64,000 bases of DNA from Acidithiobacillus marinus (lineage in GTDB: Bacteria; Pseudomonadota; Gammaproteobacteria; Acidithiobacillales; Acidithiobacillaceae). The notes under the pieces are model-generated. The model was not told where the DNA came from. It saw nothing but the letters and a program-made list of their open reading frames with translations, and did no database searches. The position numbers were made by a program, and so were the translations under genes. Location: positions 62,001-126,000 of the forward strand of contig NZ_MXAV01000036.1 of the NCBI RefSeq assembly GCF_002847505.1, given 5' to 3'. Shown in pieces: positions 1 through 64,000 of the stretch. The number at the start of each line of letters is the position of its first letter. Within the stretch, counting starts at the first letter, position 1.

Positions 1-937
1 GGATCAGCAGACCGAAACCATCCAGGGCATGTTTTACCCTGCTGCGCGGGAAGCCCAGGGATAGGGTGCTCACGGCAGGATAGGGGATGGCTGCCAGTTC
101 TTTGGCAAGGTTCGGGTGCAGGGTTTTCAGCAGGTCAGCGGCTTTGGGGGCAGGGAGGGCCAGAATGATTTTGGTGCTCCGCCAGCTTTGCCGGGCGCTG
201 TGTACTTCCCAGCTGCCGTCGGCGTGTTGTTCCAGGCGGTCAACGGGTGTCTGGCAATGAATGGGCCCGTGCAACTGCTCTGCCATGCGCAGGGGTAGGG
301 TCTGCAAACCTTGACGGAAAGAAATCAGACGCGTTTTGCTTTGTGGTGGTTTTTTCCGGCCTGCGAGGGCGGCTTTGAATAATGCGCCGTGTTCCTGTTC
401 CATGCGCTGCAGACGCGGAAGGGTGGCCGCTAAAGCCAGTTTTTGCGGATCTCCGGCAAACACCCCGGAAACAAAGGGATCGACCAGCCAGGTGAGCACT
501 TCGGGACCCAGGCGCCGCCGCACAAAATCGGCAATACTTTCTTCCCCAATACCCTGCTTCTGGCGCCGAAAGGGTTCGCTGAGCAGGCGTAGGCGGCCTT
601 GCAGGGAGAGTAATTTTCCGCTGAGCAGGACACCCGGTCCTAGGGGTACCGGTTGGTGATGACGGTTGAGTATGTAACGCCTTTTGGCCACGGCATTGGC
701 CTCAACCAGGTCAGCTTCCAGTTGCAGAGAGTGAATGAGGTCGGGGACGACTGGACCCTTGAGCATCAGCGAGTTTGGCCCGAGATCGCGCAGGTAGCCC
801 TCTTCCTCGCGACTCAGGATGTTGCCACCGACACGCGACCCGGCTTCCAGCACGCGTGCGGATACCCCCTGCTGCTGCAAAAAATAGGCACTGGCGAGAC
901 CGGAAAGTCCTCCGCCGATAATAATGACTGCGTCCAA
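1..937 (-). CDS. hemG: Protoporphyrinogen oxidase, 3' part missing at window edge
   Basis: This FAD-dependent amine-oxidase-fold protein should oxidise protoporphyrinogen IX to protoporphyrin IX in heme synthesis. About 312 residues are visible and the C-terminus lies outside the window. The N-terminus carries the dinucleotide-binding run VIIIGGGLSGLASAY, followed by the acidic strand end VLEAGSRVGG and the substrate-side motif DLGPNSLML typical of HemG/HemY-type (oxygen-dependent style) enzymes. No ATG is available; the chosen start is TTG at 937-935 because GGAG lies 8 nt upstream at 946-949, inside the 3' end of the upstream permease gene. The two genes are therefore tightly packed and probably co-transcribed. 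The family assignment is firm, the exact subtype (HemY against HemG naming) less so. Confidence 0.85.
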   Translation of the reverse strand, partial: MDAVIIIGGGLSGLASAYFLQQQGVSARVLEAGSRVGGNILSREEEGYLRDLGPNSLMLKGPVVPDLIHSLQLEADLVEANAVAKRRYILNRHHQPVPLGPGVLLSGKLLSLQGRLRLLSEPFRRQKQGIGEESIADFVRRRLGPEVLTWLVDPFVSGVFAGDPQKLALAATLPRLQRMEQEHGALFKAALAGRKKPPQSKTRLISFRQGLQTLPLRMAEQLHGPIHCQTPVDRLEQHADGSWEVHSARQSWRSTKIILALPAPKAADLLKTLHPNLAKELAAIPYPAVSTLSLGFPRSRVKHALDGFGLLI

Positions 938-942
938 GAGGC

Positions 943-1983
943 TTACTCCTTGCCCAGATAATAGGGGCTTTGCAAATACCAGCTCTGAAAATGCCGTAAT
1001 AAGGCCACTAATACGGCGGTGACAGGGAGAGCGAGTAAGAGGCCGATAAAGCCAAATAACTGTCCACCGGCCATGACCGCAAAAATCACGGCTACGGGAT
1101 GCAGACCAATACGGTCACCGACTAGGTAAGGGGTAAAGACCATACTTTCCAGAATCTGACCGATGAAGAATACCAGTAATACCCACAGTACCGATAGAAA
1201 TGTGCCTGTTTGTACATACATGGCCAAACTTGCCATCAGCACGCCGCTGATGACACCAAGGTAGGGAACAAAGCTCAGAATACCCGCTATCAGGCCGATG
1301 AGAATGGCGGTCTTGAGACCGATGATACTGAGTCCCAGGGCGTAGCTGCAGCCCAGGGCCAACATGACCAGTAGTTGTCCACGCAAAAAAGCCATGAGCA
1401 TGGCGTCGGCATCCCGACTCAAACGCCGTATCAGTTCCGCCTGCTTTTGCGGAATCCATTGATCAATGCGCGCCAGCAATCGCGGCCAGTCCCGTAACAG
1501 ATAAAACCCGAGCACCGGCACCAGAATGATGCTTAATGCTCCAGTGAGAAATCCTGATCCGGAGCTTAGCGCTACCTGTAGCCCATGTCCCAGCCATGCA
1601 GCCAGTTTCTGGGCGTTGCTGGTGGCGTAATGGGATATGGTCCCGCTATCCAGTTGAATGCCGGTTTCTGCGACAAGTTGGGGAATCAGGCGACTTTGCA
1701 GCAGGCTGGTATATTTTTGCAGGTAGTCGACAAAAAGCAGAGACTGATGGCGGATTACCGGTAACAGAGCCATGATGGTTCCTGCAAATACGATGAGAAC
1801 CAGGAGAAAGACCAGGGTGGTACCCCAGGTACGGCCGATGCGGTGGCGCTGTAAATAGCTGACCAACGGGTTGCCCAGATAAGCGAGAATGGCGGCCAGC
1901 AAAAAAGGAGTGAGCACCGGGGAAAGACGCATGGTCAGCCAGCCCAGCAGGATCAGGGTAGCCAGAAAAAAAAAGCGTTGCAT
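943..1983 (-). CDS. AI-2E family (PerM-like) membrane permease
   Basis: A 346-residue polytopic membrane protein of the AI-2E exporter superfamily (PF01594). Hydrophobic segments cluster at the N-terminus (FFFLATLILLGWL, LLAAILAYLGNPLVSYL) and in the C-terminal half, where the conserved stretch GLIAGILSFVPYLGVISGVL and the final GLLLALPVTAVLVALL are diagnostic. A soluble central segment separates the two halves. Substrates of the family are diverse (signals, ions, unknown solutes) and cannot be told from sequence. The stop codon lies 5 nt before the TTG start of the heme gene, so these form one operon. The ATG at 1983 has a GGAG about 12 nt upstream. A second family member occurs at 36582. 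Confidence 0.88.
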   Translation of the reverse strand: MQRFFFLATLILLGWLTMRLSPVLTPFLLAAILAYLGNPLVSYLQRHRIGRTWGTTLVFLLVLIVFAGTIMALLPVIRHQSLLFVDYLQKYTSLLQSRLIPQLVAETGIQLDSGTISHYATSNAQKLAAWLGHGLQVALSSGSGFLTGALSIILVPVLGFYLLRDWPRLLARIDQWIPQKQAELIRRLSRDADAMLMAFLRGQLLVMLALGCSYALGLSIIGLKTAILIGLIAGILSFVPYLGVISGVLMASLAMYVQTGTFLSVLWVLLVFFIGQILESMVFTPYLVGDRIGLHPVAVIFAVMAGGQLFGFIGLLLALPVTAVLVALLRHFQSWYLQSPYYLGKE

Positions 1984-2138
1984 ACGCGGCGAACACTCCG
2001 TCTTGGTGAGACATCCATGGGCAGAATAGCTCAGTCGAGCCGGGTTCGGCTATGGTTTCAGGATTATTCTGCCAATCGATTTGTTTGAAATCCGAGGATG
2101 GTGTAACGTCAAGCCAAAATCATTTTCAAGAGTTTGTA

Positions 2139-3989
2139 ATGCCGGAAGCTACCCCCAATACATCTGAAGCTTTGTCCCATGTAATCGAAAGAGAAGTCGG
2201 CGGCTGGCAGGGCAGGCTGCGCCGCAACCCCTTATTTCATCTATTGCTGGCTTTGTTCGTCGGGATTATTGCCGGACTGGGAGCTGTGGCTTTTCGCCGC
2301 CTCATCGGGTTGATGCATAATCTTTTTTTCTTCGGCCAGTGGTCTTTTTCCTTTAACGCCCTCCAACATTCCGCTACCAGTGTCTGGGGCGCCGGGATTA
2401 TTCTGGCGCCGATCATCGGCGGTTTGATGGTAGTCTGGCTGGTACGCACTTTTGCGCCTGAAGCCAAGGGCCACGGTGTTCCGGAAGTCATGGATGCCAT
2501 TTATTACAAACGCGGGGTGATTCGTCCGGCGGTGGTACTCATCAAGGCGCTGGCTTCATCTATTTCCATTGGCAGTGGCGGGTCCGTAGGTCGGGAAGGC
2601 CCTATCATACAGATGGGTGCTGCCTTTGGCTCGAGTCTCTCCAAATGGTTGCGTCTTCTTGAGTGGCAGCGTCTGGGTCTGATTGCAGCGGGTGCCGGGG
2701 CGGGTATTGCCGCCACCTTCAATACCCCCGTGGGTGGTATCCTCTTTGCTGTTGAACTGATGCTGGTAGAAGTCAGTGCCCGTACACTCGTGCCAGTCAT
2801 GATCGCCACTGGAACGGCCACTTTTGTGTCACGTCTGTTTCTGGGGAATCACCCTTCATTTGTGATTCCTGCCAGTATTATTGCCAGCACCGCTCATGAA
2901 ACAGCTGTAGACTATGCGGCATATATCGTTTTTGGTCTGCTGGTGGGCGGGGTCGGCCTGCTTTTTACCAACACCCTGTACTGGACTGAGGACCTGCTGG
3001 AAAAATGGCTTAAAAATGCTTACCTACGTGCTGTTATAGGGATGGCCGCTGTAGGCTTGACTATGTATTTGGTCCAGCGCTTCACTGGTCATTATTATGT
3101 GGAAGGCGTTGGCTATGCGACCGTTCAGGATGTGCTGGAAAGTACGCTGCAGAATCCGGGGTTTCTGCTGCTGTTACTGGTCTTGAAGGTGTTTTCCTTT
3201 TCGGTGACTCTGGGCTCAGGAGGTTCCGGAGGGGTATTTTCGCCTTCGCTCTTTGTCGGCGCTGTTCTGGGAGGCGCATTTGCGGCGTTGGTCACGCAAT
3301 GGATTCCGGGGTATCAAATGGGCATGGCGGTGGGCGCAGCCCTGGGCATGGCGGGAATGGTGGGAGCGTCAACCGGTGCCGCAGTAACTGGTGCCGTCAT
3401 GATTTTTGAAATGACCAATGATTATCACATCATTATACCGTTGATCGTGGTGTCCGGTCTGGCTTTCGGGGTACGCAGACTGGTGACCCGCGAGAGTATT
3501 TATACCCGTAAACTGATCCGGCGCGGACATTTCATCCCTGAAGCCCGGCATAGTAACCTTTATCTCATGCGTCCGGCAGCCCAACTCATCGAAACCCCCA
3601 TGGTTCGTCTGCGTGGTGAGCGCACACTGGAAGACCTGCAGAAAATTCTCCTGCATCGCCGGGAGCTCCCCCATGTGCTCATCATTGAAGGGACGATGCC
3701 GTTGGCGGTGATTCCAGCCCATCGGGTGGCAGAAATTTTGCGTCGGGAAATCCGTGCGGTGCCCTTGCGGGATCTGGCCAGTACCGACTGGGTGGCGGTG
3801 ACAGAAGACAGTCAGCTCTACGATCTGGTAGCAAGACTAAGGGCCTGCGCCTGCGAAACCGCGCTGCTCTGCAAGCAGGACCCCCCGGAGCATCATGAGG
3901 ACGTGGTGGCGGTAGTAACCGTCGAAGATATTCTTATTTATGCCTCTCTGCCCCAGGTATTGCTGCGTCCGGAGCGGAACCCGCTATGA
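2139..3989 (+). CDS. CLC-type chloride channel/antiporter with C-terminal CBS-like pair
   Basis: A 616-residue CLC protein. The anion-path motifs are visible: GHGVP (GSGIP position), GSGGSVGREGP with the gating glutamate, and GSGGSGGVFSP. The last 120 residues after the membrane core resemble a CBS-domain pair that would sense nucleotides in the cytoplasm. Two positions differ from E. coli ClC-ec1: the filter serine is His, and the internal proton glutamate after the ILFAVE segment is Leu. The family includes channels and 2Cl-/H+ exchangers; in acidophiles they are thought to help reversed charge balance and acid resistance. I chose the ATG at 2139 because homology begins after it; an in-frame upstream start at 2052 would add 29 unlikely residues. 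A second CLC gene follows 25 nt downstream. Confidence 0.88.
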   Translation: MPEATPNTSEALSHVIEREVGGWQGRLRRNPLFHLLLALFVGIIAGLGAVAFRRLIGLMHNLFFFGQWSFSFNALQHSATSVWGAGIILAPIIGGLMVVWLVRTFAPEAKGHGVPEVMDAIYYKRGVIRPAVVLIKALASSISIGSGGSVGREGPIIQMGAAFGSSLSKWLRLLEWQRLGLIAAGAGAGIAATFNTPVGGILFAVELMLVEVSARTLVPVMIATGTATFVSRLFLGNHPSFVIPASIIASTAHETAVDYAAYIVFGLLVGGVGLLFTNTLYWTEDLLEKWLKNAYLRAVIGMAAVGLTMYLVQRFTGHYYVEGVGYATVQDVLESTLQNPGFLLLLLVLKVFSFSVTLGSGGSGGVFSPSLFVGAVLGGAFAALVTQWIPGYQMGMAVGAALGMAGMVGASTGAAVTGAVMIFEMTNDYHIIIPLIVVSGLAFGVRRLVTRESIYTRKLIRRGHFIPEARHSNLYLMRPAAQLIETPMVRLRGERTLEDLQKILLHRRELPHVLIIEGTMPLAVIPAHRVAEILRREIRAVPLRDLASTDWVAVTEDSQLYDLVARLRACACETALLCKQDPPEHHEDVVAVVTVEDILIYASLPQVLLRPERNPL

Positions 3990-4014
3990 ATGATAACCGA
4001 TTGCAGTTTTGCGC

Positions 4015-5433
4015 ATGAAATGGTCCTGGGCAAACCTGCGCCACTCATTACACCGGGAACTGTCACCGGCTGAGGAAAGTCCGGGGTTGATCATTCTGGG
4101 GGCCTTTGTCGGATTATTCACTGGCGCGGGAGCCCTGCTGTTTCATTATCTGATCGCCTTGCTCCACAATCTTTTTTTTCAGGGTCACTGGAGCTTTTAT
4201 TATAACGAACATCTGCCCTCGGTGCCTGCGCCCTGGGGGCCCTGGCTGATTCTGGTGCCCGTTTTGGGTGCCTTGCTGGTTACCATTCTGGTGCAACGGG
4301 TGGCTGCTGAGGTGGAAGGGGCCGGCGTCAGTCAGGTGATGGATGCCGTTCATACAGACGGCGGACGTATGCGCCCCATTGTGGCTTTGTTGCGGCCCGT
4401 GGCCACGGCACTGACTCTGGGTTCGGGCGGCTCGGCCGGGCGGGAAGGGCCTGCCATGCAATTTGGTGCGGCTATTGGTGCCTTCATGGGTCACTTGTTG
4501 CCCATGTCGGATAAGCGGCGTATTCATCTGGTAGGCTGTGGAGTGGGAGCGGGTATTGCAGCCGTATTTAATGCCCCCCTGGGTGGCTGGTTTTTCGCCA
4601 TGGAAGTGATTGTGCCTGATTGGCGACCCTGGACCGTGCTTTCCACGTTGGTGGCGACCATTTCTGCGACCTGGATTACGGAACTCGGGCTTGGCAATTT
4701 TCATCTCTTGGCATACGTGTCCACCAAAACGATTTCAGGAAGCCTCACCTTGCCCGTATTTGCGCTTCTGGGAATTATGACAGGGTTAGCGAGCTTTCTT
4801 TTTATCCAGATGCTGACCTGGACAGGACAAATCAGCAAACAATATTTTCCCAACCCTTATTTGCGGCATATGAGTGGCATGTTGCTGGTGGGTCTGATGC
4901 TTTATGGATTATTTCTGTTTACCGGCCATTATTATCTGATCGGGGGGAGTTATTTTGCCATATCGGAGATACTGACCGGTCAATTGCACCTGGTTGGTTT
5001 TTTGATTTTGTTGTTGATCCTGAAAGGAATCGCCACCAGCTTGACTATTGGCACCGGAGGTTCGGGAGGAATATTTTCCCCTTCACTGTTTATAGGTGCA
5101 GCTATTGGCGCTGGCGCAGGATATCTGGCGGATGCTCTGTTGGGTTGGCACGGCAGTGTGCCGCTTTTTGCCATGTGTGGCATGGCGGGGATGGTGGGCG
5201 CCACTACCGGGGCCTTGATCAGTGCCCCGGTGATGGTCGTTGAGCTGACCAATAATTACCATATTTTATTGCCTGCCATGGTCACGGCGCTGACTGCTTT
5301 CGCGCTCCGTCGAGTCTTTCTGGAACAAAGTATATACACCTATCCACTCTTCAAAAAAGGGTTGGATATTCCTGAAAATCATTATGTTGTGCAGGAAAAA
5401 TTACACATGGACGATGCGTCCGGTAAACCATAA
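4015..5433 (+). CDS. CLC-type chloride channel/antiporter, no CBS domain
   Basis: A 472-residue CLC paralogue placed directly after the CBS-bearing one. It shows GAGVS at the first filter motif, GSGGSAGREGP with the gating glutamate, and GTGGSGGIFSP. The position of the internal proton glutamate reads FAMEV, so it is Val, as in CLC channels. It lacks the cytoplasmic CBS tail and ends soon after the last helix with a short polar tail. The start is uncertain: TTG 4009 or ATG 4015 both lack a strong ribosome site. The tandem arrangement with shared orientation suggests one operon with the MFS gene that follows 13 nt after its stop. Confidence 0.86.
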   Translation: MKWSWANLRHSLHRELSPAEESPGLIILGAFVGLFTGAGALLFHYLIALLHNLFFQGHWSFYYNEHLPSVPAPWGPWLILVPVLGALLVTILVQRVAAEVEGAGVSQVMDAVHTDGGRMRPIVALLRPVATALTLGSGGSAGREGPAMQFGAAIGAFMGHLLPMSDKRRIHLVGCGVGAGIAAVFNAPLGGWFFAMEVIVPDWRPWTVLSTLVATISATWITELGLGNFHLLAYVSTKTISGSLTLPVFALLGIMTGLASFLFIQMLTWTGQISKQYFPNPYLRHMSGMLLVGLMLYGLFLFTGHYYLIGGSYFAISEILTGQLHLVGFLILLLILKGIATSLTIGTGGSGGIFSPSLFIGAAIGAGAGYLADALLGWHGSVPLFAMCGMAGMVGATTGALISAPVMVVELTNNYHILLPAMVTALTAFALRRVFLEQSIYTYPLFKKGLDIPENHYVVQEKLHMDDASGKP

Positions 5434-5446
5434 GCAAGGAGTTTAT

Positions 5447-6835
5447 ATGAAAAATCCTGAAGCCGCATTGAATCAAAAGGAGCGCCGTGCCGTATTTTCC
5501 CTGGCCGGTATATTTGGCCTGCGTTTGTTGGGCCTGTTTCTGGTGCTACCGGTGTTTTCCGTCTATGCCCACGGACTCAGGGGCGCCATGGATCATCCGG
5601 TTCTGATTGGTATTGCGCTGGGTGCCTATGGTTTGACCCAGGCATTTTTTCAGATTCCCTTTGGCAAGCTTTCTGACAAGTGGGGACGCAAGCCAGTCAT
5701 TGCCGTAGGCTTGCTGATTTTTGCTATCGGTAGTGCCATTGCCGCAACGGCGACCAGCATCGAATGGTTGCTGATTGGCCGGATTGTCCAGGGAGCGGGC
5801 GCGGTGGCCGCGGCCATTATCGCGCTGACGGCTGATCTGGTGCGGGAGGAACGCTGGACCAAGGCGATGGCCATCATTGGGATTACCATCGGCATCAGTT
5901 TCAGTATCTCCCTGATTCTTTCCGCGCCTCTGGCCCACTGGATCGGGGTCAGTGGCATATTCTGGCTGACGGCGGTACTGTCTCTCGCTGCTATCGGTGT
6001 GCTCTATCTGGTCATTCCGGCGGTTCCTAACCGCTTTCATCGCGATGCAGAAATGAGCCCGGCCATGCTGGGGGATGTGCTGCGCGATCCCAGTTTGTTG
6101 CGTCTGGATTTCGGGATTTTTTCCCTGCACACCGGGCTGACCGCTATATTCGTAGTCCTGCCCCTGGTGCTGATTGATCCCCGGCATCCATTACTGAGTC
6201 TGAGTGATCAGTGGATGCTCTACCTGCCCGTCATGTTGCTTTCATTTGTGGCCATGTTGCCCATGATCATCGTTGGAGAGGCCAAGCGGAAACTCAAGGA
6301 AGTCTTCATCATCGCCATTGCGATCTTGCTGGTTTCGGTCATTCTCATGGCGCTGTCGGCCCATAATATCTGGTTGATTGCCGTGGCACTTTTCCTGTTT
6401 TTCATGGGCTTCAATGTGTTGGAAGCCAGTCTGCCTTCTTTGGTGGCGAAGTTCTGCCATCCCGGTGCCAAGGGAACAGCCACTGGGGTGTACACTACCT
6501 CCGAATTTCTCGGCGCATTTTGCGGGGGCTTGCTGGGGGGGCTGCTTTATATTCCAGGGGCGCGTGATTACAGCACCATTTTCTGGGCGGTAGCCATTAT
6601 TTACGCCTTATGGTTGGTCGTGGCCATCACCATGCAACGCCCACGTTATCTGGCCACCCGGGTATTTACGCTGACCGAAGCCGCTGAGCGCCAGAGTAAT
6701 CTGGAAAAGCGCTTGCTGGAGCTGCCGGGTATTGCCGAAGTGGCAGTATTTAAGGATGAAGGCGCGGTCTACTGCAAAGTGGATAGCAAGGTGTACGACG
6801 AGGCGGCGGTAATGGGGGTGCTGACCGGAGCCTGA
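5447..6835 (+). CDS. yajR: MFS transporter with C-terminal YAM domain (YajR-like)
   Basis: A 462-residue major facilitator carrier with 12 predicted helices. The loop 2-3 motif A is clear (GKLSDKWGRKPVIAVG). After helix 12 a soluble C-terminal domain of about 65 residues begins at VFTLTEAAERQSNLEKRL and contains LPGIAEVAVF and a YCKVD strand, matching the ferredoxin-like YAM domain of E. coli YajR. YajR is a proton-driven exporter of unknown physiological substrate. The ATG at 5447 has a perfect AAGGAG 5 nt upstream, which excludes the earlier in-frame start at 5384. It probably shares the CLC transcript. Confidence 0.88.
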   Translation: MKNPEAALNQKERRAVFSLAGIFGLRLLGLFLVLPVFSVYAHGLRGAMDHPVLIGIALGAYGLTQAFFQIPFGKLSDKWGRKPVIAVGLLIFAIGSAIAATATSIEWLLIGRIVQGAGAVAAAIIALTADLVREERWTKAMAIIGITIGISFSISLILSAPLAHWIGVSGIFWLTAVLSLAAIGVLYLVIPAVPNRFHRDAEMSPAMLGDVLRDPSLLRLDFGIFSLHTGLTAIFVVLPLVLIDPRHPLLSLSDQWMLYLPVMLLSFVAMLPMIIVGEAKRKLKEVFIIAIAILLVSVILMALSAHNIWLIAVALFLFFMGFNVLEASLPSLVAKFCHPGAKGTATGVYTTSEFLGAFCGGLLGGLLYIPGARDYSTIFWAVAIIYALWLVVAITMQRPRYLATRVFTLTEAAERQSNLEKRLLELPGIAEVAVFKDEGAVYCKVDSKVYDEAAVMGVLTGA

Positions 6836-6919
6836 AGTTGTCAGCGGATGGGTGTCTGTTTTTTACCCGTCGGGATGGTAGGAGGCTAGGCACCACCCCG
6901 GCGGAAAAGCCCGGGAAAA

Positions 6920-8245
6920 TCAGGCAGTCTTTTTCAGCAGGGCATTGATGGCGGCAAGATCTGCCATGTTGATTTGCCCAGAAGCCGCCTTGAGCTGGAC
7001 TCTGGCAATGATCTGGTTATAAAAGGCGACGTTGTAGTCCTGTTCGGCGCGCACATAATCTGTGGCGGTGTGCAGCAGGTCGATAATGGAGCGGGTGCCG
7101 ACCTCATAGCCCTTGCGGGTACCTTCCAGGGATATTTGAGCGGAATCCACGGTTTCCTTGGCCGCCTTCAGTTGGGCCACGCTGTCTTTCAGATTGAGAA
7201 AGGCGGTTTGGGTGTTCAGGGTTACTTCATCGCGAATGTTGGCCACATGATCGACGCTGGCCACGCTTTGCGCCTGAGCTTTTTGTACGGATGAAGAGAT
7301 CCCGCCACCTTCATAAAGCGGTACAGAAAGATTCAGGCTGACTCCGGCCTGGTTCATGACCAGACCAGGGAAAGGATTGCCCAAAGCGTGCTGGGCAACC
7401 CCTTGCAGGTTAACCACCGGCCAACGTGCCCGTTGTTGATATTGCACCTGTTGCTGGGCGGTATGGAGTTGGGCTTGCGCCTGGTGCATCAGAGGCTGAT
7501 CCTGGATGGCACTGTTTACCCAGCTTTGCATGTTATCAGGTTGCGGACCCAGGGCCCGATAATGACCCAGGGGTTCCAGTTGCGTGACAGGCGCGTGGGT
7601 CAGACTTTGCAATTGTTTTTTCGCCACTGCGACGCCATTGCTGGCCTTGATGACATCTGCTTCGGCAGCATCTACCCGTGCTTTTGCTTCACGCACGGCA
7701 ATGATGTCACCGGTGCCGATTTTCAGAGTGGCTTCGGTTTGTTTGTAGATGCTTTCCAAGAGGGACTTCTGCTTTTGCGCTACCTGTTCCTGAGCCTGGG
7801 CCTCCAGTACGCCGAAGTAGGCTTTGGCTACTTGCAGCGCGAGTTGCTGTTCAGTATAAGTCAAGGCGGCGGCACTGGCCTGGATGCGGCTGTCGGCCTG
7901 TTTAAGGGCAGTCCAGGCCTGACCGTTGAATACGGATTGAGTGATGTTGACACTGTAACTATCTGAGAGATAGCCACGGTTGATGGATACATCGCCAAAT
8001 CCGGTGATGTTGGCGGTATTGAAGCCAACCGCTGCGCCGACGCCAACATGGGGTAAGAGGGCCGCACGAGCGAGGGGTTTGTCCTGCATTTGTGCGCTGA
8101 GTTCGGCGCGGGCCTGAGCCAGAACCGGGTCGGTATGGTAAGCCTGTTGATAGGCGTCAATCAGATTCTCAGCCCAGGCAGGGCTGCTCAACAGACAGGT
8201 GGCAACAAGCAACGAAAAAGACGAGGCAGAATGTTTGGTGCGCAT
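6920..8245 (-). CDS. tolC: TolC-type outer membrane efflux protein
   Basis: A 441-residue outer membrane factor. A signal peptide (MRTKHSASSFSLLVATCLLSSPAWA) precedes mature ENLIDAYQQAYHTDP, the usual TolC entry motif. Two internally related halves rich in Gln/Ala heptads (about residues 30-230 and 240-435) give the alpha-barrel, and AGVSLNLSVPLYEGG is the family strand motif. It would be the exit duct for RND, ABC or MFS pumps; no partner pump is adjacent, so it may serve the RND system at 27848. The start at 8245 is supported by AGGAA 6 nt upstream; the longer ORF start at 8314 would precede the signal peptide. A 16-bp palindrome lies 36 nt upstream. Confidence 0.9.
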   Translation of the reverse strand: MRTKHSASSFSLLVATCLLSSPAWAENLIDAYQQAYHTDPVLAQARAELSAQMQDKPLARAALLPHVGVGAAVGFNTANITGFGDVSINRGYLSDSYSVNITQSVFNGQAWTALKQADSRIQASAAALTYTEQQLALQVAKAYFGVLEAQAQEQVAQKQKSLLESIYKQTEATLKIGTGDIIAVREAKARVDAAEADVIKASNGVAVAKKQLQSLTHAPVTQLEPLGHYRALGPQPDNMQSWVNSAIQDQPLMHQAQAQLHTAQQQVQYQQRARWPVVNLQGVAQHALGNPFPGLVMNQAGVSLNLSVPLYEGGGISSSVQKAQAQSVASVDHVANIRDEVTLNTQTAFLNLKDSVAQLKAAKETVDSAQISLEGTRKGYEVGTRSIIDLLHTATDYVRAEQDYNVAFYNQIIARVQLKAASGQINMADLAAINALLKKTA

Positions 8246-8281
8246 GACCGATTCCTGTTCCTGAGCAGACACCAGACAATA

Positions 8282-8297
8282 CCGACCGATCGGTCGG
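8282..8297. promoter_or_regulatory. Perfect 16-bp palindrome, candidate TetR-family operator
   Basis: CCGACCGATCGGTCGG is a perfect palindrome in the 155-bp divergent region between tolC (start 8245) and pabB (start 8401). ACCGA/TCGGT half-sites are typical of TetR-family efflux regulators. No regulator gene is adjacent. Assignment as an operator is inference. Confidence 0.5.
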
Positions 8298-8400
8298 CGG
8301 TCAAGAGAGATCATCGTCTGATCATTGCTTACGGGCGCTGGAGGCCTTGGGCAAAGTGCTCAGCATCCCCTATGCTACGACATGATAATGGCTCAGGATC

Positions 8401-9804
8401 ATGGTTAAACTGATGACAATCTCTCCTCCGCTATGTGTGGATGTGGCGTATCCAGATGATCTTGCCGCCGTTTTTGCGGGCCTGGCGGAAACTTCCTGGT
8501 CGCAGTGGCTCGACAGTAGTACGCTGACACCGGGGCAGGGGCGTTACAGTATCCTGGTCACAGAACCCCGCCGCCGAATATGGCAGCTTCATGGTCAAGT
8601 CTGGGTGGCTGATGAAAAGCGCGAGGCGCAAGCCGCGACCATCTCCTTATGGGAGGTTTTACGCGAAGCGCTCGACGGGCTGGCATTGGACGCGGAGTGT
8701 CCCTGCCCAGATCTCCCTTTTTCCGGTGGTGTGTTGGGTTATCTTGGCTATGATTTTGCCCTGTCAGAGCGAGGGATGGACATTGCAGATGAGTCTCTCT
8801 GGCCAGAAGCAGCCTTTGGCGTTTATGACAGTGCCTTGATTGTCGATCATCTGTTGCAGCGGGCCTGGGTGTTTGCTCCGGCCAAGCAAATGGCTGGGGT
8901 GCGCAAACAGTGGGAGTTGCGTCTGTCAGCAGCCGAAGCAGCCGCGCCAGTACCGGATTTTCGGGTGCGGGGGCCAGTGCAGACACTATGGTCTGCAGCA
9001 CAGTATGCGGCTGCTTTTCAGCGGGTAGAAGCTTATATTCGGGCGGGAGATTGTTATCAAATTAATCTCGCGCAACCATTTACGGCGGTCTATAGCGGGT
9101 CATCCTGGCATTTATATCGGCATTTGCGCGCCATGAATCCCGCCGCATTTTCCGCTTATCTGCATTTTCCCTGGGGATCAGTCCTGAGTTTTTCACCGGA
9201 GCGTTTGCTGCAGGTGCAGCATGGGCACATGCAGGTGCGTCCCATCAAGGGGACGTGGCCCCGTGGGACCGATGTCTTGCAAGATGCGCAATTTGCTGCC
9301 GAATTGTTGGGCAGCGCCAAGGACCGTGCGGAAAATGTGATGATTGTGGATTTGTTGCGCAACGATCTGGGAAAGGTGGCAGAAATCGGTTCTGTTCGGG
9401 TGACCCAGCTCTGTAGCCTGGAATCCAATGCGCAGGTGCATCATCTGGTGAGTGTCGTCGAAGCGCAATTGCTTACTGGTCTGGATCCATTGCAGGCATT
9501 GGCGGCCTGTTTTCCGGGCGGTTCCATTACCGGGGCGCCGAAACGCCGGGCCATGGAAATTATCGCCGAACTGGAGCCAGCTACGCGCGGTCTTTATTGC
9601 GGGAGCATCGGTTATATCGACCGAACGGGGAAAATGGATATGAATATTGCTATTCGTACCATGACAACGAGCCAGGGCGAGCTGCGTTTCTGGGCGGGTG
9701 GGGGGATTGTGGCTGATTCCCGGGTGGATGCGGAATATCAGGAAAGTCTCGACAAGGTGGCATTGTTTCTTCGAGAACTTGCAGCGCTTGCCGGTCTCGC
9801 TTAG
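8401..9804 (+). CDS. pabB: Aminodeoxychorismate synthase component I
   Basis: A 467-residue chorismate-binding enzyme that converts chorismate and ammonia to 4-amino-4-deoxychorismate for folate synthesis. The chorismate-binding core from about residue 200 carries GDCYQINLAQPF, the PIKGTWPRG segment with the PabB-type PIKGT signature that separates it from TrpE, and FPGGSITGAPKRRAMEII near the C-terminus. It contains no fused glutaminase or PabC lyase domain, so those partners must be elsewhere. The ATG at 8401 is the first in frame; a second ATG at 8413 is also possible and neither has an ideal ribosome site. Divergent from tolC. Confidence 0.9.
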   Translation: MVKLMTISPPLCVDVAYPDDLAAVFAGLAETSWSQWLDSSTLTPGQGRYSILVTEPRRRIWQLHGQVWVADEKREAQAATISLWEVLREALDGLALDAECPCPDLPFSGGVLGYLGYDFALSERGMDIADESLWPEAAFGVYDSALIVDHLLQRAWVFAPAKQMAGVRKQWELRLSAAEAAAPVPDFRVRGPVQTLWSAAQYAAAFQRVEAYIRAGDCYQINLAQPFTAVYSGSSWHLYRHLRAMNPAAFSAYLHFPWGSVLSFSPERLLQVQHGHMQVRPIKGTWPRGTDVLQDAQFAAELLGSAKDRAENVMIVDLLRNDLGKVAEIGSVRVTQLCSLESNAQVHHLVSVVEAQLLTGLDPLQALAACFPGGSITGAPKRRAMEIIAELEPATRGLYCGSIGYIDRTGKMDMNIAIRTMTTSQGELRFWAGGGIVADSRVDAEYQESLDKVALFLRELAALAGLA

Positions 9805-9838
9805 AGTCCGCCGCTAAGATCATATTTTAAAGACAGGC

Positions 9839-10822
9839 ATGTCCCGAAAAAAAATCCACACCCGTTGGCAACTGCTGCTGCAAATTGTTTTTACTGCAGG
9901 CGTCCTGTTCTGGCTTTTGCACCAGACCAACTGGCAGGCCCTCAGCCAGCGTTTTGCCGAGATACGCCCATGGTGGTTTGTGGCGGCCATGGCCTCCTAC
10001 GCCTTGAATTTGTCAGTATCGGTCATCCGCTGGCGCATTATTTTGCAGGCCATGGAGCGTAGCGCGCCCATGCTCTGGTTGCTCCGCCTCAACTGGGTGG
10101 GAGCCTATTTTAATCAGGTGCTTCCGGGGGCGGTTTCTGGAGATGTGATTCGCGCCTGGTACACCCGCCATCAGGCCGGGTCCATGCCACTGGCGCTGGC
10201 GGCGGTGTTCGGGGATCGCTTCATGGGTATGGGCGCGCTGATTGTCATTGCGGCACTGGCTTATGTAGTCGGCGGCTCGCGGGTGGGATTGCTCCCCCAA
10301 ATGGGTTGGACCATTGGCATTTTGCTGCTGGCTTACGTGCTCATTGTCTTTCTGATTTTAAGCCCATTTCTTAATTTTCTCGAAAGAATATCCGGTAAGC
10401 TGGGCGATAAACTCCATGATATTCGTCTCGGAATGGGGGCCTTGCTACGCCATCGCCTCGCATTGGGTACCACGGTGTTTTTGTCATTCGTGATTCAGTG
10501 TGTGTCCATTCTGACGTTTTGGATTATGGCCCATGCACTGGGTGAATCACCCGATGCCGTTGCGCTGTGGGTGGTCTGGCCGGTGATCAGCCTGTTTCTG
10601 GCCCTGCCGATTTCTTTTGCTGGTTGGGGATTGCGTGAGGGCCTGATGGTGTTTTACCTGGGATACTTGCACATGGGCCACGATCAGGCCCTGGCTTTGT
10701 CCCTGTTGCTGGGCTTTAATATGATCCTGACCAGCTTGCCAGGTGCTTTGCTCTGGATTGGCTTGCACCGTCACCACGAGGCACCTCCGGATCTGCAATC
10801 GCGAACTGAAGAGAATGCGTGA
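9839..10822 (+). CDS. Lysylphosphatidylglycerol synthase TM region / YbhN family membrane protein
   Basis: A 327-residue polytopic protein of the LPG_synthase_TM (UPF0104, YbhN) family. Seven to eight hydrophobic segments are visible, and the family motif region NQVLPGAVSGDVIRAWYTRH is present near residue 95. Related proteins form the flippase half of MprF or act alone in lipid transport; no aminoacyl-transferase domain is attached, so only the membrane part is encoded. It starts 34 nt after pabB on the same strand. The specific lipid substrate is unknown. Confidence 0.82.
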   Translation: MSRKKIHTRWQLLLQIVFTAGVLFWLLHQTNWQALSQRFAEIRPWWFVAAMASYALNLSVSVIRWRIILQAMERSAPMLWLLRLNWVGAYFNQVLPGAVSGDVIRAWYTRHQAGSMPLALAAVFGDRFMGMGALIVIAALAYVVGGSRVGLLPQMGWTIGILLLAYVLIVFLILSPFLNFLERISGKLGDKLHDIRLGMGALLRHRLALGTTVFLSFVIQCVSILTFWIMAHALGESPDAVALWVVWPVISLFLALPISFAGWGLREGLMVFYLGYLHMGHDQALALSLLLGFNMILTSLPGALLWIGLHRHHEAPPDLQSRTEENA

Positions 10823-10910
10823 GAAACTTCTCAAACGCTCTATTCAGTGCGTTGCCACTAGAAGCGGTATCGCGATATAATAATACTTGTTGTTTTTATG
10901 CAGATTCCAA

Positions 10911-10986
10911 GCTGGCGTAGCTCAGTCGGTAGAGCTACTGATTTGTAATCAGTGGGTCGGGGGTTCGATTCCTCTCGCCAGCACCA
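10911..10986 (+). tRNA. tRNA-Thr (anticodon TGT)
   Basis: A 76-nt cloverleaf with acceptor arms GCTGGCG / CGCCAGC, D-loop AGCTCAGTCGGTAGAGC, anticodon loop TTTGTAA with TGT at 10944-10946, T-loop GTTCGATT and an encoded CCA end. It reads ACA threonine codons. The accessory island starts directly after it, consistent with use of a tRNA as an integration boundary, although no duplicate of its 3' end was found downstream. Confidence 0.97.
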
Positions 10987-11048
10987 AATAAAACAATAAG
11001 TTATAAATTCACACACAACTTATTTTCTCTATGCTGCATGAGGCCATG

Positions 11049-11336
11049 CTACCGCGCCATCCGCGCCAGTGGTGTAATGTCGGGACGGGGCAACTGTTCG
11101 GCCTGCCAGAGTTCCCACTGGGTCTGCATCGCCAGCCAGAACTCCGGTGACGTATCCAACCATGCAGCCAAGCGCAATGCCAGATTCGCCGTCACCCCGG
11201 CATGTCCATTCAGCAGTTTGGAGAGTGTCAACCGACTCACCCGCAAATCCTTGGCTGCCTGTGTCGCCGTCATATCCTCCGGCAACCATTCCCGCAACAC
11301 ATCACCCGGATGCGCCGGATTGTGCATTCTGCTCAT
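11049..11336 (-). CDS. higA: HigA-type helix-turn-helix antitoxin, solitary copy 1
   Basis: A 95-residue XRE/HigA-family protein beginning MSRMHNPAHPGDVLREWL, the standard HigA opening, followed by TQAAKDLRVSRLTLSKLLNG as the recognition helices. The start at 11336 is set by AGGAGG 9 nt upstream. In canonical higBA a toxin gene precedes higA; here the upstream strand reads only a short open segment ending ..LVDYQDYH just before the ribosome site and then a stop, so no intact toxin is visible. A copy of about 85 percent DNA identity lies at 14565. As an orphan it may act as a repressor or a remnant of a module. Confidence 0.8.
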   Translation of the reverse strand: MSRMHNPAHPGDVLREWLPEDMTATQAAKDLRVSRLTLSKLLNGHAGVTANLALRLAAWLDTSPEFWLAMQTQWELWQAEQLPRPDITPLARMAR

Positions 11337-11450
11337 CTTTGCAATCCTCCTAATGATAGTCCTGATAATCCACCAGGACCGCATTCGTACCCTCAACACG
11401 CTTTTTTGTTGCGATGTGTGCAATAATGTGCAAATAGCCGTGCCATTCAA

Positions 11451-11812
11451 CTATTCACCATTCCTCCACGGCCCATGCGCGACATAGGTGTGCTATAGAG
11501 CACAGGTGCCCTGCCGCCAAAATCAATCGGGTCTACGCACAACTATCTATATTATTTTGTCGACATATTTGATTGGGATGTGCTGGAGGGGGCGCCCACA
11601 TCCCGATTGACCTTGCATAGGATTGGAGTGCTATACTTTATTTAAGCTTTCTGATGAGTTAGGGTAGTTATGAGAATGTCGATGAAGCAGCATGTCATAG
11701 GGCATGATCCATCTATTTGCCGCAACGGTCATTTCATTCGGCAGCATCACCGTAAGACATTTTATAAATGAACTTAAACATTCATTTTGGGATTTTCCGA
11801 GGTGATTAAGAA
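11451..11812. other. Non-coding stretch with an 11-bp inverted repeat
   Basis: No convincing gene is seen between the first higA and the membrane cassette. At 11572-11607 ATTGGGATGTG and CACATCCCGAT form an inverted repeat around a 14-nt GC-rich loop with no T tract. GTGCT/AGCAC arms at 11490-11503 form a small dyad that could be a HigA operator. A 33-codon open frame at 11669-11770 has a weak AGGG site but no recognisable features. Confidence 0.4.
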
Positions 11813-12235
11813 ATGAATAAAATAAAACATCCCATTGCTTTTCAAATAGTTGTGCCTATATTTTTATTTGGTTTTTGTTTAATCATGCTCATTCTTCAGC
11901 TTGAGAATGGCAGTGGAAACTTTTTTGTTGTGTATGCTTTTGGGATGTTTGCGTCGGCAGTCTCTCTTTTGTTTCTTTCAAAAAGGAGAGTAGTGAAAAG
12001 CCGTATTTATGGTGATAGATATTCCTCTTCGATAGGTTTGACCATTCTGTATTTGTCAGCAATTTTTATATATGGATGTACAATGTTTTGGAATATGGAT
12101 CAAGATTTGATTGGGGAGGTATTTGGGTTTTTTCTTATGGTTGTAACTTCACTGGTGTATATTATGGACTTGACAAAAGAAGAGGGTCATATAAAACCAT
12201 TTTTTGAGGCCAAAAATAATGCATCCAGAAGATAG
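11813..12235 (+). CDS. Small four-helix membrane protein of unknown function, AT-rich cassette gene 1
   Basis: A 140-residue protein with four hydrophobic segments (VVPIFLFGFCLIMLIL, FFVVYAFGMFASAVSLLFL, IGLTILYLSAIFIYG, VFGFFLMVVTSLVYIM) separated by short polar loops. I do not recognise a family. The DNA is clearly richer in A and T than the core genes, which points to recent acquisition. It overlaps the next gene by 17 nt, so translation of the three-gene cassette is likely coupled. Cassette position between two higA copies suggests it travels as cargo. Confidence 0.6.
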   Translation: MNKIKHPIAFQIVVPIFLFGFCLIMLILQLENGSGNFFVVYAFGMFASAVSLLFLSKRRVVKSRIYGDRYSSSIGLTILYLSAIFIYGCTMFWNMDQDLIGEVFGFFLMVVTSLVYIMDLTKEEGHIKPFFEAKNNASRR

Positions 12236-12791
12236 TTTGCCAGACTATGAAATCAAGGCTTTTTACTCTTTGAGAATAACTCTTCTTTTTGTTCTGATAT
12301 ATGGTGCGATTTCGCTATTTGTTTTATCGCTCTATGTTTTTTTGTATTGGTACATCGGAGCGTATCATTGCGCGATGGTTCCATTCCTTGCGATTGGCGG
12401 TTTTATGGGTGGGTTTGTGGTTTTACAAAAATATCCACCTACACAGATTATTATACGACAGCATAATTTCCATTATGCTGTACGCAATGTTGAAGAGGTG
12501 ATTGCCGAACTAGCTGTTTTATGGGCGCAGGAGCGACGTTTTTACGGGTTTGCTTGGGGCTATAAAATAGAATTAAAAAACGATGAAGATACTTTATTCA
12601 TCCCGCTTGGGATGCCCAAATACCCAGACGGTATTTTAATTAAGATTTTTCCGCTCGGGCATCGTTTTTTGCAAAAATTAACCAAATATGGTGGGGTTAC
12701 CACCGTTGTTGAAGTGAAGAAAGAGGGCGAAGACGTTTTGATATACGGCCCTTTAGTAACATTAAAGAAAATATATGATGAAATCACTTGA
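12219..12791 (+). CDS. Two-helix membrane protein with soluble C-terminal domain, cassette gene 2
   Basis: A 190-residue protein with two adjacent membrane helices near residues 20-75 (LFVLIYGAISLFVLSLYVFLYW and FLAIGGFMGGFVVL) and a mixed alpha/beta cytoplasmic domain of about 110 residues. The layout resembles small membrane proteins with a PH-like domain, but I cannot name a family. ATG 12219 is preferred over the TTG at 12204 because GAGG lies 9 nt before it. It overlaps the upstream gene by 17 nt and the downstream gene by 17 nt. Confidence 0.6.
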   Translation: MHPEDSLPDYEIKAFYSLRITLLFVLIYGAISLFVLSLYVFLYWYIGAYHCAMVPFLAIGGFMGGFVVLQKYPPTQIIIRQHNFHYAVRNVEEVIAELAVLWAQERRFYGFAWGYKIELKNDEDTLFIPLGMPKYPDGILIKIFPLGHRFLQKLTKYGGVTTVVEVKKEGEDVLIYGPLVTLKKIYDEIT

Positions 12792-13065
12792 AGCTCAATA
12801 TATCGCGTTTTTGAAACTTCCGATATTTACCAGAGTGGCATTACCGGTGCTTACCATTTCTGCCATGATTCTCCAAGGTATGGTTTTCTTTTGGTATAAC
12901 ACGTCCTTGATGGAATTTTTAATCATGTTTGTTTTGTACTATTTTTCATGGAGAAGAATACTCGACACTGATGTATCCAATCAATCAAAATTTATTACTG
13001 CAACTTATTTGTTCAGTTCTTTGGTTATCTGCCTAGCGTTTTGTGTTTTTTTCATCGATTTTTAA
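12775..13065 (+). CDS. Small three-helix membrane protein, cassette gene 3
   Basis: A 96-residue protein with three hydrophobic stretches (VALPVLTISAMILQGMVFFW, LIMFVLYYFSW, YLFSSLVICLAFCVFF). No family is recognised. Its ATG (12775, or 12778 directly after) lies inside the end of the preceding gene, without a strong ribosome site of its own, so reinitiation is the likely mode of translation. Base composition matches the other two cassette genes. Confidence 0.55.
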   Translation: MMKSLEAQYIAFLKLPIFTRVALPVLTISAMILQGMVFFWYNTSLMEFLIMFVLYYFSWRRILDTDVSNQSKFITATYLFSSLVICLAFCVFFIDF

Positions 13066-13073
13066 CGCTCCTA

Positions 13074-13169
13074 TCATCCATTCTCCGCCTCAATGCTAAT
13101 AGCCCCCATCAGCCGCACCCATGTCCAGCTACTATTGCGCTGAATGGGATGAATCCGCGTACCCTGTAC
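13074..13169 (-). pseudogene. C-terminal remnant of an unknown coding sequence, copy A
   Basis: This minus-strand frame encodes 31 residues ending VRLMGAISIEAENG and a stop, with no start. A related remnant ending VRLTGAVNIEAENG lies at 34643. Conservation of the ending at the protein level in two separate places indicates that both derive from the same real gene family, now lost here. The parent family is not recognised. Confidence 0.4.
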
Positions 13170-13260
13170 TCACCAATCTAGACGCCTCCGGCTTTTCGCG
13201 TCACGCCAGGCTACCGCTCGCCTGGAGATCGGGTTCTTTCACGTTAAAGCCGCACTGGCT

Positions 13261-13575
13261 GTGGATGCTGTAGAAAGCAGAATGATCTCCATAATTACCT
13301 ATATGGAGCTACTGCAAGGCTCCAGAAACAAGCAAGAAGATCGCGGAATAAAGTCGTTTTTGAAAGACTTCAGATTTGCAATGCTTCCCTTAACTGAAAA
13401 CATTGGTCACAGAGCCTCCATCTATGTTGAAGAATACGCTCTATCAAATTCTATTGGGGTAGCTGATGCGCTTATCGTAGCTACTGCTGTCGAAGAAAAT
13501 TTAACCTTGTTGAGCGCCAATGTTAAGCACTTTAACTGTGTGAAAGACCTGCAGGTGAAGCAGTTTTATCCATGA
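13261..13575 (+). pseudogene. vapC: VapC-like PIN-domain toxin lacking its N-terminus
   Basis: The 104 residues match the middle and end of VapC-type PIN ribonucleases: ISIITYMELLQG with the second acidic residue, VADALIVATAVEENLTLLSANVKHF with the later acidic residue and the conserved N..HF ending. The first 20-25 residues, which carry the initial catalytic Asp of the MxLVDTD type, are missing; the upstream in-frame sequence is unrelated. No VapB antitoxin gene is present. The intact PIN active site cannot form, so this is scored as a truncated remnant. Confidence 0.7.
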
Positions 13576-13656
13576 AAAGCAGGGTGTGGTGTGGTTGTCT
13601 TCCATGATGTGGAGTTTTACCATGATTTTTGATTATTTTGATAAAGGAAAGCAGAC

Positions 13657-13947
13657 GTGAAGCCTTCTGAAGCCTTGGATTCGAAGCGCGCTGCGGTACA
13701 CCATATAGTCGTATCTCATCGCGCCAGTAATCCGCGCATTTTTGGCTCCGTATTGCGCGGCCAAGGCAATGACAATAGCGACCTGGATATCCTTGTGGAC
13801 CCGACACCGGAAACAACCCTGATGGATGTGGCCGCCATTCAGGTCGAACTGCAACATTTATTGGGCGTGCCAGTGGATGTATTGACCCCCAAGGCTCTAC
13901 CAGACAAGTTCCGTGCCCTGGTTCTGGCTGAGTCAGTGCCAATATGA
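13657..13947 (+). CDS. mntA: MNT-type minimal nucleotidyltransferase antitoxin
   Basis: A 96-residue protein of the minimal nucleotidyltransferase family. The signature GSVLRGQGNDNSDLDILVD gives the GS...DxD metal-binding active site. In MNT/HEPN modules this protein AMPylates and so neutralises a HEPN ribonuclease encoded next to it. Its stop TGA overlaps the ATG of a following HEPN fragment (ATGA), the standard module arrangement. Since the partner is truncated, this gene may now have no target. Confidence 0.78.
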   Translation: MKPSEALDSKRAAVHHIVVSHRASNPRIFGSVLRGQGNDNSDLDILVDPTPETTLMDVAAIQVELQHLLGVPVDVLTPKALPDKFRALVLAESVPI

Positions 13948-14063
13948 GCAAGGGTCTTCGAGTTCCTGACTATCTTGCTCACATCCTCAAAGCTATTAAG
14001 CGCATTGATCGCTATAGAACGACGCTTGCAAGACTAGACATGTTGCTATATCCATATCATTAG
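13944..14063 (+). pseudogene. hepT: Truncated HEPN-family toxin (HepT-like)
   Basis: The frame begins MSKGLRVPDYLAHILKAIKR, a recognisable HEPN (DUF86) start, but stops after 39 residues where the family continues for about 110. The catalytic RX4-6H motif of the C-terminal half is absent from the following DNA in all plus frames that I read. The start overlaps the end of the MNT gene by 4 nt. This is a broken toxin. Confidence 0.65.
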
Positions 14064-14223
14064 CGGCAGATAAATCCTGAGCCATCCCGGACTCCGATGC
14101 AAAGGGCTCCTAAGCGCGGTGTAAACGTGTGGGACTCGGGGGCTGCCATCTATGCTCACATGGCTCCGGCCCTCACGTGTTTTTCCAACGGCGCAAGTGG
14201 CTGTGGTGCTTTGTCCAGATTTG

Positions 14224-14523
14224 TCACTGTCTGATATGGACAATATGACCGACAACGCCCAAAAGAAAAGAAGCTCCCCCGAACAAGGTGAGTGGTAACA
14301 ATCCCAGCGATAACCCGGCAAGCAAGGACGTGAAACCGGCAATCAATAGAAGATTACGCAAGCTACAGAGAGACGTGTAATAACACAGTTGTGTTAGCAA
14401 GTTACCGATAGTTTCCAAAACCCAAATGAAGGGATTATCTATATTTACATGCCCTTGTTTTTGCCGGAAACCGGAATGTCCTGAATATACATCGCCAGAC
14501 ACTCCTCTACCAAAAAGCGCCAC
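14224..14523 (-). CDS. Possible small membrane protein, uncertain
   Basis: An open frame of up to 99 codons whose C-terminal half is hydrophobic (LLLIAGFTSLLAGLSLGLLPLTLFGGASFLLGVVGHIVHI). No clear ribosome site or homology is visible and the start is unclear. It lies between the HEPN fragment and the second higA, and could be a remnant. Low confidence as a real gene. Confidence 0.3.
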   Translation of the reverse strand: MALFGRGVSGDVYSGHSGFRQKQGHVNIDNPFIWVLETIGNLLTQLCYYTSLCSLRNLLLIAGFTSLLAGLSLGLLPLTLFGGASFLLGVVGHIVHIRQ

Positions 14524-14564
14524 AGTGCTGAGAAGTTTTTAGCTGGGCCATCTGTTCCACCACC

Positions 14565-14855
14565 CTATCGTGCTGCCCGCGCCAGTGGCGCAATATCCGG
14601 GCGCGGCAACTGTTCGGCCTGCCAAAGTTCCCACTGGGTCTGCATGTCCAGCCAGAACCCCGGTGACGTACCCAACCACGTAGACAAGCGCAGTGCCATA
14701 TTCGCCGTTACCCCGACGCGTCCATTCAGCAGCTTGGAGAGCGTCAACCGACTGACCCGCAAATCTTTGGCCGCTTGTGTGACCGTCATGTCCTCCGGCA
14801 ACCACTCCCGCAGTACCTCACCTGGATGCGCCGGATTGTGCATTTTGCTCACCAT
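14565..14855 (-). CDS. higA: HigA-type helix-turn-helix antitoxin, solitary copy 2
   Basis: A 96-residue near copy of the protein at 11049, with MHNPAHPGEVLREWLPEDM, TQAAKDLRVSRLTLSKLLNG and the same WQAEQLPRPDIAPLAR tail. The DNA of the two copies is about 85 percent identical by eye, which marks a duplication about 3.5 kb apart in the same orientation. An ISAs1-type element is inserted only 14 nt upstream of the start ATG; its target duplication restores the local leader, so the native promoter has been displaced by 2 kb. No toxin partner is adjacent. Confidence 0.78.
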   Translation of the reverse strand: MVSKMHNPAHPGEVLREWLPEDMTVTQAAKDLRVSRLTLSKLLNGRVGVTANMALRLSTWLGTSPGFWLDMQTQWELWQAEQLPRPDIAPLARAAR

Positions 14856-14869
14856 TTCTCTTAACAACG

Positions 14870-16915
14870 CAGGGCCCTGTCAACCTTCCATCTAAGCTGC
14901 TGATGGAGTAGCACAAAGGGTTTTTCTGGACTTCTCAGGATGAATGCGGTAACTTTTGCCGCATGGAAGTCCCAACTCTCACCGAAAACCAGCAAGCCAG
15001 CCTGCACCGTGTTCAGGTGCGACCCATCCTGCCCACGGAGCGGGAACGCTGGAATACGCTGATGCAAACGTATCACTACCGGGGCTTTCGCACCTTGGCG
15101 GGCCGTAACCTGCGCTATGTGGCTACGCTCGATGGTCGCTGGGTAGCGTTACTGGGCTGGCATGCCGCCGCTTTTCAATGCCAGGCGCGGGATCGGTGGA
15201 TCGGCTGGTCCTGGATCTTGCGCCGCCAGCGCTTGCATCTCATCGCCAACAATGCCCGTTTTCTGATCCTGCCCGGAGAATCCTTCCCGAATCTGGCGTC
15301 CCGTATTCTGGCGCTGAACCTGCACAGGCTCTCTGCGGACTGGCAATCCGTCTATGGGCATCCCATCGTGCTGGCTGAGACCTTTGTGGAATCCCCCCGT
15401 TTTACCGGTGCCTGCTACCGGGCCGCCAACTGGGTGGATGTCGGCGGAACCAAGGGCTTCGCCCGCCGTCCCGGTGGTGGCTATGTCCACCACGGCCAAC
15501 CTAAACGTCTTCTGCTCTTTCCTCTCCATCCACAGGCGCGGGCCTGGTTGGCCCAGCCGCAGCCCCAACTCGAATGGACCCATACCCCCATGCAAACCGT
15601 GACGTTGAGCGACGCGCAAATGGAAGGCTTGCGCCAAATCTTTTTCCGCCTTCCCGATACCCGCAGCAAACTAGGCAAGCAGCATCCCCTCCCGGCCATC
15701 CTGACGGTGGCCGTGGCCGCTGTCCTGACGCGGGCCGAAAGTTATGCCGCCATCGCCGAGTGGGGCGGTCGCTTGACCCAGGCTCAATTGAAGCGCATCC
15801 GCGCCCGATTCGATCCCAAAACCAAGCGCTACCTCGCCCCCTCCGAACCGACCATCCGGCGCGTCTTGCAAGGGGCCGATGTGGAGGCGCTGGATGCGGC
15901 GATCGGCGCCTGGCTACTGGGTACGGCGGGCTTTGAAGCGGTGGCCGTCGATGGCAAAGTCCTCAAAGGGGCCGCACGCGCAGACGGCGCTCAGGTGCAT
16001 CTGCTCAGCGCGTTCCTGCATGGACAGGGGGCCACCATCGCGCAAAAAGAAATCGCCCGGAAAACCAACGAAATTCCAGAACTGCGCAACCTGCTCCAGG
16101 ACGTCAACATCGCGGGCAAGGTCGTCACCGCCGATGCCCTGCATACCCAGCGGGAGACCGCCCGCTTCCTCGTCGAAGACAAGAAAGCCGATTATCTCTT
16201 CACCGCCGTCAAAGGCAATCAACGAAAACTCCGCGACCGTCTGACGTGCCTCCCTTGGGGCGATTTTCCCCCTCAACGCTGAAACCACAGAGGTCGGGCA
16301 TGGCCGCTTTGAATACCGCAAAATCATCGTCGCCACCCGGGCAACCGGCCTCCATTTTCCGCATGTCGGACAAGCTTTCCTGATCCAACGCTCCACCATC
16401 AACAGCAAAGAGGGCACGATTCGGGATGATTATGCCTTCGGACTCACCAGCCTGACCCCGGATCGTGCCACGCCCGAAAATCTGTTGGGCTTGGCCCGTG
16501 GTCACTGGGAAATTGAAAACCGGAACCATCATGTCCGCGATGTGACTTTCCACGAGGACCTCTCCCAAGTCCGTACCCAGAACGGTCCCCATATGATGGC
16601 GACCTTGCGCGAACTGGCCATGAGCATTATGCGTCTCACTGGCGTCAAGAATATCGCCAAAGCGTGCCGGGATTTCGCCGCCAGCGCGCACAAAACGCTC
16701 CGCCAACTCGGATACTGAGGCGCCACCACGGGGTTTACCTATCCGAGAATAGCTCCGGAGGGCGAGCTGCGTCCGTCAGCCACCCCATTCACGATTCTGC
16801 ACCCAAAATCGCCTGAAAATGCCGCATTTCCACCAACTATAGCCCCTTCAAACCACCATTAAAATCAGTGGCGAAAACCTCTGCTACTATATCTGGCGAG
16901 CTTGACGGAGCCCTG
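14870..16915 (+). mobile_element. ISAs1-family insertion sequence with DruA-like (DUF4338) transposase fusion
   Basis: The element is 2046 bp. Left end CAGGGCCCTGTCAA (14870) pairs with the inverted right end CAGGGCTCCGTCAA (ending 16915). It is flanked by a perfect 10-bp target duplication CTTAACAACG at 14860-14869 and 16916-16925. ISAs1 elements normally make 8-10 bp duplications and have CAGGG ends. The perfect duplication implies a fairly recent insertion. It carries a single transposase gene with a 1-nt frameshift and lies between a small membrane-protein gene and higA copy 2. Confidence 0.93.
14963..16718 (+). pseudogene. ISAs1 transposase fused to N-terminal DUF4338 (DruA-like) domain, frameshifted
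   Basis: Read through one frameshift this gene gives about 584 residues. Residues 1-205 are a DUF4338 domain, as in DruA of the Druantia defence system, with YHYRGFRTLAGRNLRYVA, DRWIGWS, LIANNARFLILP and LSADWQSVYGHP. Residues 215 onward are a DDE transposase of the ISAs1 group (AVDGKVLKGA, ADALHTQRETA, then GHWEIENRNHHVRDVTF after the shift). The shift is in the C tract at 16268-16272: with four C the frame reads GDFPLNAETTEVGHGRFE without a break, with five it ends at ..GDFPPQR. This may be real inactivation, a sequencing error or, less likely, slippage. Fusion of DUF4338 to this transposase class is known from related elements; its role in transposition is not. Confidence 0.85.
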
Positions 16916-16937
16916 CTTAACAACGAATATCTACAAT

Positions 16938-17081
16938 CTACATTCTACCCTTGTGGTGTGCAGGCCCTTTATCCTTTTTCGGGTGATGCTTTCCCCACCA
17001 GTCAATGGCCACCACCACCACCGCCGTGCCAATCACCGCCAAAAAGGTGACGCCCAACAATCCCATGATCTTACCGCTCAT
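16938..17081 (-). CDS. Small single-helix membrane protein
   Basis: A 47-residue protein beginning MSGKIMGLLGVTFLAVIGTA with one membrane helix (VTFLAVIGTAVVVVAIDWW) and a basic His/Lys tail. A longer start at 17162 is possible but the extra residues look non-native. It lies upstream of the point where the insertion sequence entered and may have been co-transcribed with higA copy 2 before the insertion. Function unknown. Confidence 0.4.
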   Translation of the reverse strand: MSGKIMGLLGVTFLAVIGTAVVVVAIDWWGKHHPKKDKGPAHHKGRM

Positions 17082-17158
17082 CCCGCACCCCATGAAACGC
17101 CCAGAAAGCGCCGGATTACAGCAACCATATTTTGAACGGCTTGTGTTATATAGGGGGT

Positions 17159-17569
17159 TCAACCCGCAAACACTTCGATTCCCACACTGAACCGTTTTGC
17201 CAGTGCTACCGCCTGCCGTAAATTGATGCTTCGTTTTCCTGCAAGCACTTCCGACACCTTGGCCTGATTGCCTACTTCCGGTATGTCACATTGGCGTAAG
17301 CCATGCTGCGCCATCAGAAACGCCAAGGCTTCCGTCGCTGTCATGGCCTCCGGCAAGGGATAGTGCCCGGACTCATAAGCTTCCATCAAATCCCCGACCA
17401 TAGCGGCCAGGCTCGCCAAGGGGTGGGATTCATCCGCACCTCCCGCGTCCAGAATGATATCCAGCGATTTCACCAACGCCTGATATTCCGCATCGTTTGT
17501 GGGCGGGGTCAGTAGCGGCGCAACATAAGACCAATGTGCCAATGCCGAATCCAGTTGTGCATTATTCAT
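17159..17569 (-). CDS. higA: HigA antitoxin of an intact higBA module
   Basis: A 136-residue antitoxin of the HigA-2 type. The C-terminal HTH is visible (LRQCDIPEVGNQAKVSEVLAGKRSINLRQAVALAKRF), with an N-terminal acidic region of about 60 residues that should wrap the toxin. It neutralises HigB and represses the operon. Its start overlaps the end of the toxin gene by 4 nt. This protein is not similar to the solitary HigA proteins at 11049 and 14565. Confidence 0.88.
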   Translation of the reverse strand: MNNAQLDSALAHWSYVAPLLTPPTNDAEYQALVKSLDIILDAGGADESHPLASLAAMVGDLMEAYESGHYPLPEAMTATEALAFLMAQHGLRQCDIPEVGNQAKVSEVLAGKRSINLRQAVALAKRFSVGIEVFAG

Positions 17570-17850
17570 TTCCAGTCTCCTCTATCATAAGCCTTGTGCG
17601 TCATCACCGCCCGTACAAACACTTTCCCGGTGTTGAAATGAATGGCGGCAATCAGCCGGAGCTTGTTGCCACCCACGTCGAACACATATTTGTCGCCCAC
17701 CTTGTCCACCGCAGGAAAGCAGGCTTTCACTTCCGCAAAATTCTGCCACTGCACCCGCTTCGTCAGTCGATACCACTGCTCCAAAGCCCCGCTGCAATCT
17801 GTGAAGTCACGCTGGGCCTGCAGTATTTTGGTGCGGGAAATAATGTGCAT
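17566..17850 (-). CDS. higB: HigB-type mRNA interferase toxin
   Basis: A 94-residue RelE-superfamily toxin of the HigB (YgjN-like) group: MHIISRTKILQAQRDF at the start, VFDVGGNKLRLIAAIHF and VFVRAVMTHKAYDRGDW at the end, where the conserved H-K-Y-D ending lies. Such toxins cut mRNA on the ribosome. The length is full and no key segment is missing, so it is the only intact toxin-antitoxin pair in this island. Toxin-first gene order with overlap is usual for higBA. Confidence 0.88.
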   Translation of the reverse strand: MHIISRTKILQAQRDFTDCSGALEQWYRLTKRVQWQNFAEVKACFPAVDKVGDKYVFDVGGNKLRLIAAIHFNTGKVFVRAVMTHKAYDRGDWK

Positions 17851-17947
17851 GGCCTGATGTTATCCCTATATGGGATGATGTCAAGCCGCATAGCAAGGAG
17901 CAAGTAAAGGTATAACGTCTCTGGAGGGATTCAGGTAGGGTTAGCAG

Positions 17948-18997
17948 TTACCGGGCTCTCTGCGTTTCTTTAATCCGCCAGTGAACGGTCTGTCCAGCGC
18001 GCAGCGGGATCAAGGCATCTTTTCCGCAGTCTAAGCTTTCTTCTACGGTCCAAGAGGTTTTTTCCAGGATGATGCTGTCCTGGTTGCGGGGAAGTCGGTA
18101 GAAGTCCGGGCCGTGAAAGCTGGCAAAGGCTTCCAGGCGGTCCAGGGCGTCTGCTGCTGCAAATACTTCGGCATACAGTTCAATGGCGGCGTGAGCCGTA
18201 TAAATACCGGCACAGCCGCAGGCCGATTCCTTGTCCTGACGGGGATGCGGGGCGCTGTCGGTGCCGAGAAAATAGCGGGGATTACCGCTGGTAGCTGCTT
18301 GCACCAGGGCCTGGCGATGGGTTTCTCGCTTAAGGATGGGCAGGCAGTAATGATGAGGCCGGATACCCCCCGCAAAGAGCGCATTGCGATTGAGCAGCAG
18401 ATGGTGGGCGGTAATGGTTGCGGCAAGCTGTGGCCCGGCCTCGGCCACAAACTGGGCGGCGGTGCGGGTGGTGATGTGTTCCAGCACCATGCGCAGGCCT
18501 GGAAAATCCCGGATCAAAGGCTGGAGATGACGCTCGATAAATACGGCCTCGCGATCAAAAACATCCACCTCAGGATCAGTGACTTCGCCGTGCAGAAGGA
18601 GGGGCAGGTCGTGCTTTTGCATGGCTTCGAGCACCTTGTACACCCGTTTGAGGTCCGTAACTCCATTTTCTGAGTGGGTGGTGGCTCCTGCAGGATAATA
18701 TTTCACCGCTTGGATGAAGCCGCTGTTTTTGGCTGCTTCGATTTCACTCACCGTCGTATTATCCGTCAGATAAAGGGTCATGAGCGGCTGGAAAATGCCG
18801 TCTTTTTCCAGTGCTGCCAGTATCCGGTCCCGATAGGCGCTGGCCAGCTCCACCGTGGTGACCGGCGGTTTCAGGTTGGGCATGACAATAGCTCGGGCGA
18901 AGCGTCGGGCAGTGTCGGGCAGCACCGAGGCCATGGTCGCTCCGTCGCGCAGATGCAGATGCCAGTCGTCAGGTCGGATCAGGGTGAGTTCTTGCAC
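17948..18997 (-). CDS. pyrC: Dihydroorotase
   Basis: A 349-residue type II dihydroorotase that closes N-carbamoyl-aspartate to dihydroorotate in pyrimidine synthesis. The metal ligands are visible: DDWHLHLRDG at the start, the lysine that becomes carboxylated in AVKYYPAGATTHS, LLLHGEVTD, LEHITT and the catalytic Asp in FLGTDSAPH. Length is as expected. It is on the same strand as the ParA/TPR genes upstream with a gap of 59 nt, so read-through from the sigma-54 unit is possible, but pyrC is a housekeeping gene and may have its own promoter. Confidence 0.95.
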   Translation of the reverse strand: MQELTLIRPDDWHLHLRDGATMASVLPDTARRFARAIVMPNLKPPVTTVELASAYRDRILAALEKDGIFQPLMTLYLTDNTTVSEIEAAKNSGFIQAVKYYPAGATTHSENGVTDLKRVYKVLEAMQKHDLPLLLHGEVTDPEVDVFDREAVFIERHLQPLIRDFPGLRMVLEHITTRTAAQFVAEAGPQLAATITAHHLLLNRNALFAGGIRPHHYCLPILKRETHRQALVQAATSGNPRYFLGTDSAPHPRQDKESACGCAGIYTAHAAIELYAEVFAAADALDRLEAFASFHGPDFYRLPRNQDSIILEKTSWTVEESLDCGKDALIPLRAGQTVHWRIKETQRAR

Positions 18998-19056
18998 GGC
19001 ATCATCCTCGGCAGGTGAAAACTAACCGGGATGATAAGGGGCTGGTGCCCTGCTTT

Positions 19057-19713
19057 TCAATGCGGGGCAGGGGATGGTGGTACAGGCGTGGTCCCCTTGT
19101 GGGGGGCTGCAGTGGCCTTTCGGGCCGCAGCCTTGCTTTGTACCTGCAGATGATGGTCAATAGCGGCGGCTTCGCGGGGATTCAGAGAGCCGATAAGTGG
19201 CAACAGGACATAGGCTTCGTCAAAGTGCCCCAGACGAATCATGGTGCGAGCGGCGCTACCGTAGGCAATAGCGGCTTCTGGATACCTTCCAGTCATGTAG
19301 TATACATTGCCCAATTCCCCATAAATTCCAGGATGATCGGGCGCTTCCTTGAGCAACTTCTGGTAATCGGCAATGGCTTTCGGGGCGTCCCGTCGCCAGT
19401 AGGCCGCCCGTGCCTGTAACAGAAGCTTGGTTTCCGCCTTGCTCAAGGTTTTGGTCGAAGCTGGTTTGGGCATGGACAGGGCCGGAGGCGCCTTGATGTT
19501 CTTGTGCGGAGGATAAGACTTGGGCACTCCCGCATGGGTAGGTTTTTCGGGTACTGCGGCGGCCGCGTTGGCAATGATGCTACAAGACGAAATCCGGAGA
19601 TGGGCTCCGCTCGTCAACAGTTGCAGTCCGGTTCCCGCAAAAAGACAGGTCATCAGTGCTGCCGCCTTGAAAAGAGGTCGTCTGAGCCAAGAATTGGGGG
19701 AGGAATGATGCAT
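19057..19713 (-). CDS. Membrane-anchored or secreted TPR protein, paralogue 1 of 3
   Basis: A 218-residue protein with an N-terminal hydrophobic segment (LFKAAALMTCLFAGTGLQLL), a Pro/Lys/Ala-rich linker and a TPR-like domain at about residues 90-190 containing KAIADYQKLL, IYGELGNVYYMTGRYPEAAIAYGSAA and LLPLIGSLNP. The same domain occurs at 23958 and 24821. TPR repeats bind partner proteins, so these three proteins may scaffold an envelope assembly. Start MHHSSPNS at 19713 is chosen over 19758. It is the last gene of the run 20982-19057, after a ParA-like ATPase. Confidence 0.65.
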   Translation of the reverse strand: MHHSSPNSWLRRPLFKAAALMTCLFAGTGLQLLTSGAHLRISSCSIIANAAAAVPEKPTHAGVPKSYPPHKNIKAPPALSMPKPASTKTLSKAETKLLLQARAAYWRRDAPKAIADYQKLLKEAPDHPGIYGELGNVYYMTGRYPEAAIAYGSAARTMIRLGHFDEAYVLLPLIGSLNPREAAAIDHHLQVQSKAAARKATAAPHKGTTPVPPSPAPH

Positions 19714-19761
19714 GATAGGTGCGCCTCCATAATTGAGGTTAGATTCGGAAAATAACATGAT

Positions 19762-20382
19762 TCAGTCAGCAAAATGCCTGCATAGTTCCGGATAGAGTGC
19801 AGCTGCCAGTTTTTCCAGTTCATGGCTGGCCTTACTGCGGGCATCCAGTTCGAATACGGCTTGGGCTTCGCTGAGAGAGCGACGAAAGGCCGTGCGTTGT
19901 CCGAGACGCAGACCCAAAGGCTGGAGGCCGGGTAACTCTGCGAGCATGGCTTCCGCTTCATCACTTTCGCGGATGGCATGATGGGTGTCAGCACGATTGA
20001 TGAATGCCCTGACCGGGGGCGCCGACCATTGCCGGCAGACCTCCAGAAAACGCTGGGCTGACCAGATATCCGCCTGACTGGGGCCGACGGGCATCAGGAT
20101 GGCATCTGCAGCTGACAATGCGCGGCGAAAACCGGTTAACTCAGAATAGCTACAGTCCATCACCTGGTAGCGGGCGTCTGTGGCCTTGTCCAGACCAGTA
20201 GCCACAGTAAGCGCGGGATGAATCTGCAGGTCTTGGCGATCATGACAAACGTCCAGCAAAGTCCCCTGTGGGTCCAGATCATACAGTTTTACAGGAACCC
20301 GATAGGCCAGCCACACGGCCAGATTGAAACTGACCGTGCTCTTGCCGGACCCGCCTTTCATGGATGCTATGACCAGACGCAT
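19762..20382 (-). CDS. ParA/MinD-family ATPase
   Basis: A 206-residue P-loop ATPase of the ParA type. The deviant Walker A box reads KGGSGKST after MRLVIASM, switch I contains YDLDPQGTL and the adenine region MPVGPSQADIW. No ParB gene or parS-like site is nearby, and the chromosome partition locus is not here, so this is probably one of the ParA proteins that position a cell-surface machine or other cargo. It lies between a Gly/Pro-rich secreted protein and a TPR protein in a probable operon driven by a sigma-54 promoter at 21079-21094. Confidence 0.82.
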   Translation of the reverse strand: MRLVIASMKGGSGKSTVSFNLAVWLAYRVPVKLYDLDPQGTLLDVCHDRQDLQIHPALTVATGLDKATDARYQVMDCSYSELTGFRRALSAADAILMPVGPSQADIWSAQRFLEVCRQWSAPPVRAFINRADTHHAIRESDEAEAMLAELPGLQPLGLRLGQRTAFRRSLSEAQAVFELDARSKASHELEKLAAALYPELCRHFAD

Positions 20383-20445
20383 CAGTGCCCCATGCCGTTC
20401 TGGGTGAGAACCCATAAGGGTTCCCGGGCGGACCTGATGCTTGAT

Positions 20446-20982
20446 CTAGCGGCCGTATCCATAAGGGGAATACCCGTAGGGTGACTGATAAGGGCCCATG
20501 GGTGGTGGGGGCATGCTGGGACGCATCTGCTGCGGGTACTGTCCCTGGTTGGGCCTGGGATAGGCATAGCCTGGTTGGGGTGTCGGATAACGCGCATAGC
20601 CCTGACTTGGTCCGTAGTAGGGCTGCCTGTAAGATGGTTGCGGATAATAACCATAACTGCCACCCCCTTGATACTCGCCCCGGTAAGGCTGGCCGTATCC
20701 ACCATAGGGGCCGCTGTTCATGTTCATGGGACCGCCGCGTGGACCATTGAAGCTCATCCCACCCATATCCCAGGGACCATTGGAACCTTGCATGGGGCCG
20801 CCATAGCCACTGAAGGGGCCGCTGTTTCCGTTCATCGGACCACTATAACCGGACCAGGGCATATCGCCACCCCAGGGACCCCAAGCGTATGCAGGGGCTG
20901 CGATGAGCATCCCTGCGGCGCCGATGCCGGCTGCGATGGTCAGCGAACGTACAGCCCGTGCGAATTTTGATGAGTGCTGCAT
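20446..20982 (-). CDS. Secreted Gly/Pro/Tyr-rich protein, sulfur-globule-protein-like, paralogue 1
   Basis: A 178-residue exported low-complexity protein. A signal peptide ends at APAYA, followed by WGPWGGDMPWSGYSGPM and repeated GNSGPFSGYGGPM-type units, then a Gln/Tyr/Pro-rich tail ending YGYSPYGYGR. The aromatic/Gly/Pro/Asn composition resembles sulfur globule proteins, and the same WGPW..MPWS entry occurs in the proteins at 25536 and 26134. Start MQHSSKFARAV at 20982 is used. A sigma-54 promoter match lies 97-112 nt upstream. A role in coating or contacting elemental sulfur is inference from composition and from the organism. Confidence 0.7.
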   Translation of the reverse strand: MQHSSKFARAVRSLTIAAGIGAAGMLIAAPAYAWGPWGGDMPWSGYSGPMNGNSGPFSGYGGPMQGSNGPWDMGGMSFNGPRGGPMNMNSGPYGGYGQPYRGEYQGGGSYGYYPQPSYRQPYYGPSQGYARYPTPQPGYAYPRPNQGQYPQQMRPSMPPPPMGPYQSPYGYSPYGYGR

Positions 20983-21078
20983 CACATACTCCTTTTGTCT
21001 TTCAAAAAATACCCGCTTCTTTTGTCGGAAGCCTTTGAAAGGCGCGACTGAGGATGAAGCGGATTCCAAGACTGTATA

Positions 21079-21094
21079 AGCATACTATGTGCCA
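21079..21094 (-). promoter_or_regulatory. Sigma-54 (-24/-12) promoter for the 20982 unit
   Basis: On the minus strand TGGCACATAGTATGCT fits TGGCAC-N5-TTGCT with one mismatch, with exactly 10 nt between GG and GC. It should start transcription near 21069, leaving a leader of about 85 nt before the gene at 20982. Confidence 0.72.
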
Positions 21095-21194
21095 CGTTTT
21101 AACCTTTTGTTTTTTTAGATAACCTTTATCTGGACAAATAGGGTGCATGCAACGTAAATCATAAAAGTTGATGTTTTTTCAATCTGAAATAGAT

Positions 21195-21356
21195 TGTTGC
21201 AGGACAAATGTGGGCAACGCTCATTGCAACACTTGGAGGCGCGGAGAAAATTGAAGGCGAACTGGGGATATGTTGCAAAAGGGCTTGCAACAGCTGTTTC
21301 TGTCTGCTGAGCTTAGGCTGATGATTATGCATCATCATTTTAAATGAATGTTGCAT
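21195..21356. promoter_or_regulatory. Cluster of TGTTGCAA boxes, probable enhancer sites of the sigma-54 activator
   Basis: Five TGTTGCA-type half-sites occur in 162 bp: plus orientation at 21195-21201, 21271-21278 and 21349-21356, minus orientation at 21224-21231 and 21285-21292. The pair at 21271-21292 is TGTTGCAA-N6-TTGCAACA, a perfect 8-bp inverted repeat. They lie between two divergent sigma-54 promoters, at enhancer distance from each. The same box forms a palindrome at 32952-32970. Confidence 0.65.
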
Positions 21357-21408
21357 GTGTCATTTTTTCTTTTCATTGAAATTCTGTAGTTATCAGCAAC
21401 TTAAATTT

Positions 21409-21424
21409 TGGTATGAAATATGCA
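21409..21424 (+). promoter_or_regulatory. Weaker sigma-54 promoter for the SCP2-like gene
   Basis: TGGTATGAAATATGCA keeps the GG-N10-GC core but differs from TGGCAC-N5-TTGCA at three positions. Predicted start of transcription is near 21436, 55 nt before the gene at 21491. Confidence 0.5.
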
Positions 21425-21490
21425 TTATAACTTTGCGTTTTGTGCGCACCTGTTGCGCTGGTGTTTGATGATAAAAATGGAGAGTTAAAA

Positions 21491-21886
21491 ATGGCAGATT
21501 TGTTTTCACCCGCATGGATGGCCCGTTTTGCAGAAGAATGGAACAAGGATCCGGAACTTTCTGGTGCACTGGCTCAGATTGGCTTTAATTCAGTCATAGG
21601 TTATGGCTACCCTGAAGAAGATAAGCCCAGAGCGTTTCTGGTGGTACAAAACGGCAAGGCAACCGCTTCTGGGGTTTATACGGACCAGCCCCTCAATTGG
21701 GATATTCGGGCCCAGCATCCGCAATGGCTGAAGTGGATCGAAAAATCACCGGGAATGACCGGTCTGGGAATGGCCTTTACGACCGGAAAAATCAAATTCA
21801 AGGTGGGGGATTATGCCAGCATGCTCAAAGATCCGCGTATGGCGGGACCCTTTGTGAAAAGTTTTTCGGCTATGTCGAAAATTTAA
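21491..21886 (+). CDS. SCP2 sterol-carrier-domain-like protein
   Basis: A 131-residue cytoplasmic protein with an SCP2-like lipid-binding fold: ALAQIGFNSVIGYGYPEED, the strand pair AFLVVQNGKATASGVYTD, and the C-terminal TTGKIKFKVGDYASMLKDPRM that is typical of the family. Such domains bind lipids or other hydrophobic ligands. The ATG at 21491 has GGAG 8 nt upstream, excluding the ORF start at 21440. It is divergent from the Gly/Pro-rich gene and shares its intergenic regulatory region, so it is probably a member of the same regulon. A hydrophobic ligand such as polysulfane is conceivable but unproven. Confidence 0.7.
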   Translation: MADLFSPAWMARFAEEWNKDPELSGALAQIGFNSVIGYGYPEEDKPRAFLVVQNGKATASGVYTDQPLNWDIRAQHPQWLKWIEKSPGMTGLGMAFTTGKIKFKVGDYASMLKDPRMAGPFVKSFSAMSKI

Positions 21887-21902
21887 TACATATCAAGACG
21901 TA

Positions 21903-21939
21903 ATATCAGGGCTTCTGTATGCTTCAGAAGCCCTGATAT
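21903..21939. terminator. Bidirectional terminator hairpin between convergent genes
   Basis: ATATCAGGGCTTCTG and its exact complement form a 15-bp stem around a 7-nt loop. It lies between the stop of the SCP2-like gene (21886) and the stop of the sigma-54 activator gene (21943). Confidence 0.85.
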
Positions 21940-21942
21940 GTG

Positions 21943-23319
21943 TTAATTGCCCAGGTGGCTATGGCTGTCTTTTCCGGAAATGCCCAAGCGGGACAGATGC
22001 CGCCACAGGGTGACACGATCAATGCCGAGTTCGCGCGCGGCAGCAGCACGATTGCCACCATGTTTATCAAGTAGTTGTAAAAGTTTATCGCGGCCATAAC
22101 CGGCGTCGCTTTCATGGTCCGCAGCAGTGGAGCTGGTCGCTGAGCCCGAATGCATTCTGTCGAGAAAATCCTTGGAAAAGTCACTGTCACTGATTTCCGG
22201 TCCGGCACTGCAAATAGCCACGTATTCCATGACATTGCGCAGTTCCCGAACATTTCCCGGCCAGGGATAATCGAGCAACAGATGTTTTGCTGCGGAACCG
22301 AGTTTTTTCTTGTGACCCCCGGCAGTGATTTTCAGGAAGTGTTCGGCCAGCAGCATGATGTCAGAAGGTCGTTCACGCAGAGCCGGAATCCGGATGGGGA
22401 TCACATTCAGGCGATAGAACAGGTCACTGCGAAAATCACCATTTTCTACCAGTTCCTTGAGATTACGATTGCTGGCTGCCACCACCCGCACATCCACTTG
22501 CTGGGTTTTGGTGCTGCCCACCGGCTCAAAGCGCATGTCTTCCAATACCTTCAGGAGTTTGGCTTGATGATGTTTAGGTAACTCGCTGACTTCATCCAGA
22601 AAGAGGGTGCCGCCATCCGCCGCTGCAAAGCGGCCGATCCGATCAGTGACGGCGCCTGTAAAGGCGCCTTTGACAGAGCCGAAAAACTCGGCTTCAAATA
22701 AATTGTCGGGAATGGCGGCGCAATTCACTTCGATCAGGGCTTTTTTGGCGCGATGACTTTGTTGGTGGAGCAAGCGGACCATCAGCCCCTTTCCCGATCC
22801 GGATTCTCCCTGAAAGATGACGCTGGCATCAGTGGCTGCGACCTGCTCTATCAATTCGAGGGCATCGCGCATATGCGGATCATCGGTAATAAAACCCACA
22901 CTGCGGGTGCCACCCAGAATCCGCTCGGCATGACGCAGCTCGGAAACATCTTCGATGAAAAAAATGCGCCGTTTATGTTGCTTGCGTTCGACCAGACGGG
23001 TTCTGATCTGGAGAGTTTTATGGTCGCCTTCACTGACCGGCAGCAAATGATCCCAACGAATACAGCCTGTTTGCGGGCGACTGACGGCGTCGTCCTGTCC
23101 GGCAGCAATAGCGGCCCGGACCAGTTCTTTTTGCACGCTGCCCCCCGGGATGCTGCGCAGGTGCTCAAGGCTTGGAACCTCCAGTAAGGACTTAGCGGCG
23201 GCGTTGCAGAATTCAATTTTTCCCTGAATATCTGTCAACAAAATCCCTGCATCCATGGAGTCCAGTAATTCGGGCAAGACTTCACAGAGGGTTTCCAGTT
23301 CGGTGCTCAGCGATGCCAT
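21943..23319 (-). CDS. Sigma-54-dependent transcriptional activator, PAS-AAA+-Fis
   Basis: A 458-residue enhancer-binding protein. An N-terminal PAS-like sensor (about 15-125, LLDSMDAGILLTDIQGKIEFCNAAAKSLL) is followed by the AAA+ domain with Walker A GESGSGKG, the sigma-54 contact loop GAFTGA, Walker B GGTLFLDEVSEL and a Fis-type HTH at the end (GNRAAAARELGIDRVTLWRHLSRL). It has no receiver domain, so it is not a simple response regulator; the PAS domain would sense a ligand or redox state directly. The start at 23319 has AGGAG 6-7 nt upstream. It ends the nine-gene run and very likely controls the three sigma-54 promoters found here, including its own operon. Confidence 0.9.
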   Translation of the reverse strand: MASLSTELETLCEVLPELLDSMDAGILLTDIQGKIEFCNAAAKSLLEVPSLEHLRSIPGGSVQKELVRAAIAAGQDDAVSRPQTGCIRWDHLLPVSEGDHKTLQIRTRLVERKQHKRRIFFIEDVSELRHAERILGGTRSVGFITDDPHMRDALELIEQVAATDASVIFQGESGSGKGLMVRLLHQQSHRAKKALIEVNCAAIPDNLFEAEFFGSVKGAFTGAVTDRIGRFAAADGGTLFLDEVSELPKHHQAKLLKVLEDMRFEPVGSTKTQQVDVRVVAASNRNLKELVENGDFRSDLFYRLNVIPIRIPALRERPSDIMLLAEHFLKITAGGHKKKLGSAAKHLLLDYPWPGNVRELRNVMEYVAICSAGPEISDSDFSKDFLDRMHSGSATSSTAADHESDAGYGRDKLLQLLDKHGGNRAAAARELGIDRVTLWRHLSRLGISGKDSHSHLGN

Positions 23320-23353
23320 TGTTTTCTCCTGGGCTAGCACCGCGCTCTCGGGG

Positions 23354-23854
23354 TTACTGGTTGCCATAGGCATTCCCCTGGTACGGATAGCCACTTTGAT
23401 ATTGCGGATTATATCCTGGTGCTACCCCATCATAGGCTTCCTGGCGGGGAGGGGGTAGGGGAGCCCGGGGTCCGTAAGTAGGGTCATTATGATTGAAGGG
23501 CAACATGCCACTGAGAAAGGAAAAAGGTGGAGTGATGTTGCGGTTCAGGCTCCAGAACTCAGCCTGCATCTGCCCGGTGGCCCGCGCCATATAGTTGGTG
23601 GAATGAGTCATTTGCGTCATGTTTCGGGACATGCTGTCCATGTTGCGCTGAATATTGGGACTCATTTTCTGGAACTGCACGGTCATCTCATGCAGATCAT
23701 GGGACATTTCCACGGCCAGATAAAACTCATAGGCCGCCAGCACCAGAAAGGCGACCAGGGCTGCATAAACAATCAGTCTGAGCTGGCGGTCCGAAAGGCC
23801 GGCAATATGATGCTGAGGCTGCGAGGATGACTCCGTAGTCGATTGTTCCGCCAT
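23354..23854 (-). CDS. Single-helix membrane protein with coiled coil and Pro/Gly/Tyr tail
   Basis: A 166-residue bitopic protein. One helix (LRLIVYAALVAFLVLAAYEFYL, about 26-47) precedes a Met/Asn/Gln-rich amphipathic stretch (MTVQFQKMSPNIQRNMDSMSRNMTQM) that looks like a coiled coil, then a tail rich in Pro, Gly, Tyr and Asn ending YPYQGNAYGNQ. No known family. The tail composition echoes the secreted proteins encoded upstream, so it may bind them at the inner membrane. It is followed 34 nt later by the activator gene. Confidence 0.55.
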   Translation of the reverse strand: MAEQSTTESSSQPQHHIAGLSDRQLRLIVYAALVAFLVLAAYEFYLAVEMSHDLHEMTVQFQKMSPNIQRNMDSMSRNMTQMTHSTNYMARATGQMQAEFWSLNRNITPPFSFLSGMLPFNHNDPTYGPRAPLPPPRQEAYDGVAPGYNPQYQSGYPYQGNAYGNQ

Positions 23855-23900
23855 GTTGTTTGGACTCCTGATGAGAAAATGGGGTCTTAAATTACATCGT

Positions 23901-23937
23901 GCCCGGTTTATTCAGCGCTTTTCGCTGTAAACAGGGC
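23901..23937. other. Intercistronic stem-loop
   Basis: GCCC, GTTTA and CAGCG pair in turn with CGCTG, TAAAC and GGGC around a CTTTT loop, with small bulges, giving 14 paired positions. It sits between the TPR gene (stop 23958) and the coiled-coil gene (start 23854), and lacks a T tract. It may protect or process the mRNA. Confidence 0.55.
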
Positions 23938-23957
23938 ATGCTTTACTACTGCTTGCT

Positions 23958-24800
23958 TCAAGCCGGAGGCATCCCGGTTTCCGCTTCCGGGGCGTGAGAA
24001 AGCGCTTCCTGCACTTTTTGCGCTTCTGCCGGATCCAGCCGACCAAGAATAGGAATCAGCGCCGCGCCATCGGCATAGCGTCCTGCATGAATCAGCTGCA
24101 TGGCCGCCTGGCCATAGGCGTTACCGGCCTGATGATAGTGCCCGGTCATATACAGAACATTGCCCAGTTCTCCATAAGCGGCAGGAGAATCAGGGGCTTC
24201 CTGGATCAGGTGATGGTAGTCGGCGATGGCGCCGGTGTAGTCATGATGCCAGAAAGCACCGCGTGCCTGCATGAGTAGCTTGGTCTGATCGGGGGTCAGG
24301 GGCTTGTTGTTATGCGTGATGGCGGCAATGCTGGGAGCACTGGTGACATGCAGGACTTTCTGCGCGGGCTGGGTAGGCGCTGCGGCAGTTTTGCTGGGTT
24401 CATTGGCGGTTATGGCCCAAATGAACAAAATGACAATGATGATCAGCAAAATCAAAATGATCAGGGGGTATCCGACAAAACGGCTGATTCCCCCCTTCTT
24501 TTGGGCGGGTGGTGGTGGAGGGGGAGAATAACTACTGTAACTGGAACTGCTCGCGGCTGCGGCAGCGGCTGCAGCAGCCGCCGCCGCCGCCCTAGCTGCC
24601 GCATCGGCATCTGCAGTGGTGCTGGTGCTGGTGCTGGATTCAGCAGCCTGGTGGGACTGCTCGCTGCCGGTGTGTAACGATTCTGTATCCACATGTGCTG
24701 CGGGAGTTTCGGTTTCTACGATGGTTTCGGTGCTGCCTTCGGCCGGACTGACAACGGCATTTTCGTCATGCAAATGCGGCTCTTCTCGAATGTCACTCAT
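23958..24800 (-). CDS. Bitopic TPR protein with poly-Ala/poly-Pro segment, paralogue 2 of 3
   Basis: A 280-residue protein. The cytoplasmic N-terminal 110 residues are acidic and Ser/Thr-rich, then contain a run of about 13 Ala, a Ser/Tyr patch and six Pro. A single strong helix (YPLIILILLIIIVILFIWAI) follows, then a Pro/Ala linker and the shared periplasmic TPR-like domain (TKLLMQARGAFWHHDYTGAIADYHHL, AAYGELGNVLYMTGHYHQAGNAYGQAA, ILGRLDP). The mixed topology suggests a link between a cytoplasmic partner, perhaps the ParA-like ATPase, and the envelope. No published family recognised. Confidence 0.62.
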   Translation of the reverse strand: MSDIREEPHLHDENAVVSPAEGSTETIVETETPAAHVDTESLHTGSEQSHQAAESSTSTSTTADADAAARAAAAAAAAAAAAASSSSYSSYSPPPPPPAQKKGGISRFVGYPLIILILLIIIVILFIWAITANEPSKTAAAPTQPAQKVLHVTSAPSIAAITHNNKPLTPDQTKLLMQARGAFWHHDYTGAIADYHHLIQEAPDSPAAYGELGNVLYMTGHYHQAGNAYGQAAMQLIHAGRYADGAALIPILGRLDPAEAQKVQEALSHAPEAETGMPPA

Positions 24801-24820
24801 GGTTCCATACTCCTTAAGGA

Positions 24821-25435
24821 TTAACGCGCCAGGGCCTGGCGGATGAGGGTGGCCTGATTCGGGTCCAGGGAACTGATCAGGGGTAATAGTGCAGCGGCAG
24901 AGGGATATTGATGTGCAGCGATCAAGCTCCTGGCAGCGCCGGTATAAGCCTTGCCAGCCGACAAAGGATGGCCTGTCTGATAGTAAATATTCCCCAATTC
25001 TCCATAAAGTTCAGGAACTTCAGGAAGTTGTGCGATGAGCGCATGGTAATCGGCGATAGCGGCTTTCACATTGTGGTTCCAAAACGCCTGGCGCGCGGCC
25101 ATCAACAAGGCGTACTGAGACTGGGTGAGATTTTTGGGAAAACGGACTTTTGCAGGCGCTGCCACGGGGACTGGATGTGTGGCTATATCCGGTTTTGCCG
25201 GGACAGCTGCCGATGTCACCGGCACCGCTGGCGGATGTGTGGACTGCGTGGAAGGCGGCGTGCTTTCCTGGTTTTCCCACCATTGGTGCATCGCCAGCCA
25301 TTTTTGCTCGGTGTACTGGCGCGTATTCTGCCAGTCATGGCGCCAGAGCTGGGGATACTGAATGGCAGCTATGACGATCAGAACCAGGACTACCAGAATA
25401 ATAAACCCAATGATTTTACCCAATATTTGTTTCAT
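24821..25435 (-). CDS. Membrane-anchored TPR protein, paralogue 3 of 3
   Basis: A 204-residue protein with an N-terminal anchor (ILGKIIGFIILVVLVLIVIAAI), a Ser/Thr/Pro-rich linker and the shared TPR-like domain (MAARQAFWNHNVKAAIADYHALI, ELYGELGNIYYQTGHPLSAGKAYTGAA, LLPLISSLDPNQATLIRQAL). It lies 20 nt before the other bitopic TPR gene and is surely co-transcribed. Alignment by eye with the proteins at 19057 and 23958 shows a common core of AIADY..L, YGELGN.YY.TG and a final L-P-A motif. Confidence 0.62.
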   Translation of the reverse strand: MKQILGKIIGFIILVVLVLIVIAAIQYPQLWRHDWQNTRQYTEQKWLAMHQWWENQESTPPSTQSTHPPAVPVTSAAVPAKPDIATHPVPVAAPAKVRFPKNLTQSQYALLMAARQAFWNHNVKAAIADYHALIAQLPEVPELYGELGNIYYQTGHPLSAGKAYTGAARSLIAAHQYPSAAALLPLISSLDPNQATLIRQALAR

Positions 25436-25495
25436 GGCTGGCCTCTTTTGGCACCTGTATGCAGCATTTATTTAGATGTTCAGGTCGAAAGAAAG

Positions 25496-25521
25496 TGGGC
25501 TGCGCACGCGCGCGCAGCCCA
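25496..25521. other. Intercistronic 10-bp GC-rich hairpin
   Basis: TGGGCTGCGC and GCGCAGCCCA pair perfectly around a 6-nt loop. It follows the stop of the secreted protein gene at 25536 on the minus strand and precedes the TPR gene at 25435. There is only a broken T-rich tract after it, so partial termination or 3'-end protection of the upstream message is likely. Confidence 0.6.
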
Positions 25522-25535
25522 TGGTCATTTCTGCA

Positions 25536-26057
25536 TCATGGATATCCATAACCGGGACGATAAGGTCCTGGAGGAGGTGCATACTGCTGCTGATTGTCGG
25601 TATAGGGGGTTGCCTGGGGCGGCGCGTAATAGCCGTCAGGGTTTTCCTCAGGGTAATTGCCGTATGCAGGATAACTGGCTGTTGCGGGAGGATAAGCCTG
25701 CGGTGCTGGTGGGTAAGCATAACCGTTGTCGGGTTCACCACCATAGCCTCCACCGTAATAGCCACGGTAAGGCTGGCCGTAAGCGCCCCAATGGCCACTG
25801 TTGAACTGCATGGGACCTCCATGGGGACCATGAAAGCTCATGCTCCCCATATCCCAGGGACCGCTGTTTCCGGTAAAGGGGCCGCCATAACCGCTGAATG
25901 GTCCGCTATTTCCCCAGAAAGGATTGCTATAACTACTCCAGGGCATCTCATTCCAAGGTCCCCAACCCCAGGCATAGGCGGGTGAAGCCATCATGAATCC
26001 GGCACATCCCAAGGCTGCTGCAAGACTGGCCGCTTTTGCGAAATATTTTATTTTCAT
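25536..26057 (-). CDS. Secreted Gly/Pro/Tyr-rich protein, paralogue 2
   Basis: A 173-residue exported protein. Signal peptide MKIKYFAKAASLAAALGCAG through ASPAYA, then WGWGPWNEMPWSSYSNPFWGNSGPF with repeated GPF.GYGGPF.GNSGPW units and a long Pro/Tyr/Gln tail. The start at 26057 has AGGAG 8 nt upstream, excluding the longer frame from 26117. It is closely similar to the protein at 20446 in its first half. Likely a structural surface or sulfur-globule-type protein; this is inference from composition. Confidence 0.7.
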   Translation of the reverse strand: MKIKYFAKAASLAAALGCAGFMMASPAYAWGWGPWNEMPWSSYSNPFWGNSGPFSGYGGPFTGNSGPWDMGSMSFHGPHGGPMQFNSGHWGAYGQPYRGYYGGGYGGEPDNGYAYPPAPQAYPPATASYPAYGNYPEENPDGYYAPPQATPYTDNQQQYAPPPGPYRPGYGYP

Positions 26058-26093
26058 CGTACAGACTCCTTTGCAAAACTGCGTCACTACCCA

Positions 26094-26112
26094 TTCAGTG
26101 GACGCCACTGAA
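26094..26112. other. Intercistronic perfect hairpin
   Basis: TTCAGTGG and CCACTGAA pair perfectly around a 3-nt loop, between the genes ending at 26134 and starting at 26057. It is one of three strong hairpins in the gaps of this operon. Confidence 0.55.
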
Positions 26113-26133
26113 ACCATATCCCATTGAAATGAC

Positions 26134-26661
26134 TTACCAGGTACTCCAAGGGCTCATGGGACCCATCGGCGACATGGGATTCATGGAGGACATAGGACTC
26201 CAGGGCATGCCACCACCGCCCCAGGGCATACCGCCACCACCCCAGGGCATACCGCCACCACCCCAAGGCATGCCACCACCACTCCAGGGCATACCGCCAC
26301 CACCCCAGGGCATACCGCCACCGCCCCAGGGCATGCCGCCATAGCCTGACCAGGGGCGACCATATCCCCCGAAAGGGCTGCCATTGAAATTCATGGGTCC
26401 CCAATGCGGAAAGGTCATATGAAAACTGCCCATACTCCAGGGACCGCTCCTACCCTGCCATGGGCCACCATAACCGGACCATGGTCCGGAATCGCCCTGC
26501 CACGGATTGGAATAGCCACTCCAGGGCATGGCGTTCTGCCAGCCTGACCAGGGCATTTCTCCGCCCCCCCAGGGCCCCCAGGCATAGGCCGCAACGGGTA
26601 CAGATAAGCTTCCAAGGGCGGCAGATAGAATGGCTGCCTTTAACCATTTTGCTGTTTGCAT
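26134..26661 (-). CDS. Secreted Trp/Gly-rich repeat protein, paralogue 3
   Basis: A 175-residue exported protein. The signal peptide ends at VPVAAYA, then WGPWGGGEMPWSGWQ and GYSNPWQGDSGPWSGYGGPW units. The middle holds seven tandem heptads of the MPWGGGG kind, and the end is Met/Pro/Ser-rich. The very high Trp, Gly and Met content is unusual and would favour a compact, hydrophobic, perhaps amyloid-like or sulfur-binding surface. It follows the gene at 26710 by 48 nt. Confidence 0.7.
   Translation of the reverse strand: MQTAKWLKAAILSAALGSLSVPVAAYAWGPWGGGEMPWSGWQNAMPWSGYSNPWQGDSGPWSGYGGPWQGRSGPWSMGSFHMTFPHWGPMNFNGSPFGGYGRPWSGYGGMPWGGGGMPWGGGGMPWSGGGMPWGGGGMPWGGGGMPWGGGGMPWSPMSSMNPMSPMGPMSPWSTW
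26199..26345. repeat. Seven tandem 21-bp coding repeats
   Basis: The 21-bp unit with core CCCCAGGGCATACCGCCAC is repeated seven times within the gene at 26134-26661, encoding GGMPWGG heptads on the minus strand. Units differ at a few third positions, so copy number can change by slippage without breaking the frame. Confidence 0.88.
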
Positions 26662-26709
26662 TGCATTCTCCTTGCTTTTTCAGGAGGACCGTTGTCCCTG
26701 TCTGCCTGG

Positions 26710-27843
26710 TTATGGGTAGCCATAACTAGGTTGCGGACCATAAAACTGCGGTGGTCGGGCTTCGGGATGCGGTCCATAAGGTGAAGGTCCGTATGCAGGC
26801 GCGCCAAAATCGGGCCTGGGGCCGTTTTGCCAGGGCCTGTTGGCGCCCGGATAGGGCGCAGGTGGCATGGGTCCATAGTTTGACTGGCCATACGCCGGGG
26901 GCGGTCCATCATGGGGTCCCTGCGGGTATTCCATGGGCGGGTATCCTCTGCCGTTCATGGTATTACCGTAAGCGCCATCATCGGGTCCCGGACCATATTG
27001 GGGTGGCCGGGCGAAGGATGGCGGTGGTCCATAGGCGGGTTGGCCGTAAGCCGGCACATTTGGATGAGGCGCGGCATAAGCAGGCCTGGTAGCGTTCTGC
27101 CAGGGCCTGTTGGCGCCCGGGTAGGGCATGGGACCCATGGGCCCGAAGTCGGGTCTGCCATAGGATGGGAATGGTCCATGGTAGGGCCCCTGTGGATAAC
27201 CTACAGGAGGAGGATAGCCTGCGCCTTTCATTGGCGTGCCGGGGGCTTCATACCCCGGTCCCGGACCATAATATTGGGGTGGCTGGGCGTAAGGACCCGC
27301 TGCGTATGCCGGGGGACCATAAGCCGGACCGGCGGCGCTCTGTCCAGGCATGGCGGGACCGCCGTAAGGTGCAGGTCGCATGGATCCGTAATTTGCTTCG
27401 CCCTCACCTGGGGCTGCTGGATAGGCGGGCATGTATCCGCCTTGAGGAGCGCCCATGGAAGATGGCGCTGTGGCATCCATGCCCCCTTCATGGGATCCGT
27501 TGGGATAAGGTCCGGGTGGAGGGGGTACCCAGTCTGCGACTTCGTTGAATGTTGCTGTGGGCATGGGTGTTTGCGGCCGGTGCCAGTTGTTGCTGGCTGC
27601 GGGTGGGTTGGGCATGTCATGCGGCGCGTAACCATGCCATTCGGCGTAGGTGGAATCAGCGGACCAGTCAGAGCTTGTATTACCGGCCATGCCAGGGTTG
27701 TTGGCATAGGGACTGGGGATAGAGTAGGGCGTATCTACCGCTGCCAAGGCCTGGGCCTGCATACCCACTGCTGTACACACTGCCACACCCAGCCAGAACA
27801 AATGTTTGCGGCTGCGCGGTGCGCGGGATTGAGGGCGCGTCAT
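26710..27843 (-). CDS. Large secreted Pro/Gly/Tyr/Ala-rich protein
   Basis: A 377-residue exported protein. A signal peptide with a basic start (MTRPQSRAPRSRKHLFWLGV) and AQALAA cleavage region precedes a low-complexity chain in which PYGGP, AYGPPP, PYPGANRPWQN and PQGPYHGP-type units recur; PYPGANRPWQN occurs twice and starts a duplicated block of about 90 residues. No fold is recognised. The start at 27843 has AGGAGG 9 nt upstream, which overlaps the end of the RND gene, so the two are translationally close. Probably a structural envelope component of the same assembly as the proteins that follow. Confidence 0.68.
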   Translation of the reverse strand: MTRPQSRAPRSRKHLFWLGVAVCTAVGMQAQALAAVDTPYSIPSPYANNPGMAGNTSSDWSADSTYAEWHGYAPHDMPNPPAASNNWHRPQTPMPTATFNEVADWVPPPPGPYPNGSHEGGMDATAPSSMGAPQGGYMPAYPAAPGEGEANYGSMRPAPYGGPAMPGQSAAGPAYGPPAYAAGPYAQPPQYYGPGPGYEAPGTPMKGAGYPPPVGYPQGPYHGPFPSYGRPDFGPMGPMPYPGANRPWQNATRPAYAAPHPNVPAYGQPAYGPPPSFARPPQYGPGPDDGAYGNTMNGRGYPPMEYPQGPHDGPPPAYGQSNYGPMPPAPYPGANRPWQNGPRPDFGAPAYGPSPYGPHPEARPPQFYGPQPSYGYP

Positions 27844-27847
27844 GGTA

Positions 27848-30800
27848 TTAATCCTCCTTTTTTGATGGGGAACTGGGTGACCGTAAATGAATGCCACGCC
27901 CTTTGTTTCGTGAGGCTGGTTGCGTTGCTTTTGCATCCGGTACCTGCGCGACATTGGGGGCTTGACGGCCGTCGTCGGACTGGCTGGCGCTTTCCGCCTG
28001 CGAGGCCGTCGGTTTGACAGGCTCTGGCGGACGACCAGTCGGGCCTGGATTCGGGTTGATGGGGCCAGAAGGGCTATGGGGATCGGGCCATTCAGGAGGG
28101 TTGTGGGTGGCTGGTCGTTGTAGTAACCAGGCCCAGAGTTGTCCCCATAAAGCCGCCAGGATTTTGCGAATGGCTAGGAAAAAAGCGCGAATATCCTGTC
28201 CGATCATATCCAGGGTCATGCGCAGTGGACCCGCATCTTGCCGCTTTGTGTCCTGCGCCGGGGTGCTTGCTGGAATATCGCTGCGCGTCAGGCTTTCTCT
28301 GGGAGTCAGGGACACCTGGAGATGTTCCGGGGCAAAAGGAAAAAGTGCTGCGCCGGTACCATTGGGGGCGTCGCCCAGATCCATGCCCGCCGGACAGAAG
28401 GCCGCACGCCCGCTCACGCAGCCCAGGGGAATAACCAGCAGGGTGAGAACGGTAGAAACCATGACCCCGAAGAGCAGGGAAATGCCCATGCCCCGAAAAA
28501 TCGGCGAAGTGATGATTTCTGCAGAACCCAGCATTAATGCCAGCGCCGTAATGACAATGGGGCGGGTGCGGGTTGCACAGGCCTCAATCAGGGCGTCCAT
28601 GACTGGCATGCCTTCGGCCACCCGTTGCTGGGAATAATCCACCAGCAGAATGGAGTTGCGCACGATGATGCCCGCGAGGGCGATGAAGCCGATCATGGAG
28701 GTGGCCGTAAAGCTCGCGCCAAACAGCCAGTGGCCGGGCAAAATCCCGATCAGGGTGAGGGGGATAGGCACCATGATGATGGCGGGAATGACAAAATTAC
28801 CGAATTCCCAGACCACCAGCATATAGATGAGGATGATGGCCACCGCAAAGGCAATCCCCATATCCCGGAAGGTCTTGTAAGTGACGGTCCAGGCACCACC
28901 CCATTTGATGGTGGCATGGGTACCCGAGGGAATGCTGATCCAGTCGATCCCTAGGGGATGCCCATCGGGTGCGACATAACTGGTCAGGGCATTTTCGACT
29001 TCCAGCATGCCGTACAGCGGCGCATCCAGGCGCCCTTTGCAGCCGGCCGTCACATATTCCACCGGTTTGAGATCCTGCTGGTAAATGGGTTGTTCAGCGG
29101 GACGACGATCAAAATGGCCGAGGGTGTAAAGGGGAACGGCGCCGTAACTCACCGAGGGTACCGGCAATGCCGCTAAACTATAGACGTTACTGCGCAGGGC
29201 CAGAGGCGCCTGGAGCACGGCGGGTACGGCCAGATTCTGACCGTAAGGGGTGAAGTTACCCAGCTTGTAGCCGCCCAGCGTCATCGCCAGGGTGGCATTA
29301 AGAGCACTGGGGCGTACCCCCGCCATGCCCGCCTTGATGGCATTCAGATGAAAATGCCAGTAATCGTGTGGGGCTTCGAGGGTGTTATCCACCTCCGTCA
29401 GGTTCTCTGTCTGCTGGAATACCTGGGTGACATGCCGGGTGACCGCATCGCGGATGGCCGCCGAAGGTCCATAGACTTCGGCAACGACGGGGGCCAGCAC
29501 TGGTGGCCCCGGCGGGCTCTGCACTACCTGGATATGCGCCTGATGTTGCATGGCGATGGACATGATCCGCTGCCGGGCGACGACCGCCAGTGCCGCACTG
29601 GAAGCACTGCGTTCGGCCTTGCTCAGCAACTGCACATGGATCATGGCCTGCCAGGGTTTATCGCGTAAATAGTAGTGACGGACCATGCCATTGAAATCAT
29701 AAGGTTCTGGCGTGCCCACATAACTTTGTAAGGCCTGGACATCTTTCATTCCCTGCAAGCTTTGCACTACTTCGGCGGTGACATTGGCGGTCACGGGCAT
29801 GGCCGTACCGGCCGGCATGTTAATGACGACATTGAAGGCGCTGGAGTTGCCGTGGGGGAGCATGGTGAAAGGCACCCACTCGATCAGAAACAGGGCAAGG
29901 CTCGCAAAAAAGGCCACGACGATCCCACCCAGAAACAGGCGCCCGTAAAACTTGCGACGAATCAGCGGGATCAGGGTGTTCTGATAAAATTTGTGTAACC
30001 AGGCGGCCTGGCGATGTTCGCTGCGGTGCATCCGTTCCAGACTTTTCAGGCTGGGTTTGAAGCGCAGTATCAACCAGGGCGCCAGGGCAAAGGCGGTGAA
30101 CAGGGAGAACAGCATGGCTACCGAACCGAGGACGGGGATGGGCGCCATGTAAGGTCCCATCATCCCCCCCACAAACCCCATGGGCAACAGCGCGGCAATC
30201 ACGGTAAAGGTCGCCAGAATAGTGGGATTACCTACTTCGCGGACGGCATCAATGAGAGTTTCCGTGGAGGTGCTTCCCTCCTGTAACCAGCGCCTGTAAA
30301 CGTTCTCGACGATGACGATGGAGTCATCCACCAGAATACCAATGGAGAAAATCAAGCCGAAGAGACTGACACGGTTGATGGTAATGCCCAATAACCAGGC
30401 CGAAAACACCGTAATCAGCAAAATCAGGGGAATGGTGATGACCACGACAGCGGCGGCTCGCCAGCCCAGTGCCAGCAAGATCAGCAGGGTGACTGCTGCG
30501 GTGGCGACAAACAGCTTGAAAAGCAGGGAATCCACCTTGGCATTGGCTTTTTTGCCGTTATCGCGAGTGATGCTGACATGCACATTGCCGGGAATGACCG
30601 TCCCTTCGAGGCTGTGCATTTTCTGAATCAGGGCATGGGCCACCGTAACGCCATTACTGCCGGCAATTTTGGCCAGGGCGATGGTGACCGCAGGAGCGCC
30701 ATTTACTTCAGGCTGGTTTTTGCCGACTTTTTGATAGTAGGTCACCAGACTATGGGGATCACTGGGGCCGAGGCGCACCTGAGCCACCTGAAACAAATAC

Positions 30801-31624
30801 ACAGGTTCCCCGTCATAAACACCCACCACCAGATTGCGCACTTCAGCCGGGGTGCGCAGAAACTGTCCGGTAACCACTCGCATCTGCATGTTCTGCACAT
30901 CGGTCTGCCCGGTTTCGGTCTGAGCGTTGGATGCTTCTATGGTTTGCGCCACTTGCTGGGGCGTGATTCCATAAGCGGCCAGACGTTCAGGATGAATGTC
31001 GACGGTCAGGGCTTCCTGGGGACCATGCACAATGAAACTCTCACCGGTCTCAGGCACCTGTTTCAGATGCTGCAGGGCGGTCCGCGCGATTTCATTCAGG
31101 GTGGCAGGCCCCACTGCTTTGGACCAGAGGGTGAAGGTCATGAAGGGTACACTGTTGATACCTTTGGCCCGCACCAAAGGATGGGTAGCTCCCGGGGGAA
31201 TCCGGTTCATATTGGCGGCCAGTTTGTTATAGACCTCCACCAGCGATGGCCCCATCCGTTTGCCCACCTGAAAACGCACGGTGACCATGGACTCGCCCCG
31301 ATTGGACACCGAATATACATGCCGCACCCCGGGCAGTTCACTCATCATGCGTTCCAGGGGGTCACTGACCATGCGCGATACTTCAGCAGGAGAATGGCCG
31401 GGATAACCCACAAAAATATCAATCATGGGCACGGAAATTTGGGGATTGGAGGCTCTGGGGGTAGAAATCAGGCCGAGAATGCCCGCCGCGATCAGCACAA
31501 TGAGCAGTAATGGGGCCAAAGGCGAGCTGACAAAAATCTTGGCAATGGAGCCTGCCACTCCCAAACTGCGGGTGTGCGTAGTTTGCGGCTGTTCCGGCTC
31601 GGGTGTCTGGCAACCGTTATGCAT
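27848..31624 (-). CDS. RND-family transporter with long C-terminal extension
   Basis: A 1258-residue RND permease. It has the usual two-fold layout of 12 helices with two large periplasmic loops, the proton-relay aspartates in GILVDDSIVIVENVYRRW, and GIIVRNSILLVDYSQQ in the second half. RND pumps usually have 1020-1060 residues; the extra length is mainly a tail of roughly 180 residues after the last helix that is Pro/Gln/Ser-rich and contains one amphipathic stretch (FFLAIRKILAALWGQLWAWLL). It follows its membrane-fusion partner by 5 nt. No outer-membrane factor is in the operon; the TolC protein at 6920 could supply it. The genes that follow encode exported low-complexity proteins, which suggests the pump serves that envelope system. 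Confidence 0.85.
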   Translation of the reverse strand: MHNGCQTPEPEQPQTTHTRSLGVAGSIAKIFVSSPLAPLLLIVLIAAGILGLISTPRASNPQISVPMIDIFVGYPGHSPAEVSRMVSDPLERMMSELPGVRHVYSVSNRGESMVTVRFQVGKRMGPSLVEVYNKLAANMNRIPPGATHPLVRAKGINSVPFMTFTLWSKAVGPATLNEIARTALQHLKQVPETGESFIVHGPQEALTVDIHPERLAAYGITPQQVAQTIEASNAQTETGQTDVQNMQMRVVTGQFLRTPAEVRNLVVGVYDGEPVYLFQVAQVRLGPSDPHSLVTYYQKVGKNQPEVNGAPAVTIALAKIAGSNGVTVAHALIQKMHSLEGTVIPGNVHVSITRDNGKKANAKVDSLLFKLFVATAAVTLLILLALGWRAAAVVVITIPLILLITVFSAWLLGITINRVSLFGLIFSIGILVDDSIVIVENVYRRWLQEGSTSTETLIDAVREVGNPTILATFTVIAALLPMGFVGGMMGPYMAPIPVLGSVAMLFSLFTAFALAPWLILRFKPSLKSLERMHRSEHRQAAWLHKFYQNTLIPLIRRKFYGRLFLGGIVVAFFASLALFLIEWVPFTMLPHGNSSAFNVVINMPAGTAMPVTANVTAEVVQSLQGMKDVQALQSYVGTPEPYDFNGMVRHYYLRDKPWQAMIHVQLLSKAERSASSAALAVVARQRIMSIAMQHQAHIQVVQSPPGPPVLAPVVAEVYGPSAAIRDAVTRHVTQVFQQTENLTEVDNTLEAPHDYWHFHLNAIKAGMAGVRPSALNATLAMTLGGYKLGNFTPYGQNLAVPAVLQAPLALRSNVYSLAALPVPSVSYGAVPLYTLGHFDRRPAEQPIYQQDLKPVEYVTAGCKGRLDAPLYGMLEVENALTSYVAPDGHPLGIDWISIPSGTHATIKWGGAWTVTYKTFRDMGIAFAVAIILIYMLVVWEFGNFVIPAIIMVPIPLTLIGILPGHWLFGASFTATSMIGFIALAGIIVRNSILLVDYSQQRVAEGMPVMDALIEACATRTRPIVITALALMLGSAEIITSPIFRGMGISLLFGVMVSTVLTLLVIPLGCVSGRAAFCPAGMDLGDAPNGTGAALFPFAPEHLQVSLTPRESLTRSDIPASTPAQDTKRQDAGPLRMTLDMIGQDIRAFFLAIRKILAALWGQLWAWLLQRPATHNPPEWPDPHSPSGPINPNPGPTGRPPEPVKPTASQAESASQSDDGRQAPNVAQVPDAKATQPASRNKGRGIHLRSPSSPSKKED

Positions 31625-31629
31625 GGCGC

Positions 31630-32766
31630 CTACTCCCCGGAAGTTGCACTGGTCTGGAGCTGGTAACCTGAACCAACGCCGGCGGGGGGGTCATTGACGA
31701 TGATCTGGCCAACGCGCAGTCCGGCCAGTACCTGCACCTGCCCATCAGCCAGCGGTCCACCCAGACGCAGGACATGCATTTCGGTCACCCCATGCTGATC
31801 GACCAGTACAGAGGGTAATGAGGCTCCCGGTATCAGAGCGCTCCGGGGAATGGCGGGTTCATCCTGGGCAGCACTGCCATAGCTGGGCAGACTGATGGTC
31901 GCATAGGCGCCCACCCCGATGGCGGCATTTTGCGGGAGGCGGACCTTGACGGCTACCGTATGGGTTTGGGGATTGGCCTGGGGGGCCACCTGGACCACTC
32001 TGCCCGTCACCTCGCCAGCGTTGTCCCCGAGATGCACCTGCAGGGATTCTCCGGGATTCAGATTACCTGCCAGACTCTCCGGCACCTTGACCAGAAGTTG
32101 TCGGGGGCCACCACTACCGAGCACCATGAGCGGCTGACCGGGCTGAACGATATCGCCGGGATTCACCTCCTTTTCGAGGACCACCCCTTGAAAGGGGGCA
32201 ATGGAAACCGAATTGTTCATTTCCGCCTCAATCTGACGGATTTTCCAGACGGATGCCTCCAGTTGAGTTTGCGCTTTCATGGCTGTGGCAGCGCGATTTT
32301 CCAGATTGGACTGATAAGTGGCCCAGGGATTCTGGTTGTTGCCCATCATGGCTTTGAAGCCCTCACCCATCCAGGTAAAGGGATTCATGAAGGAGGGCGG
32401 ATTGTAACTATACAGTTGATAACCATACTGGGAATAACCATTGTGCAGCGCCACTTCATCCGCTTGGTAAGCGGCAATGGCCTGGGCTTTCTGGGCAAGC
32501 AACTGATCATCATCCAGCGCCACCAGCGGCTGTCCCGGCATGACGGGCATGCCAGCTTCACCCGCTACAAATTTGACTCTGCCGGGTAACTGGGCGCGCA
32601 AGGTCACGGTAAATGCCGGGATAATCCGTCCTCCCAGCATTGGACCAATGCCGGGAGCCGCTTGCACGCTCACCAGGCTGGGAGTTGCCGCCAGGGCCGT
32701 TCCCCCCGCCGCAGCAAACAGAAGGGATCCGCAAAACATGGTGCAGCGCCAGATATTCCTTTTCAT
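31630..32766 (-). CDS. RND periplasmic adaptor (membrane fusion) protein
   Basis: A 378-residue adaptor with signal peptide (MFCGSLLFAAAGGTALA), a split biotinyl-lipoyl domain (VTLRAQLPGRVKFVAGEAGMPVMPGQPLVAL and VSIAPFQGVVLEKEVNPGDIVQPGQPLMVL), a helical hairpin between them and a beta-barrel region. The hairpin is interrupted by an unusual Tyr/Asn/Pro/Met-rich stretch (YSQYGYQLYSYNPPSFMNPF) whose composition recalls the secreted proteins of the cluster. Start 32766 is supported by AAGGA 8 nt upstream. It is the first gene of the nine-gene run and has a sigma-54 promoter 62-77 nt upstream. Confidence 0.85.
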   Translation of the reverse strand: MKRNIWRCTMFCGSLLFAAAGGTALAATPSLVSVQAAPGIGPMLGGRIIPAFTVTLRAQLPGRVKFVAGEAGMPVMPGQPLVALDDDQLLAQKAQAIAAYQADEVALHNGYSQYGYQLYSYNPPSFMNPFTWMGEGFKAMMGNNQNPWATYQSNLENRAATAMKAQTQLEASVWKIRQIEAEMNNSVSIAPFQGVVLEKEVNPGDIVQPGQPLMVLGSGGPRQLLVKVPESLAGNLNPGESLQVHLGDNAGEVTGRVVQVAPQANPQTHTVAVKVRLPQNAAIGVGAYATISLPSYGSAAQDEPAIPRSALIPGASLPSVLVDQHGVTEMHVLRLGGPLADGQVQVLAGLRVGQIIVNDPPAGVGSGYQLQTSATSGE

Positions 32767-32827
32767 AGACCGTTTCCTTGCAAGTTTTATGAGCATGCGT
32801 ACAGCCCAAAGTATTTGCCGGTTTATT

Positions 32828-32843
32828 AGCAGAAACTGTGCCA
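32828..32843 (-). promoter_or_regulatory. Sigma-54 (-24/-12) promoter of the RND operon
   Basis: On the minus strand TGGCACAGTTTCTGCT matches TGGCAC-N5-TTGCT with one mismatch and the required 10 nt between GG and GC. Transcription should start near 32817 and give a leader of about 50 nt. Confidence 0.78.
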
Positions 32844-32951
32844 ATATATAACATCATGTAAAATTTGAGTTTTATGGTATTTGTGAAAATGTCTCGCAAC
32901 GATGGGATTTTATACTGGCTTGTTTCCGCAGCGGTTTGGCATGTTGAAGCG

Positions 32952-32970
32952 TTGCAACAGCCTGTTGCAA
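32952..32970. promoter_or_regulatory. Perfect palindrome TTGCAACAG-C-CTGTTGCAA, probable activator enhancer
   Basis: A 9-bp perfect inverted repeat with a 1-nt centre, about 110-125 bp upstream of the sigma-54 promoter, the normal distance for an enhancer. The same half-site recurs five times at 21195-21356 upstream of the other two sigma-54 promoters. Confidence 0.72.
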
Positions 32971-33048
32971 GGCTGCACGCATTTGCTGGAGCGCTCTTTC
33001 TGCTGGTAATGTGAAAAATTGGCATGGAAGACTTCGGGGGTAGTAGTC

Positions 33049-33618
33049 ATGATGCGGATCGGGCGTACGGTGCAACATGCCCCGGCAGTGGATATTGATG
33101 GTATTCAGGCGGATTTTTCCCCCTGCCATACTTGGCGCTACGGCTTGAGTTTACCGTTCAGGGAACGTCGGGGGCCGATGATCACGGTATTTTTGAAAAA
33201 TCCTTCCAGTGCCAGCGCAAGCGCAGCCGATAAAACCGTGCGCACGGCCAGCGAATATGTCTGGCGCAATTTTCCGGAAAGTGGCGGCGTGCATATCCTC
33301 AATCTGTATGCCCTGAGAGGGACCGATAGTCAGGAGGTTGGTCAAGCGTTACGGGAGAAGGGGGACACTTATGTGATCGGCCCCGAGAATGATGCAGTTA
33401 TCCAACAGACACTAGCGGGGAGTGCGGCGGTCATCATTGCCTGGGGAGGCCATGCCGGAATCCCGGCCACTCCTTATGCTGAGCGCGTGCGAAGCTGTCT
33501 GGAGATGCTCGCAGACAGCCGCTTGCCGGTTTGGAGGAATGGCCGCAAGGGATCGGAAAACTATCCATTTCATGCCTGTTACTGGGCATATCAGGATGAT
33601 TTGGTGGCTGTTTCTTGA
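33049..33618 (+). CDS. DUF1643 family protein
   Basis: A 189-residue cytoplasmic protein of the DUF1643 family: WRYGLSLPFRER, a central FLKNPSSASASAADKTVRT segment (family motif of the MLNPSTAD type) and VIIAWGGHAG. Function is not established. The start is ATG 33049 or 33052 after a GGGGG; the ORF extends upstream to 33019. It is divergent from the RND operon and stands alone, convergent with the DUF202 gene that ends 5 nt after its stop. Confidence 0.78.
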   Translation: MMRIGRTVQHAPAVDIDGIQADFSPCHTWRYGLSLPFRERRGPMITVFLKNPSSASASAADKTVRTASEYVWRNFPESGGVHILNLYALRGTDSQEVGQALREKGDTYVIGPENDAVIQQTLAGSAAVIIAWGGHAGIPATPYAERVRSCLEMLADSRLPVWRNGRKGSENYPFHACYWAYQDDLVAVS

Positions 33619-33622
33619 TGGC

Positions 33623-34276
33623 TTACAAGGAGACCCGGATGATCATGATCGCCAGAACAACAGTAATCCCCAGAAGAATGACACCATATAAACCATACAA
33701 GAATTTGTTGACATGGTAGTCTCCCATATCAACCCGCTTGACGGTGCGAATGAAATTGACCCCGCCAATGACCAGATTGGTGACCCCGAGAATAATGAAA
33801 ACAATGCCCATTCCTGAGAAGCCTTCACCCATCACCAGTTTGGTATGTAGCATGATGGATAGCTGTTCCAGAAAAAAATCGAACTTTTCGATCACAAAAC
33901 CAAAAGCAATCAGGCCGATACCAGTGCGTACCCATGCCAGAAAAGTACGTTCGGCGGCCATGTAAATCCGGGGGTCAATAATCTCTTTTGCTGCCACAGC
34001 GGGTCCCTTTTCGATATGTCTCAGATCGAACATGAAGTTAAAGCCTACCACAAAAATCAGCGCAATTGCGGGCCAGGTTAATACGTTGAAAAGCTCATGA
34101 AAAAAATGCCCCAGCCTGGCATAGTGCAAGGCTATAAACAAAACGGCGAGGCGTTCGGATACCAGTCCGGTACCAATGGAAACAAACAAAAGTTTAAAGT
34201 AACCTAGATAGGTGCGTTCCAGTGCCATGTATAATCGCGGTTCGCGTACAGTGGGCAGGTTTTTCAGGAACATCAT
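33623..34276 (-). CDS. Membrane protein with two DUF202-like domains
   Basis: A 217-residue protein with about six helices. The DUF202 signature occurs twice: EPRLYMALERTYLGYFKLLFVSIGTGLV near the N-terminus and DPRIYMAAERTFLAWVRTGIGLIAFGFVIEKF at about 100-135. DUF202 (YidH/VTC1-like) domains normally occur once in proteins of about 110-130 residues, so this is an internal duplication with divergence of the first copy (the A-x-R-T-x-L-A-W core reads A-L-E-R-T-Y-L-G-Y). Function unknown, possibly ion or polyphosphate related by similarity to VTC1. Confidence 0.72.
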   Translation of the reverse strand: MMFLKNLPTVREPRLYMALERTYLGYFKLLFVSIGTGLVSERLAVLFIALHYARLGHFFHELFNVLTWPAIALIFVVGFNFMFDLRHIEKGPAVAAKEIIDPRIYMAAERTFLAWVRTGIGLIAFGFVIEKFDFFLEQLSIMLHTKLVMGEGFSGMGIVFIILGVTNLVIGGVNFIRTVKRVDMGDYHVNKFLYGLYGVILLGITVVLAIMIIRVSL

Positions 34277-34498
34277 AGGCTAGATCACCGAGTAATCATG
34301 TCAACAAAGTGATGCAGCGGCGTAGGGCAATATTTTTTGTGGCGCAGTCTAACGCGAATCGCGCGATATGAGAAGCAGTACAGTGGCAGCCGTGTGCATC
34401 GCGTTTCGGGTGGGCAAGTGCTGCAGACAGGTTATGCCGCCAGTCCTGCGGCCAGTTCTTGACGCCACCTCTAGGGAAGGCTAGGATACGCCCACTTT

Positions 34499-34574
34499 TC
34501 CCCGGTAGCTCAGTCGGTAGAGCGGGTGACTGTTAATCACTAGGTCGGCAGTTCGAGCCTGTCCCGGGGAGCCA
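34499..34574 (+). tRNA. tRNA-Asn (anticodon GTT)
   Basis: A 76-nt cloverleaf with acceptor TCCCCGG / CCGGGGA, D-loop AGCTCAGTCGGTAGAGC, anticodon loop CTGTTAA with GTT, T-loop GTTCGAG and encoded CCA. Degraded coding remnants follow immediately downstream, as is common at tRNA integration sites. Confidence 0.97.
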
Positions 34575-34585
34575 AAGAAGACAAG

Positions 34586-34613
34586 GGTCTAGGTTCATTC
34601 CTAGGCCTTTTTT
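34586..34613 (+). terminator. Rho-independent terminator of tRNA-Asn
   Basis: GGTCTAGG pairs with CCTAGGCC (one G-U) around a 6-nt loop and is followed by six T. Confidence 0.85.
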
Positions 34614-34642
34614 GTTGGTAATGTGTGCAGTAGGCTGTGAAA

Positions 34643-34842
34643 TTATCCATTCTCCGCCTCAATGTTTACCGCTCCCGTCAAACGTACCCTGTGCCCGCCC
34701 TCATTATTGGTGAGTAACACCACTTGGGATACTGTATGATCCCTTCTAGCTAGGCGGCAGATAATAATTGTTCCGGAGTCAGCGTAATCCGTTTGCCACC
34801 GGTTAGTTTAGGATATTCCCACGCGATGTCGCAGAAACTGGG
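34643..34842 (-). pseudogene. Degraded coding remnants, including copy B of the IEAENG ending
   Basis: The 320-bp stretch between tRNA-Asn and the permease gene holds no intact gene. On the minus strand one frame ends ..GGKRITLTPEQLLSAA at 34750, with no start. Overlapping it in another frame an open segment ends VRLTGAVNIEAENG at 34643, matching the remnant at 13074. These look like the ends of two adjacent lost genes. Families not recognised. Confidence 0.4.
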
Positions 34843-34894
34843 TTATTAACAATCTTAACGCGCTGTTGCAAATGCCCAGTTTAGGTTTGGCTGG

Positions 34895-36331
34895 CTATGT
34901 TCTAGGCGCCTGCATCCACTCCGGTCGACGCCAGCGATACAGTAATGAAGGCAGAAGAAGCATCACGCCGAGAACGGCGAGCATGCCGGGCGCGTAGAAG
35001 ATTTCATCGATACCGGCACCTGGTGGGAGCAGGCCAATCAGAAGGCAAGCCAAGGTGGTGATAAAACCAATGCCAGCCACTAGCCAGAGTCCCCAGCGCT
35101 GGCCACCCGGTACCCGGTAGGGGCGTGGCGTGTCGGGTTCGGTGTAGCGCAGGCGAATGGCAGCGGCAAAAAGCATGAGGTACATGGCACAATACAGCAC
35201 TACCGCTGCCGAAGTCAGAAGCAGAAAAGCAGTGTTGATCGAAGGTGCGAGGACAAAGACCAGGGCAACCAAGCTCATGGCCAGCGCCTGCAGCACAAGC
35301 AGATTGCGCGGGACACCTCTGGTGTTGGTTGCCTGGAGTACCGGTGGCAGGTTCCCGCTGCACCCGGCTGCCCAGATCCCCTTGATGGGTCCCACTACCC
35401 AGGTGCTCACCTGACCGGCGGCCCCCAACGCCACCAGCAGTGCGGTAAGGGGGAGCAGCGGGCTCAGATCATAGGTGTCGAATAGTCCCTGCAAGGCCTG
35501 CACGGCCCCGGAAACCAGGTCGAGTCGTGACTTGGGAATGACCACGGCTACGGCCAGGCCGCCCAGCAGGGTGATCAGAAAACCGAGGATGGCGGCACTG
35601 AAGACCGCAATAGGATAATTACGGCGCACATTACGCACTTCCCGCGCATGCGTGGCCGAAACCTCAATGCCGACCACCCCAAAAATAAAGCTCAGGAACA
35701 ACACCAGCGAGTGCGAAGAATGGGCCAATGGCAGCCAGTTTCCCAGAACCGAGGCAAGATTCAACTGCAATGGCCCACCTTGTGCCAGATAGAGTCCGGC
35801 CAGCCCGATCAAGACGGTACTCGGCAGAAGCACACCGGCACTCAGGCAGATGCTGGAAATCAGTCCCGAGGCGCGTGTGCCACGAAAATTAGCGAAAGTG
35901 GCCAGCCAGTAGACGGCCAGGATCACGGCAACGATGAAGTAGCGGTTGTGTGCCAAGGCAGGCGCGAAGGCGTAGGAGAGACTGGCGGCCACATAGGAGA
36001 GAATGGAGGTGATGCCAAACAGGCTCTGCACCCACTGCAACCACACGGCGCTCAATCCCCAGCGTGTGCCGAAGGCTTCCTCGACCCAATGGAATACTCC
36101 GTTCTTGGGCCAGGCCGTAGCCAGTTCGGCGGATACCAGGGCGATGGGAATCAGAAAAGCAAAGACCGTTACCAGATTGAAAAAGACCATCTGCAAGCCT
36201 GTGGCGGCCATCATGGGCATGTTGCGCAAGGTCAGGAACAATGCTGCCGTCATTAGGGTGAGGGTAAGAACGCCGAGTGTTTTCTGCGGTTTTTCTTGGC
36301 TGGCATGGCTTTTATTCTGAGAAGAGTGCAT
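34895..36331 (-). CDS. APC-superfamily amino acid antiporter, GadC-like
   Basis: A 478-residue transporter with 12-13 helices of the glutamate:GABA antiporter group. The first helices contain LRNMPMMAATGLQMVFFNLV and the AELATAWPKNGVFHWVEEAFG segment typical of GadC relatives. In other bacteria such antiporters export protons by exchanging an amino acid for its decarboxylated product; no decarboxylase gene is adjacent here. The start MHSSQNK at 36331 is preferred over the ORF start 36442 because the extra N-terminal residues are not family-like; the ribosome site AAGG lies 9 nt upstream. The gene is divergent from the AI-2E permease. Confidence 0.8.
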   Translation of the reverse strand: MHSSQNKSHASQEKPQKTLGVLTLTLMTAALFLTLRNMPMMAATGLQMVFFNLVTVFAFLIPIALVSAELATAWPKNGVFHWVEEAFGTRWGLSAVWLQWVQSLFGITSILSYVAASLSYAFAPALAHNRYFIVAVILAVYWLATFANFRGTRASGLISSICLSAGVLLPSTVLIGLAGLYLAQGGPLQLNLASVLGNWLPLAHSSHSLVLFLSFIFGVVGIEVSATHAREVRNVRRNYPIAVFSAAILGFLITLLGGLAVAVVIPKSRLDLVSGAVQALQGLFDTYDLSPLLPLTALLVALGAAGQVSTWVVGPIKGIWAAGCSGNLPPVLQATNTRGVPRNLLVLQALAMSLVALVFVLAPSINTAFLLLTSAAVVLYCAMYLMLFAAAIRLRYTEPDTPRPYRVPGGQRWGLWLVAGIGFITTLACLLIGLLPPGAGIDEIFYAPGMLAVLGVMLLLPSLLYRWRRPEWMQAPRT

Positions 36332-36581
36332 TCCTTTGGACCTTTTACTGATGAACTGGATAATCTTATTTTGGAGCTTGCCGCGCCAAATGTCAGTTGG
36401 GATCTGCAAGGCGTGTCTTCTAACGACTGCTCTAGTCCGCACAGTCTTCGTGATGACGCAGATGACGGTCTCCTATAACAACAAGCGGCTGGTTTTTCTC
36501 GAAACCGAATGGAATTTTTTCTGTCTACCCTGCACCTGGTTTCAGGCATAATAGGCTGATCAATTCACCCGGGGATTCATT

Positions 36582-37685
36582 TTGACAGAGGCTTCTCGAT
36601 CCGTGCAGCGTTGGTTGCCGATTTTGCTCATTACTGCTGCACTTATCTGGATATTACAAAACTTTTGGTCGGCGCTGGCCTGGTCGGCGGTCCTGGCTGT
36701 GGTGTTTTGGCCTTTTGTCGTACGTATTCCAGGGCGCTGGCGGCCCTTAGGCGCCTTGTTTTTTGCGGTGACCGCCGCGAGCATGATTTTGTTACCCATG
36801 GCGTTTGTCATTCTGGAATTGCTGCGCGGTTTACGTCTTCTTGGACCCTGGGTTGCGCAAGAAGAGTTATCGCACTGGGCATTACCCCAATGGCTGAGCA
36901 CCCATTTGCCGCAGTTGCTGCTGGATCCACTGCGCCACTTGTGGCATGTGGCGACGCAGTGGTTGGGTGCTTTTTTGCCGGGAATCGCTGCGAAAACTGC
37001 GCTGATGCATCCGCATTTTCAGGGGTTTCAGGTATTGGCGGGGTCTGACGCCTTACTGGCCCACGGTCAAATGGTCCTCAATGTGCTGGGCGGTGCTGAA
37101 GATACGGCACTCAATGCCAGCTTGGCGCTGCTGCTCCTGTTTTTCTTCTTGTTACATGGAGAAACCCTGGCGCAGGGGTTGGCGGAACGCGTGACCGGAT
37201 TGGCAGGAGCGGACGTCTGGACGGTGATCGCGCGGGGATTGGATATTCTTCGTGGTACTTTCTGGAGCGTGGTGATCACCGGTTTGTTCGAAGCCTTGCT
37301 GTTTTGGGCGTTGTACGCCGCTTGCGGCATACCTCATGCCTTGATCTGGGGCACCGTCTCCGGCGTGTTTTCCGTGATTCCCTTCGGGGCGTCCGCTGTT
37401 TTTACCGGAGTCACCTTGTGGACCTGGTTGGCGGCTGATGAACCCTTGCTGGCCCTGATTATTTTTATTGCGGGTAATATCATCACCACGTTGGCTGATA
37501 ACCTTCTGAAACCATTATTGATTGGAGGTCGTTCCCGGATGCCTTTCATGCTGATTTTTATGGGGTTGCTGGGAGGGCTTTCGGTATTGGGCATTCTGGG
37601 TATTTTTGTCGGGCCGATGCTGATGGGCATGTTGATGGCCTGGTGGCAGGGTTGGAAGCCTGCGGTAAAGGAGAACTTGCGCTGA
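36582..37685 (+). CDS. AI-2E family permease, second copy
   Basis: A 367-residue polytopic protein of the AI-2E exporter superfamily. The C-terminal half has GIPHALIWGTVSGVFSVIPFGASAVFTGV and GNIITTLADNLLKPLLIGGRSRMPFMLIFMGLLGGL, which are conserved in the family. The first codon is TTG at 36582 after GGGGA; no in-frame ATG is closer to the first helix. It ends 1 nt before the start of a DHA2-type exporter, so both are in one operon. It is distant from the copy at 943. Confidence 0.85.
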   Translation: MTEASRSVQRWLPILLITAALIWILQNFWSALAWSAVLAVVFWPFVVRIPGRWRPLGALFFAVTAASMILLPMAFVILELLRGLRLLGPWVAQEELSHWALPQWLSTHLPQLLLDPLRHLWHVATQWLGAFLPGIAAKTALMHPHFQGFQVLAGSDALLAHGQMVLNVLGGAEDTALNASLALLLLFFFLLHGETLAQGLAERVTGLAGADVWTVIARGLDILRGTFWSVVITGLFEALLFWALYAACGIPHALIWGTVSGVFSVIPFGASAVFTGVTLWTWLAADEPLLALIIFIAGNIITTLADNLLKPLLIGGRSRMPFMLIFMGLLGGLSVLGILGIFVGPMLMGMLMAWWQGWKPAVKENLR

Positions 37686-37686
37686 C

Positions 37687-39150
37687 ATGTCTGAACAAAA
37701 TCCAGTAATGCTTCAGGACGAGAGGGATTTTCGTCTAGATTGGTCGGCGCGACTGATGTTCGTGGCCATTTTGTCTTCCATTTTTCTTGCGGCTATGGAT
37801 CAGACCGTGGTTTCTACGGCGTTGCCAACCATCGCTCGGGATTTGCATGGATTGGCCAAATTACCCTGGATTGTGACGGCGTATTTACTGACATCCACCG
37901 TCTGTTTGCCGGTCTATGGCAAGCTCGGTGATCTGCTGGGCCGCAAATATTTGCTGCAATCAGCGGTATTGCTGTTTCTGGCAGGCTCGGCGCTGTCCGG
38001 GATCGCACAAAATATTGATGAGTTGATCCTGTTTCGGGCATTGCAGGGCATTGGCGGGGGAGGGCTGCTGGTCACTGCCATTGCTTCCATTTCGGATTTT
38101 ATCCCGGTGACCCAAAGAGGGCGCTATCAGGGACTGGTAGGTGCTGCTTTTGGGCTGGCTACGCTCATTGGCCCTTTTCTTGGAGGTTTTATCGTTGAAA
38201 CCTTGAGTTGGCGATGGATTTTCTACATCAATGTGCCTATCGGCATTTTTTCATTGTTTATTATTGGCGCGGCCTTTCCCAAACCGGTGAGCACGGCTGA
38301 ATGGATCATGGACGTGTGGGGTACGGTGTTGCTGATTACCGGATTGAGTGCGACGGTCTTGTTTGCCAGTGTGGCCGGCCCGGTACTGGCCTGGAATTCG
38401 CCGGCATTGTGGTTGCTGCTGGTCTTGGGCTTGGGCAGCTTTACCAGGTTTTTCGTTTTCGAAAAGCGTCATCCACAACCCCTGTTACCACTGGCCTTTT
38501 TTCGATTCCGGACCTTTACCCTGAGTGTTACTCTGTCTTTTTTTGTGGGCGTGGCCATGTTGGGTTCCATCAGCTTTCTGCCCATTTATCTTCAGGATGT
38601 GCGCCATTTTTCACCAACCATGTCCGGTCTGGAATTGTTGTATCTGCTCATCGGCATGTTGGCAATGTCCATTCTGGCGGGGCGCCGGATCAGCCATAAA
38701 CAGCGCTATCGGGAGTTTCCGATTCTGGGTGCCTTGTTGATTACCCTTGCCCTGGCCTGGCTGTCCCGACTCGGTGAACAGACACCCCTGTGGCACATTG
38801 ACGGAGCTTTGGTTCTGCTCGGCTTGGGGCTGGGAATGACCATGCAGGTGCTGGTGCTTTCCGCTCAATTGGCTATTCCTCATCGCCACCTGGGGGTGGC
38901 CACATCCACTGTCACGCTGTTTCGCTCCATGGGCGGCACTTTGGGGGTGGCTGCTTTTGGTGCGGTTTTTTCCGGATTGATGGCGGGAGTGGCCTCGTCC
39001 GCAGCGCACGCCGCCATGATCGTTCAGACCTTGCGTACGGATTTTCTGATTGCTGCGAGTTTCAGTCTGGCGGCTTTTGTGGGCGCATGGTTTTTGGAAG
39101 ATATGCCTAGTCTGTTAAAAAAGCGCCAGGATAATGATGCCTTGCTGTGA
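37687..39150 (+). CDS. DHA2-family (EmrB/QacA-type) MFS exporter, 14 helices
   Basis: A 487-residue drug:proton antiporter family protein. Motif LAAMDQTVVSTALPTIARDL in helix 1, motif A GKLGDLLGRKYLL, and the helix 5 antiporter motif GPFLGGFIVETLSWRWIFYINVPIG are all present. Such carriers export hydrophobic compounds. No EmrA-type adaptor gene is adjacent. It starts 1 nt after the AI-2E permease and is followed by a terminator at 39152. Confidence 0.9.
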   Translation: MSEQNPVMLQDERDFRLDWSARLMFVAILSSIFLAAMDQTVVSTALPTIARDLHGLAKLPWIVTAYLLTSTVCLPVYGKLGDLLGRKYLLQSAVLLFLAGSALSGIAQNIDELILFRALQGIGGGGLLVTAIASISDFIPVTQRGRYQGLVGAAFGLATLIGPFLGGFIVETLSWRWIFYINVPIGIFSLFIIGAAFPKPVSTAEWIMDVWGTVLLITGLSATVLFASVAGPVLAWNSPALWLLLVLGLGSFTRFFVFEKRHPQPLLPLAFFRFRTFTLSVTLSFFVGVAMLGSISFLPIYLQDVRHFSPTMSGLELLYLLIGMLAMSILAGRRISHKQRYREFPILGALLITLALAWLSRLGEQTPLWHIDGALVLLGLGLGMTMQVLVLSAQLAIPHRHLGVATSTVTLFRSMGGTLGVAAFGAVFSGLMAGVASSAAHAAMIVQTLRTDFLIAASFSLAAFVGAWFLEDMPSLLKKRQDNDALL

Positions 39151-39151
39151 G

Positions 39152-39179
39152 TGCGCGCAGGGTTTTTGTGCGCATTTTT
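39152..39179 (+). terminator. Terminator after the DHA2 exporter
   Basis: TGCGC and GCGCA pair around a long T-rich loop and are followed by five T, starting directly after the stop codon. The stem is short, so strength is uncertain. Confidence 0.6.
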
Positions 39180-39224
39180 CCAGAATGAACGTAATTTGCG
39201 GGTGATTTGAACGTTGTTCTGTAA

Positions 39225-39297
39225 GATGCAAGCTTGCGGAGAGAAGCTCCCCAGATCGGAACCTGGGGAAGGGCGTAAAAATCCGCCCGTATTTTTT
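39225..39297 (+). ncRNA. Candidate small RNA with three hairpins and a terminator
   Basis: Three stem-loops follow each other in a gap without genes: AGCTT/AAGCT (39231-39248), CCCCAG/CTGGGG (39249-39268) and GGGCG/CGCCC (39271-39288), the last followed by six T at 39292-39297. A TAAGAT sequence at 39222 could be a -10 element, but no good -35 is seen. It may equally be a complex terminator. No known RNA family recognised. Confidence 0.35.
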
Positions 39298-39303
39298 AAA
39301 AGA

Positions 39304-39564
39304 TCAGGTCGCCTGTTCGGAAGTTGCTACAGGAATCATGGATTCCGCTGCGCTGATGACGCCGCGTTCGGTTTCCAGAACATCACCTTTGGCTCTTTCC
39401 CGTTCTACCAGGCTGATCAGGCGAGCCACTTGGGCAGGCTTGACCGCCAGATATTCGGCCACGGCTTTCATGTCTTCTTTTAGCTGTGTCTGAATGGAAT
39501 TGATACCTTCCCGGCGATTGATAATATCTTCGATGGCCTCACGGGCCTTATGATCCAGTTCCAA
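39304..39564 (-). CDS. Small helical protein of unknown function
   Basis: An 86-residue, highly charged and helical protein (AREAIEDIINRREGINSIQTQLKEDMKAVAEYLAVKPAQVARLISLVERERAKGDVLETERGVI in part). The pattern of a coiled N-terminal helix followed by a small helical bundle recalls small nucleoid or phage-type DNA-binding proteins such as the GapR group, but I see no diagnostic motif and make no assignment. The start is TTG 39564 with GAGG 6 nt upstream. It is single and convergent with the exporter operon. Confidence 0.55.
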   Translation of the reverse strand: MELDHKAREAIEDIINRREGINSIQTQLKEDMKAVAEYLAVKPAQVARLISLVERERAKGDVLETERGVISAAESMIPVATSEQAT

Positions 39565-39650
39565 GGTCTGCCTCTATAAAATATTGAATGATGATAAGTG
39601 GCTGTCGGCATAGCTATGCGGTAGCGTTGCCCGAACAGTTTATCACGATA

Positions 39651-39860
39651 TTACATACTTGAGCCTTGATCGGAGGGCAGCGCAACATCGGATGCTCTTG
39701 TCGCTAAACCATGTGCTTGTTGCAGCGCTACGGATTCCATGACGATGCCTGGGCCAGGTTGATAATGCCGGTTTTGATGGCCGAGCCAGATGCCAATGAA
39801 AGCCCCAAACACAATGATTCCCAAGGTTTTGGTCCAGATCTGCAAATGAGCTGTGCACAT
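39651..39860 (-). CDS. Small single-helix membrane protein under LexA-type control
   Basis: A 69-residue protein with one hydrophobic helix near the N-terminus (TLGIIVFGAFIGIWLGHQN) and a polar C-terminal tail. The ATG at 39860 has AAGGAG 8 nt upstream. Directly upstream is a near-perfect LexA box that overlaps a -10 element, so expression should rise on DNA damage. Small membrane proteins of the SOS response in other bacteria (for example TisB or DinQ) act on membrane potential, and others on cell division, but this protein has no sequence link to them that I can see. It is adjacent to tag. Confidence 0.65.
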   Translation of the reverse strand: MCTAHLQIWTKTLGIIVFGAFIGIWLGHQNRHYQPGPGIVMESVALQQAHGLATRASDVALPSDQGSSM

Positions 39861-39877
39861 AATGATGTCTCCTTACG

Positions 39878-39922
39878 TTTACTGTATATAAATACAGTAA
39901 ACCGGGAGAAGCAAAAATGCAA
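39878..39922 (-). promoter_or_regulatory. LexA box (SOS box) overlapping a sigma-70 promoter
   Basis: TACTGTATATAAATACAGTA (39880-39899) matches the E. coli LexA consensus TACTG(TA)5CAGTA at 19 of 20 positions and sits in a 24-bp dyad 39878-39901. On the minus strand TTGCAT (39922-39917) and TACTGT (39899-39894) are 17 nt apart, so the box covers the -10 element. The gene start at 39860 follows 18 nt after the dyad. Confidence 0.85.
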
Positions 39923-39939
39923 GCCTTTTTACGCTGCGC

Positions 39940-40494
39940 TCAAAGACATCTGAAACAGTCGATGCAGTGATCGTTGACCATGCCAATAGCCTGCATGTAG
40001 GCGTAGATGATGGTCGGTCCAACGAAGCCCATGCCACGTTTTTTCAGATCATTAGACAGGGCCAATGAAATGGCGCTCTGGGTGGGGGTGTCGTGGATGT
40101 TGCGGGGGCGATTGACTACAGGCTGACCATCGACAAACTGCCAGACGTAATGGTCAAAAGTGGAGAATTCTTGTTGAATATCCAAAAAGATCATGGCGTT
40201 GTTACGTGCAGAATAAATTTTCTGACGATTGCGGATAAGCGTCGGGTTGCACAGCAGGTTTTCCAGTGTTTCATCGCTCATCTGCGCCACGGCCACTGAA
40301 TCAAAGTCGTGAAAAGCCGCGCGGTAAGCGGAGCGCTTTTTCAGGATGGTGTACCAGTTCAGTCCGGCCTGTGCGCCTTCCAGAACGAGCATCTCGAAAA
40401 GATAGCGGTCGTCATGGGCGGGAACCCCCCATTCCTGGTCGTGGTAAAGCACATAATCGGCCTTGTCGAGAGGTACCCAGGCGCAGCGTTGCAT
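39940..40494 (-). CDS. tag: DNA-3-methyladenine glycosylase I
   Basis: A 184-residue constitutive type Tag glycosylase that removes 3-methyladenine from DNA. The zinc ligands fit E. coli Tag: Cys4 in MQRCAWV, the His of YHDQEWG, and the final NDHCIDCFRC group. QEWGVPAHDDRYLFEMLVLEGAQAGL is the family core with the catalytic region. The ATG at 40494 has AAGGG 8 nt upstream, but that site is inside one arm of a 10-bp hairpin (40502-40544), which may lower its translation. Read-through from doxD may occur. Confidence 0.93.
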   Translation of the reverse strand: MQRCAWVPLDKADYVLYHDQEWGVPAHDDRYLFEMLVLEGAQAGLNWYTILKKRSAYRAAFHDFDSVAVAQMSDETLENLLCNPTLIRNRQKIYSARNNAMIFLDIQQEFSTFDHYVWQFVDGQPVVNRPRNIHDTPTQSAISLALSNDLKKRGMGFVGPTIIYAYMQAIGMVNDHCIDCFRCL

Positions 40495-40501
40495 AAATAA
40501 A

Positions 40502-40544
40502 GCCCTTCGGCGAAAGAAGAAGCTATCCTCTCCCGCCGAAGGGC
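40502..40544 (-). terminator. Stem-loop between doxD and tag
   Basis: GCCCTTCGGC and GCCGAAGGGC form a perfect 10-bp stem with a 23-nt loop, followed on the minus strand by TTTATTT. It could terminate the tetH-doxD transcript and also covers the tag ribosome site. Confidence 0.6.
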
Positions 40545-40558
40545 CGTCGTCAAACGTT

Positions 40559-41395
40559 TCAGTGCGCGGCGATCTGAGCAGTCACCTCTGCCTTTTGTCC
40601 ATTGATGTTCAATACTTGCAACTGATAAGGACCGGAACTGGTGTTGATGAAGCCGGAACTGCTGACCGGTAGATGCAGCATGGCCTCGGCACCCAGGCCA
40701 GCTTTCAGGCCGAGAATTTTATCGGGCGAGAACTGCTGGTAGGCAAAGTCATTGTGAATGTCCTTGGGATTGAGTCGGGAAAGCTGTTTGCCATCCCAGG
40801 ATTCCACGACCTTGCCATTATAATTCAGCAGGCGGATGGCAATGATGTGAGCCGGAACGGACCCGGTTCCCGCATCAATATACATGTGCACATCTACCCG
40901 ACCATCTGGCAACACCTTTACGTCCGTCATTTTTACATGATGGGCTTTTACCCCGGTAGGATCGCCGTGGAAGGGGGTGATCACCGAGCCACGATAATAG
41001 GAATAGGTAGCAACAATGAAAATAACCGCAATCCAGAACAGGGTCAGGGCCAGTTTTTTGAAAGCGCCATCGGACAAGGGCAAGGGCAGGCTGCCACCCA
41101 GCCAGCGGAACCAGCCCTTTTGCTCCAGCGCCGGGTTGCGTTTCATCATCCAGTTGTCGAAAGCCACCAGATGATTCAAACCGAGAATGGCCCCCGGCAT
41201 GGCGGTCTGAAACTTGTAAGCCATCCAGTGGTCTGCGGGATTGATTTTTTGGGTGCCGTAAATAAAACGACGGGAACCGCCACCCCAGTAAATCCAGCCT
41301 TGCACAAAGCGCACGGCGAGCATGCCGATAGCCAGTATCCTCCAGGAATGCTGGTTGGCAAGATCACTAGCAGCAGATTTCATGGTTGTTGCCAT
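40559..41395 (-). CDS. doxD: Thiosulfate:quinone oxidoreductase DoxD/DoxA fusion, apparently lacking internal helices
   Basis: A 278-residue protein related to the DoxDA-type thiosulfate:quinone oxidoreductase, which oxidises thiosulfate to tetrathionate and reduces quinone. The DoxD part begins ILAIGMLAVRFVQGWIYWGGGSRRFIYG, and the periplasmic DoxA-like part follows from about residue 140. From family knowledge DoxD has four helices, and the fused Acidithiobacillus protein is about 350 residues. Here AMPGAILGLNHLVAF is joined directly to DNWMMKRNPALEQKGWFRWLGG, which in relatives are separated by about 75 residues with two or three helices. This looks like an in-frame internal deletion. It follows tetH by 11 nt in one operon. 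Whether the enzyme still works is open. Confidence 0.82.
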   Translation of the reverse strand: MATTMKSAASDLANQHSWRILAIGMLAVRFVQGWIYWGGGSRRFIYGTQKINPADHWMAYKFQTAMPGAILGLNHLVAFDNWMMKRNPALEQKGWFRWLGGSLPLPLSDGAFKKLALTLFWIAVIFIVATYSYYRGSVITPFHGDPTGVKAHHVKMTDVKVLPDGRVDVHMYIDAGTGSVPAHIIAIRLLNYNGKVVESWDGKQLSRLNPKDIHNDFAYQQFSPDKILGLKAGLGAEAMLHLPVSSSGFINTSSGPYQLQVLNINGQKAEVTAQIAAH

Positions 41396-41406
41396 TCAGA
41401 ATTCCT

Positions 41407-42921
41407 TTAAGCCTTGTGGGCGTTGAATTGCGGGTTGACATCTTTGACGGGTACGGCGTTGATCCAGTCCCAGGAGTTTCCAAGGTACATGGTCCCTCCG
41501 ACAATCGTGGGGTTTACAATGCCAAAGCGACCGCCTACATGATATTCGTGGACCAATTGGCCGGTTTTTGGTTGAATCGCATAGATGTCTGGGCCAGTTG
41601 AAATATAAAGCATATTTTCATAATAGGTCGGTGCACCACGGCCTGCGCCTGCCGGGCCAGGATTGGGTACGTGCCAGGTCCACGCGACTTTGCCCGTATG
41701 CAGATTTATGGCTTCATAAGTGGAGGTGACGGGAGAACCGACATACACCATTCCGTGATGAATCATGGGTACGCCACCCTTGAAAGCCGGGATTTTGGGC
41801 CCCCGGCCCATGTTGTCTGTCCACAGAACCTTTCCGGTATTGGCGTTAAAGGCGCGCACCAGGGTTTCCATGGTCGCTTTACCGTTCACTATTTTGGTAT
41901 TGGCCACGGTATCCATGACCACAATTCCGTTATCCACCGCCGGAGAAACATCGCCCATACCGGTGTTCACGGCACCAGGAATTTCACCCTTCCAGAGCAC
42001 CTTACCGTTGTTGACGTTCAAAGCATACAGCCCGGGAATGACCGACATGGAGACATACACATGATTCTTCCAGACGACCGGGCTGGACATGTTGGCGATA
42101 CCACCTACATGGGTTTTCCAGATGGCTTTACCATCCGAGGAGCGTATACGGTAAATATTACCGTCGCCGGTGCTGATAAACAGGGAATGAGCGGCATAGG
42201 CCGGGGTAGGCATGGCATCACCCTGGGTTTTGAAGCTCCAAAGCAGTTGTCCGTCCTTGCGGTCCAGACAGAAAATACCGTTATAACTGATATCCTTACC
42301 GCGCCCTGCTTGTTTGGGGTGTTTGGCATATTCCATGACGTTGGCAAAATTGAAAGACACGCTGCCTGCCGAGAGATAGACCTTGTTGCCAACCACCAAT
42401 GGATTACCCATAAGGGTATTGGCTACCGGGCTACTGCGCCAGATCAACTTGCCGGTCCGGGCATTCACGGCGTAGGCAAACATATCATCACTTTCGGCAT
42501 ATACGACGCCCTTGACCACGGAAACACCCAGGGCATTACCATAAAACTGGGTTTGTACCGGCAAGGCTTCCTTGATGCCATCCACCTTTTCTCCATAAGG
42601 ATGGTTGTCGTTCAGCGGCCAAGCCCGGGCTTCAGGAAAATTCCAGCGAACCCCCTCGCGAATCCAGCTGGGTGCATTGGTCGCTACCGAAAAGCCAGCG
42701 TTATGCTGAGGATTACCATACGCATGGGTCCACTCGGACGGGCCGACCTGATCATTAGCCGGTGCGGCATTTTGTGGCAGGTACAGGGTAGCAAAAGGAC
42801 TTTGAGGATCCAGGGCATTGTGTGCGGGATCCTGGGGCACCTGATTGGTTTGTGCCCAGGCTGCGCTGGACATGAATAAACTGACTGCAGATAATATGGC
42901 TATTTTGCGTAATTTCATCAT
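41407..42921 (-). CDS. tetH: Tetrathionate hydrolase
   Basis: A 504-residue periplasmic tetrathionate hydrolase with a PQQ-type beta-propeller fold. The signal peptide MMKLRKIAILSAVSLFMSSAAWA is clear. Propeller blades repeat as NARTGKLIWRSSP, DRKDGQLLWSFKTQG, SSDGKAIWKTHVGG, NVNNGKVLWKGE and NANTGKVLWTDN. It hydrolyses tetrathionate to thiosulfate, sulfur and sulfate outside the cytoplasm; the thiosulfate can be reoxidised by the downstream DoxD enzyme, which closes the S4-intermediate cycle. The start is ATG 42921 or 42918, with GAGGAG 3-8 nt upstream. Upstream lies a long AT-rich leader with dyads and no regulator genes, in contrast to A. caldus where rsrSR precedes tetH. Confidence 0.95.
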   Translation of the reverse strand: MMKLRKIAILSAVSLFMSSAAWAQTNQVPQDPAHNALDPQSPFATLYLPQNAAPANDQVGPSEWTHAYGNPQHNAGFSVATNAPSWIREGVRWNFPEARAWPLNDNHPYGEKVDGIKEALPVQTQFYGNALGVSVVKGVVYAESDDMFAYAVNARTGKLIWRSSPVANTLMGNPLVVGNKVYLSAGSVSFNFANVMEYAKHPKQAGRGKDISYNGIFCLDRKDGQLLWSFKTQGDAMPTPAYAAHSLFISTGDGNIYRIRSSDGKAIWKTHVGGIANMSSPVVWKNHVYVSMSVIPGLYALNVNNGKVLWKGEIPGAVNTGMGDVSPAVDNGIVVMDTVANTKIVNGKATMETLVRAFNANTGKVLWTDNMGRGPKIPAFKGGVPMIHHGMVYVGSPVTSTYEAINLHTGKVAWTWHVPNPGPAGAGRGAPTYYENMLYISTGPDIYAIQPKTGQLVHEYHVGGRFGIVNPTIVGGTMYLGNSWDWINAVPVKDVNPQFNAHKA

Positions 42922-43199
42922 TTCTCCTCACGCTTTCAAAGCGGAATATTTACAGGAATATATTTCCTCAGTAGATGTTCTAAATAATTAGAAAATTCTA
43001 ATTTAATAATGAATAATTCAGCATCATCATTGAGTTACTGAACCGTAAACCTCTTATTATAAGATAGCAACCAATAAAAATGTAAAAAATTGAAACCATG
43101 TTACATATTCTTACAATTTATTTTATTTTGGATAAATGCAGATATAATTTATTTTGCGCTAAAGTCTGGCTTAATTGATTGCAGATCATACGGGTGCAC
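42922..43199 (-). promoter_or_regulatory. AT-rich tetH leader with two palindromes and a -10 element
   Basis: No gene is seen in this stretch. On the minus strand TATAAT occurs at 43061-43056 with no good -35. Downstream of it are TTAGAAAATTCTAA (42988-43001), preceded by a further TTCTAA at 42979-42984 that makes three alternating half-sites, and AGGAATATATTTCCT (42954-42968). These could be operators controlling tetH. The RsrR site known from A. caldus is not present. Confidence 0.45.
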
Positions 43200-43232
43200 A
43201 AAAAAGCCCCCTTCTTCAAGCAAGAGGGGGGC
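43200..43232 (-). terminator. Rho-independent terminator of htpG
   Basis: On the minus strand GCCCCCCTCTT pairs with AAGAAGGGGGC (one mismatch) and is followed by six T. Confidence 0.88.
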
Positions 43233-43259
43233 GTCATACCGTGTGCAATACAATATCTA

Positions 43260-45155
43260 TCAGTGGGATTGATCCGCCAGAGCCAGCATCAATTGGTTAA
43301 GGCGAGCCACAAAGCCGGCCGGGTCTTCCAGTTGGCCACCCTCAGCCAGAATGGCCTGATCCAGCAGTAGGGAAGACCACTCGGCAAAGCGGGCATCCTC
43401 TTGTTCGATACGTGCCAGCATCGGGTGACCGGGGTTGATTTCCAGGGTCGGCTTGGTACTGGGAATCTCATGGCCAGCCTGTTTGAGGAGTTGCTGCATA
43501 TACAAGGCCATATCTCTTTCACCCAGGACAATGCAGGCCGGCGAGCTGGTCAGACGATGAGAGACCCGTACCGCCTCGACACGATCTCCCAGCGCATTTT
43601 TTATGCGCTCAACTAGGCCTTCGGCCGTTTTTTCGATTTCTTCCTGAGACTTGCGTTCTTCTTCCGTTTCGATGCTGCCCAAATCCAGAGTGCCCTTGGC
43701 AACAGAAGCCAGCGACTTGCCTTCAAACTCCTGCAAATGACTGGTCAGCCATTCATCCACACGATCACTGAGCAGCAATACTTCTATGCCTTTTTTTCGC
43801 AGCAATTCCAATTGGGGGCTGTTTTTGGCGGCAATAAAAGTATCGGCAGTAATGTAATAGATTTTATCCTGACCTTCAGGCATCCGGCCGATATAATCTG
43901 TCAGGGAAACATTTTGGGTTTCGTTGTCGCTGTGGGTACTGGCGAAACGTAATAACCTGGCAATTTGCTCGCGATTAGCAAAATCTTCTCCTGGTCCTTC
44001 TTTGAGGGCGCGCCCGAATTCATTCCAGAAATTTTGATATTTTTCAGGCTCATTTACTGCCATATCCTCCAGCAGACCCAAAACCCGCTTAACCGAGCCC
44101 GAGCGCATTTGATCAATGACGCGATTACCCTGGAGAATTTCGCGGGATACGTTGAGGGGTAGGTCACTGGAATCTATGACGCCCCGCACAAAACGCAAGT
44201 AGCGGGGAAGAATCTGGTGTTCGGTGTCATCCATGATGAACACCCGCTGCACATAGAGCTTGATGCCGTGGGTTTGGTTGGGTTCCCAGAGATCAAAGGG
44301 TGCCTTGCCGGGAATATACAACAAGGACGTATATTCCAGCCGGCCTTCCACCCGGTTGTGGGCCCAGGCCAGAGGCTCGCCATAATCATGGCTGACGTAC
44401 TGATAGAACTCCTTGTACTCGGCATCGCTGATTTCGGATTTGGCGCGTTGCCAGAGCGCCGAGGCTTTGTTGATGGTTTCCCAGGTGTCGCCGGGTTGCT
44501 GATCATCCCCGGTTTTGCGCATCAGGATGGGAAGGGGAACATGGTCAGAGTACTTGTTGATGATGCTGCGCAGGCGCCAGGCATTAAGAAAATCCGAACG
44601 TTCCTCTTCGCGCAGATGAAGGACGATTTCAGTGCCGCGCTCGGGCAGGTCTACCGTTTCGAGGGTGTAGGCACCTGTGCCATCGGACTCCCAGCGCACC
44701 CCATGTTCGGCTTCCATGCCTGCTCTGCGGGTGTTGAGCGTTACCCGATCGGCGACGATGAAAGCGGAATAAAAGCCGACGCCAAATTGGCCAATCAGCT
44801 TGGCATCCTTGCTTTGGTCACCGCTGAGACGTTCAAAAAATTCCTTGGTACCCGATTTGGCAATGGTGCCGATATTGGCAATGACCTCATCGCGATTCAT
44901 ACCGATACCATTGTCACGAATGGACAGCGTCCCATTTTCGGCATCGAAATCGACCTTGACGTTCAACTCGCTGTCACCGGCCATCAGACTGGGATCGGCC
45001 AAGGCTTCAAAGCGCAGCTTGTCGCAGGCATCAGAAGCATTGGAAATCAGCTCGCGCAGGAAAATTTCCTTGTTGGAATAGAGAGAATGAATCATCAAGT
45101 GCAGCAGTTGATTGATTTCCGTTTGAAATTGCAGGGTTTCCTTGTGGGTGGTCAT
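43260..45155 (-). CDS. htpG: Hsp90-family chaperone HtpG
   Basis: A 631-residue Hsp90 homologue. The GHKL ATPase site is visible: [18 protein letters not shown] with the catalytic Glu, the [23 protein letters not shown] box and [10 protein letters not shown]. The middle domain carries the conserved Arg in [14 protein letters not shown], and the C-terminal dimerisation region lacks the eukaryotic MEEVD tail. It folds client proteins under heat or acid stress. The ATG at 45155 has GGAG 6 nt upstream. It is single, between the usp gene (divergent) and its own terminator. Confidence 0.97.
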
Positions 45156-45314
45156 GTTTTCTCCTTCAGAATGATCAGGTATCGTAACGGTTCTTTATCC
45201 AATAGACAGGCTGCAGGTGGGGGCAGTCTCTGGCAGAATCAAGATCCTCGCTCCTCGACAGCTTTGGGGCCATCCTCTAATATTGCAGAAATCCTTCCAC
45301 ATTGCAGGTCGTTT

Positions 45315-45848
45315 ATGTCCGATCAGGTGATATTGACCGCCATCGACGGGTCACAAAATGCCCTGGTGGCTGCTGCGGTGGCTGCCCGGTTCTCCCGATT
45401 GTTGGGGATGCACCTTGGGTTGGTGACAGCTTTACATATTCCTGGTGATCCGCTGGGTTTTGGTGCTGCTTTGTTCTCCAGTGGGCTGACGGACCGCTTG
45501 CTGGCTGAAGCCCGCCTGGAGGCAGAAAGTAATTTGTGCGCAGTGGCTGCACGCATCGCTGAACATTGCGGTATTCCTCTGCCTGAATATTTTCTTCTGG
45601 AAGGTGCTCCGGAGCAGGAGATTCCCCGACTGGTCCAGAGTAATCCGGAGGTCAGCATGGTGGTACTGGGTCAGCGCGGCTTCGGTACGGAAAGCAAGCC
45701 GAAGGGCTTACCGCATCTGCTCGGAGGCCTGGGTGCCAAGCTGAGCCTCACTTTGTCGGTTCCGGTTTTGCTGGTCCCCCCGGATATGAATCTGGACCAG
45801 CTCTGTGCCCCGATCTGTGATACCGATCAGGACAAGGGGGTGCGTTAA
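45315..45848 (+). CDS. UspA-family universal stress protein
   Basis: A 177-residue UspA-fold protein starting VILTAIDGSQNALVAAAVAARF, with the usual middle LEGAPEQEIPRLV and VVLGQRGFG segment that corresponds to the nucleotide loop region, ending near VLLVPP. The first gene of an operon with a sulfite exporter and a TIGR02186 protein, a grouping that also occurs in other proteobacteria. The upstream open frame runs far back against htpG but the start at 45315 fits the family. Confidence 0.8.
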   Translation: MSDQVILTAIDGSQNALVAAAVAARFSRLLGMHLGLVTALHIPGDPLGFGAALFSSGLTDRLLAEARLEAESNLCAVAARIAEHCGIPLPEYFLLEGAPEQEIPRLVQSNPEVSMVVLGQRGFGTESKPKGLPHLLGGLGAKLSLTLSVPVLLVPPDMNLDQLCAPICDTDQDKGVR

Positions 45849-46762
45849 GTGGACGTGTTTCTGCCTATCGCCCACATGGACGTGAATATCTGGTTGATCG
45901 TCAGCTTTGGTCTGGTAGTGGGTTTTCTTTCTGGTTTGACGGGTGTGGGGGGGGGATACTGATTACTCCCTTGCTGATTTTTATAGGAGTGCCGCCGCTG
46001 GTGGCCGTAGGTACGGGGGCTGCACAAATTGTCGGCGGTTCGGCCATCGGTAGTTATGCACACTGGCGCATGGGCAATGTGGATATGCGCATGGCATTTG
46101 TGCTTTTGGCGGGAAGCTGGACGGGGGGACTGCTGGGCGTCCACATCGCCCGGATTCTGGAGGCGGGCGGACACTTCAGTTTGGTGGTGACATTTCTCTA
46201 CGTCGTGCTGCTGGGCTTTATCGGGACTTCCATGCTGATTGAATCGTTGCTGGCCCTCCGCCGCCCGCGTTCGGAAACCCCTAAAAAGTCCCGGAATAAG
46301 GACAAATCGTTTTTACAGCGCCTGCCCGGACAGATGGATTTTCCGGTGTCGGGATTACGCCTGTCCATTTTGACCCCGATTCTGCTGGGTTTCGGCGTGG
46401 GCTTGCTGACCGCGCTGATGGGCGTCGGCGGGGGGTTCGTGATGGTGCCCATCATGCTGTATATGCTGAAAATGCCGACCAAGGTGGTGGTGGGAACCTC
46501 CTTGTTCCAGCTGCTCTTTACGACGGCAGAAGTAGGGATTTTGCAGGCAGGAATGAATCATGCCGTAGATCCCTATCTGGCTTTGGCTTTGGTTTTGGGC
46601 GCTATTTTTGGCACCCAGTTCGGGGCAAGAGCCGGAGCGCATATGCAGGGCGAACATCTGCGTCTGGTGCTGGCCCTGGTCGTTGTGGGGGTGGCTATCA
46701 AAATGGCCCTGGGGCTGTTTATCACCCCAGCCCACATTTTCAGCATGGCGCGCGTAGTGTGA
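45849..46762 (+). pseudogene. tauE: TauE/SafE-type sulfite exporter, frameshifted in a G9 tract
   Basis: Read through one frameshift this encodes about 304 residues of a TauE/SafE membrane permease with 8 helices. It begins at GTG 45849 directly after the usp stop, runs to SFGLVVGFLSGLTGVGGG and then meets a stop. The remaining part from 45957, ILITPLLIFIGVPPLVAVGTGAAQIV, is in another frame, and the two join perfectly if the nine-G tract at 45947-45955 had ten G. The second half repeats the motif as GLLTALMGVGGGFVMVPIM. Such carriers export sulfite or organosulfonates, a plausible need in a sulfur oxidiser. The shift may be a phase-variable tract, a mutation or a sequencing error. Confidence 0.85.
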
Positions 46763-47508
46763 TGGTGTATCTGCGACTGCTGATTCTTGGGCTGACCCTC
46801 GGCTTTGCTCTGCTGGCGCAAGCGGCCACGTCTCCTCTGGTAATGGCTACCAACATCCAAGAGGTGCGGGTGACCAGTGGATTTACTGGGGAAAATGTCT
46901 TGGTTTACGGTGCTATCTCCGGGCCCGGGCAGGTGATCGTGGTGCTGCGCTCACCCGATAGTACCGAGGCCATGCAGAAAAAAACTCGGAGCGGACCTAT
47001 CTGGCTGAATGGCGCCAAGGTCACGGTCACGGGTGCCCCGGGCATTTGGCAGAGGCTATCCTCCGCGCCGGTTCGGGAGCTACTGCCCGAGATGGTATTG
47101 CAACAGCAGGGGCTGACTCGTTCTTCTCTGCTCAGCCATACCCACTTTGCGCCGCAGCCCGAGTCCTTGCATCTTTGGCAGCAAGCCTTTCTGAAACAGA
47201 AAACGCGGCATCAGCAGTATCGGGTGGTGCCGACGGGCGTGAAAATCCGGGAAGGATTATTTACGGCCAGCATACAGTTACCTGCGGCCTTGCCTTTAGG
47301 GCATTATCAATTGACCACCTATCTGGTCCGGCAGCAACAGATCGTTGCTGTGGATAAAGAGCAAATTGATGTCAGGCAGGTAGGGTTTCAAGCCTGGATC
47401 GCCCGTTTTGCCGAACAACATGCTTGGTTGTATGGCGTGGTTTTGACATTTATTCTCGCTGCATTGGGCTTTGGGCTGGGAATTATCATGCGGCGTCGAT
47501 CTGCGTAA
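46762..47508 (+). CDS. TIGR02186-family periplasmic-facing membrane protein
   Basis: A 248-residue protein with an N-terminal signal sequence (LRLLILGLTLGFALLAQAA), a beta-rich extracytoplasmic domain (MATNIQEVRVTSGFTGENVLVYGAI, VIVVLRSPDSTEAMQKK) and a C-terminal membrane helix (LYGVVLTFILAALGFGLGIIM). It matches the conserved hypothetical family TIGR02186, which typically neighbours TauE-type permeases. The function is unknown; a role with sulfite export is suggested only by neighbours. Its ATG overlaps the TGA of the exporter gene. Confidence 0.8.
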   Translation: MVYLRLLILGLTLGFALLAQAATSPLVMATNIQEVRVTSGFTGENVLVYGAISGPGQVIVVLRSPDSTEAMQKKTRSGPIWLNGAKVTVTGAPGIWQRLSSAPVRELLPEMVLQQQGLTRSSLLSHTHFAPQPESLHLWQQAFLKQKTRHQQYRVVPTGVKIREGLFTASIQLPAALPLGHYQLTTYLVRQQQIVAVDKEQIDVRQVGFQAWIARFAEQHAWLYGVVLTFILAALGFGLGIIMRRRSA

Positions 47509-47516
47509 TATTTTCT

Positions 47517-48257
47517 TTAATCATCGACGTGTTTCTGAGCGAGAAAGGCGACGCCATCCAGCACTTGATAAAAATCCCGCGCAAAATAGTCAGGTTGAAT
47601 ATCATTGTAAGACTTTGCGCCTTGATTGGAGTCTATGAAAATGGTTTTCAGTCCGGCTTGCTGGGCGCCATAAATATCCCGATACATATCATTACCTACG
47701 TAAATCGCCTGATGCGGAGCTATTTCCAGTTGTTCGGTGGCCATGTGAAATAATCGAGAGTCTGGTTTGCGATAGCCGTAATCTCCAGAAATAATGCGAA
47801 TATCAAAATACTTTTTGATATTCAGGGCGCGCATTTCAGGGAGGGCGAAGCAGCGTTGGGCATCTGAAATGAGCGCCAGCTGATAGTGCTCCTGCAGGCT
47901 TTTGAGGGTTCTTTTGACACCTTCGTAGCGCTCCAGGCGGGTTCTGGAAATGCCGCGATGCAGGCGTGCGAGTTCTTTGGCGAGCTTTTCCCGACCATTG
48001 ACCGGCTTGCTGTTTTCCTGAATCAGTATGGTATGCCAGATGGCTTCCACATCAATTTCCGGATAGCGTTCAGTCGATTGACGCTTGCGTTCTTTCATGA
48101 CGGCAAAATAACGCTCGCGTACTTCCCGACGATTCATGAAAACCCGATGATACGTCAGATAATGGGAAATTCCCCGATAAATCTCCTCCATATCTTCATT
48201 GGTTTCTATATTGATCAGGGTTCCATACAGATCAAAACAGACAGCGCGTATAGACAT
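47517..48257 (-). CDS. HAD-superfamily hydrolase
   Basis: A 246-residue HAD hydrolase. Motif I is FDLYGTLI with the nucleophile Asp, motif II is ALISDAQ, motif III is YRKPDSRLF with the Lys, and motif IV is IYVGNDMYRDIYGAQQAGL. The Tyr in place of the second Asp in motif I, as in haloacid-dehalogenase relatives, means that substrate type cannot be told. The ATG at 48257 has GGAGG 10 nt upstream, excluding the earlier ORF start. It follows the phosphotransferase gene by 7 nt, and the pair may act on the same phosphorylated metabolite. Confidence 0.85.
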   Translation of the reverse strand: MSIRAVCFDLYGTLINIETNEDMEEIYRGISHYLTYHRVFMNRREVRERYFAVMKERKRQSTERYPEIDVEAIWHTILIQENSKPVNGREKLAKELARLHRGISRTRLERYEGVKRTLKSLQEHYQLALISDAQRCFALPEMRALNIKKYFDIRIISGDYGYRKPDSRLFHMATEQLEIAPHQAIYVGNDMYRDIYGAQQAGLKTIFIDSNQGAKSYNDIQPDYFARDFYQVLDGVAFLAQKHVDD

Positions 48258-48264
48258 AATGAGA

Positions 48265-49263
48265 TTACCTCCGTAGTACTGAAAGAGCGGCATGAACCAG
48301 GGCCTGACTATAACGCCAGTCCAGCCAGGAATTACGGGCAATGCGCAACAGGGTCATGCCCATATAAAAAGGCACTCGGCGGGTAATGGCCGCAAATGCG
48401 GCCTGCCGATCCGGGAAATGGGTGCTGTATTCCCAGAGAAAATGACCGATAAAAGGTTCTGCCTGCGCCGCATGATGGGTATTTCGCAAGAAATGATGAT
48501 GAATTTCTCCGGCAATCATACCCAGATCGTAGGCGCGATCTGCGCGCTTCATGCGTTCGAGATCAATGGCAATGATTTTTCGGGGATCGGCAAATAAAAA
48601 ATTGGATGGGGTCGCGTCTCCATGAATCAACACGTCCTGATCAGACCACATGGAGGAATCGTGCTGCCAGTGCTCCCGATAATGATAGATTTCCCGTAAT
48701 TGGGCATCGCTTATCCGATGGCGACGCTGGAGGCGGGCCATGATTTTATCAAAGTATGCATACTGCTCATTAAATTGAACCCTTTCCGGACCGGCGGTAT
48801 GGTTATGTAGCTTGGCTAGAAACCAGGCGAGATCGGTCAGACGCTCATAGAGTATATGGTCTTTTTTGACAGACTGGTAGTGATCCAGAATTTTCGATAA
48901 CGATTGACCAGGACAATATTCTTCAATAACCAAGCTGTTGATATGCCGAGCAATTCCAAAAGCCCGGGGAATCTGAAAATGGCTTGGATTCAAGCCGATC
49001 TGGCGAAGAAAATGTAAATTCTGCCATTCATTCCAGGCCCGATCCCAGGCATGCTGCGGATCCTTGCCGGGGCGCTGAAAAAACTTGCCAATGACTTTCT
49101 GCCGGGAGTGGCTCTCTTCATAGAGGAAAACCTCATTGGAAGCGGGAAACTGAAAAACCCGAAAATGATGAATGACATTTCCTGACATCAGCTGCGGGAA
49201 AATAATGTCGCACAGGTAGGCAAAAAGCGGATCTTCTGGAGAAAGTCGACCCAGATATTTCAT
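48265..49263 (-). CDS. Aminoglycoside-phosphotransferase-fold small-molecule kinase
   Basis: A 332-residue protein of the APH/choline kinase fold. The catalytic loop is VLIHGDATPSNFLFADPRK and the metal-binding segment IIAIDLERMKRADRAYDLG; an ATP-binding Lys is in KVIGKFFQRPG. The substrate is unknown; real aminoglycoside resistance is unlikely. It forms a tight pair with the HAD hydrolase downstream. The start at 49263 (MKYLGRLS) is chosen because the longer frame from 49341 has no family-like residues. Confidence 0.8.
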   Translation of the reverse strand: MKYLGRLSPEDPLFAYLCDIIFPQLMSGNVIHHFRVFQFPASNEVFLYEESHSRQKVIGKFFQRPGKDPQHAWDRAWNEWQNLHFLRQIGLNPSHFQIPRAFGIARHINSLVIEEYCPGQSLSKILDHYQSVKKDHILYERLTDLAWFLAKLHNHTAGPERVQFNEQYAYFDKIMARLQRRHRISDAQLREIYHYREHWQHDSSMWSDQDVLIHGDATPSNFLFADPRKIIAIDLERMKRADRAYDLGMIAGEIHHHFLRNTHHAAQAEPFIGHFLWEYSTHFPDRQAAFAAITRRVPFYMGMTLLRIARNSWLDWRYSQALVHAALSVLRR

Positions 49264-49294
49264 GACCCCGATTCCATCTGGCAATCTTTGTGCA

Positions 49295-49810
49295 TCATGG
49301 CGGGGGTGCCTGCAGGACCGGATGGAGATCAATACGTACAATCCTCCAACCGGGTTCCAGTCGGCTCAGTGTCGGGGCGATATTGTCTTTGATCTGCTGA
49401 CTCAGAGCATTTTGCGCGGCTGCAGAATGGGCAACCTGATCCAATTGTGGAAACGCCATGAAGGGATTGGCAATCAGGCTGTTGAAAAGATCTTCTGACC
49501 GTGTCAAAGCATGCCAGGGCGCGTGGCCTCGCAGCACAGCTATCGGGTCAATAGTCAAAGCTTTTTCCTTGCCGGATGATGTTTGCACCATCACCCCATA
49601 AGAACCCAGAGAGAGAGTTTTTTCCGCTGTCCGGGAAGTGGGTGCTTTAACAGGAGCAGGTTTTTCTGGAGGCGGTGTGATGGCTTGCAAATGCAGTGGA
49701 ACGATGAGGGCAATAGCAATAGCTACGCCTGTTGCCACCAGCGCTAGTATGAGCAACCAGATCCAGCGATGCTTTCGGGAGGCAACAGACTTTTTTTTGC
49801 GGCGGGCCAA
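49295..49810 (-). CDS. Membrane-anchored periplasmic protein of unknown function
   Basis: A 171-residue protein with a basic cytoplasmic tip (ARRKKKSVASRKHR), one helix (IWLLILALVATGVAIAIALIV), a Pro-rich linker and an extracytoplasmic domain of about 110 residues with no family that I recognise. The start is TTG 49810 with AGGAG 9 nt upstream. It lies 31 nt before the kinase gene on the same strand and may form an operon with it. Confidence 0.6.
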   Translation of the reverse strand: MARRKKKSVASRKHRWIWLLILALVATGVAIAIALIVPLHLQAITPPPEKPAPVKAPTSRTAEKTLSLGSYGVMVQTSSGKEKALTIDPIAVLRGHAPWHALTRSEDLFNSLIANPFMAFPQLDQVAHSAAAQNALSQQIKDNIAPTLSRLEPGWRIVRIDLHPVLQAPPP

Positions 49811-50029
49811 TGTCCATCACTCCTGTATGAGAGGGCACTTGTTCGGGGCCGATATCCATTTTGTATCATGGCCAGTGACCGGAGAACAAATGATTCGCTA
49901 TGGGATGCGGCCAGGGACAAATCAGGCATGCCTGATTTCAGCTGGAGGCGCGGAATTCTATGGTTTGCCTGGCGGCAACCCGTTAAACTCTGGAGCAAAT
50001 CCTTTTTCTGAAGCCGATCCGGGACGAAG

Positions 50030-51643
50030 ATGATTCCTGAAACTGCCGTTTTGCTGCTTTTTGTTGCTGCGTCACTGCTCTCGGTTCTCTCCAGTCGTAT
50101 GCGTCTGCCCTATACGGTCGCTTTAGTACTGGGGGGGTTGCTGCTGGGAGGGCTACATTTATTTCATACCCCGGTACTGACCCACGATCTGGTGTTCAAT
50201 TTATTTTTACCCGGCTTGATTTTTGAATCGGCATACCACCTTTCTGCCAGCGCCATGTGGCGTGATCGATTGGCTATTTTTGGTTTGGCGGTGCCCGGTG
50301 TGTTTCTATCCATGGTGGTTACGGCCTATGTTTTTCTATGGTCTTCGGAATACTTGCCGCATCTTTCCGGAGCGGTGATTCCATTGGCGGTGGCGCTGGT
50401 ATTCGGGGCGGCGGTGGCGGCCACGGATCCCATTTCCGTGGTGGCCATCTTTCGGAAATTAATGGCGCCCGAGCGCCTGACCTTCATGATCGAAAGCGAA
50501 AGTCTGTTGAATGATGGAACGGCTATCGTCTTTTTCAGTCTGTTTTTGACCCTGGCCGAAGGCAAGGCCGTATCGATAGCGCATCTAGGGCTGGATTTTG
50601 TCAGTGAGGTGGGTGGAGGTGCATTACTAGGTCTGGTCATTGGATGGCTAGGTTCGGAAGTCATCAAGCGGGTGGAGGATGGCATGGTCGAAATCACCAT
50701 TACTATTCTGGCCGCCTATGGCAGTTTTTTGCTGGCCATTCAGTTGGGTTATTCCGGAGTCATTGCTACGGTCGTCGCGGGTCTGCTTTGCGGTAATTAT
50801 GGGGCGCAGAAAGGCATGACCGCTTCCGTGCGCATGGCCGTCAATATCTTTTGGGAATATATCGGCTTTGCCCTGAACTCACTGATTTTTCTGCTGGTAG
50901 GCTTGACCATCAACCTGCTGGATCTGGTGCATATCTGGGCGTTGATTTTGGCCGCATATGTGGCAGTCACCATTGCCCGTGCGGCGGTGGTATATGGTAT
51001 GGGGGCGATACTGAGTCGTACCCGGGCGAAAATCCCGCTGAGCTGGAATTTTGTACTGATGTGGGGTGGCATTCGTGGCGCCCTCTCCATGGTGCTGGCG
51101 CTGAGCTTGCCCATCGGGCTTCCACATCGGGAGCTGCTCATCAATTTAGTCTTCGGTGTGGTTTTGCTGACGATTCTGGTGCAGGGCCTGAGTATTTCTC
51201 CCTTGGCCAGAATGTTGAAGGTTCTGGGCAAAAATGAGTCGGATCAAAAAACGGAAGTGCAACGTCTGCGCATATTTCTGGCGCAAGCCGATCTGCACGA
51301 ATTGGAACAATTACAAAAAGAGGGACTGCGTGACCAACGCGCCCTCAAGGCCTTGACCCGTTATTTTGAAGCCGAGCAACAAGAGGCTAGTCACCAGTTG
51401 CAGCAATTGGACAAACCTGACAGCAACAAAATTCTGCAAGGGGATTTTGTGCGTTTATACCGACGAATCTTGTTGTCCAGAAAAGAAAAAATAAATCAGG
51501 CGCGCAGTGAAGGTCTATTGAATGATATCAGTGCTGAACAGTTGATAGTGGATATTGATGCACAATTACTGGAAATAGCATCACAACCGGAAGTCGTGTT
51601 CGCGCGGATGACCGATGTGGAAGAGGATAAAGCCCGTGCGTGA
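50030..51643 (+). CDS. nhaP: CPA1-family Na+(K+)/H+ antiporter, NhaP-like
   Basis: A 537-residue cation:proton antiporter with about 12 helices. The ion-binding motifs are visible: GAAVAATDPISVVAIFRKL, ESESLLNDGTAIVFF with the Asn-Asp pair, and the conserved MWGGIRGALSMVLALSLP. A soluble C-terminal tail of about 120 residues follows. It uses the large proton gradient of an acidophile to export cations or, reversed, to control pH. The TrkH gene starts 29 nt before its stop codon, so the two are one operon for cation balance. Confidence 0.88.
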   Translation: MIPETAVLLLFVAASLLSVLSSRMRLPYTVALVLGGLLLGGLHLFHTPVLTHDLVFNLFLPGLIFESAYHLSASAMWRDRLAIFGLAVPGVFLSMVVTAYVFLWSSEYLPHLSGAVIPLAVALVFGAAVAATDPISVVAIFRKLMAPERLTFMIESESLLNDGTAIVFFSLFLTLAEGKAVSIAHLGLDFVSEVGGGALLGLVIGWLGSEVIKRVEDGMVEITITILAAYGSFLLAIQLGYSGVIATVVAGLLCGNYGAQKGMTASVRMAVNIFWEYIGFALNSLIFLLVGLTINLLDLVHIWALILAAYVAVTIARAAVVYGMGAILSRTRAKIPLSWNFVLMWGGIRGALSMVLALSLPIGLPHRELLINLVFGVVLLTILVQGLSISPLARMLKVLGKNESDQKTEVQRLRIFLAQADLHELEQLQKEGLRDQRALKALTRYFEAEQQEASHQLQQLDKPDSNKILQGDFVRLYRRILLSRKEKINQARSEGLLNDISAEQLIVDIDAQLLEIASQPEVVFARMTDVEEDKARA

Positions 51644-53093
51644 GGAAATCCTGGCACTATCGGTGCGGCCCAGGATGATTGCTGCCTATCTGGGCAGACT
51701 CATGCTGGTCACAGGACTCCTGATGCTGGCCCCGGCTTTATTTGCTTTACTGGCACCGGGCTGGTCTGGTGTATGGCAGTATGGACTCACAGCGCTGATG
51801 CTCATAGGGTTAGGTCATGGCTTGCAACGCTACGTGTTACTTCATAAAAAGGACGTGCTTCAAGCCAATGAAGCGATGGTCATTGTTGCGCTGATTTTTA
51901 TTTTAACCCCCGTTATTTTTGCGATACCCATGAGCGCGAATGGCGTGGGATATCTCGCTGCATTTTTTCAGGTGGTTTCGGATATCACCACTACTGGAAT
52001 GGAAGTGCTGCCGAAAGGACAACTACCCATATCCTTCTGGTTGACTTCCGCCTGGTTACAATGGATTGGGGGTTTAGGGATTACCGTATTATCACTGGGG
52101 CTGGTCTCCAGTCAGGTTCTAAATATCCGACGCTTGAGCGGAGTGCTGGATGGTGACAGCCAGCAACAGCAAGTACAACTTACTGATTATGTGCGTAATG
52201 TGCTAATAGTTTATCTTATCCTGACAGTGCTCACTTTTTTTGCTTTGCTGATAGCAGGTCAATCAGCCGTGCAAAGTGCCATATTTGCCATGGCGGCAGT
52301 TGCTACCGGTTGGTGTGCTCCAGCCCGTATTGGTATCAATGATTATTCCGGTGCGGTGCAACTAATTATCGCTCTGGCCAGTATGAGCGGTGCGGTGACC
52401 ATCGGCTCTTATTTGCTTCTGTCTCGAAATCGCTGGCGGGATTTTCTGCGAGACGTAGAGCTTCGCTTGCTACTGTTATTTATTTTTATCGGAACGCTGG
52501 TGCTGGGCGTGAGCTTGTATTTTTCCGGAATACCGATTGGAAATGCCTTTTTCAAAGCATTTCTTTTGGCTACTTCGGCGCAAACCACCGCTGGATTTTC
52601 TCCCCTTGATCTGAATATGGTTTCTGGCTTTGCCCTGGTCATCTTGATTGTGTTGATGTTTATTGGCGGTTCTGTAGGCTCTACGGCGGGGGGAATCAAG
52701 CTGGTGAGAGCCTGGTTATCACTTAAAATTGTGGCGTACCTGATTCGGTCTACCAGAATGTCGGTACATGTAGTAAATCCTTTGCGCATGGAAGGGCGAA
52801 CGGTGCCGGCTTCGGTGTTATTAAATACCTTGGCTATAGTGATGTTGACTTTGATGGTCATGACCTTGAGTTGGCTCGCTTTTCTGGTTTCGGGTTATCC
52901 CGCGTTACCGGGGCTGTTTAACGTGGTTTCGGCCATGAGTACGGCGGGGCTATCAGTGGGTGTTCTCAATGTAAGCACCCCTGTGGCTTTGAAATTGGTA
53001 CTTTGCGCAGATATGCTTTTCGGACGCTTGGAGTTTGTGGCTCTTTTAGTGTTACTTGCCCCCCGTACTTGGTTCGGTCGGCGTTTACGATAA
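51615..53093 (+). CDS. trkH: TrkH/KtrB-type potassium transporter membrane subunit
   Basis: A 492-residue K+ channel-like subunit with four selectivity-filter repeats: SDITTTGMEV, AAVATGWCAP, TSAQTTAGFSPL and SAMSTAGLSVG. The gating loop region IGGSVGSTAGGIKLVR is present. The second repeat (ATGWCAP) departs from the TTGF pattern. K+ uptake sets up the inside-positive potential that protects acidophiles. The start overlaps the antiporter gene by 29 nt, and a TrkA-like gene follows 17 nt after the stop. Confidence 0.88.
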   Translation: MWKRIKPVREEILALSVRPRMIAAYLGRLMLVTGLLMLAPALFALLAPGWSGVWQYGLTALMLIGLGHGLQRYVLLHKKDVLQANEAMVIVALIFILTPVIFAIPMSANGVGYLAAFFQVVSDITTTGMEVLPKGQLPISFWLTSAWLQWIGGLGITVLSLGLVSSQVLNIRRLSGVLDGDSQQQQVQLTDYVRNVLIVYLILTVLTFFALLIAGQSAVQSAIFAMAAVATGWCAPARIGINDYSGAVQLIIALASMSGAVTIGSYLLLSRNRWRDFLRDVELRLLLLFIFIGTLVLGVSLYFSGIPIGNAFFKAFLLATSAQTTAGFSPLDLNMVSGFALVILIVLMFIGGSVGSTAGGIKLVRAWLSLKIVAYLIRSTRMSVHVVNPLRMEGRTVPASVLLNTLAIVMLTLMVMTLSWLAFLVSGYPALPGLFNVVSAMSTAGLSVGVLNVSTPVALKLVLCADMLFGRLEFVALLVLLAPRTWFGRRLR

Positions 53094-53110
53094 TGGATAA
53101 GGAGTGAGAA

Positions 53111-53767
53111 ATGCGTGTGGTTTTTGCTGGAGCTTCCAATTTGGTGGTCAGAACCGTGCAGCAACTGAATGAACAGACCCGCCATGACGTGATCATTATT
53201 GAAAATGACGCAGCACTGATTGATAGTCTCAATGACCAGTTAGATGCTGCTTTTATTCAAGGCGATGCCAGTCTTCCAGCAATTCTGAAAGAAGCTAATC
53301 CCCGTGCCTGTGATTTCTTTTTTGCCACAACAGATCGTGACGAGAGCAATATGATTGCTGCTCTGACGGCCAAGGCGCTGGGCTTCAGCCGGGTTGTCGT
53401 GTTAATTAAGGAAGAATCCTACGAGCCTATCTGTCAGGAGTTGGGTTTGGATGAAATCATCATTCCTTTGCGTGCGGTCAGAAGAGATATGATCAATATC
53501 ATTGATGGTGAACGAGAGCGCCATCTTTCGGATTACATTCGTGCAGATCTCCGTTTGTTTTCATTTCGGGTGCCATCAGACGCCGAACCGCAAACGCTGG
53601 ATGATCTCGCTCTGCCAAAAGATACCAAACCAATTGTGATATATGACGATCGGGACACACCCCGTACGCTGAGTGGAGACATGACGATACAACCTGGCGA
53701 TGACGTGGTGCTGCTCACGCATAAAAACACCCTGAAGACCTTGGAGAACAGGTTTTCAAAAAAATAG
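53111..53767 (+). CDS. TrkA/KtrA-like regulatory subunit with atypical nucleotide loop
   Basis: A 218-residue protein with an RCK N-domain (1-130) and a TrkA-C domain (about 135-218). The acidic end of the second strand is seen in VIIIENDAALIDSL and FATTDRDESNMIAAL. The normal glycine-rich loop GxGxxG, however, reads GASNLVV, so two of the three glycines are lacking. NAD(H) or ATP binding may be weak or altered. It has GGAG 6 nt before the ATG and is the last gene of the cation operon. Confidence 0.82.
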   Translation: MRVVFAGASNLVVRTVQQLNEQTRHDVIIIENDAALIDSLNDQLDAAFIQGDASLPAILKEANPRACDFFFATTDRDESNMIAALTAKALGFSRVVVLIKEESYEPICQELGLDEIIIPLRAVRRDMINIIDGERERHLSDYIRADLRLFSFRVPSDAEPQTLDDLALPKDTKPIVIYDDRDTPRTLSGDMTIQPGDDVVLLTHKNTLKTLENRFSKK

Positions 53768-53977
53768 GAGCCGTGATTAATATTGCTGCTCCACATCCGA
53801 TTTTATGCAATAAAATACTTATATTTCCTGTCTCTTCATGGCGACATTGTAATCGAAGAAAAATAATTTTATTTCCATTAAGATTAAATTTCTCTATATA
53901 AATCAATTTTTAAAAAAATAATAATTATTTTTGATCACGCTTTAATTTGGCGACAAAGATCAATTTTTCATGTTTTT

Positions 53978-54005
53978 TTGACAGATTAACAGGGCTGAAT
54001 AATAA
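53978..54005 (+). promoter_or_regulatory. Sigma-70-type promoter of the lipoprotein-sor unit
   Basis: TTGACA (53978-53983) and TAATAA (54000-54005) are separated by 16 nt in the AT-rich 277-bp gap after the cation operon. The lipoprotein gene begins 39 nt downstream. No other gene is seen in the gap. Confidence 0.6.
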
Positions 54006-54044
54006 TAGAATTTCTGATTCATTATTGATTTATGGAGGAATTCT

Positions 54045-54317
54045 ATGAATATTTATAAAATAATTCCGATAAGTATATCTTTGCTAGGCTTGGCGCTGGC
54101 TGGATGTTCTGGTGTTTCACAGGGGCCACATGGCGGTCATGATATTTCCTGGTACCTCCATCATCAGAAAAAAATGACCCAGGAGGTCTCTTGGTGTAAA
54201 AACAGTGCTGGGCGCGATAAGCTGGAATCATGCAAAAATGCTGAACAAGCATCTTCTAATGCAGTGTCCTATAATGCGAAAAAAACCATGAAGAGCATCG
54301 GGAATGCTTTATCTTGA
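54045..54317 (+). CDS. Small lipoprotein, EexN-like
   Basis: A 90-residue lipoprotein with a lipobox LALAGC at residues 18-23. After it, ISWYLHHQKKMTQEVSWCKNSAG and LESCKNAEQASSNA follow the pattern of the EexN family (WY-x-H-x7-WC-x-n-C-x-NA), which was named for plasmid entry exclusion but is widespread in chromosomes. The ATG at 54045 has GGAGG 7 nt upstream (54033-54037). It lies 68 nt before sor on the same strand and shares the promoter, so it may act with sulfur oxidation at the envelope, or simply be a neighbour. Confidence 0.65.
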   Translation: MNIYKIIPISISLLGLALAGCSGVSQGPHGGHDISWYLHHQKKMTQEVSWCKNSAGRDKLESCKNAEQASSNAVSYNAKKTMKSIGNALS

Positions 54318-54385
54318 TTGGGTGTGAACCAATATATATTTTGCTGGTCAAAATATATCCATGAGTAACTACTGGAGGTTAATAT

Positions 54386-55321
54386 ATGAGTACAAATCCT
54401 ATTATTGCCATCAATCAGTCTAAGGTAGCCAATCGCCCGGAAAGTTATGCAACTATGATGAAAGTGGGACCAAAGGTATGTATTACTACCGCATCCCATC
54501 CAGGTTTCCTAGGTTTTGAGCAATTACTTCAAACAGGCATTCATCCCATGGCTGGACGCTATGGTGGTGGTGCGGTGGATATGCATGAAACCTTGAATCC
54601 TATCTCCATGTTTCAATATACCGTCTGGAAAGATGTAAAGTCACATGAAGAAATGCATCACGAAAATTTCAAGGAAATTTTTGAATTGTGCGGAAGCTGT
54701 TTGGATATGGTCATAGAAGGTCCTTGGGAACCCTATTATGAAGTGGTTCGTTCTGACTTGCCCCTGATTATGGGTATGACCGATATTCCTGCGGCTTTAG
54801 GCCAATCTTTTGCAGAACAAAAACCAGTGCCTAAAGTAGCCTTGTCGGCAAAACGCAGTATTGCCATTGGCGATCATTGGGTGATGGATGGCCACGAGGA
54901 GGATTTTGAAAAGGGTGCTATTGAGACACTCTCCTGGATGAAAGAAAATGTGCCAGGCATGATCGGTTGGATGATCATGAAACAATTTGGTGTTTCTGCG
55001 ATTGGGTCTTTTCAGTTTGATCCTAAAGGTATGCTGAAAGCCACACTTGGCGCCAATCCTCCAGAGTACAATACGAATTATGGCAGTCAGGTGCCGGACA
55101 AGCCACTCATTCCCGGACAAAAGCCCACACAGTACCTGGTGCATATGGAATGGGAATCGCCAGAACATGCCCATATGGGCATAGCCCATGCCATGCTGGA
55201 CTACGAGCTACGGCAGATCCACAATGAAGGGGTTTTAGCCCACCTGGATAAGGGACCTTACTACATGCTTTTCGGGCCGATGATGGAACAGGGTCAATGG
55301 CGTAAAAAACTAGTGTTCTAA
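54386..55321 (+). CDS. sor: Sulfur oxygenase reductase
   Basis: A 311-residue cytoplasmic sulfur oxygenase reductase, which disproportionates elemental sulfur with O2 to sulfite, thiosulfate and sulfide without external cofactors. The residues known from the Acidianus enzyme are all present with an offset of one: Cys32 in PKVCITTASHPG, iron ligands His87, His91 and Glu115, and the Cys102-x-x-Cys105 pair in FELCGSCLDM. Length is as usual for the 24-subunit enzyme. GGAGG lies 7 nt before the ATG. A strong terminator follows. Confidence 0.97.
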   Translation: MSTNPIIAINQSKVANRPESYATMMKVGPKVCITTASHPGFLGFEQLLQTGIHPMAGRYGGGAVDMHETLNPISMFQYTVWKDVKSHEEMHHENFKEIFELCGSCLDMVIEGPWEPYYEVVRSDLPLIMGMTDIPAALGQSFAEQKPVPKVALSAKRSIAIGDHWVMDGHEEDFEKGAIETLSWMKENVPGMIGWMIMKQFGVSAIGSFQFDPKGMLKATLGANPPEYNTNYGSQVPDKPLIPGQKPTQYLVHMEWESPEHAHMGIAHAMLDYELRQIHNEGVLAHLDKGPYYMLFGPMMEQGQWRKKLVF

Positions 55322-55345
55322 CTCTCTGATCGGTATGATCCATTC

Positions 55346-55386
55346 AACCCCTTTGATGCCTCAACAGATGCATTAAAGGGGTTTTT
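55346..55386 (+). terminator. Rho-independent terminator of sor
   Basis: AACCCCTTT and AAAGGGGTT pair around a loop that itself contains an ATGC/GCAT stem, followed by five T. It could also serve the convergent NDH-2 gene. Confidence 0.88.
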
Positions 55387-55405
55387 ATTGGGCAACAGCG
55401 GATGT

Positions 55406-56665
55406 TCAATATGGACTTTTGTCTTCTCTAATCAAAGTGACCGCCGCGCTGTGACGAATATAGTCCACTCCCCAGTCCATGAGCGCCAGTATCTTATTGC
55501 GGCCCCCGATAATCCCGTACAGATGTATAAAAAGCCAAAGTAACCAAGCTGTTATTCCGGTTATCTGGAGATGATAGCGGGGTATTTCGCAGACGCCATC
55601 AAACGCTTTGAGTACAGCCATACTCCCCGGATTTTTATAGGTAAATTCAGGAATATCTGCACTGTTTTCTCCACTCAGGATATGCTTCGCTACATGCTTC
55701 GCACTTTGAACGGCAAAAGGCGCTACCTGTGGCCAAACCGTACCATGATTTTCTCCGTAGGCAAGATCACCTATCGCGTAGACATGCGCATGGTCTATCA
55801 ATCGGCAATGACCATCTACGGGAATTCTCCCATGAGGCATTTTTTTACCCGGTATTTGGTGGATAAGAGGATGCGCTGTGACTCCGGCTGTCCATATCAA
55901 GGTTGAAGCGGATATTTGCTGCTCTCCAATGCGTACCGTTTGCCCATCAAATCCATCAACATGTTTTCCCAATATAATATGGGCACCAAGATGTTGTAAT
56001 TTTTCGTAAGCCTTTTTTTGTAGCTTTTCAGCAAAGCCTGGTAGTAGCGCATCCCCGCCCTGAATCAATGTAACCCGGGATATGTCATGGGGAAGTTCTG
56101 GGTAGTCTCGAGGAATAATGATGCGTAATAATTCAAGTAAAGCGCCACAGAACTCTACACCCGTTGGACCACCGCCTGCTATGACAAAATGTAACAGACC
56201 TTGTTGTTCTACTTCTGAAGTGCTTGCGCTGGCTTTTTCCAAAGCGGCAATAATCCTGCTCTGAACCTGTTCTGCAGCTGCTATGTTTTTTAAGTGAAGA
56301 GCGTTTTCTGATATTTCTTTGTTTCCAAAAAAATTGGTGACTGTTCCAAAGGAAAGGATGAGCTTGTCCCAATGAATTTCAGTGTGGTCAGTGCAATATA
56401 ATTTTTTTTCATTCCAATCAATTGTTTTAACGCAGCCCCAGTGAAAGTGAATATTGGATGATCTCAATAAGGGCCTCAGCGGGGATGCAATAGCATTGCT
56501 TTCCAAATCGCCAGCAGCTACCTGGTAAAGGAGGGGCTGAAATAAATGATAATTATGGCAATCGATAATAATGATCTGGTGCCCGGATTGGGCGAGATCT
56601 TTCGCGACCTGGAGGCCGCCAAATCCAGCGCCTATGATGACAATTTTTTCTGGATTTTGGCGCAT
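55406..56665 (-). CDS. ndh: Type II NADH:quinone oxidoreductase (NDH-2 family)
   Basis: A 419-residue flavoprotein with two Rossmann motifs, IVIIGAGFGGLQVAKDLA and FVIAGGGPTGVEFCGAL, the quinone-site motif YHLFQPLLYQVAAG and the C-terminal membrane-associating part ITGITAWLLWLFIHLYGIIGGRNK. It oxidises NADH on the inner face of the membrane and reduces quinone without pumping protons. As the last gene of the operon starting at 62474 it could recycle the NADH made by the SDR dehydrogenase. The ATG is 3 nt after the preceding stop. Confidence 0.88.
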   Translation of the reverse strand: MRQNPEKIVIIGAGFGGLQVAKDLAQSGHQIIIIDCHNYHLFQPLLYQVAAGDLESNAIASPLRPLLRSSNIHFHWGCVKTIDWNEKKLYCTDHTEIHWDKLILSFGTVTNFFGNKEISENALHLKNIAAAEQVQSRIIAALEKASASTSEVEQQGLLHFVIAGGGPTGVEFCGALLELLRIIIPRDYPELPHDISRVTLIQGGDALLPGFAEKLQKKAYEKLQHLGAHIILGKHVDGFDGQTVRIGEQQISASTLIWTAGVTAHPLIHQIPGKKMPHGRIPVDGHCRLIDHAHVYAIGDLAYGENHGTVWPQVAPFAVQSAKHVAKHILSGENSADIPEFTYKNPGSMAVLKAFDGVCEIPRYHLQITGITAWLLWLFIHLYGIIGGRNKILALMDWGVDYIRHSAAVTLIREDKSPY

Positions 56666-56667
56666 GA

Positions 56668-57813
56668 CTATGAAGCTGACTGTTTCTGCCGACTATTCCG
56701 CCAAGCCAGCCAAAGCAGGGGGATCGCCCAGAGGGCGGAAAAGGTATAAATCTGATTCAGAGAAATGAAATGTTGCAGCGGGCCAAGACCCGTCGAACCG
56801 ATACCTTCGCCAATCATCAGCGCGCCCACCAGCAGCCCGGCCATTTGCGTGCCTTCCTTGCCATGCGCAGCGACGCCGAAGGCCATGCTGTAGGGATAGT
56901 AAATGCCACAAGCGGCTCCAGCCAGTGCAAATGCTAGTAACAGTGCCGTTGCACTGACCAGATGGGGTATGACGACAAAACAGGCCGCCATGCCGATGGG
57001 GGCCAAGCGATAGACCCAGCGTCTGGAAAGCAGGTGATCGGGAATGCTGCCCAAAATGAACCGGGCAACGGTCATGCCACCCCAAAACAGAGAAAGTGCC
57101 AGGGCGCCTGTCGCAGCCGGTAGATGGTGATCTACACTGACGAGCACATTCGCCCAGCTGCCGAAGCTGCCTTCACAAATCGCATAGATCACCACAGCAA
57201 AAGCGAAAGGCATCATGGAGCGTCGCCAGGCGCGCAAGCCACCGATTTCTTGAGTGTCTTTATCTTCTGCAAGCGGAAATAGTAGTAAAACCAGCCAGAG
57301 CAGGAGGATGAGAGCAGGCCAGGCAACCCAGCTCAACCAACTTTGCGCGCCAGTCAGAATCATGGGTGATACGGCGGTTGCACCGCCAATGACGGCGTTC
57401 AGAATAGTGACAGCCGCTGCGGCAGCACCGGCAAAAAGGAGGGATGCCGCCCGATTGATCGCGGCGTTAGTCAATCCGAAGCCAATGCCAAGCATGAGTG
57501 TTTCAGCCAGCAGTAACAGGACAACAAAAAGCCCCGAGCTGAAAAAAGCCACTACCAGTAAAGTCATGGCGATGGCATTGCTGATCGCTCCCAGGCGAAA
57601 CAACCCTTTGCTTCCCAGTCGCTTATGAATAGCTCCTGCACTTAAAGCCGCCAATATGGCGCCAATGATTTCCGGAAAATACAACATGCCATAAGTGGCA
57701 TTACTCATGTCGTAGGGAGCGCTGCGCAGCGTAGTACCCAGTGCCGGAATCAGCACAAAAGCAGCTCCCTGCAAGAAGCCAGCGATATATACTGCGCTGA
57801 GGCCGCGTTTCAT
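56668..57813 (-). CDS. MFS transporter, probable sugar or sugar-acid carrier
   Basis: A 381-residue carrier with 11-12 helices, short loops and no tail. Motif A-like segments are weak (GAIHKRLGSKGLFRLGAI, SIPDHLLSRRWVYRLAPIG). The first helix region GFLQGAAFVLIPALGTTL recalls the FucP/NarK-unlike sugar MFS group, but substrate cannot be assigned from sequence. Its position inside a glucan/glucose oxidation operon suggests transport of glucose, gluconate or an oligosaccharide. The ATG overlaps the stop of the GMC gene by 4 nt. Confidence 0.78.
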   Translation of the reverse strand: MKRGLSAVYIAGFLQGAAFVLIPALGTTLRSAPYDMSNATYGMLYFPEIIGAILAALSAGAIHKRLGSKGLFRLGAISNAIAMTLLVVAFFSSGLFVVLLLLAETLMLGIGFGLTNAAINRAASLLFAGAAAAAVTILNAVIGGATAVSPMILTGAQSWLSWVAWPALILLLWLVLLLFPLAEDKDTQEIGGLRAWRRSMMPFAFAVVIYAICEGSFGSWANVLVSVDHHLPAATGALALSLFWGGMTVARFILGSIPDHLLSRRWVYRLAPIGMAACFVVIPHLVSATALLLAFALAGAACGIYYPYSMAFGVAAHGKEGTQMAGLLVGALMIGEGIGSTGLGPLQHFISLNQIYTFSALWAIPLLWLAWRNSRQKQSAS

Positions 57814-59324
57814 GTCGCACCTTGAAGATGGCGACGAATATGCGGGCTGACGCGTAAAGCATTGGCCATGATGGTTAGCGACGGATTGACCGCACTGATA
57901 GAAGGCATAAAGCTGGCATCCACTACATAAAGATTATCGAGATCATGGGTCTTGCAGTAAGGATCAAGTACATTGTCGCCGGGGTCCTCGCCAAAGCGAC
58001 AAGTCCCGACTTGATGAGCGGTGGCAGAAATATCCATGGCCTGAAAGAAAACCCCCAGAAATCCGGCTTTCTGCAGAATCTCCCGCCATTTCTGGCAAAG
58101 GCGGCGATGACTTTCGCGATTTTTGGGATTCCAGGTAAGGCGGATGTTGCCATCCGTATCGAGAGTGACGCGATTATTCGGATCGGGCAGGTCTTCAGTA
58201 GTCAGCCACCAATCCACGGAATGGCTGGCCGTCCAGGCGCTCATAGGAATAGGCATCAGCGGCCGTTGGGCGTGGAGCAGGCCGGGAGTCACCTTACCCA
58301 AACCCTGTATATGCCCCAATGGGTAAGGATAATCGGGGTCACCAGAGTGTTCATAAAAATCGTTCAGCGCCAGGGTTTTTTGAAAAATACTGCGATTTTC
58401 CCGACCTGGCTTGATGGCCATGCAGGCACTATTGAGGTGACACATATAATTGCGCCCGACCTGATCACTATGATTGGCCAGTCCGGTGGGGTATTTTTCG
58501 GAGGCCGAAGCCAACAGAATAGCAGCGCTGTTGACCGCTCCGGCAGCCAGAACCACGAGGCGGGCGGTAAACAATCCCTGGTCGGTTTCGACCGATTCCA
58601 CGGATTTTCCATTTTTACTGTGGATCAGGCGCCGCACCCGATGGCCGGTTAAAATCCGCACGTTAGGATGTTTCAATGCAGGTCGTACACCACATACTTC
58701 GGCATCACCCTTGGCATGCAGCATGCATGGAAAGCCGTCGCAGGTTGGGCAGCGTACGCAAGGACTATGTTCCGGATCATCCTCCAGGCGATGCAGAGCC
58801 AAGGGGAGGGGGAATGGATGATAGCCCATGCCGCGCAGGGCCTTATCCACCTCAGCAATATCTTCATCATGGGGAAAAGGCGGGTAAGGATAAGGCTTGC
58901 GGGCTGCTTCGGTAGGATCGGCACCAGCCTCGCCGTGGGTGAAATACCAGTTCTCGGCGGCATCATAAAAAGGGGCCAGATCCTCATAACGGATAGGCCA
59001 GGCGCGGGTTTCACCACCCTGATGCTGACGAACGGTAAAATCCTTTGCGCGGCGACGCAGAACCGCCGCTCCATAAAACTTGGTGTTGCCACCCACATGA
59101 TAGCCGGTGACTGGAGAAAAGACCTTGCCGTGCTGATCGCGCCATTGTTCATCAGTATGGTAGCGATGCTCGCCGAAAACGGTTTGCGGGTCCCAGTTGC
59201 CCCATTCTCTGGGCAGGTAATCGCCTCTTTCGAGGATCAGTATTTGTAGACCAGAGTCCGCCAGCGCACGGGCTAATGTTCCCCCACCCGCGCCGCTGCC
59301 GATAATAATGACATCGGCATCCAT
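57810..59324 (-). CDS. GMC-family FAD oxidoreductase
   Basis: A 504-residue glucose-methanol-choline oxidoreductase. FAD-binding VIIIGSGAGGGTLARALADSG is at the start, and the C-terminal active-site region HQVGTCRFGEDPGDNVLDP and VVDASFMPSISAVNPSLTIMANALR has the His and the Asn expected for the catalytic pair. It has no signal peptide or cytochrome partner in the operon. A cysteine-rich segment (CVRCPTCDGFPCMLHAKGDAEVC) resembles that of gluconate 2-dehydrogenase-type flavoproteins, so sugar or sugar-acid oxidation is likely. The ribosome site lies in the end of the SDR gene. Confidence 0.85.
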   Translation of the reverse strand: MDADVIIIGSGAGGGTLARALADSGLQILILERGDYLPREWGNWDPQTVFGEHRYHTDEQWRDQHGKVFSPVTGYHVGGNTKFYGAAVLRRRAKDFTVRQHQGGETRAWPIRYEDLAPFYDAAENWYFTHGEAGADPTEAARKPYPYPPFPHDEDIAEVDKALRGMGYHPFPLPLALHRLEDDPEHSPCVRCPTCDGFPCMLHAKGDAEVCGVRPALKHPNVRILTGHRVRRLIHSKNGKSVESVETDQGLFTARLVVLAAGAVNSAAILLASASEKYPTGLANHSDQVGRNYMCHLNSACMAIKPGRENRSIFQKTLALNDFYEHSGDPDYPYPLGHIQGLGKVTPGLLHAQRPLMPIPMSAWTASHSVDWWLTTEDLPDPNNRVTLDTDGNIRLTWNPKNRESHRRLCQKWREILQKAGFLGVFFQAMDISATAHQVGTCRFGEDPGDNVLDPYCKTHDLDNLYVVDASFMPSISAVNPSLTIMANALRVSPHIRRHLQGAT

Positions 59325-59328
59325 TGCC

Positions 59329-60114
59329 TCATCCTCCGTGGCGGAAGTCCGGATAAATCAGCATGCCACCGTCTACTGCAAGAGTGGTGCCGGTGATGTA
59401 ACTGGCCAGATCGCTGGCCAGAAAAGCCACGACGTTGCCAATTTCCTGGGGTTTGCCAAGACGTCCCATGGATATTTTCTTGTCGAGATCTTTCAGTGAC
59501 TGGGGGTCGCTCCAGACCGATTCATTGATGGGCGTTTGAATGGCACCAGGGGCGAGAGCCACTACACGAATGCCTTTATCCGCAGTTTCCTGGGCCAGGG
59601 TCTTGGTAAACATGGATAAACCTGCCTTGGCACTGGTGTAGGCACTATAACCTTCCCAGGGGATGAATTCGTGCACGGAGGTGACATTGATAATGACCCC
59701 GCGCTGCAGTTTTTCCATACGCGGAATGGCGGCCCGGGCGCAGTAATATGGCCCGAGCAGGTCGACACTCAAGACTTTTTCCCAGATTTGCGGATCATCA
59801 TCCCCCACCAGTGCACGCGGCCCGTCCATGCCCGCATTGTTGACGAGAATGTCGAGACCGCCAAAAGCCTGCTCAATCTGCTGCACCAGTTTTTCCACAG
59901 CAGCGGGATCGGAAATATCCGCCTGAAAAGGCTGGGCTTTGCCGCCTGCTTTGCTGATGCTGTCTACCACGGCATCCGCCTCATCCTTGCCCTTGCGGTA
60001 ATGCACGGCCACTTGCGCCCCTGCTGCTGCCAGGGTTTCTGCAATAGCCCGTCCCAGGCCACCGCTGGCCCCGGTCACCAACGCCCGTCTGCCCTGTAAG
60101 TCTAATTGGATCAT
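59329..60114 (-). CDS. Short-chain dehydrogenase, glucose 1-dehydrogenase-like
   Basis: A 261-residue SDR enzyme. The coenzyme motif is TGASGGLGRAIAETLA, the NNAG motif is present, and the catalytic Ser-Tyr-Lys are in INVTSVHEFIPWEGYSAYTSAK. The overall pattern, with HYRKGKDEADAVVDSI after the second strand, is that of bacillus-type glucose 1-dehydrogenases using NAD(P). It would oxidise the glucose released by the preceding GH15 hydrolase. The genes overlap by 4 nt. Confidence 0.85.
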   Translation of the reverse strand: MIQLDLQGRRALVTGASGGLGRAIAETLAAAGAQVAVHYRKGKDEADAVVDSISKAGGKAQPFQADISDPAAVEKLVQQIEQAFGGLDILVNNAGMDGPRALVGDDDPQIWEKVLSVDLLGPYYCARAAIPRMEKLQRGVIINVTSVHEFIPWEGYSAYTSAKAGLSMFTKTLAQETADKGIRVVALAPGAIQTPINESVWSDPQSLKDLDKKISMGRLGKPQEIGNVVAFLASDLASYITGTTLAVDGGMLIYPDFRHGG

Positions 60115-62474
60115 GACGCTGCTCCTGTAATATCCAGATGAAAATCCTCGCCGAGCCAGTCACCACTATCCTGCCAGCGGATGGTGAATTGCACGGATTC
60201 GCCTTCGCTGAGCGAGCCGAGCGGTAAAATGGCGACATGCCCCAATTCCCAGTCTTCCGAGTGCAGATCCTGCACATCCTGCCAGCCATTGACGCCCCAG
60301 TGGACGGTAAATGGAGCACGTAGCAGCACCCGGAGTTCCTGACCGGCGGGCAAGTGCTGAGGCCTTTGTCGCAAACGCCAGAGCCGGTAGGCAATTGCGG
60401 GTTTTTTTCCTTGATAGCGCTTCCAGGTGGCTGCCGGCCGATCGACGGGTTCGCCCTTTATGTAACTGTGACAAAGCTTGATATATTCACCGTGCGCCCA
60501 GACCAGGGGCATGGCCGAACCACTGGGGTGTCCGGGTGCCAGACCTTTTTCCGGAATCGGATCAGACTCCCAGATTTGTTCCGGCAGTAGTCCCCCCTTG
60601 CCGGTCATGGCCGCCATGGCATTGATATAGGGCAGGGCATCCTCCCCGGCGCTGAGAGCATAGTGCCCGCGTTCTCCCACCAGGAGCGGCCAACCCCGAC
60701 CAACGCCGGTGCCATCAAAAGGGCTGCCATCGCGATGCTCGCCATAGCCATCGCCGTTGTAACGATGCCAGACCGGTCCGCTGGGTGTATCGGATTTGAG
60801 CAGCGCATCCATGATTTTGACGGAAGCAACGATGTGCGGATCTTCGGCGCTCCGCAGTCCATAACGGACGAGCTGCAGAAAATCATTAGCGATCTGGTCG
60901 CAGGCAGGCAGGTGTGGATCATGGGCCCGATTTTTGATCAGCACCCACTCATCCTTGGCACCGTCCTGTATCAGCACATCTTCCGGGGTGATCCGCACAA
61001 AATATCCTGGCACCTGATATTTTTTGGCAAGATCGGTATCTTTGACAAAAGTCCAGTCTTCTAAGCGCGCATTCCAGTAATCTGCCAGCATCAGGGCATA
61101 ATCGGCAGTTTTGCCACCCAGCAGTTCAGCGCCTTCGACCAAAGCTGCAATGGCAACCGCCAGAGTGAATGGGTTGACGCCGCCGTCTTCTTCCCAGCGA
61201 TCCTGGCCCGTGACCGGTCCCTCATGCGCGATGAAATGCAGGGCACGACGGACCATGTCATTGACGGCAACGTCACCGAGGACCTTATGCTGTTTCAATA
61301 GCGCTGCAAGCAGAATGGGGAAACCCGTTTCATCCAGCTGGACACCCTGCCAGAAAGGTTTGCCACCCAGCCATTGATTTTGCAACCAATGGCCATTGGC
61401 CTGCTGGGTACTGATGAGATAAGTCAGTACCTGTCTGGCCTCCTCGCTTGCTCCCATGGCCACCAATGCTCCGGCACTTTCCACCAGATCCCGGGACCAG
61501 ACCAGATGATAACCTCCACGACTGGTGCTGGCTTCTCCCCAGGGAACCGAAAGGCTGGCGACCAAGGCACCGGGAAAAGTACGGTCTTCGTGTACTTTGA
61601 GGATATTGCTGGAGCGTGCATAGAGGGTTTGGGCAACTTCCGGAAGCTTGCTGGCAAAATTCCGAGGACGGGGATGTTTCTTGTGCCAGGCCAGCCATAA
61701 ATCGGTGTAGCGGCTCGTGGTGGCTGTGAAGCCGTTAGCCAGGGCACTCCAGGCGTTGGTGGCGGCAGCCTCCTTGCTGGAGCCCAGCCCCAAGGCCAGA
61801 GTGCCCTGTTGCGGCATTTGTCCGGCCAGGGCTACTTCACCTGGACCTGCCTCCTGATATTCCCAGGACATGCGTCCATGGGCATGAAAATCCTGCCATA
61901 AATCACTGGCACCGACTTCTCCCACGCTGCAGCGTTGCAGGGCGGCATATCCTTCAGCATTGCGACAGGCCAAGGCCAGCCCAAAGGGTCCTTGTTCTGC
62001 CCAGAGGACCTGACGGCCTTCCCAATTCCCGACCCAGGCGCGATTATGCTCGGCATCTTCTCCCAGTCTTGCAGAGCAGAGGAGGTAGGGTTGTAATCCT
62101 GGATCACCTTCCAGCTGAAAATCGATCAGCAACACATCGCGGTCGGGATCGGCACAGATTTTGAGGGTGAAATCAAAACGTTCGTGGTGATGGCGGATAA
62201 TGGGCAGGGGAACATAGGGATCATCCAGCTCCAGTGCTGGTTCAGGGAGGGCCTTCAATTCCTGCCAGAAACCCTGGTCATCCGCGATGATGAAGCCCAG
62301 ATCACGAATTTGCGGAATATCAATGCGCGGATAGAAAACTTCGGTAATGATGCCGCTGCCTGTGGTGAACCACAGTTTGCTGCTACCCAGCGCCGTTCCT
62401 ACACAGGATTTTTGCGCGGTGGACCATACCGGATGACGCCATTGTGCCTCCGGTGCTTTTTGGACTGTATTCAT
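60111..62474 (-). CDS. GH15 glucoamylase / glucodextranase-like hydrolase
   Basis: A 787-residue glucan hydrolase. An N-terminal beta-sandwich of about 270 residues (FTTGSGIITEVFYPRIDIPQIRDLGFIIAD) is followed by the GH15 (alpha/alpha)6 barrel with YHLVWSRDLVESAGALVAMG, QLDETGFPILLAALL and GRGWPLLVGERGHYAL, which carry the catalytic carboxylates. It releases glucose from the non-reducing ends of alpha-glucans. There is no signal peptide, so the substrate should be an internal glucan such as glycogen or imported maltodextrin. The ATG has AGGAG 7 nt upstream. First gene of the five-gene operon. Confidence 0.9.
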   Translation of the reverse strand: MNTVQKAPEAQWRHPVWSTAQKSCVGTALGSSKLWFTTGSGIITEVFYPRIDIPQIRDLGFIIADDQGFWQELKALPEPALELDDPYVPLPIIRHHHERFDFTLKICADPDRDVLLIDFQLEGDPGLQPYLLCSARLGEDAEHNRAWVGNWEGRQVLWAEQGPFGLALACRNAEGYAALQRCSVGEVGASDLWQDFHAHGRMSWEYQEAGPGEVALAGQMPQQGTLALGLGSSKEAAATNAWSALANGFTATTSRYTDLWLAWHKKHPRPRNFASKLPEVAQTLYARSSNILKVHEDRTFPGALVASLSVPWGEASTSRGGYHLVWSRDLVESAGALVAMGASEEARQVLTYLISTQQANGHWLQNQWLGGKPFWQGVQLDETGFPILLAALLKQHKVLGDVAVNDMVRRALHFIAHEGPVTGQDRWEEDGGVNPFTLAVAIAALVEGAELLGGKTADYALMLADYWNARLEDWTFVKDTDLAKKYQVPGYFVRITPEDVLIQDGAKDEWVLIKNRAHDPHLPACDQIANDFLQLVRYGLRSAEDPHIVASVKIMDALLKSDTPSGPVWHRYNGDGYGEHRDGSPFDGTGVGRGWPLLVGERGHYALSAGEDALPYINAMAAMTGKGGLLPEQIWESDPIPEKGLAPGHPSGSAMPLVWAHGEYIKLCHSYIKGEPVDRPAATWKRYQGKKPAIAYRLWRLRQRPQHLPAGQELRVLLRAPFTVHWGVNGWQDVQDLHSEDWELGHVAILPLGSLSEGESVQFTIRWQDSGDWLGEDFHLDITGAAS

Positions 62475-62581
62475 GGAATAACTCCTGAATGTCTGTCTAC
62501 GGATTTAAAGCACCGGTCAAGTTTTGCTCAAGACATATTTAGCGTTACCACTCCGGTACTATGCTCTCAAAGTGAACGGAA

Positions 62582-63433
62582 TCAATCTTTATGCTTGGGC
62601 AGAACGCCCGCTTTTTCGAGGTAAACCGGTAATACCGCCACAACCCGCATGCCTCTCTGCACGTCCGGATCCTTGAGCATGTGATAAAGACCCGATAAAC
62701 CTCCGGCTTTGCCGGTGGCTTCGTGTTCTGCGGCATCAGCCAGTGCTGCCGCCATGAGCCGACCGCTATGCATCAGGCTGGCGGCGGTATTCAGTACCGG
62801 GCTCCCCTGACTTTGCTGCACGAATTGCCCCACGAGACTTTCCAGGTCAATGGTTTCCGCAAAAAGACCGACCTGGCGACTGAGATCTGCGACCCGCTGT
62901 AAGTTGCCATCTTCCTGCAATTGTTTGAGCAGGCGCAGGGCTTCGACAATAGTGGTATCCGCCGAGGTTTCCTGCCAGAGATCACCCAGTTCCTTGACCT
63001 TGGCGACCACAGCACCGCCCGCTGGTCCCTGCATGAACTCCAGAACGGCGTGGAGTTTCGGGACGATTTCACCCAGTAGCTGAAGTGCTGACATCCACTC
63101 CGCCAGGGGAAGTTCATGTAGTTTGGCGAGGAGAATGGGAATATAGGGCTTTAATAATGCGACGCTTTCTGCCAAAAAAGCCGCGTTATCCCGAATGAGT
63201 GATAACAGTCCACTTTCGCGCAGAACCTTGAGCGTCTCCAACAGTTCTTCAATGCTGCCTTCCAGATTGAAGCGTTCATCCCAGCGACCGGCTTTCAGGG
63301 CCAGGTCCATGGGTAAATTTCCCGCTGGACTCTCCATGAAGCTCGCGCCGCCGTGGGCAAGGTCGCCCAAACGGGCAAGACCTGCCCACTGTTCTGGTGT
63401 GAGTTGCGGGGTGAAAGATTCTTGTGCTGCCAT
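62582..63433 (-). CDS. DUF1641 family protein
   Basis: A 283-residue helical cytoplasmic protein of the DUF1641 type: WAGLARLGDLAHGGASFM at the start, LRESGLLSLIRDNAAFLAESVALL in the middle and GLSGLYHMLKDPDVQRGMRVVAVLP near the end, the family core. DUF1641 genes often neighbour sulfide:quinone oxidoreductase genes in sulfur oxidisers, as here. No catalytic motif is visible, so a scaffold or accessory role is likely. A hairpin terminator between sqr and this gene may reduce its expression. Confidence 0.8.
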   Translation of the reverse strand: MAAQESFTPQLTPEQWAGLARLGDLAHGGASFMESPAGNLPMDLALKAGRWDERFNLEGSIEELLETLKVLRESGLLSLIRDNAAFLAESVALLKPYIPILLAKLHELPLAEWMSALQLLGEIVPKLHAVLEFMQGPAGGAVVAKVKELGDLWQETSADTTIVEALRLLKQLQEDGNLQRVADLSRQVGLFAETIDLESLVGQFVQQSQGSPVLNTAASLMHSGRLMAAALADAAEHEATGKAGGLSGLYHMLKDPDVQRGMRVVAVLPVYLEKAGVLPKHKD

Positions 63434-63468
63434 AATGCATCTCCCTTGATTTATATCTGGCCAATAAT

Positions 63469-63496
63469 AAAAGAGGGCCTCGCGGCCCTCGTTTTT
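63469..63496. terminator. Bidirectional hairpin between sqr and DUF1641
   Basis: GAGGGCC and GGCCCTC form a 7-bp stem with a 4-nt loop, with TTTTATTATT following on the minus strand and GTTTTTT on the plus strand. Since sqr and DUF1641 are co-directional it acts as a terminator or attenuator. Confidence 0.8.
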
Positions 63497-64000
63497 TCAG
63501 GCTGCGAAAAGTTTTTCAGCCAAGAGTTTTGAGGCATCCAAACCCCATTCCGGCATTTTACCTTTCGTCTTGAAGAAGAGATTTTTGTATTGCATTTTCA
63601 GCAGGAAGGGCATATGACCCATCTTCAGAACTTGATCAGGACCACCGAACCAACTGTTGGAGCGGATATAAAAAGCCTGATTGTTTCCCATGTCACCAAT
63701 ACAATAGACAACTGGTTCCAAAGGTTTATCGGCTTCAGCCGGCGTCATTTTGCCCATGTCCTTGGCAATTTGCTTGGCCACAATCTCGCTCTGGGCATGA
63801 CCGATACCACCCAATTTCGGGACGGTAATGGCTGCCGCGTCCCCTGCTGCAAACACCTGGGGATACTTGGGGTTGCGCATGGTCACATCGGTGATCACAA
63901 AGCCTTCGTTATCACTGATGGGCAAGCCTTTCATGAAATCATGGGGAACCCAGTCCGGAAACACCAGTTTCAGTTCGGCTTCAATATTTTTGCCGCTGGC
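63497..64000 (-). CDS. sqr: Sulfide:quinone oxidoreductase, C-terminal part
   Basis: Only the last 167 residues are in the window; the N-terminus lies beyond 64000. They contain YPQVFAAGDAAAITVPKLGGIGHAQSEIVAKQIA, the FAD-binding ATG-type and SQR-specific region, and the C-terminal SWFGG..VLKMGHMPFLLKMQYKNLFF membrane-associating segment. SQR oxidises sulfide to sulfur or polysulfide and reduces quinone. A flavocytochrome c subunit cannot be excluded from the part seen, but the C-terminal helix favours SQR. Confidence 0.85.
   Translation of the reverse strand, partial: ASGKNIEAELKLVFPDWVPHDFMKGLPISDNEGFVITDVTMRNPKYPQVFAAGDAAAITVPKLGGIGHAQSEIVAKQIAKDMGKMTPAEADKPLEPVVYCIGDMGNNQAFYIRSNSWFGGPDQVLKMGHMPFLLKMQYKNLFFKTKGKMPEWGLDASKLLAEKLFAA

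Follow-up and report, generated by a model that had tools for sequence, protein, structure and literature searches.

The window, a 64,000-nucleotide stretch of the genome of the sulfur-oxidising acidophile Acidithiobacillus marinus (contig NZ_MXAV01000036.1, positions 62,001 to 126,000), carries a predicted nine-gene operon on the reverse strand, running from 32766 to 21943 and recognised from gene order and domains. The first two genes match families of RND systems: a periplasmic adaptor of the HlyD/CusB type (hlyD, 31630-32766) and an inner-membrane permease (ACR_tran, 27848-31624). They are followed by genes for a proline/glycine/tyrosine-rich protein without a family match (26710-27843), a small Trp/Gly/Pro-rich protein, also without a family match and with an apparent signal peptide as judged by eye (26134-26661), and a paralogue of the latter and of the product of 20446-20982 (25536-26117). 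Genes 6 and 7 (24821-25435 and 23958-24800) encode proteins with TPR domain matches that appear by eye to be membrane-anchored, and gene 8 (23354-23854) encodes a small protein whose family was not recognised. The operon ends with a gene (21943-23394) for a putative activator with matches to PAS, sigma-54 AAA+ and Fis-type HTH domains. A first-pass annotation, made from the DNA letters, had proposed the nine-gene operon and the Fis-type activator, and gene order and domains bear out both.

A second operon on the reverse strand comprises genes for a Pro/Gly/Tyr-rich protein that looks by eye to be exported (20446-20982), a ParA-like ATPase (19762-20415) and a TPR protein (19057-19758). Diverging from it, on the forward strand, is the gene for a 131-aa SCP2-like protein (21491-21886), so named from its predicted fold. 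The Pro-rich proteins bear a resemblance to sulfur-globule proteins, but a link to that group was set aside, the five that were scanned having no matches in Pfam or NCBIfam. No Pfam match was found for the 131-aa protein. In its structure model (mean pLDDT 69.8, moderate), the best PDB matches were to sterol carrier protein 2 (E 2e-4, TM 0.54), which the modelled fold most resembles. According to a passage of PMC10853474, membrane vesicles of 'Fervidacidithiobacillus caldus' contain a protein predicted to be a sterol carrier protein. Elsewhere in the window, the N-terminal part of ORF 14963-16282 matches the Druantia DruA family, and its C-terminal part matches an ISAs1 transposase fragment.

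The activator has a sigma-54 interaction AAA+ domain (PF00158, E=2.1e-65), a Fis-type HTH (PF02954, E=2.9e-9) and PAS matches at the N-terminus, with no receiver-domain match at E 0.001. Its true start is probably the ATG at 23319 (Met26), because homologues of 58-64% identity align from residue 22-34 on. The protein is 98% identical to one of Acidithiobacillus montserratensis GG1-14 and 89-90% identical to those of A. sulfurivorans, A. concretivorus and Acidithiobacillus sp. HP-2. The sigma-54 contact loop reads GAFTGA in six orthologues of genus group g1 (the window's included) and in a second copy in genome G001, and GAYTGA in five homologues of groups g4/g2, genera that we guess to be caldus-like. 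Around the recognition helix, all 12 homologues compared, the window's among them (58-100% identity to the window protein), share the stretch ARELGIDRVTLWR without any difference, which is what an unaltered DNA code would lead one to expect. The genome encodes RpoN (PF04552) once, and sigma-54 activator domains were matched strongly 14 times and weakly a further five times. Ten C-termini were recovered from the 13 other strong activators, and all differ at ARELGIDRVTLWR, the nearest reading GISRVSLYR. Among the N-terminal cysteines, only Cys111 is invariant across the 12 homologues. The structure model of the activator was of low confidence (mean pLDDT 47.5) and was left out of the argument.

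The second activator copy in G001 (contig C19, L070 7566-13502; 64% identical) has its own TPR genes and SCP2-like gene and lies beside another sigma-54 activator gene. Two metagenome bins, titled Phycisphaera mikurensis and Desulfobacca acetoxidans (L031, L035), include this Acidithiobacillus activator with 89-90% identity, which makes the bins or their names look wrong.

By pattern match, each of the three predicted transcription units is preceded by a sigma-54-like -24/-12 site: TGGCACAGTTTCTGCT (32828-32843, reverse strand) before the nine-gene operon, TGGCACATAGTATGCT (21079-21094, reverse strand) before the 20446-20982 operon and TGGTATGAAATATGCA (21409-21424, forward strand) before the SCP2-like gene. 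The fourth strict site of the window, at 58712, is inside ORF 57810-59324. A palindrome had been reported about 110 bp upstream of the first of these sites; TTGCAACAGCCTGTTGCAA was found there at 32952-32970, with 108 bp between the two elements. One hundred shuffles of the window yielded nothing that matched it, and the 2.9-Mb genome has a single exact copy. The palindrome's two half-sites are 11 bp apart, start to start, and with an overlapping third core (32951-32956) they form a distal group at 32950-32970 to which no strand was assigned. Closer to the promoter lies a degenerate half-site, GTTGCG (32895-32900, reverse strand), 57 bp upstream of TGG; this proximal position of the hlyD promoter is occupied by GTTGCA in G001, G010, G015 and G016.

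Between the divergent sites at 21079 and 21409, the core GTTGCA or its complement TGCAAC occurs six times within 21148-21355 (starts 21148, 21196, 21225, 21272, 21286 and 21350; no strand assigned), and the outermost two, which lie 59 bp from their respective promoters, are the proximal sites. The five half-sites announced for this region in the first-pass annotation correspond to the 7-mer TGTTGCA, which does occur five times; the exact octamer TGTTGCAA occurs three times (21224, 21271 and 21285). On its own the octamer is not rare: it was counted 7 times in the window against 3.5 expected, and 4 of 100 shuffles contained at least as many. It is the clustering of cores that stands out: the 314 bp of the divergent region have 6 and a 216-bp region near the 32828 promoter has 3, where the density elsewhere in the window predicts 0.15 and 0.11. 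The same annotation held that a motif equally frequent away from sigma-54 promoters would speak against an operator. The octamer is widespread (117 copies genome-wide versus 19 for the reversed control, 5 of the 117 in the two array regions) and the exact palindrome is unique, while among 100 octamer places listed of the 117, inspection by eye found no others where a pair of octamers falls within 300 bp without overlap.

Employing the pattern TGGYAYRN5TGCW, which was fitted to the window's three sites and may miss other sigma-54 promoters, we found 48 matches in the genome and 8 for the reversed pattern. In the 300 bp upstream of these 48 sites, the window's three have 6, 6 and 4 cores, while a single core was counted at 3 of the others and no core at the remaining 42; the background per 300 bp is 0.19 across the whole window and 0.12 at 28 loci belonging to other sites. 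Arrays at just 3 of 48 sites indicate that the motif is specific to the cluster and no general mark of sigma-54 promoters. The claim that it lies next to every sigma-54 site thus holds for three of the four strict sites in the window but fails genome-wide. Two cydA copies of this genome have sigma-54-like sites 83-88 bp upstream of the domain matches (G000:C20:30398-30413 and G000:C24:29379-29394; L101, L103). Neither site has a GTTGCA array, and further bd oxidases may therefore be under the control of different activators.

We compared 29 Acidithiobacillaceae genomes. A homologue of the activator (at least 58% identity over most of its length) is present in 11 of them, and the RND adaptor (HlyD) and the SCP2-like protein (at least 64%) are present in the same 11; the SCP2-like count leaves out two distant matches (29-32%), one of them in a twelfth genome, G003. 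All 11 activator genomes carry half-site arrays. From fetched loci we picked 29 array promoters in the 11 genomes, each with a sigma-54-like site and at least two cores in 300 bp, core position being free; they come from related genomes and so are not independent, and the sigma-54 pattern is the one fitted to the window's three sites. They precede hlyD, the Pro-rich operon, the SCP2-like gene, cydA or an SQR-like gene. A sigma-54 site of the same pattern lies before hlyD in 9 of the 11 genomes; in G027 the sequence there, identified by eye, is AGGCACGAACTATGC, and in G017 the pattern had no match.

An array precedes cydA in G001, G010 and G016. The SQR-like gene lies behind cydAB in these three genomes and behind an array in G015, and none is found beside the window's arrays; it matches the SQR model with 85 bits, far under the cut-off of 525. 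The RND and Pro-rich operons share one divergent region in g4 and g2 and are apart in the window's lineage. In G010 and on contig C19 of G001, an unknown ORF separates the array promoter from the SCP2-like gene. ORFs that look transposase-like by eye lie between array promoter and target at the SCP2-like gene of G016 (L068 14044-15126) and the Pro-rich gene of G021 (L074 1859-3070). In G016, whose genome is a single contig, the Pro-rich/ParA operon is at 1.06 Mb and the activator gene 1.0 Mb away at 2.08 Mb; that the distant operon retains its promoter and array argues for action in trans on the sites.

The proximal half-site is locked in position. In 28 of the 29 promoters it starts 56-61 bp before the TGG of the -24 element with at most one mismatch, and in 19 of the 29 it is exact; the flanking windows (-95 to -68 and -55 to -28) contain no exact cores and one-mismatch cores in at most 2 of 28. 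No proximal site within two mismatches was found in the SCP2-like promoter of G022. A second peak of half-sites lies at -108 to -125, with distal copies near -115/-125. T or C precedes GTTGCA in 45 of 47 sites, which gives the half-site YGTTGCA. As a binding unit, the palindrome was rejected: 8 of the 10 target regions measured are without a TGCAAC-N5-GTTGCA pair. A genome scan for the palindrome at three mismatches returned ten further places versus two for the reversed pattern. The sequences support YGTTGCA, in arrays of 2-7, as the predicted operator unit, rather than the palindrome.

When the lock itself was used as a query (GTTGCA-N49..56-TGGYAYN6TGC), the 29 genomes gave 44 matches in 21 genomes, and the reversed control gave 3. 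By our own sorting, 19 of the 44 are cluster promoters, and every one of the 11 activator genomes has one or more of them. Of the remaining 25, 9 fall in activator genomes and 16 in ten other genomes; they often recur with identical sequence in different species, and they look like coding sequence. Among matches examined as loci, the 13 at the cluster have a spacer AT content of 0.60-0.83 and 3-7 cores, and 16 of 17 others have 0.33-0.48 and 1-3 cores. The exception, L151 (G023:C12:23449-23520), is a lone match with a spacer AT content of 0.90 and one core, in a genome without a close activator homologue.

An IHF-like element, WATCAANNNNTTR, has its best forward-strand match 18 bp before TGG in 20 of the 29 promoters and is full in 8, with ties given to the position nearest the promoter and a mean best score of 7.9 versus 7.0 in shuffles. 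One example is 21391-21403 of the window (8/9); the window's hlyD promoter scores 6/9. The element abuts the -24 element, which is close for a usual IHF site.

In the target regions, GTTGCA is the 6-mer with the top z-score, counted 28 times against 2.5 expected in g4/g2 and 19 times against 2.2 in g1, although in shuffled g1 regions some other 6-mer was counted up to 21 times, above the 19 of GTTGCA. In a five-genome alignment of the divergent region, GTTGCA forms four aligned blocks, each conserved in at least 4 of 5 rows. The next hexamers in rank, GCAACA (four blocks) and CGTTGC (two), overlap GTTGCA, and the rest of the 960 hexamer families have one block or none. The block count was used in place of a Fisher test on alignment columns, which is biased by the choice of sites.

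We consider it very likely, judging from the sequences compared, that the YGTTGCA arrays are upstream activating sequences of the PAS-AAA+-Fis activator encoded at 21943-23394. The first-pass annotation had assigned the motif to this protein as its operator, and that part is favoured by the position lock, the co-occurrence in 11 of 29 genomes, the distant target in G016 and the invariant helix stretch; the palindrome as the unit and the motif as a general sigma-54 mark (45 of 48 sites have no core or one) were given up. That the palindrome is not conserved as a unit and that the 32828 promoter has a degenerate proximal GTTGCG count against the assignment. So do the G022 promoter that lacks a proximal site, the 25 matches of the lock pattern away from the cluster, the ORFs that separate some array promoters from the SCP2-like gene, and the additional sigma-54 activator gene next to the second copy in G001.

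The arrays could also be operators of a different regulator, one found throughout the Acidithiobacillia, with NtrC as the foremost candidate. The NtrC site, TGCACC-N5-GGTGCA, has the same spacing as TGCAAC-N5-GTTGCA and differs by one base per half, and the palindrome repeats the half-site geometry of 11 bp from start to start. NtrC-type systems and one-component PAS sigma-54 activators also share with the present system the AAA+ activator with a GAFTGA loop and a Fis HTH, and the NtrC-type UAS shares the dyad half-sites upstream of a -24/-12 promoter. The half-site of NtrC is GGTGCA, whereas here it is GTTGCA, in arrays whose copies point in either direction and whose proximal copy is fixed in position, and the activator has PAS and no receiver domain. 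The paired arrangement that makes the likeness is the one lacking from most target regions, and the 45 other sigma-54-like sites of the genome, which are expected to include NtrC targets, are without GTTGCA arrays. Sections of a 2025 survey of Acidithiobacillia infer an NtrC regulon and report the NtrC system in all Acidithiobacillia (PMC12194929), but the arrays accompany the cluster's activator in its 11 genomes (the 18 genomes without it were scanned for arrays solely by the GTTGCA-N49..56-TGGYAYN6TGC pattern). Control of the arrays by NtrC or a similar general regulator is accordingly improbable.

The arrays might instead bind a repressor or a nucleoid or accessory protein that modulates these sigma-54 promoters while the activator binds elsewhere. 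Footprints cannot be read from sequence, and accessory factors are common at sigma-54 promoters. Against this, GTTGCA is the most conserved block family of the divergent region, with runners-up that are overlapping versions of itself; the sites are at positions expected for an activator; and the sole regulator gene recognised in the conserved cluster is that of the activator. We rate such a modulator as improbable as NtrC. Chance clustering carried along by common descent, without function, is the least credible account: the genomes are related and TTGCAACA is just mildly enriched in the window (7 versus 3.5), but the cores persist among g4/g2 genomes whose intergenic identity is 0.44-0.63, arrays occur at four kinds of target (hlyD, Pro-rich, SCP2-like and cyd/SQR-like), one of them distant, and finding 6 cores in 314 bp has an estimated Poisson probability of 1.6e-8, uncorrected for the choice of the region.

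With the arrays taken as sites of the encoded activator, the circuit would work as follows. Through its invariant recognition helix, the activator would bind pairs or clusters of half-sites, proximally at -56 to -61, distally at about -115/-125 and, in divergent regions, at greater distances too; it would then assemble its AAA+ ring at the array and remodel the sigma-54 RNA polymerase of the neighbouring promoter. With the activator gene standing last in the operon that the 32828 promoter heads, the activator would positively autoregulate its own circuit. We infer binding, ring assembly, activation and autoregulation from knowledge of the family. The predicted regulon in this genome consists of three operons: RND/Pro-rich/TPR/activator, Pro-rich/ParA/TPR, and the SCP2-like gene. 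The regulon would also take in cydAB or an SQR-like gene in four relatives (G001, G010, G015 and G016), and the arrays there hint at sulfide, polysulfide or the quinone redox state as the signal in the PAS domain; our choice of these signals is a guess.

FisR of Cupriavidus and Acinetobacter, which serves sulfide-oxidising genes, is likewise a sigma-54 activator, and in some relatives an SQR-like gene lies behind an array promoter. The present system differs in that no persulfide dioxygenase was recognised in the blocks read and no SQR-like gene lies beside the window's arrays. FisR uses three N-terminal cysteines; sensing of this kind does not fit the present activator, in which Cys111 is the sole invariant N-terminal cysteine. 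The passages of PMC7315123 that describe FisR give no operator sequence. TspS/TspR of A. caldus and A. thiooxidans exemplifies sigma-54 dependent regulation in the same bacteria, but it is a two-component system controlling sox-II, whereas the activator here has no receiver-domain match and the enriched motif is GTTGCA. The TspR UAS, TGTCCCAAATGGGACA, and the RsrR site, AACACCTGTTACACCTGTT, as given in passages of PMC6335251, are both unlike GTTGCA arrays.

In the sections examined of PMC12194929, 546 Acidithiobacillia proteins have a sigma-54 activator domain; just the 318 receiver-bearing ones are sorted into named groups, nine orthogroups, and the window's PAS-type activator was not found among these. 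The passages of PMC10531304 say nothing of the cluster, and at the level of titles and the starts of abstracts, we found no description of a GTTGCA-array operator. Very probably, to judge by its conservation among the genomes compared, the operator system is real and functional-looking, a newly recognised but conventional regulatory circuit.

A broader reading, which we offer as a tentative and rather doubtful one, is that a PAS activator sensing sulfide, polysulfide or the redox state of the quinone pool brings an extracellular apparatus for handling sulfur (the RND pump, Pro/Trp-rich secreted proteins, TPR proteins and SCP2-like carrier) under common control with a sulfide-tolerant bd oxidase and the SQR-like enzyme, through YGTTGCA arrays with a locked proximal copy, in a subset of acidithiobacilli. 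This subset may, we presume, be the sulfur-only oxidisers. The assignment of the arrays to the activator gives an orphan sigma-54 activator a predicted DNA code and a bounded regulon, and in some acidithiobacilli it connects an uncharacterised cluster of RND and secreted-protein genes with those for bd oxidase and an SQR-like enzyme. The PAS-type activator and its sites would extend the map of sigma-54 regulation drawn, in the sections considered here, by PMC12194929.
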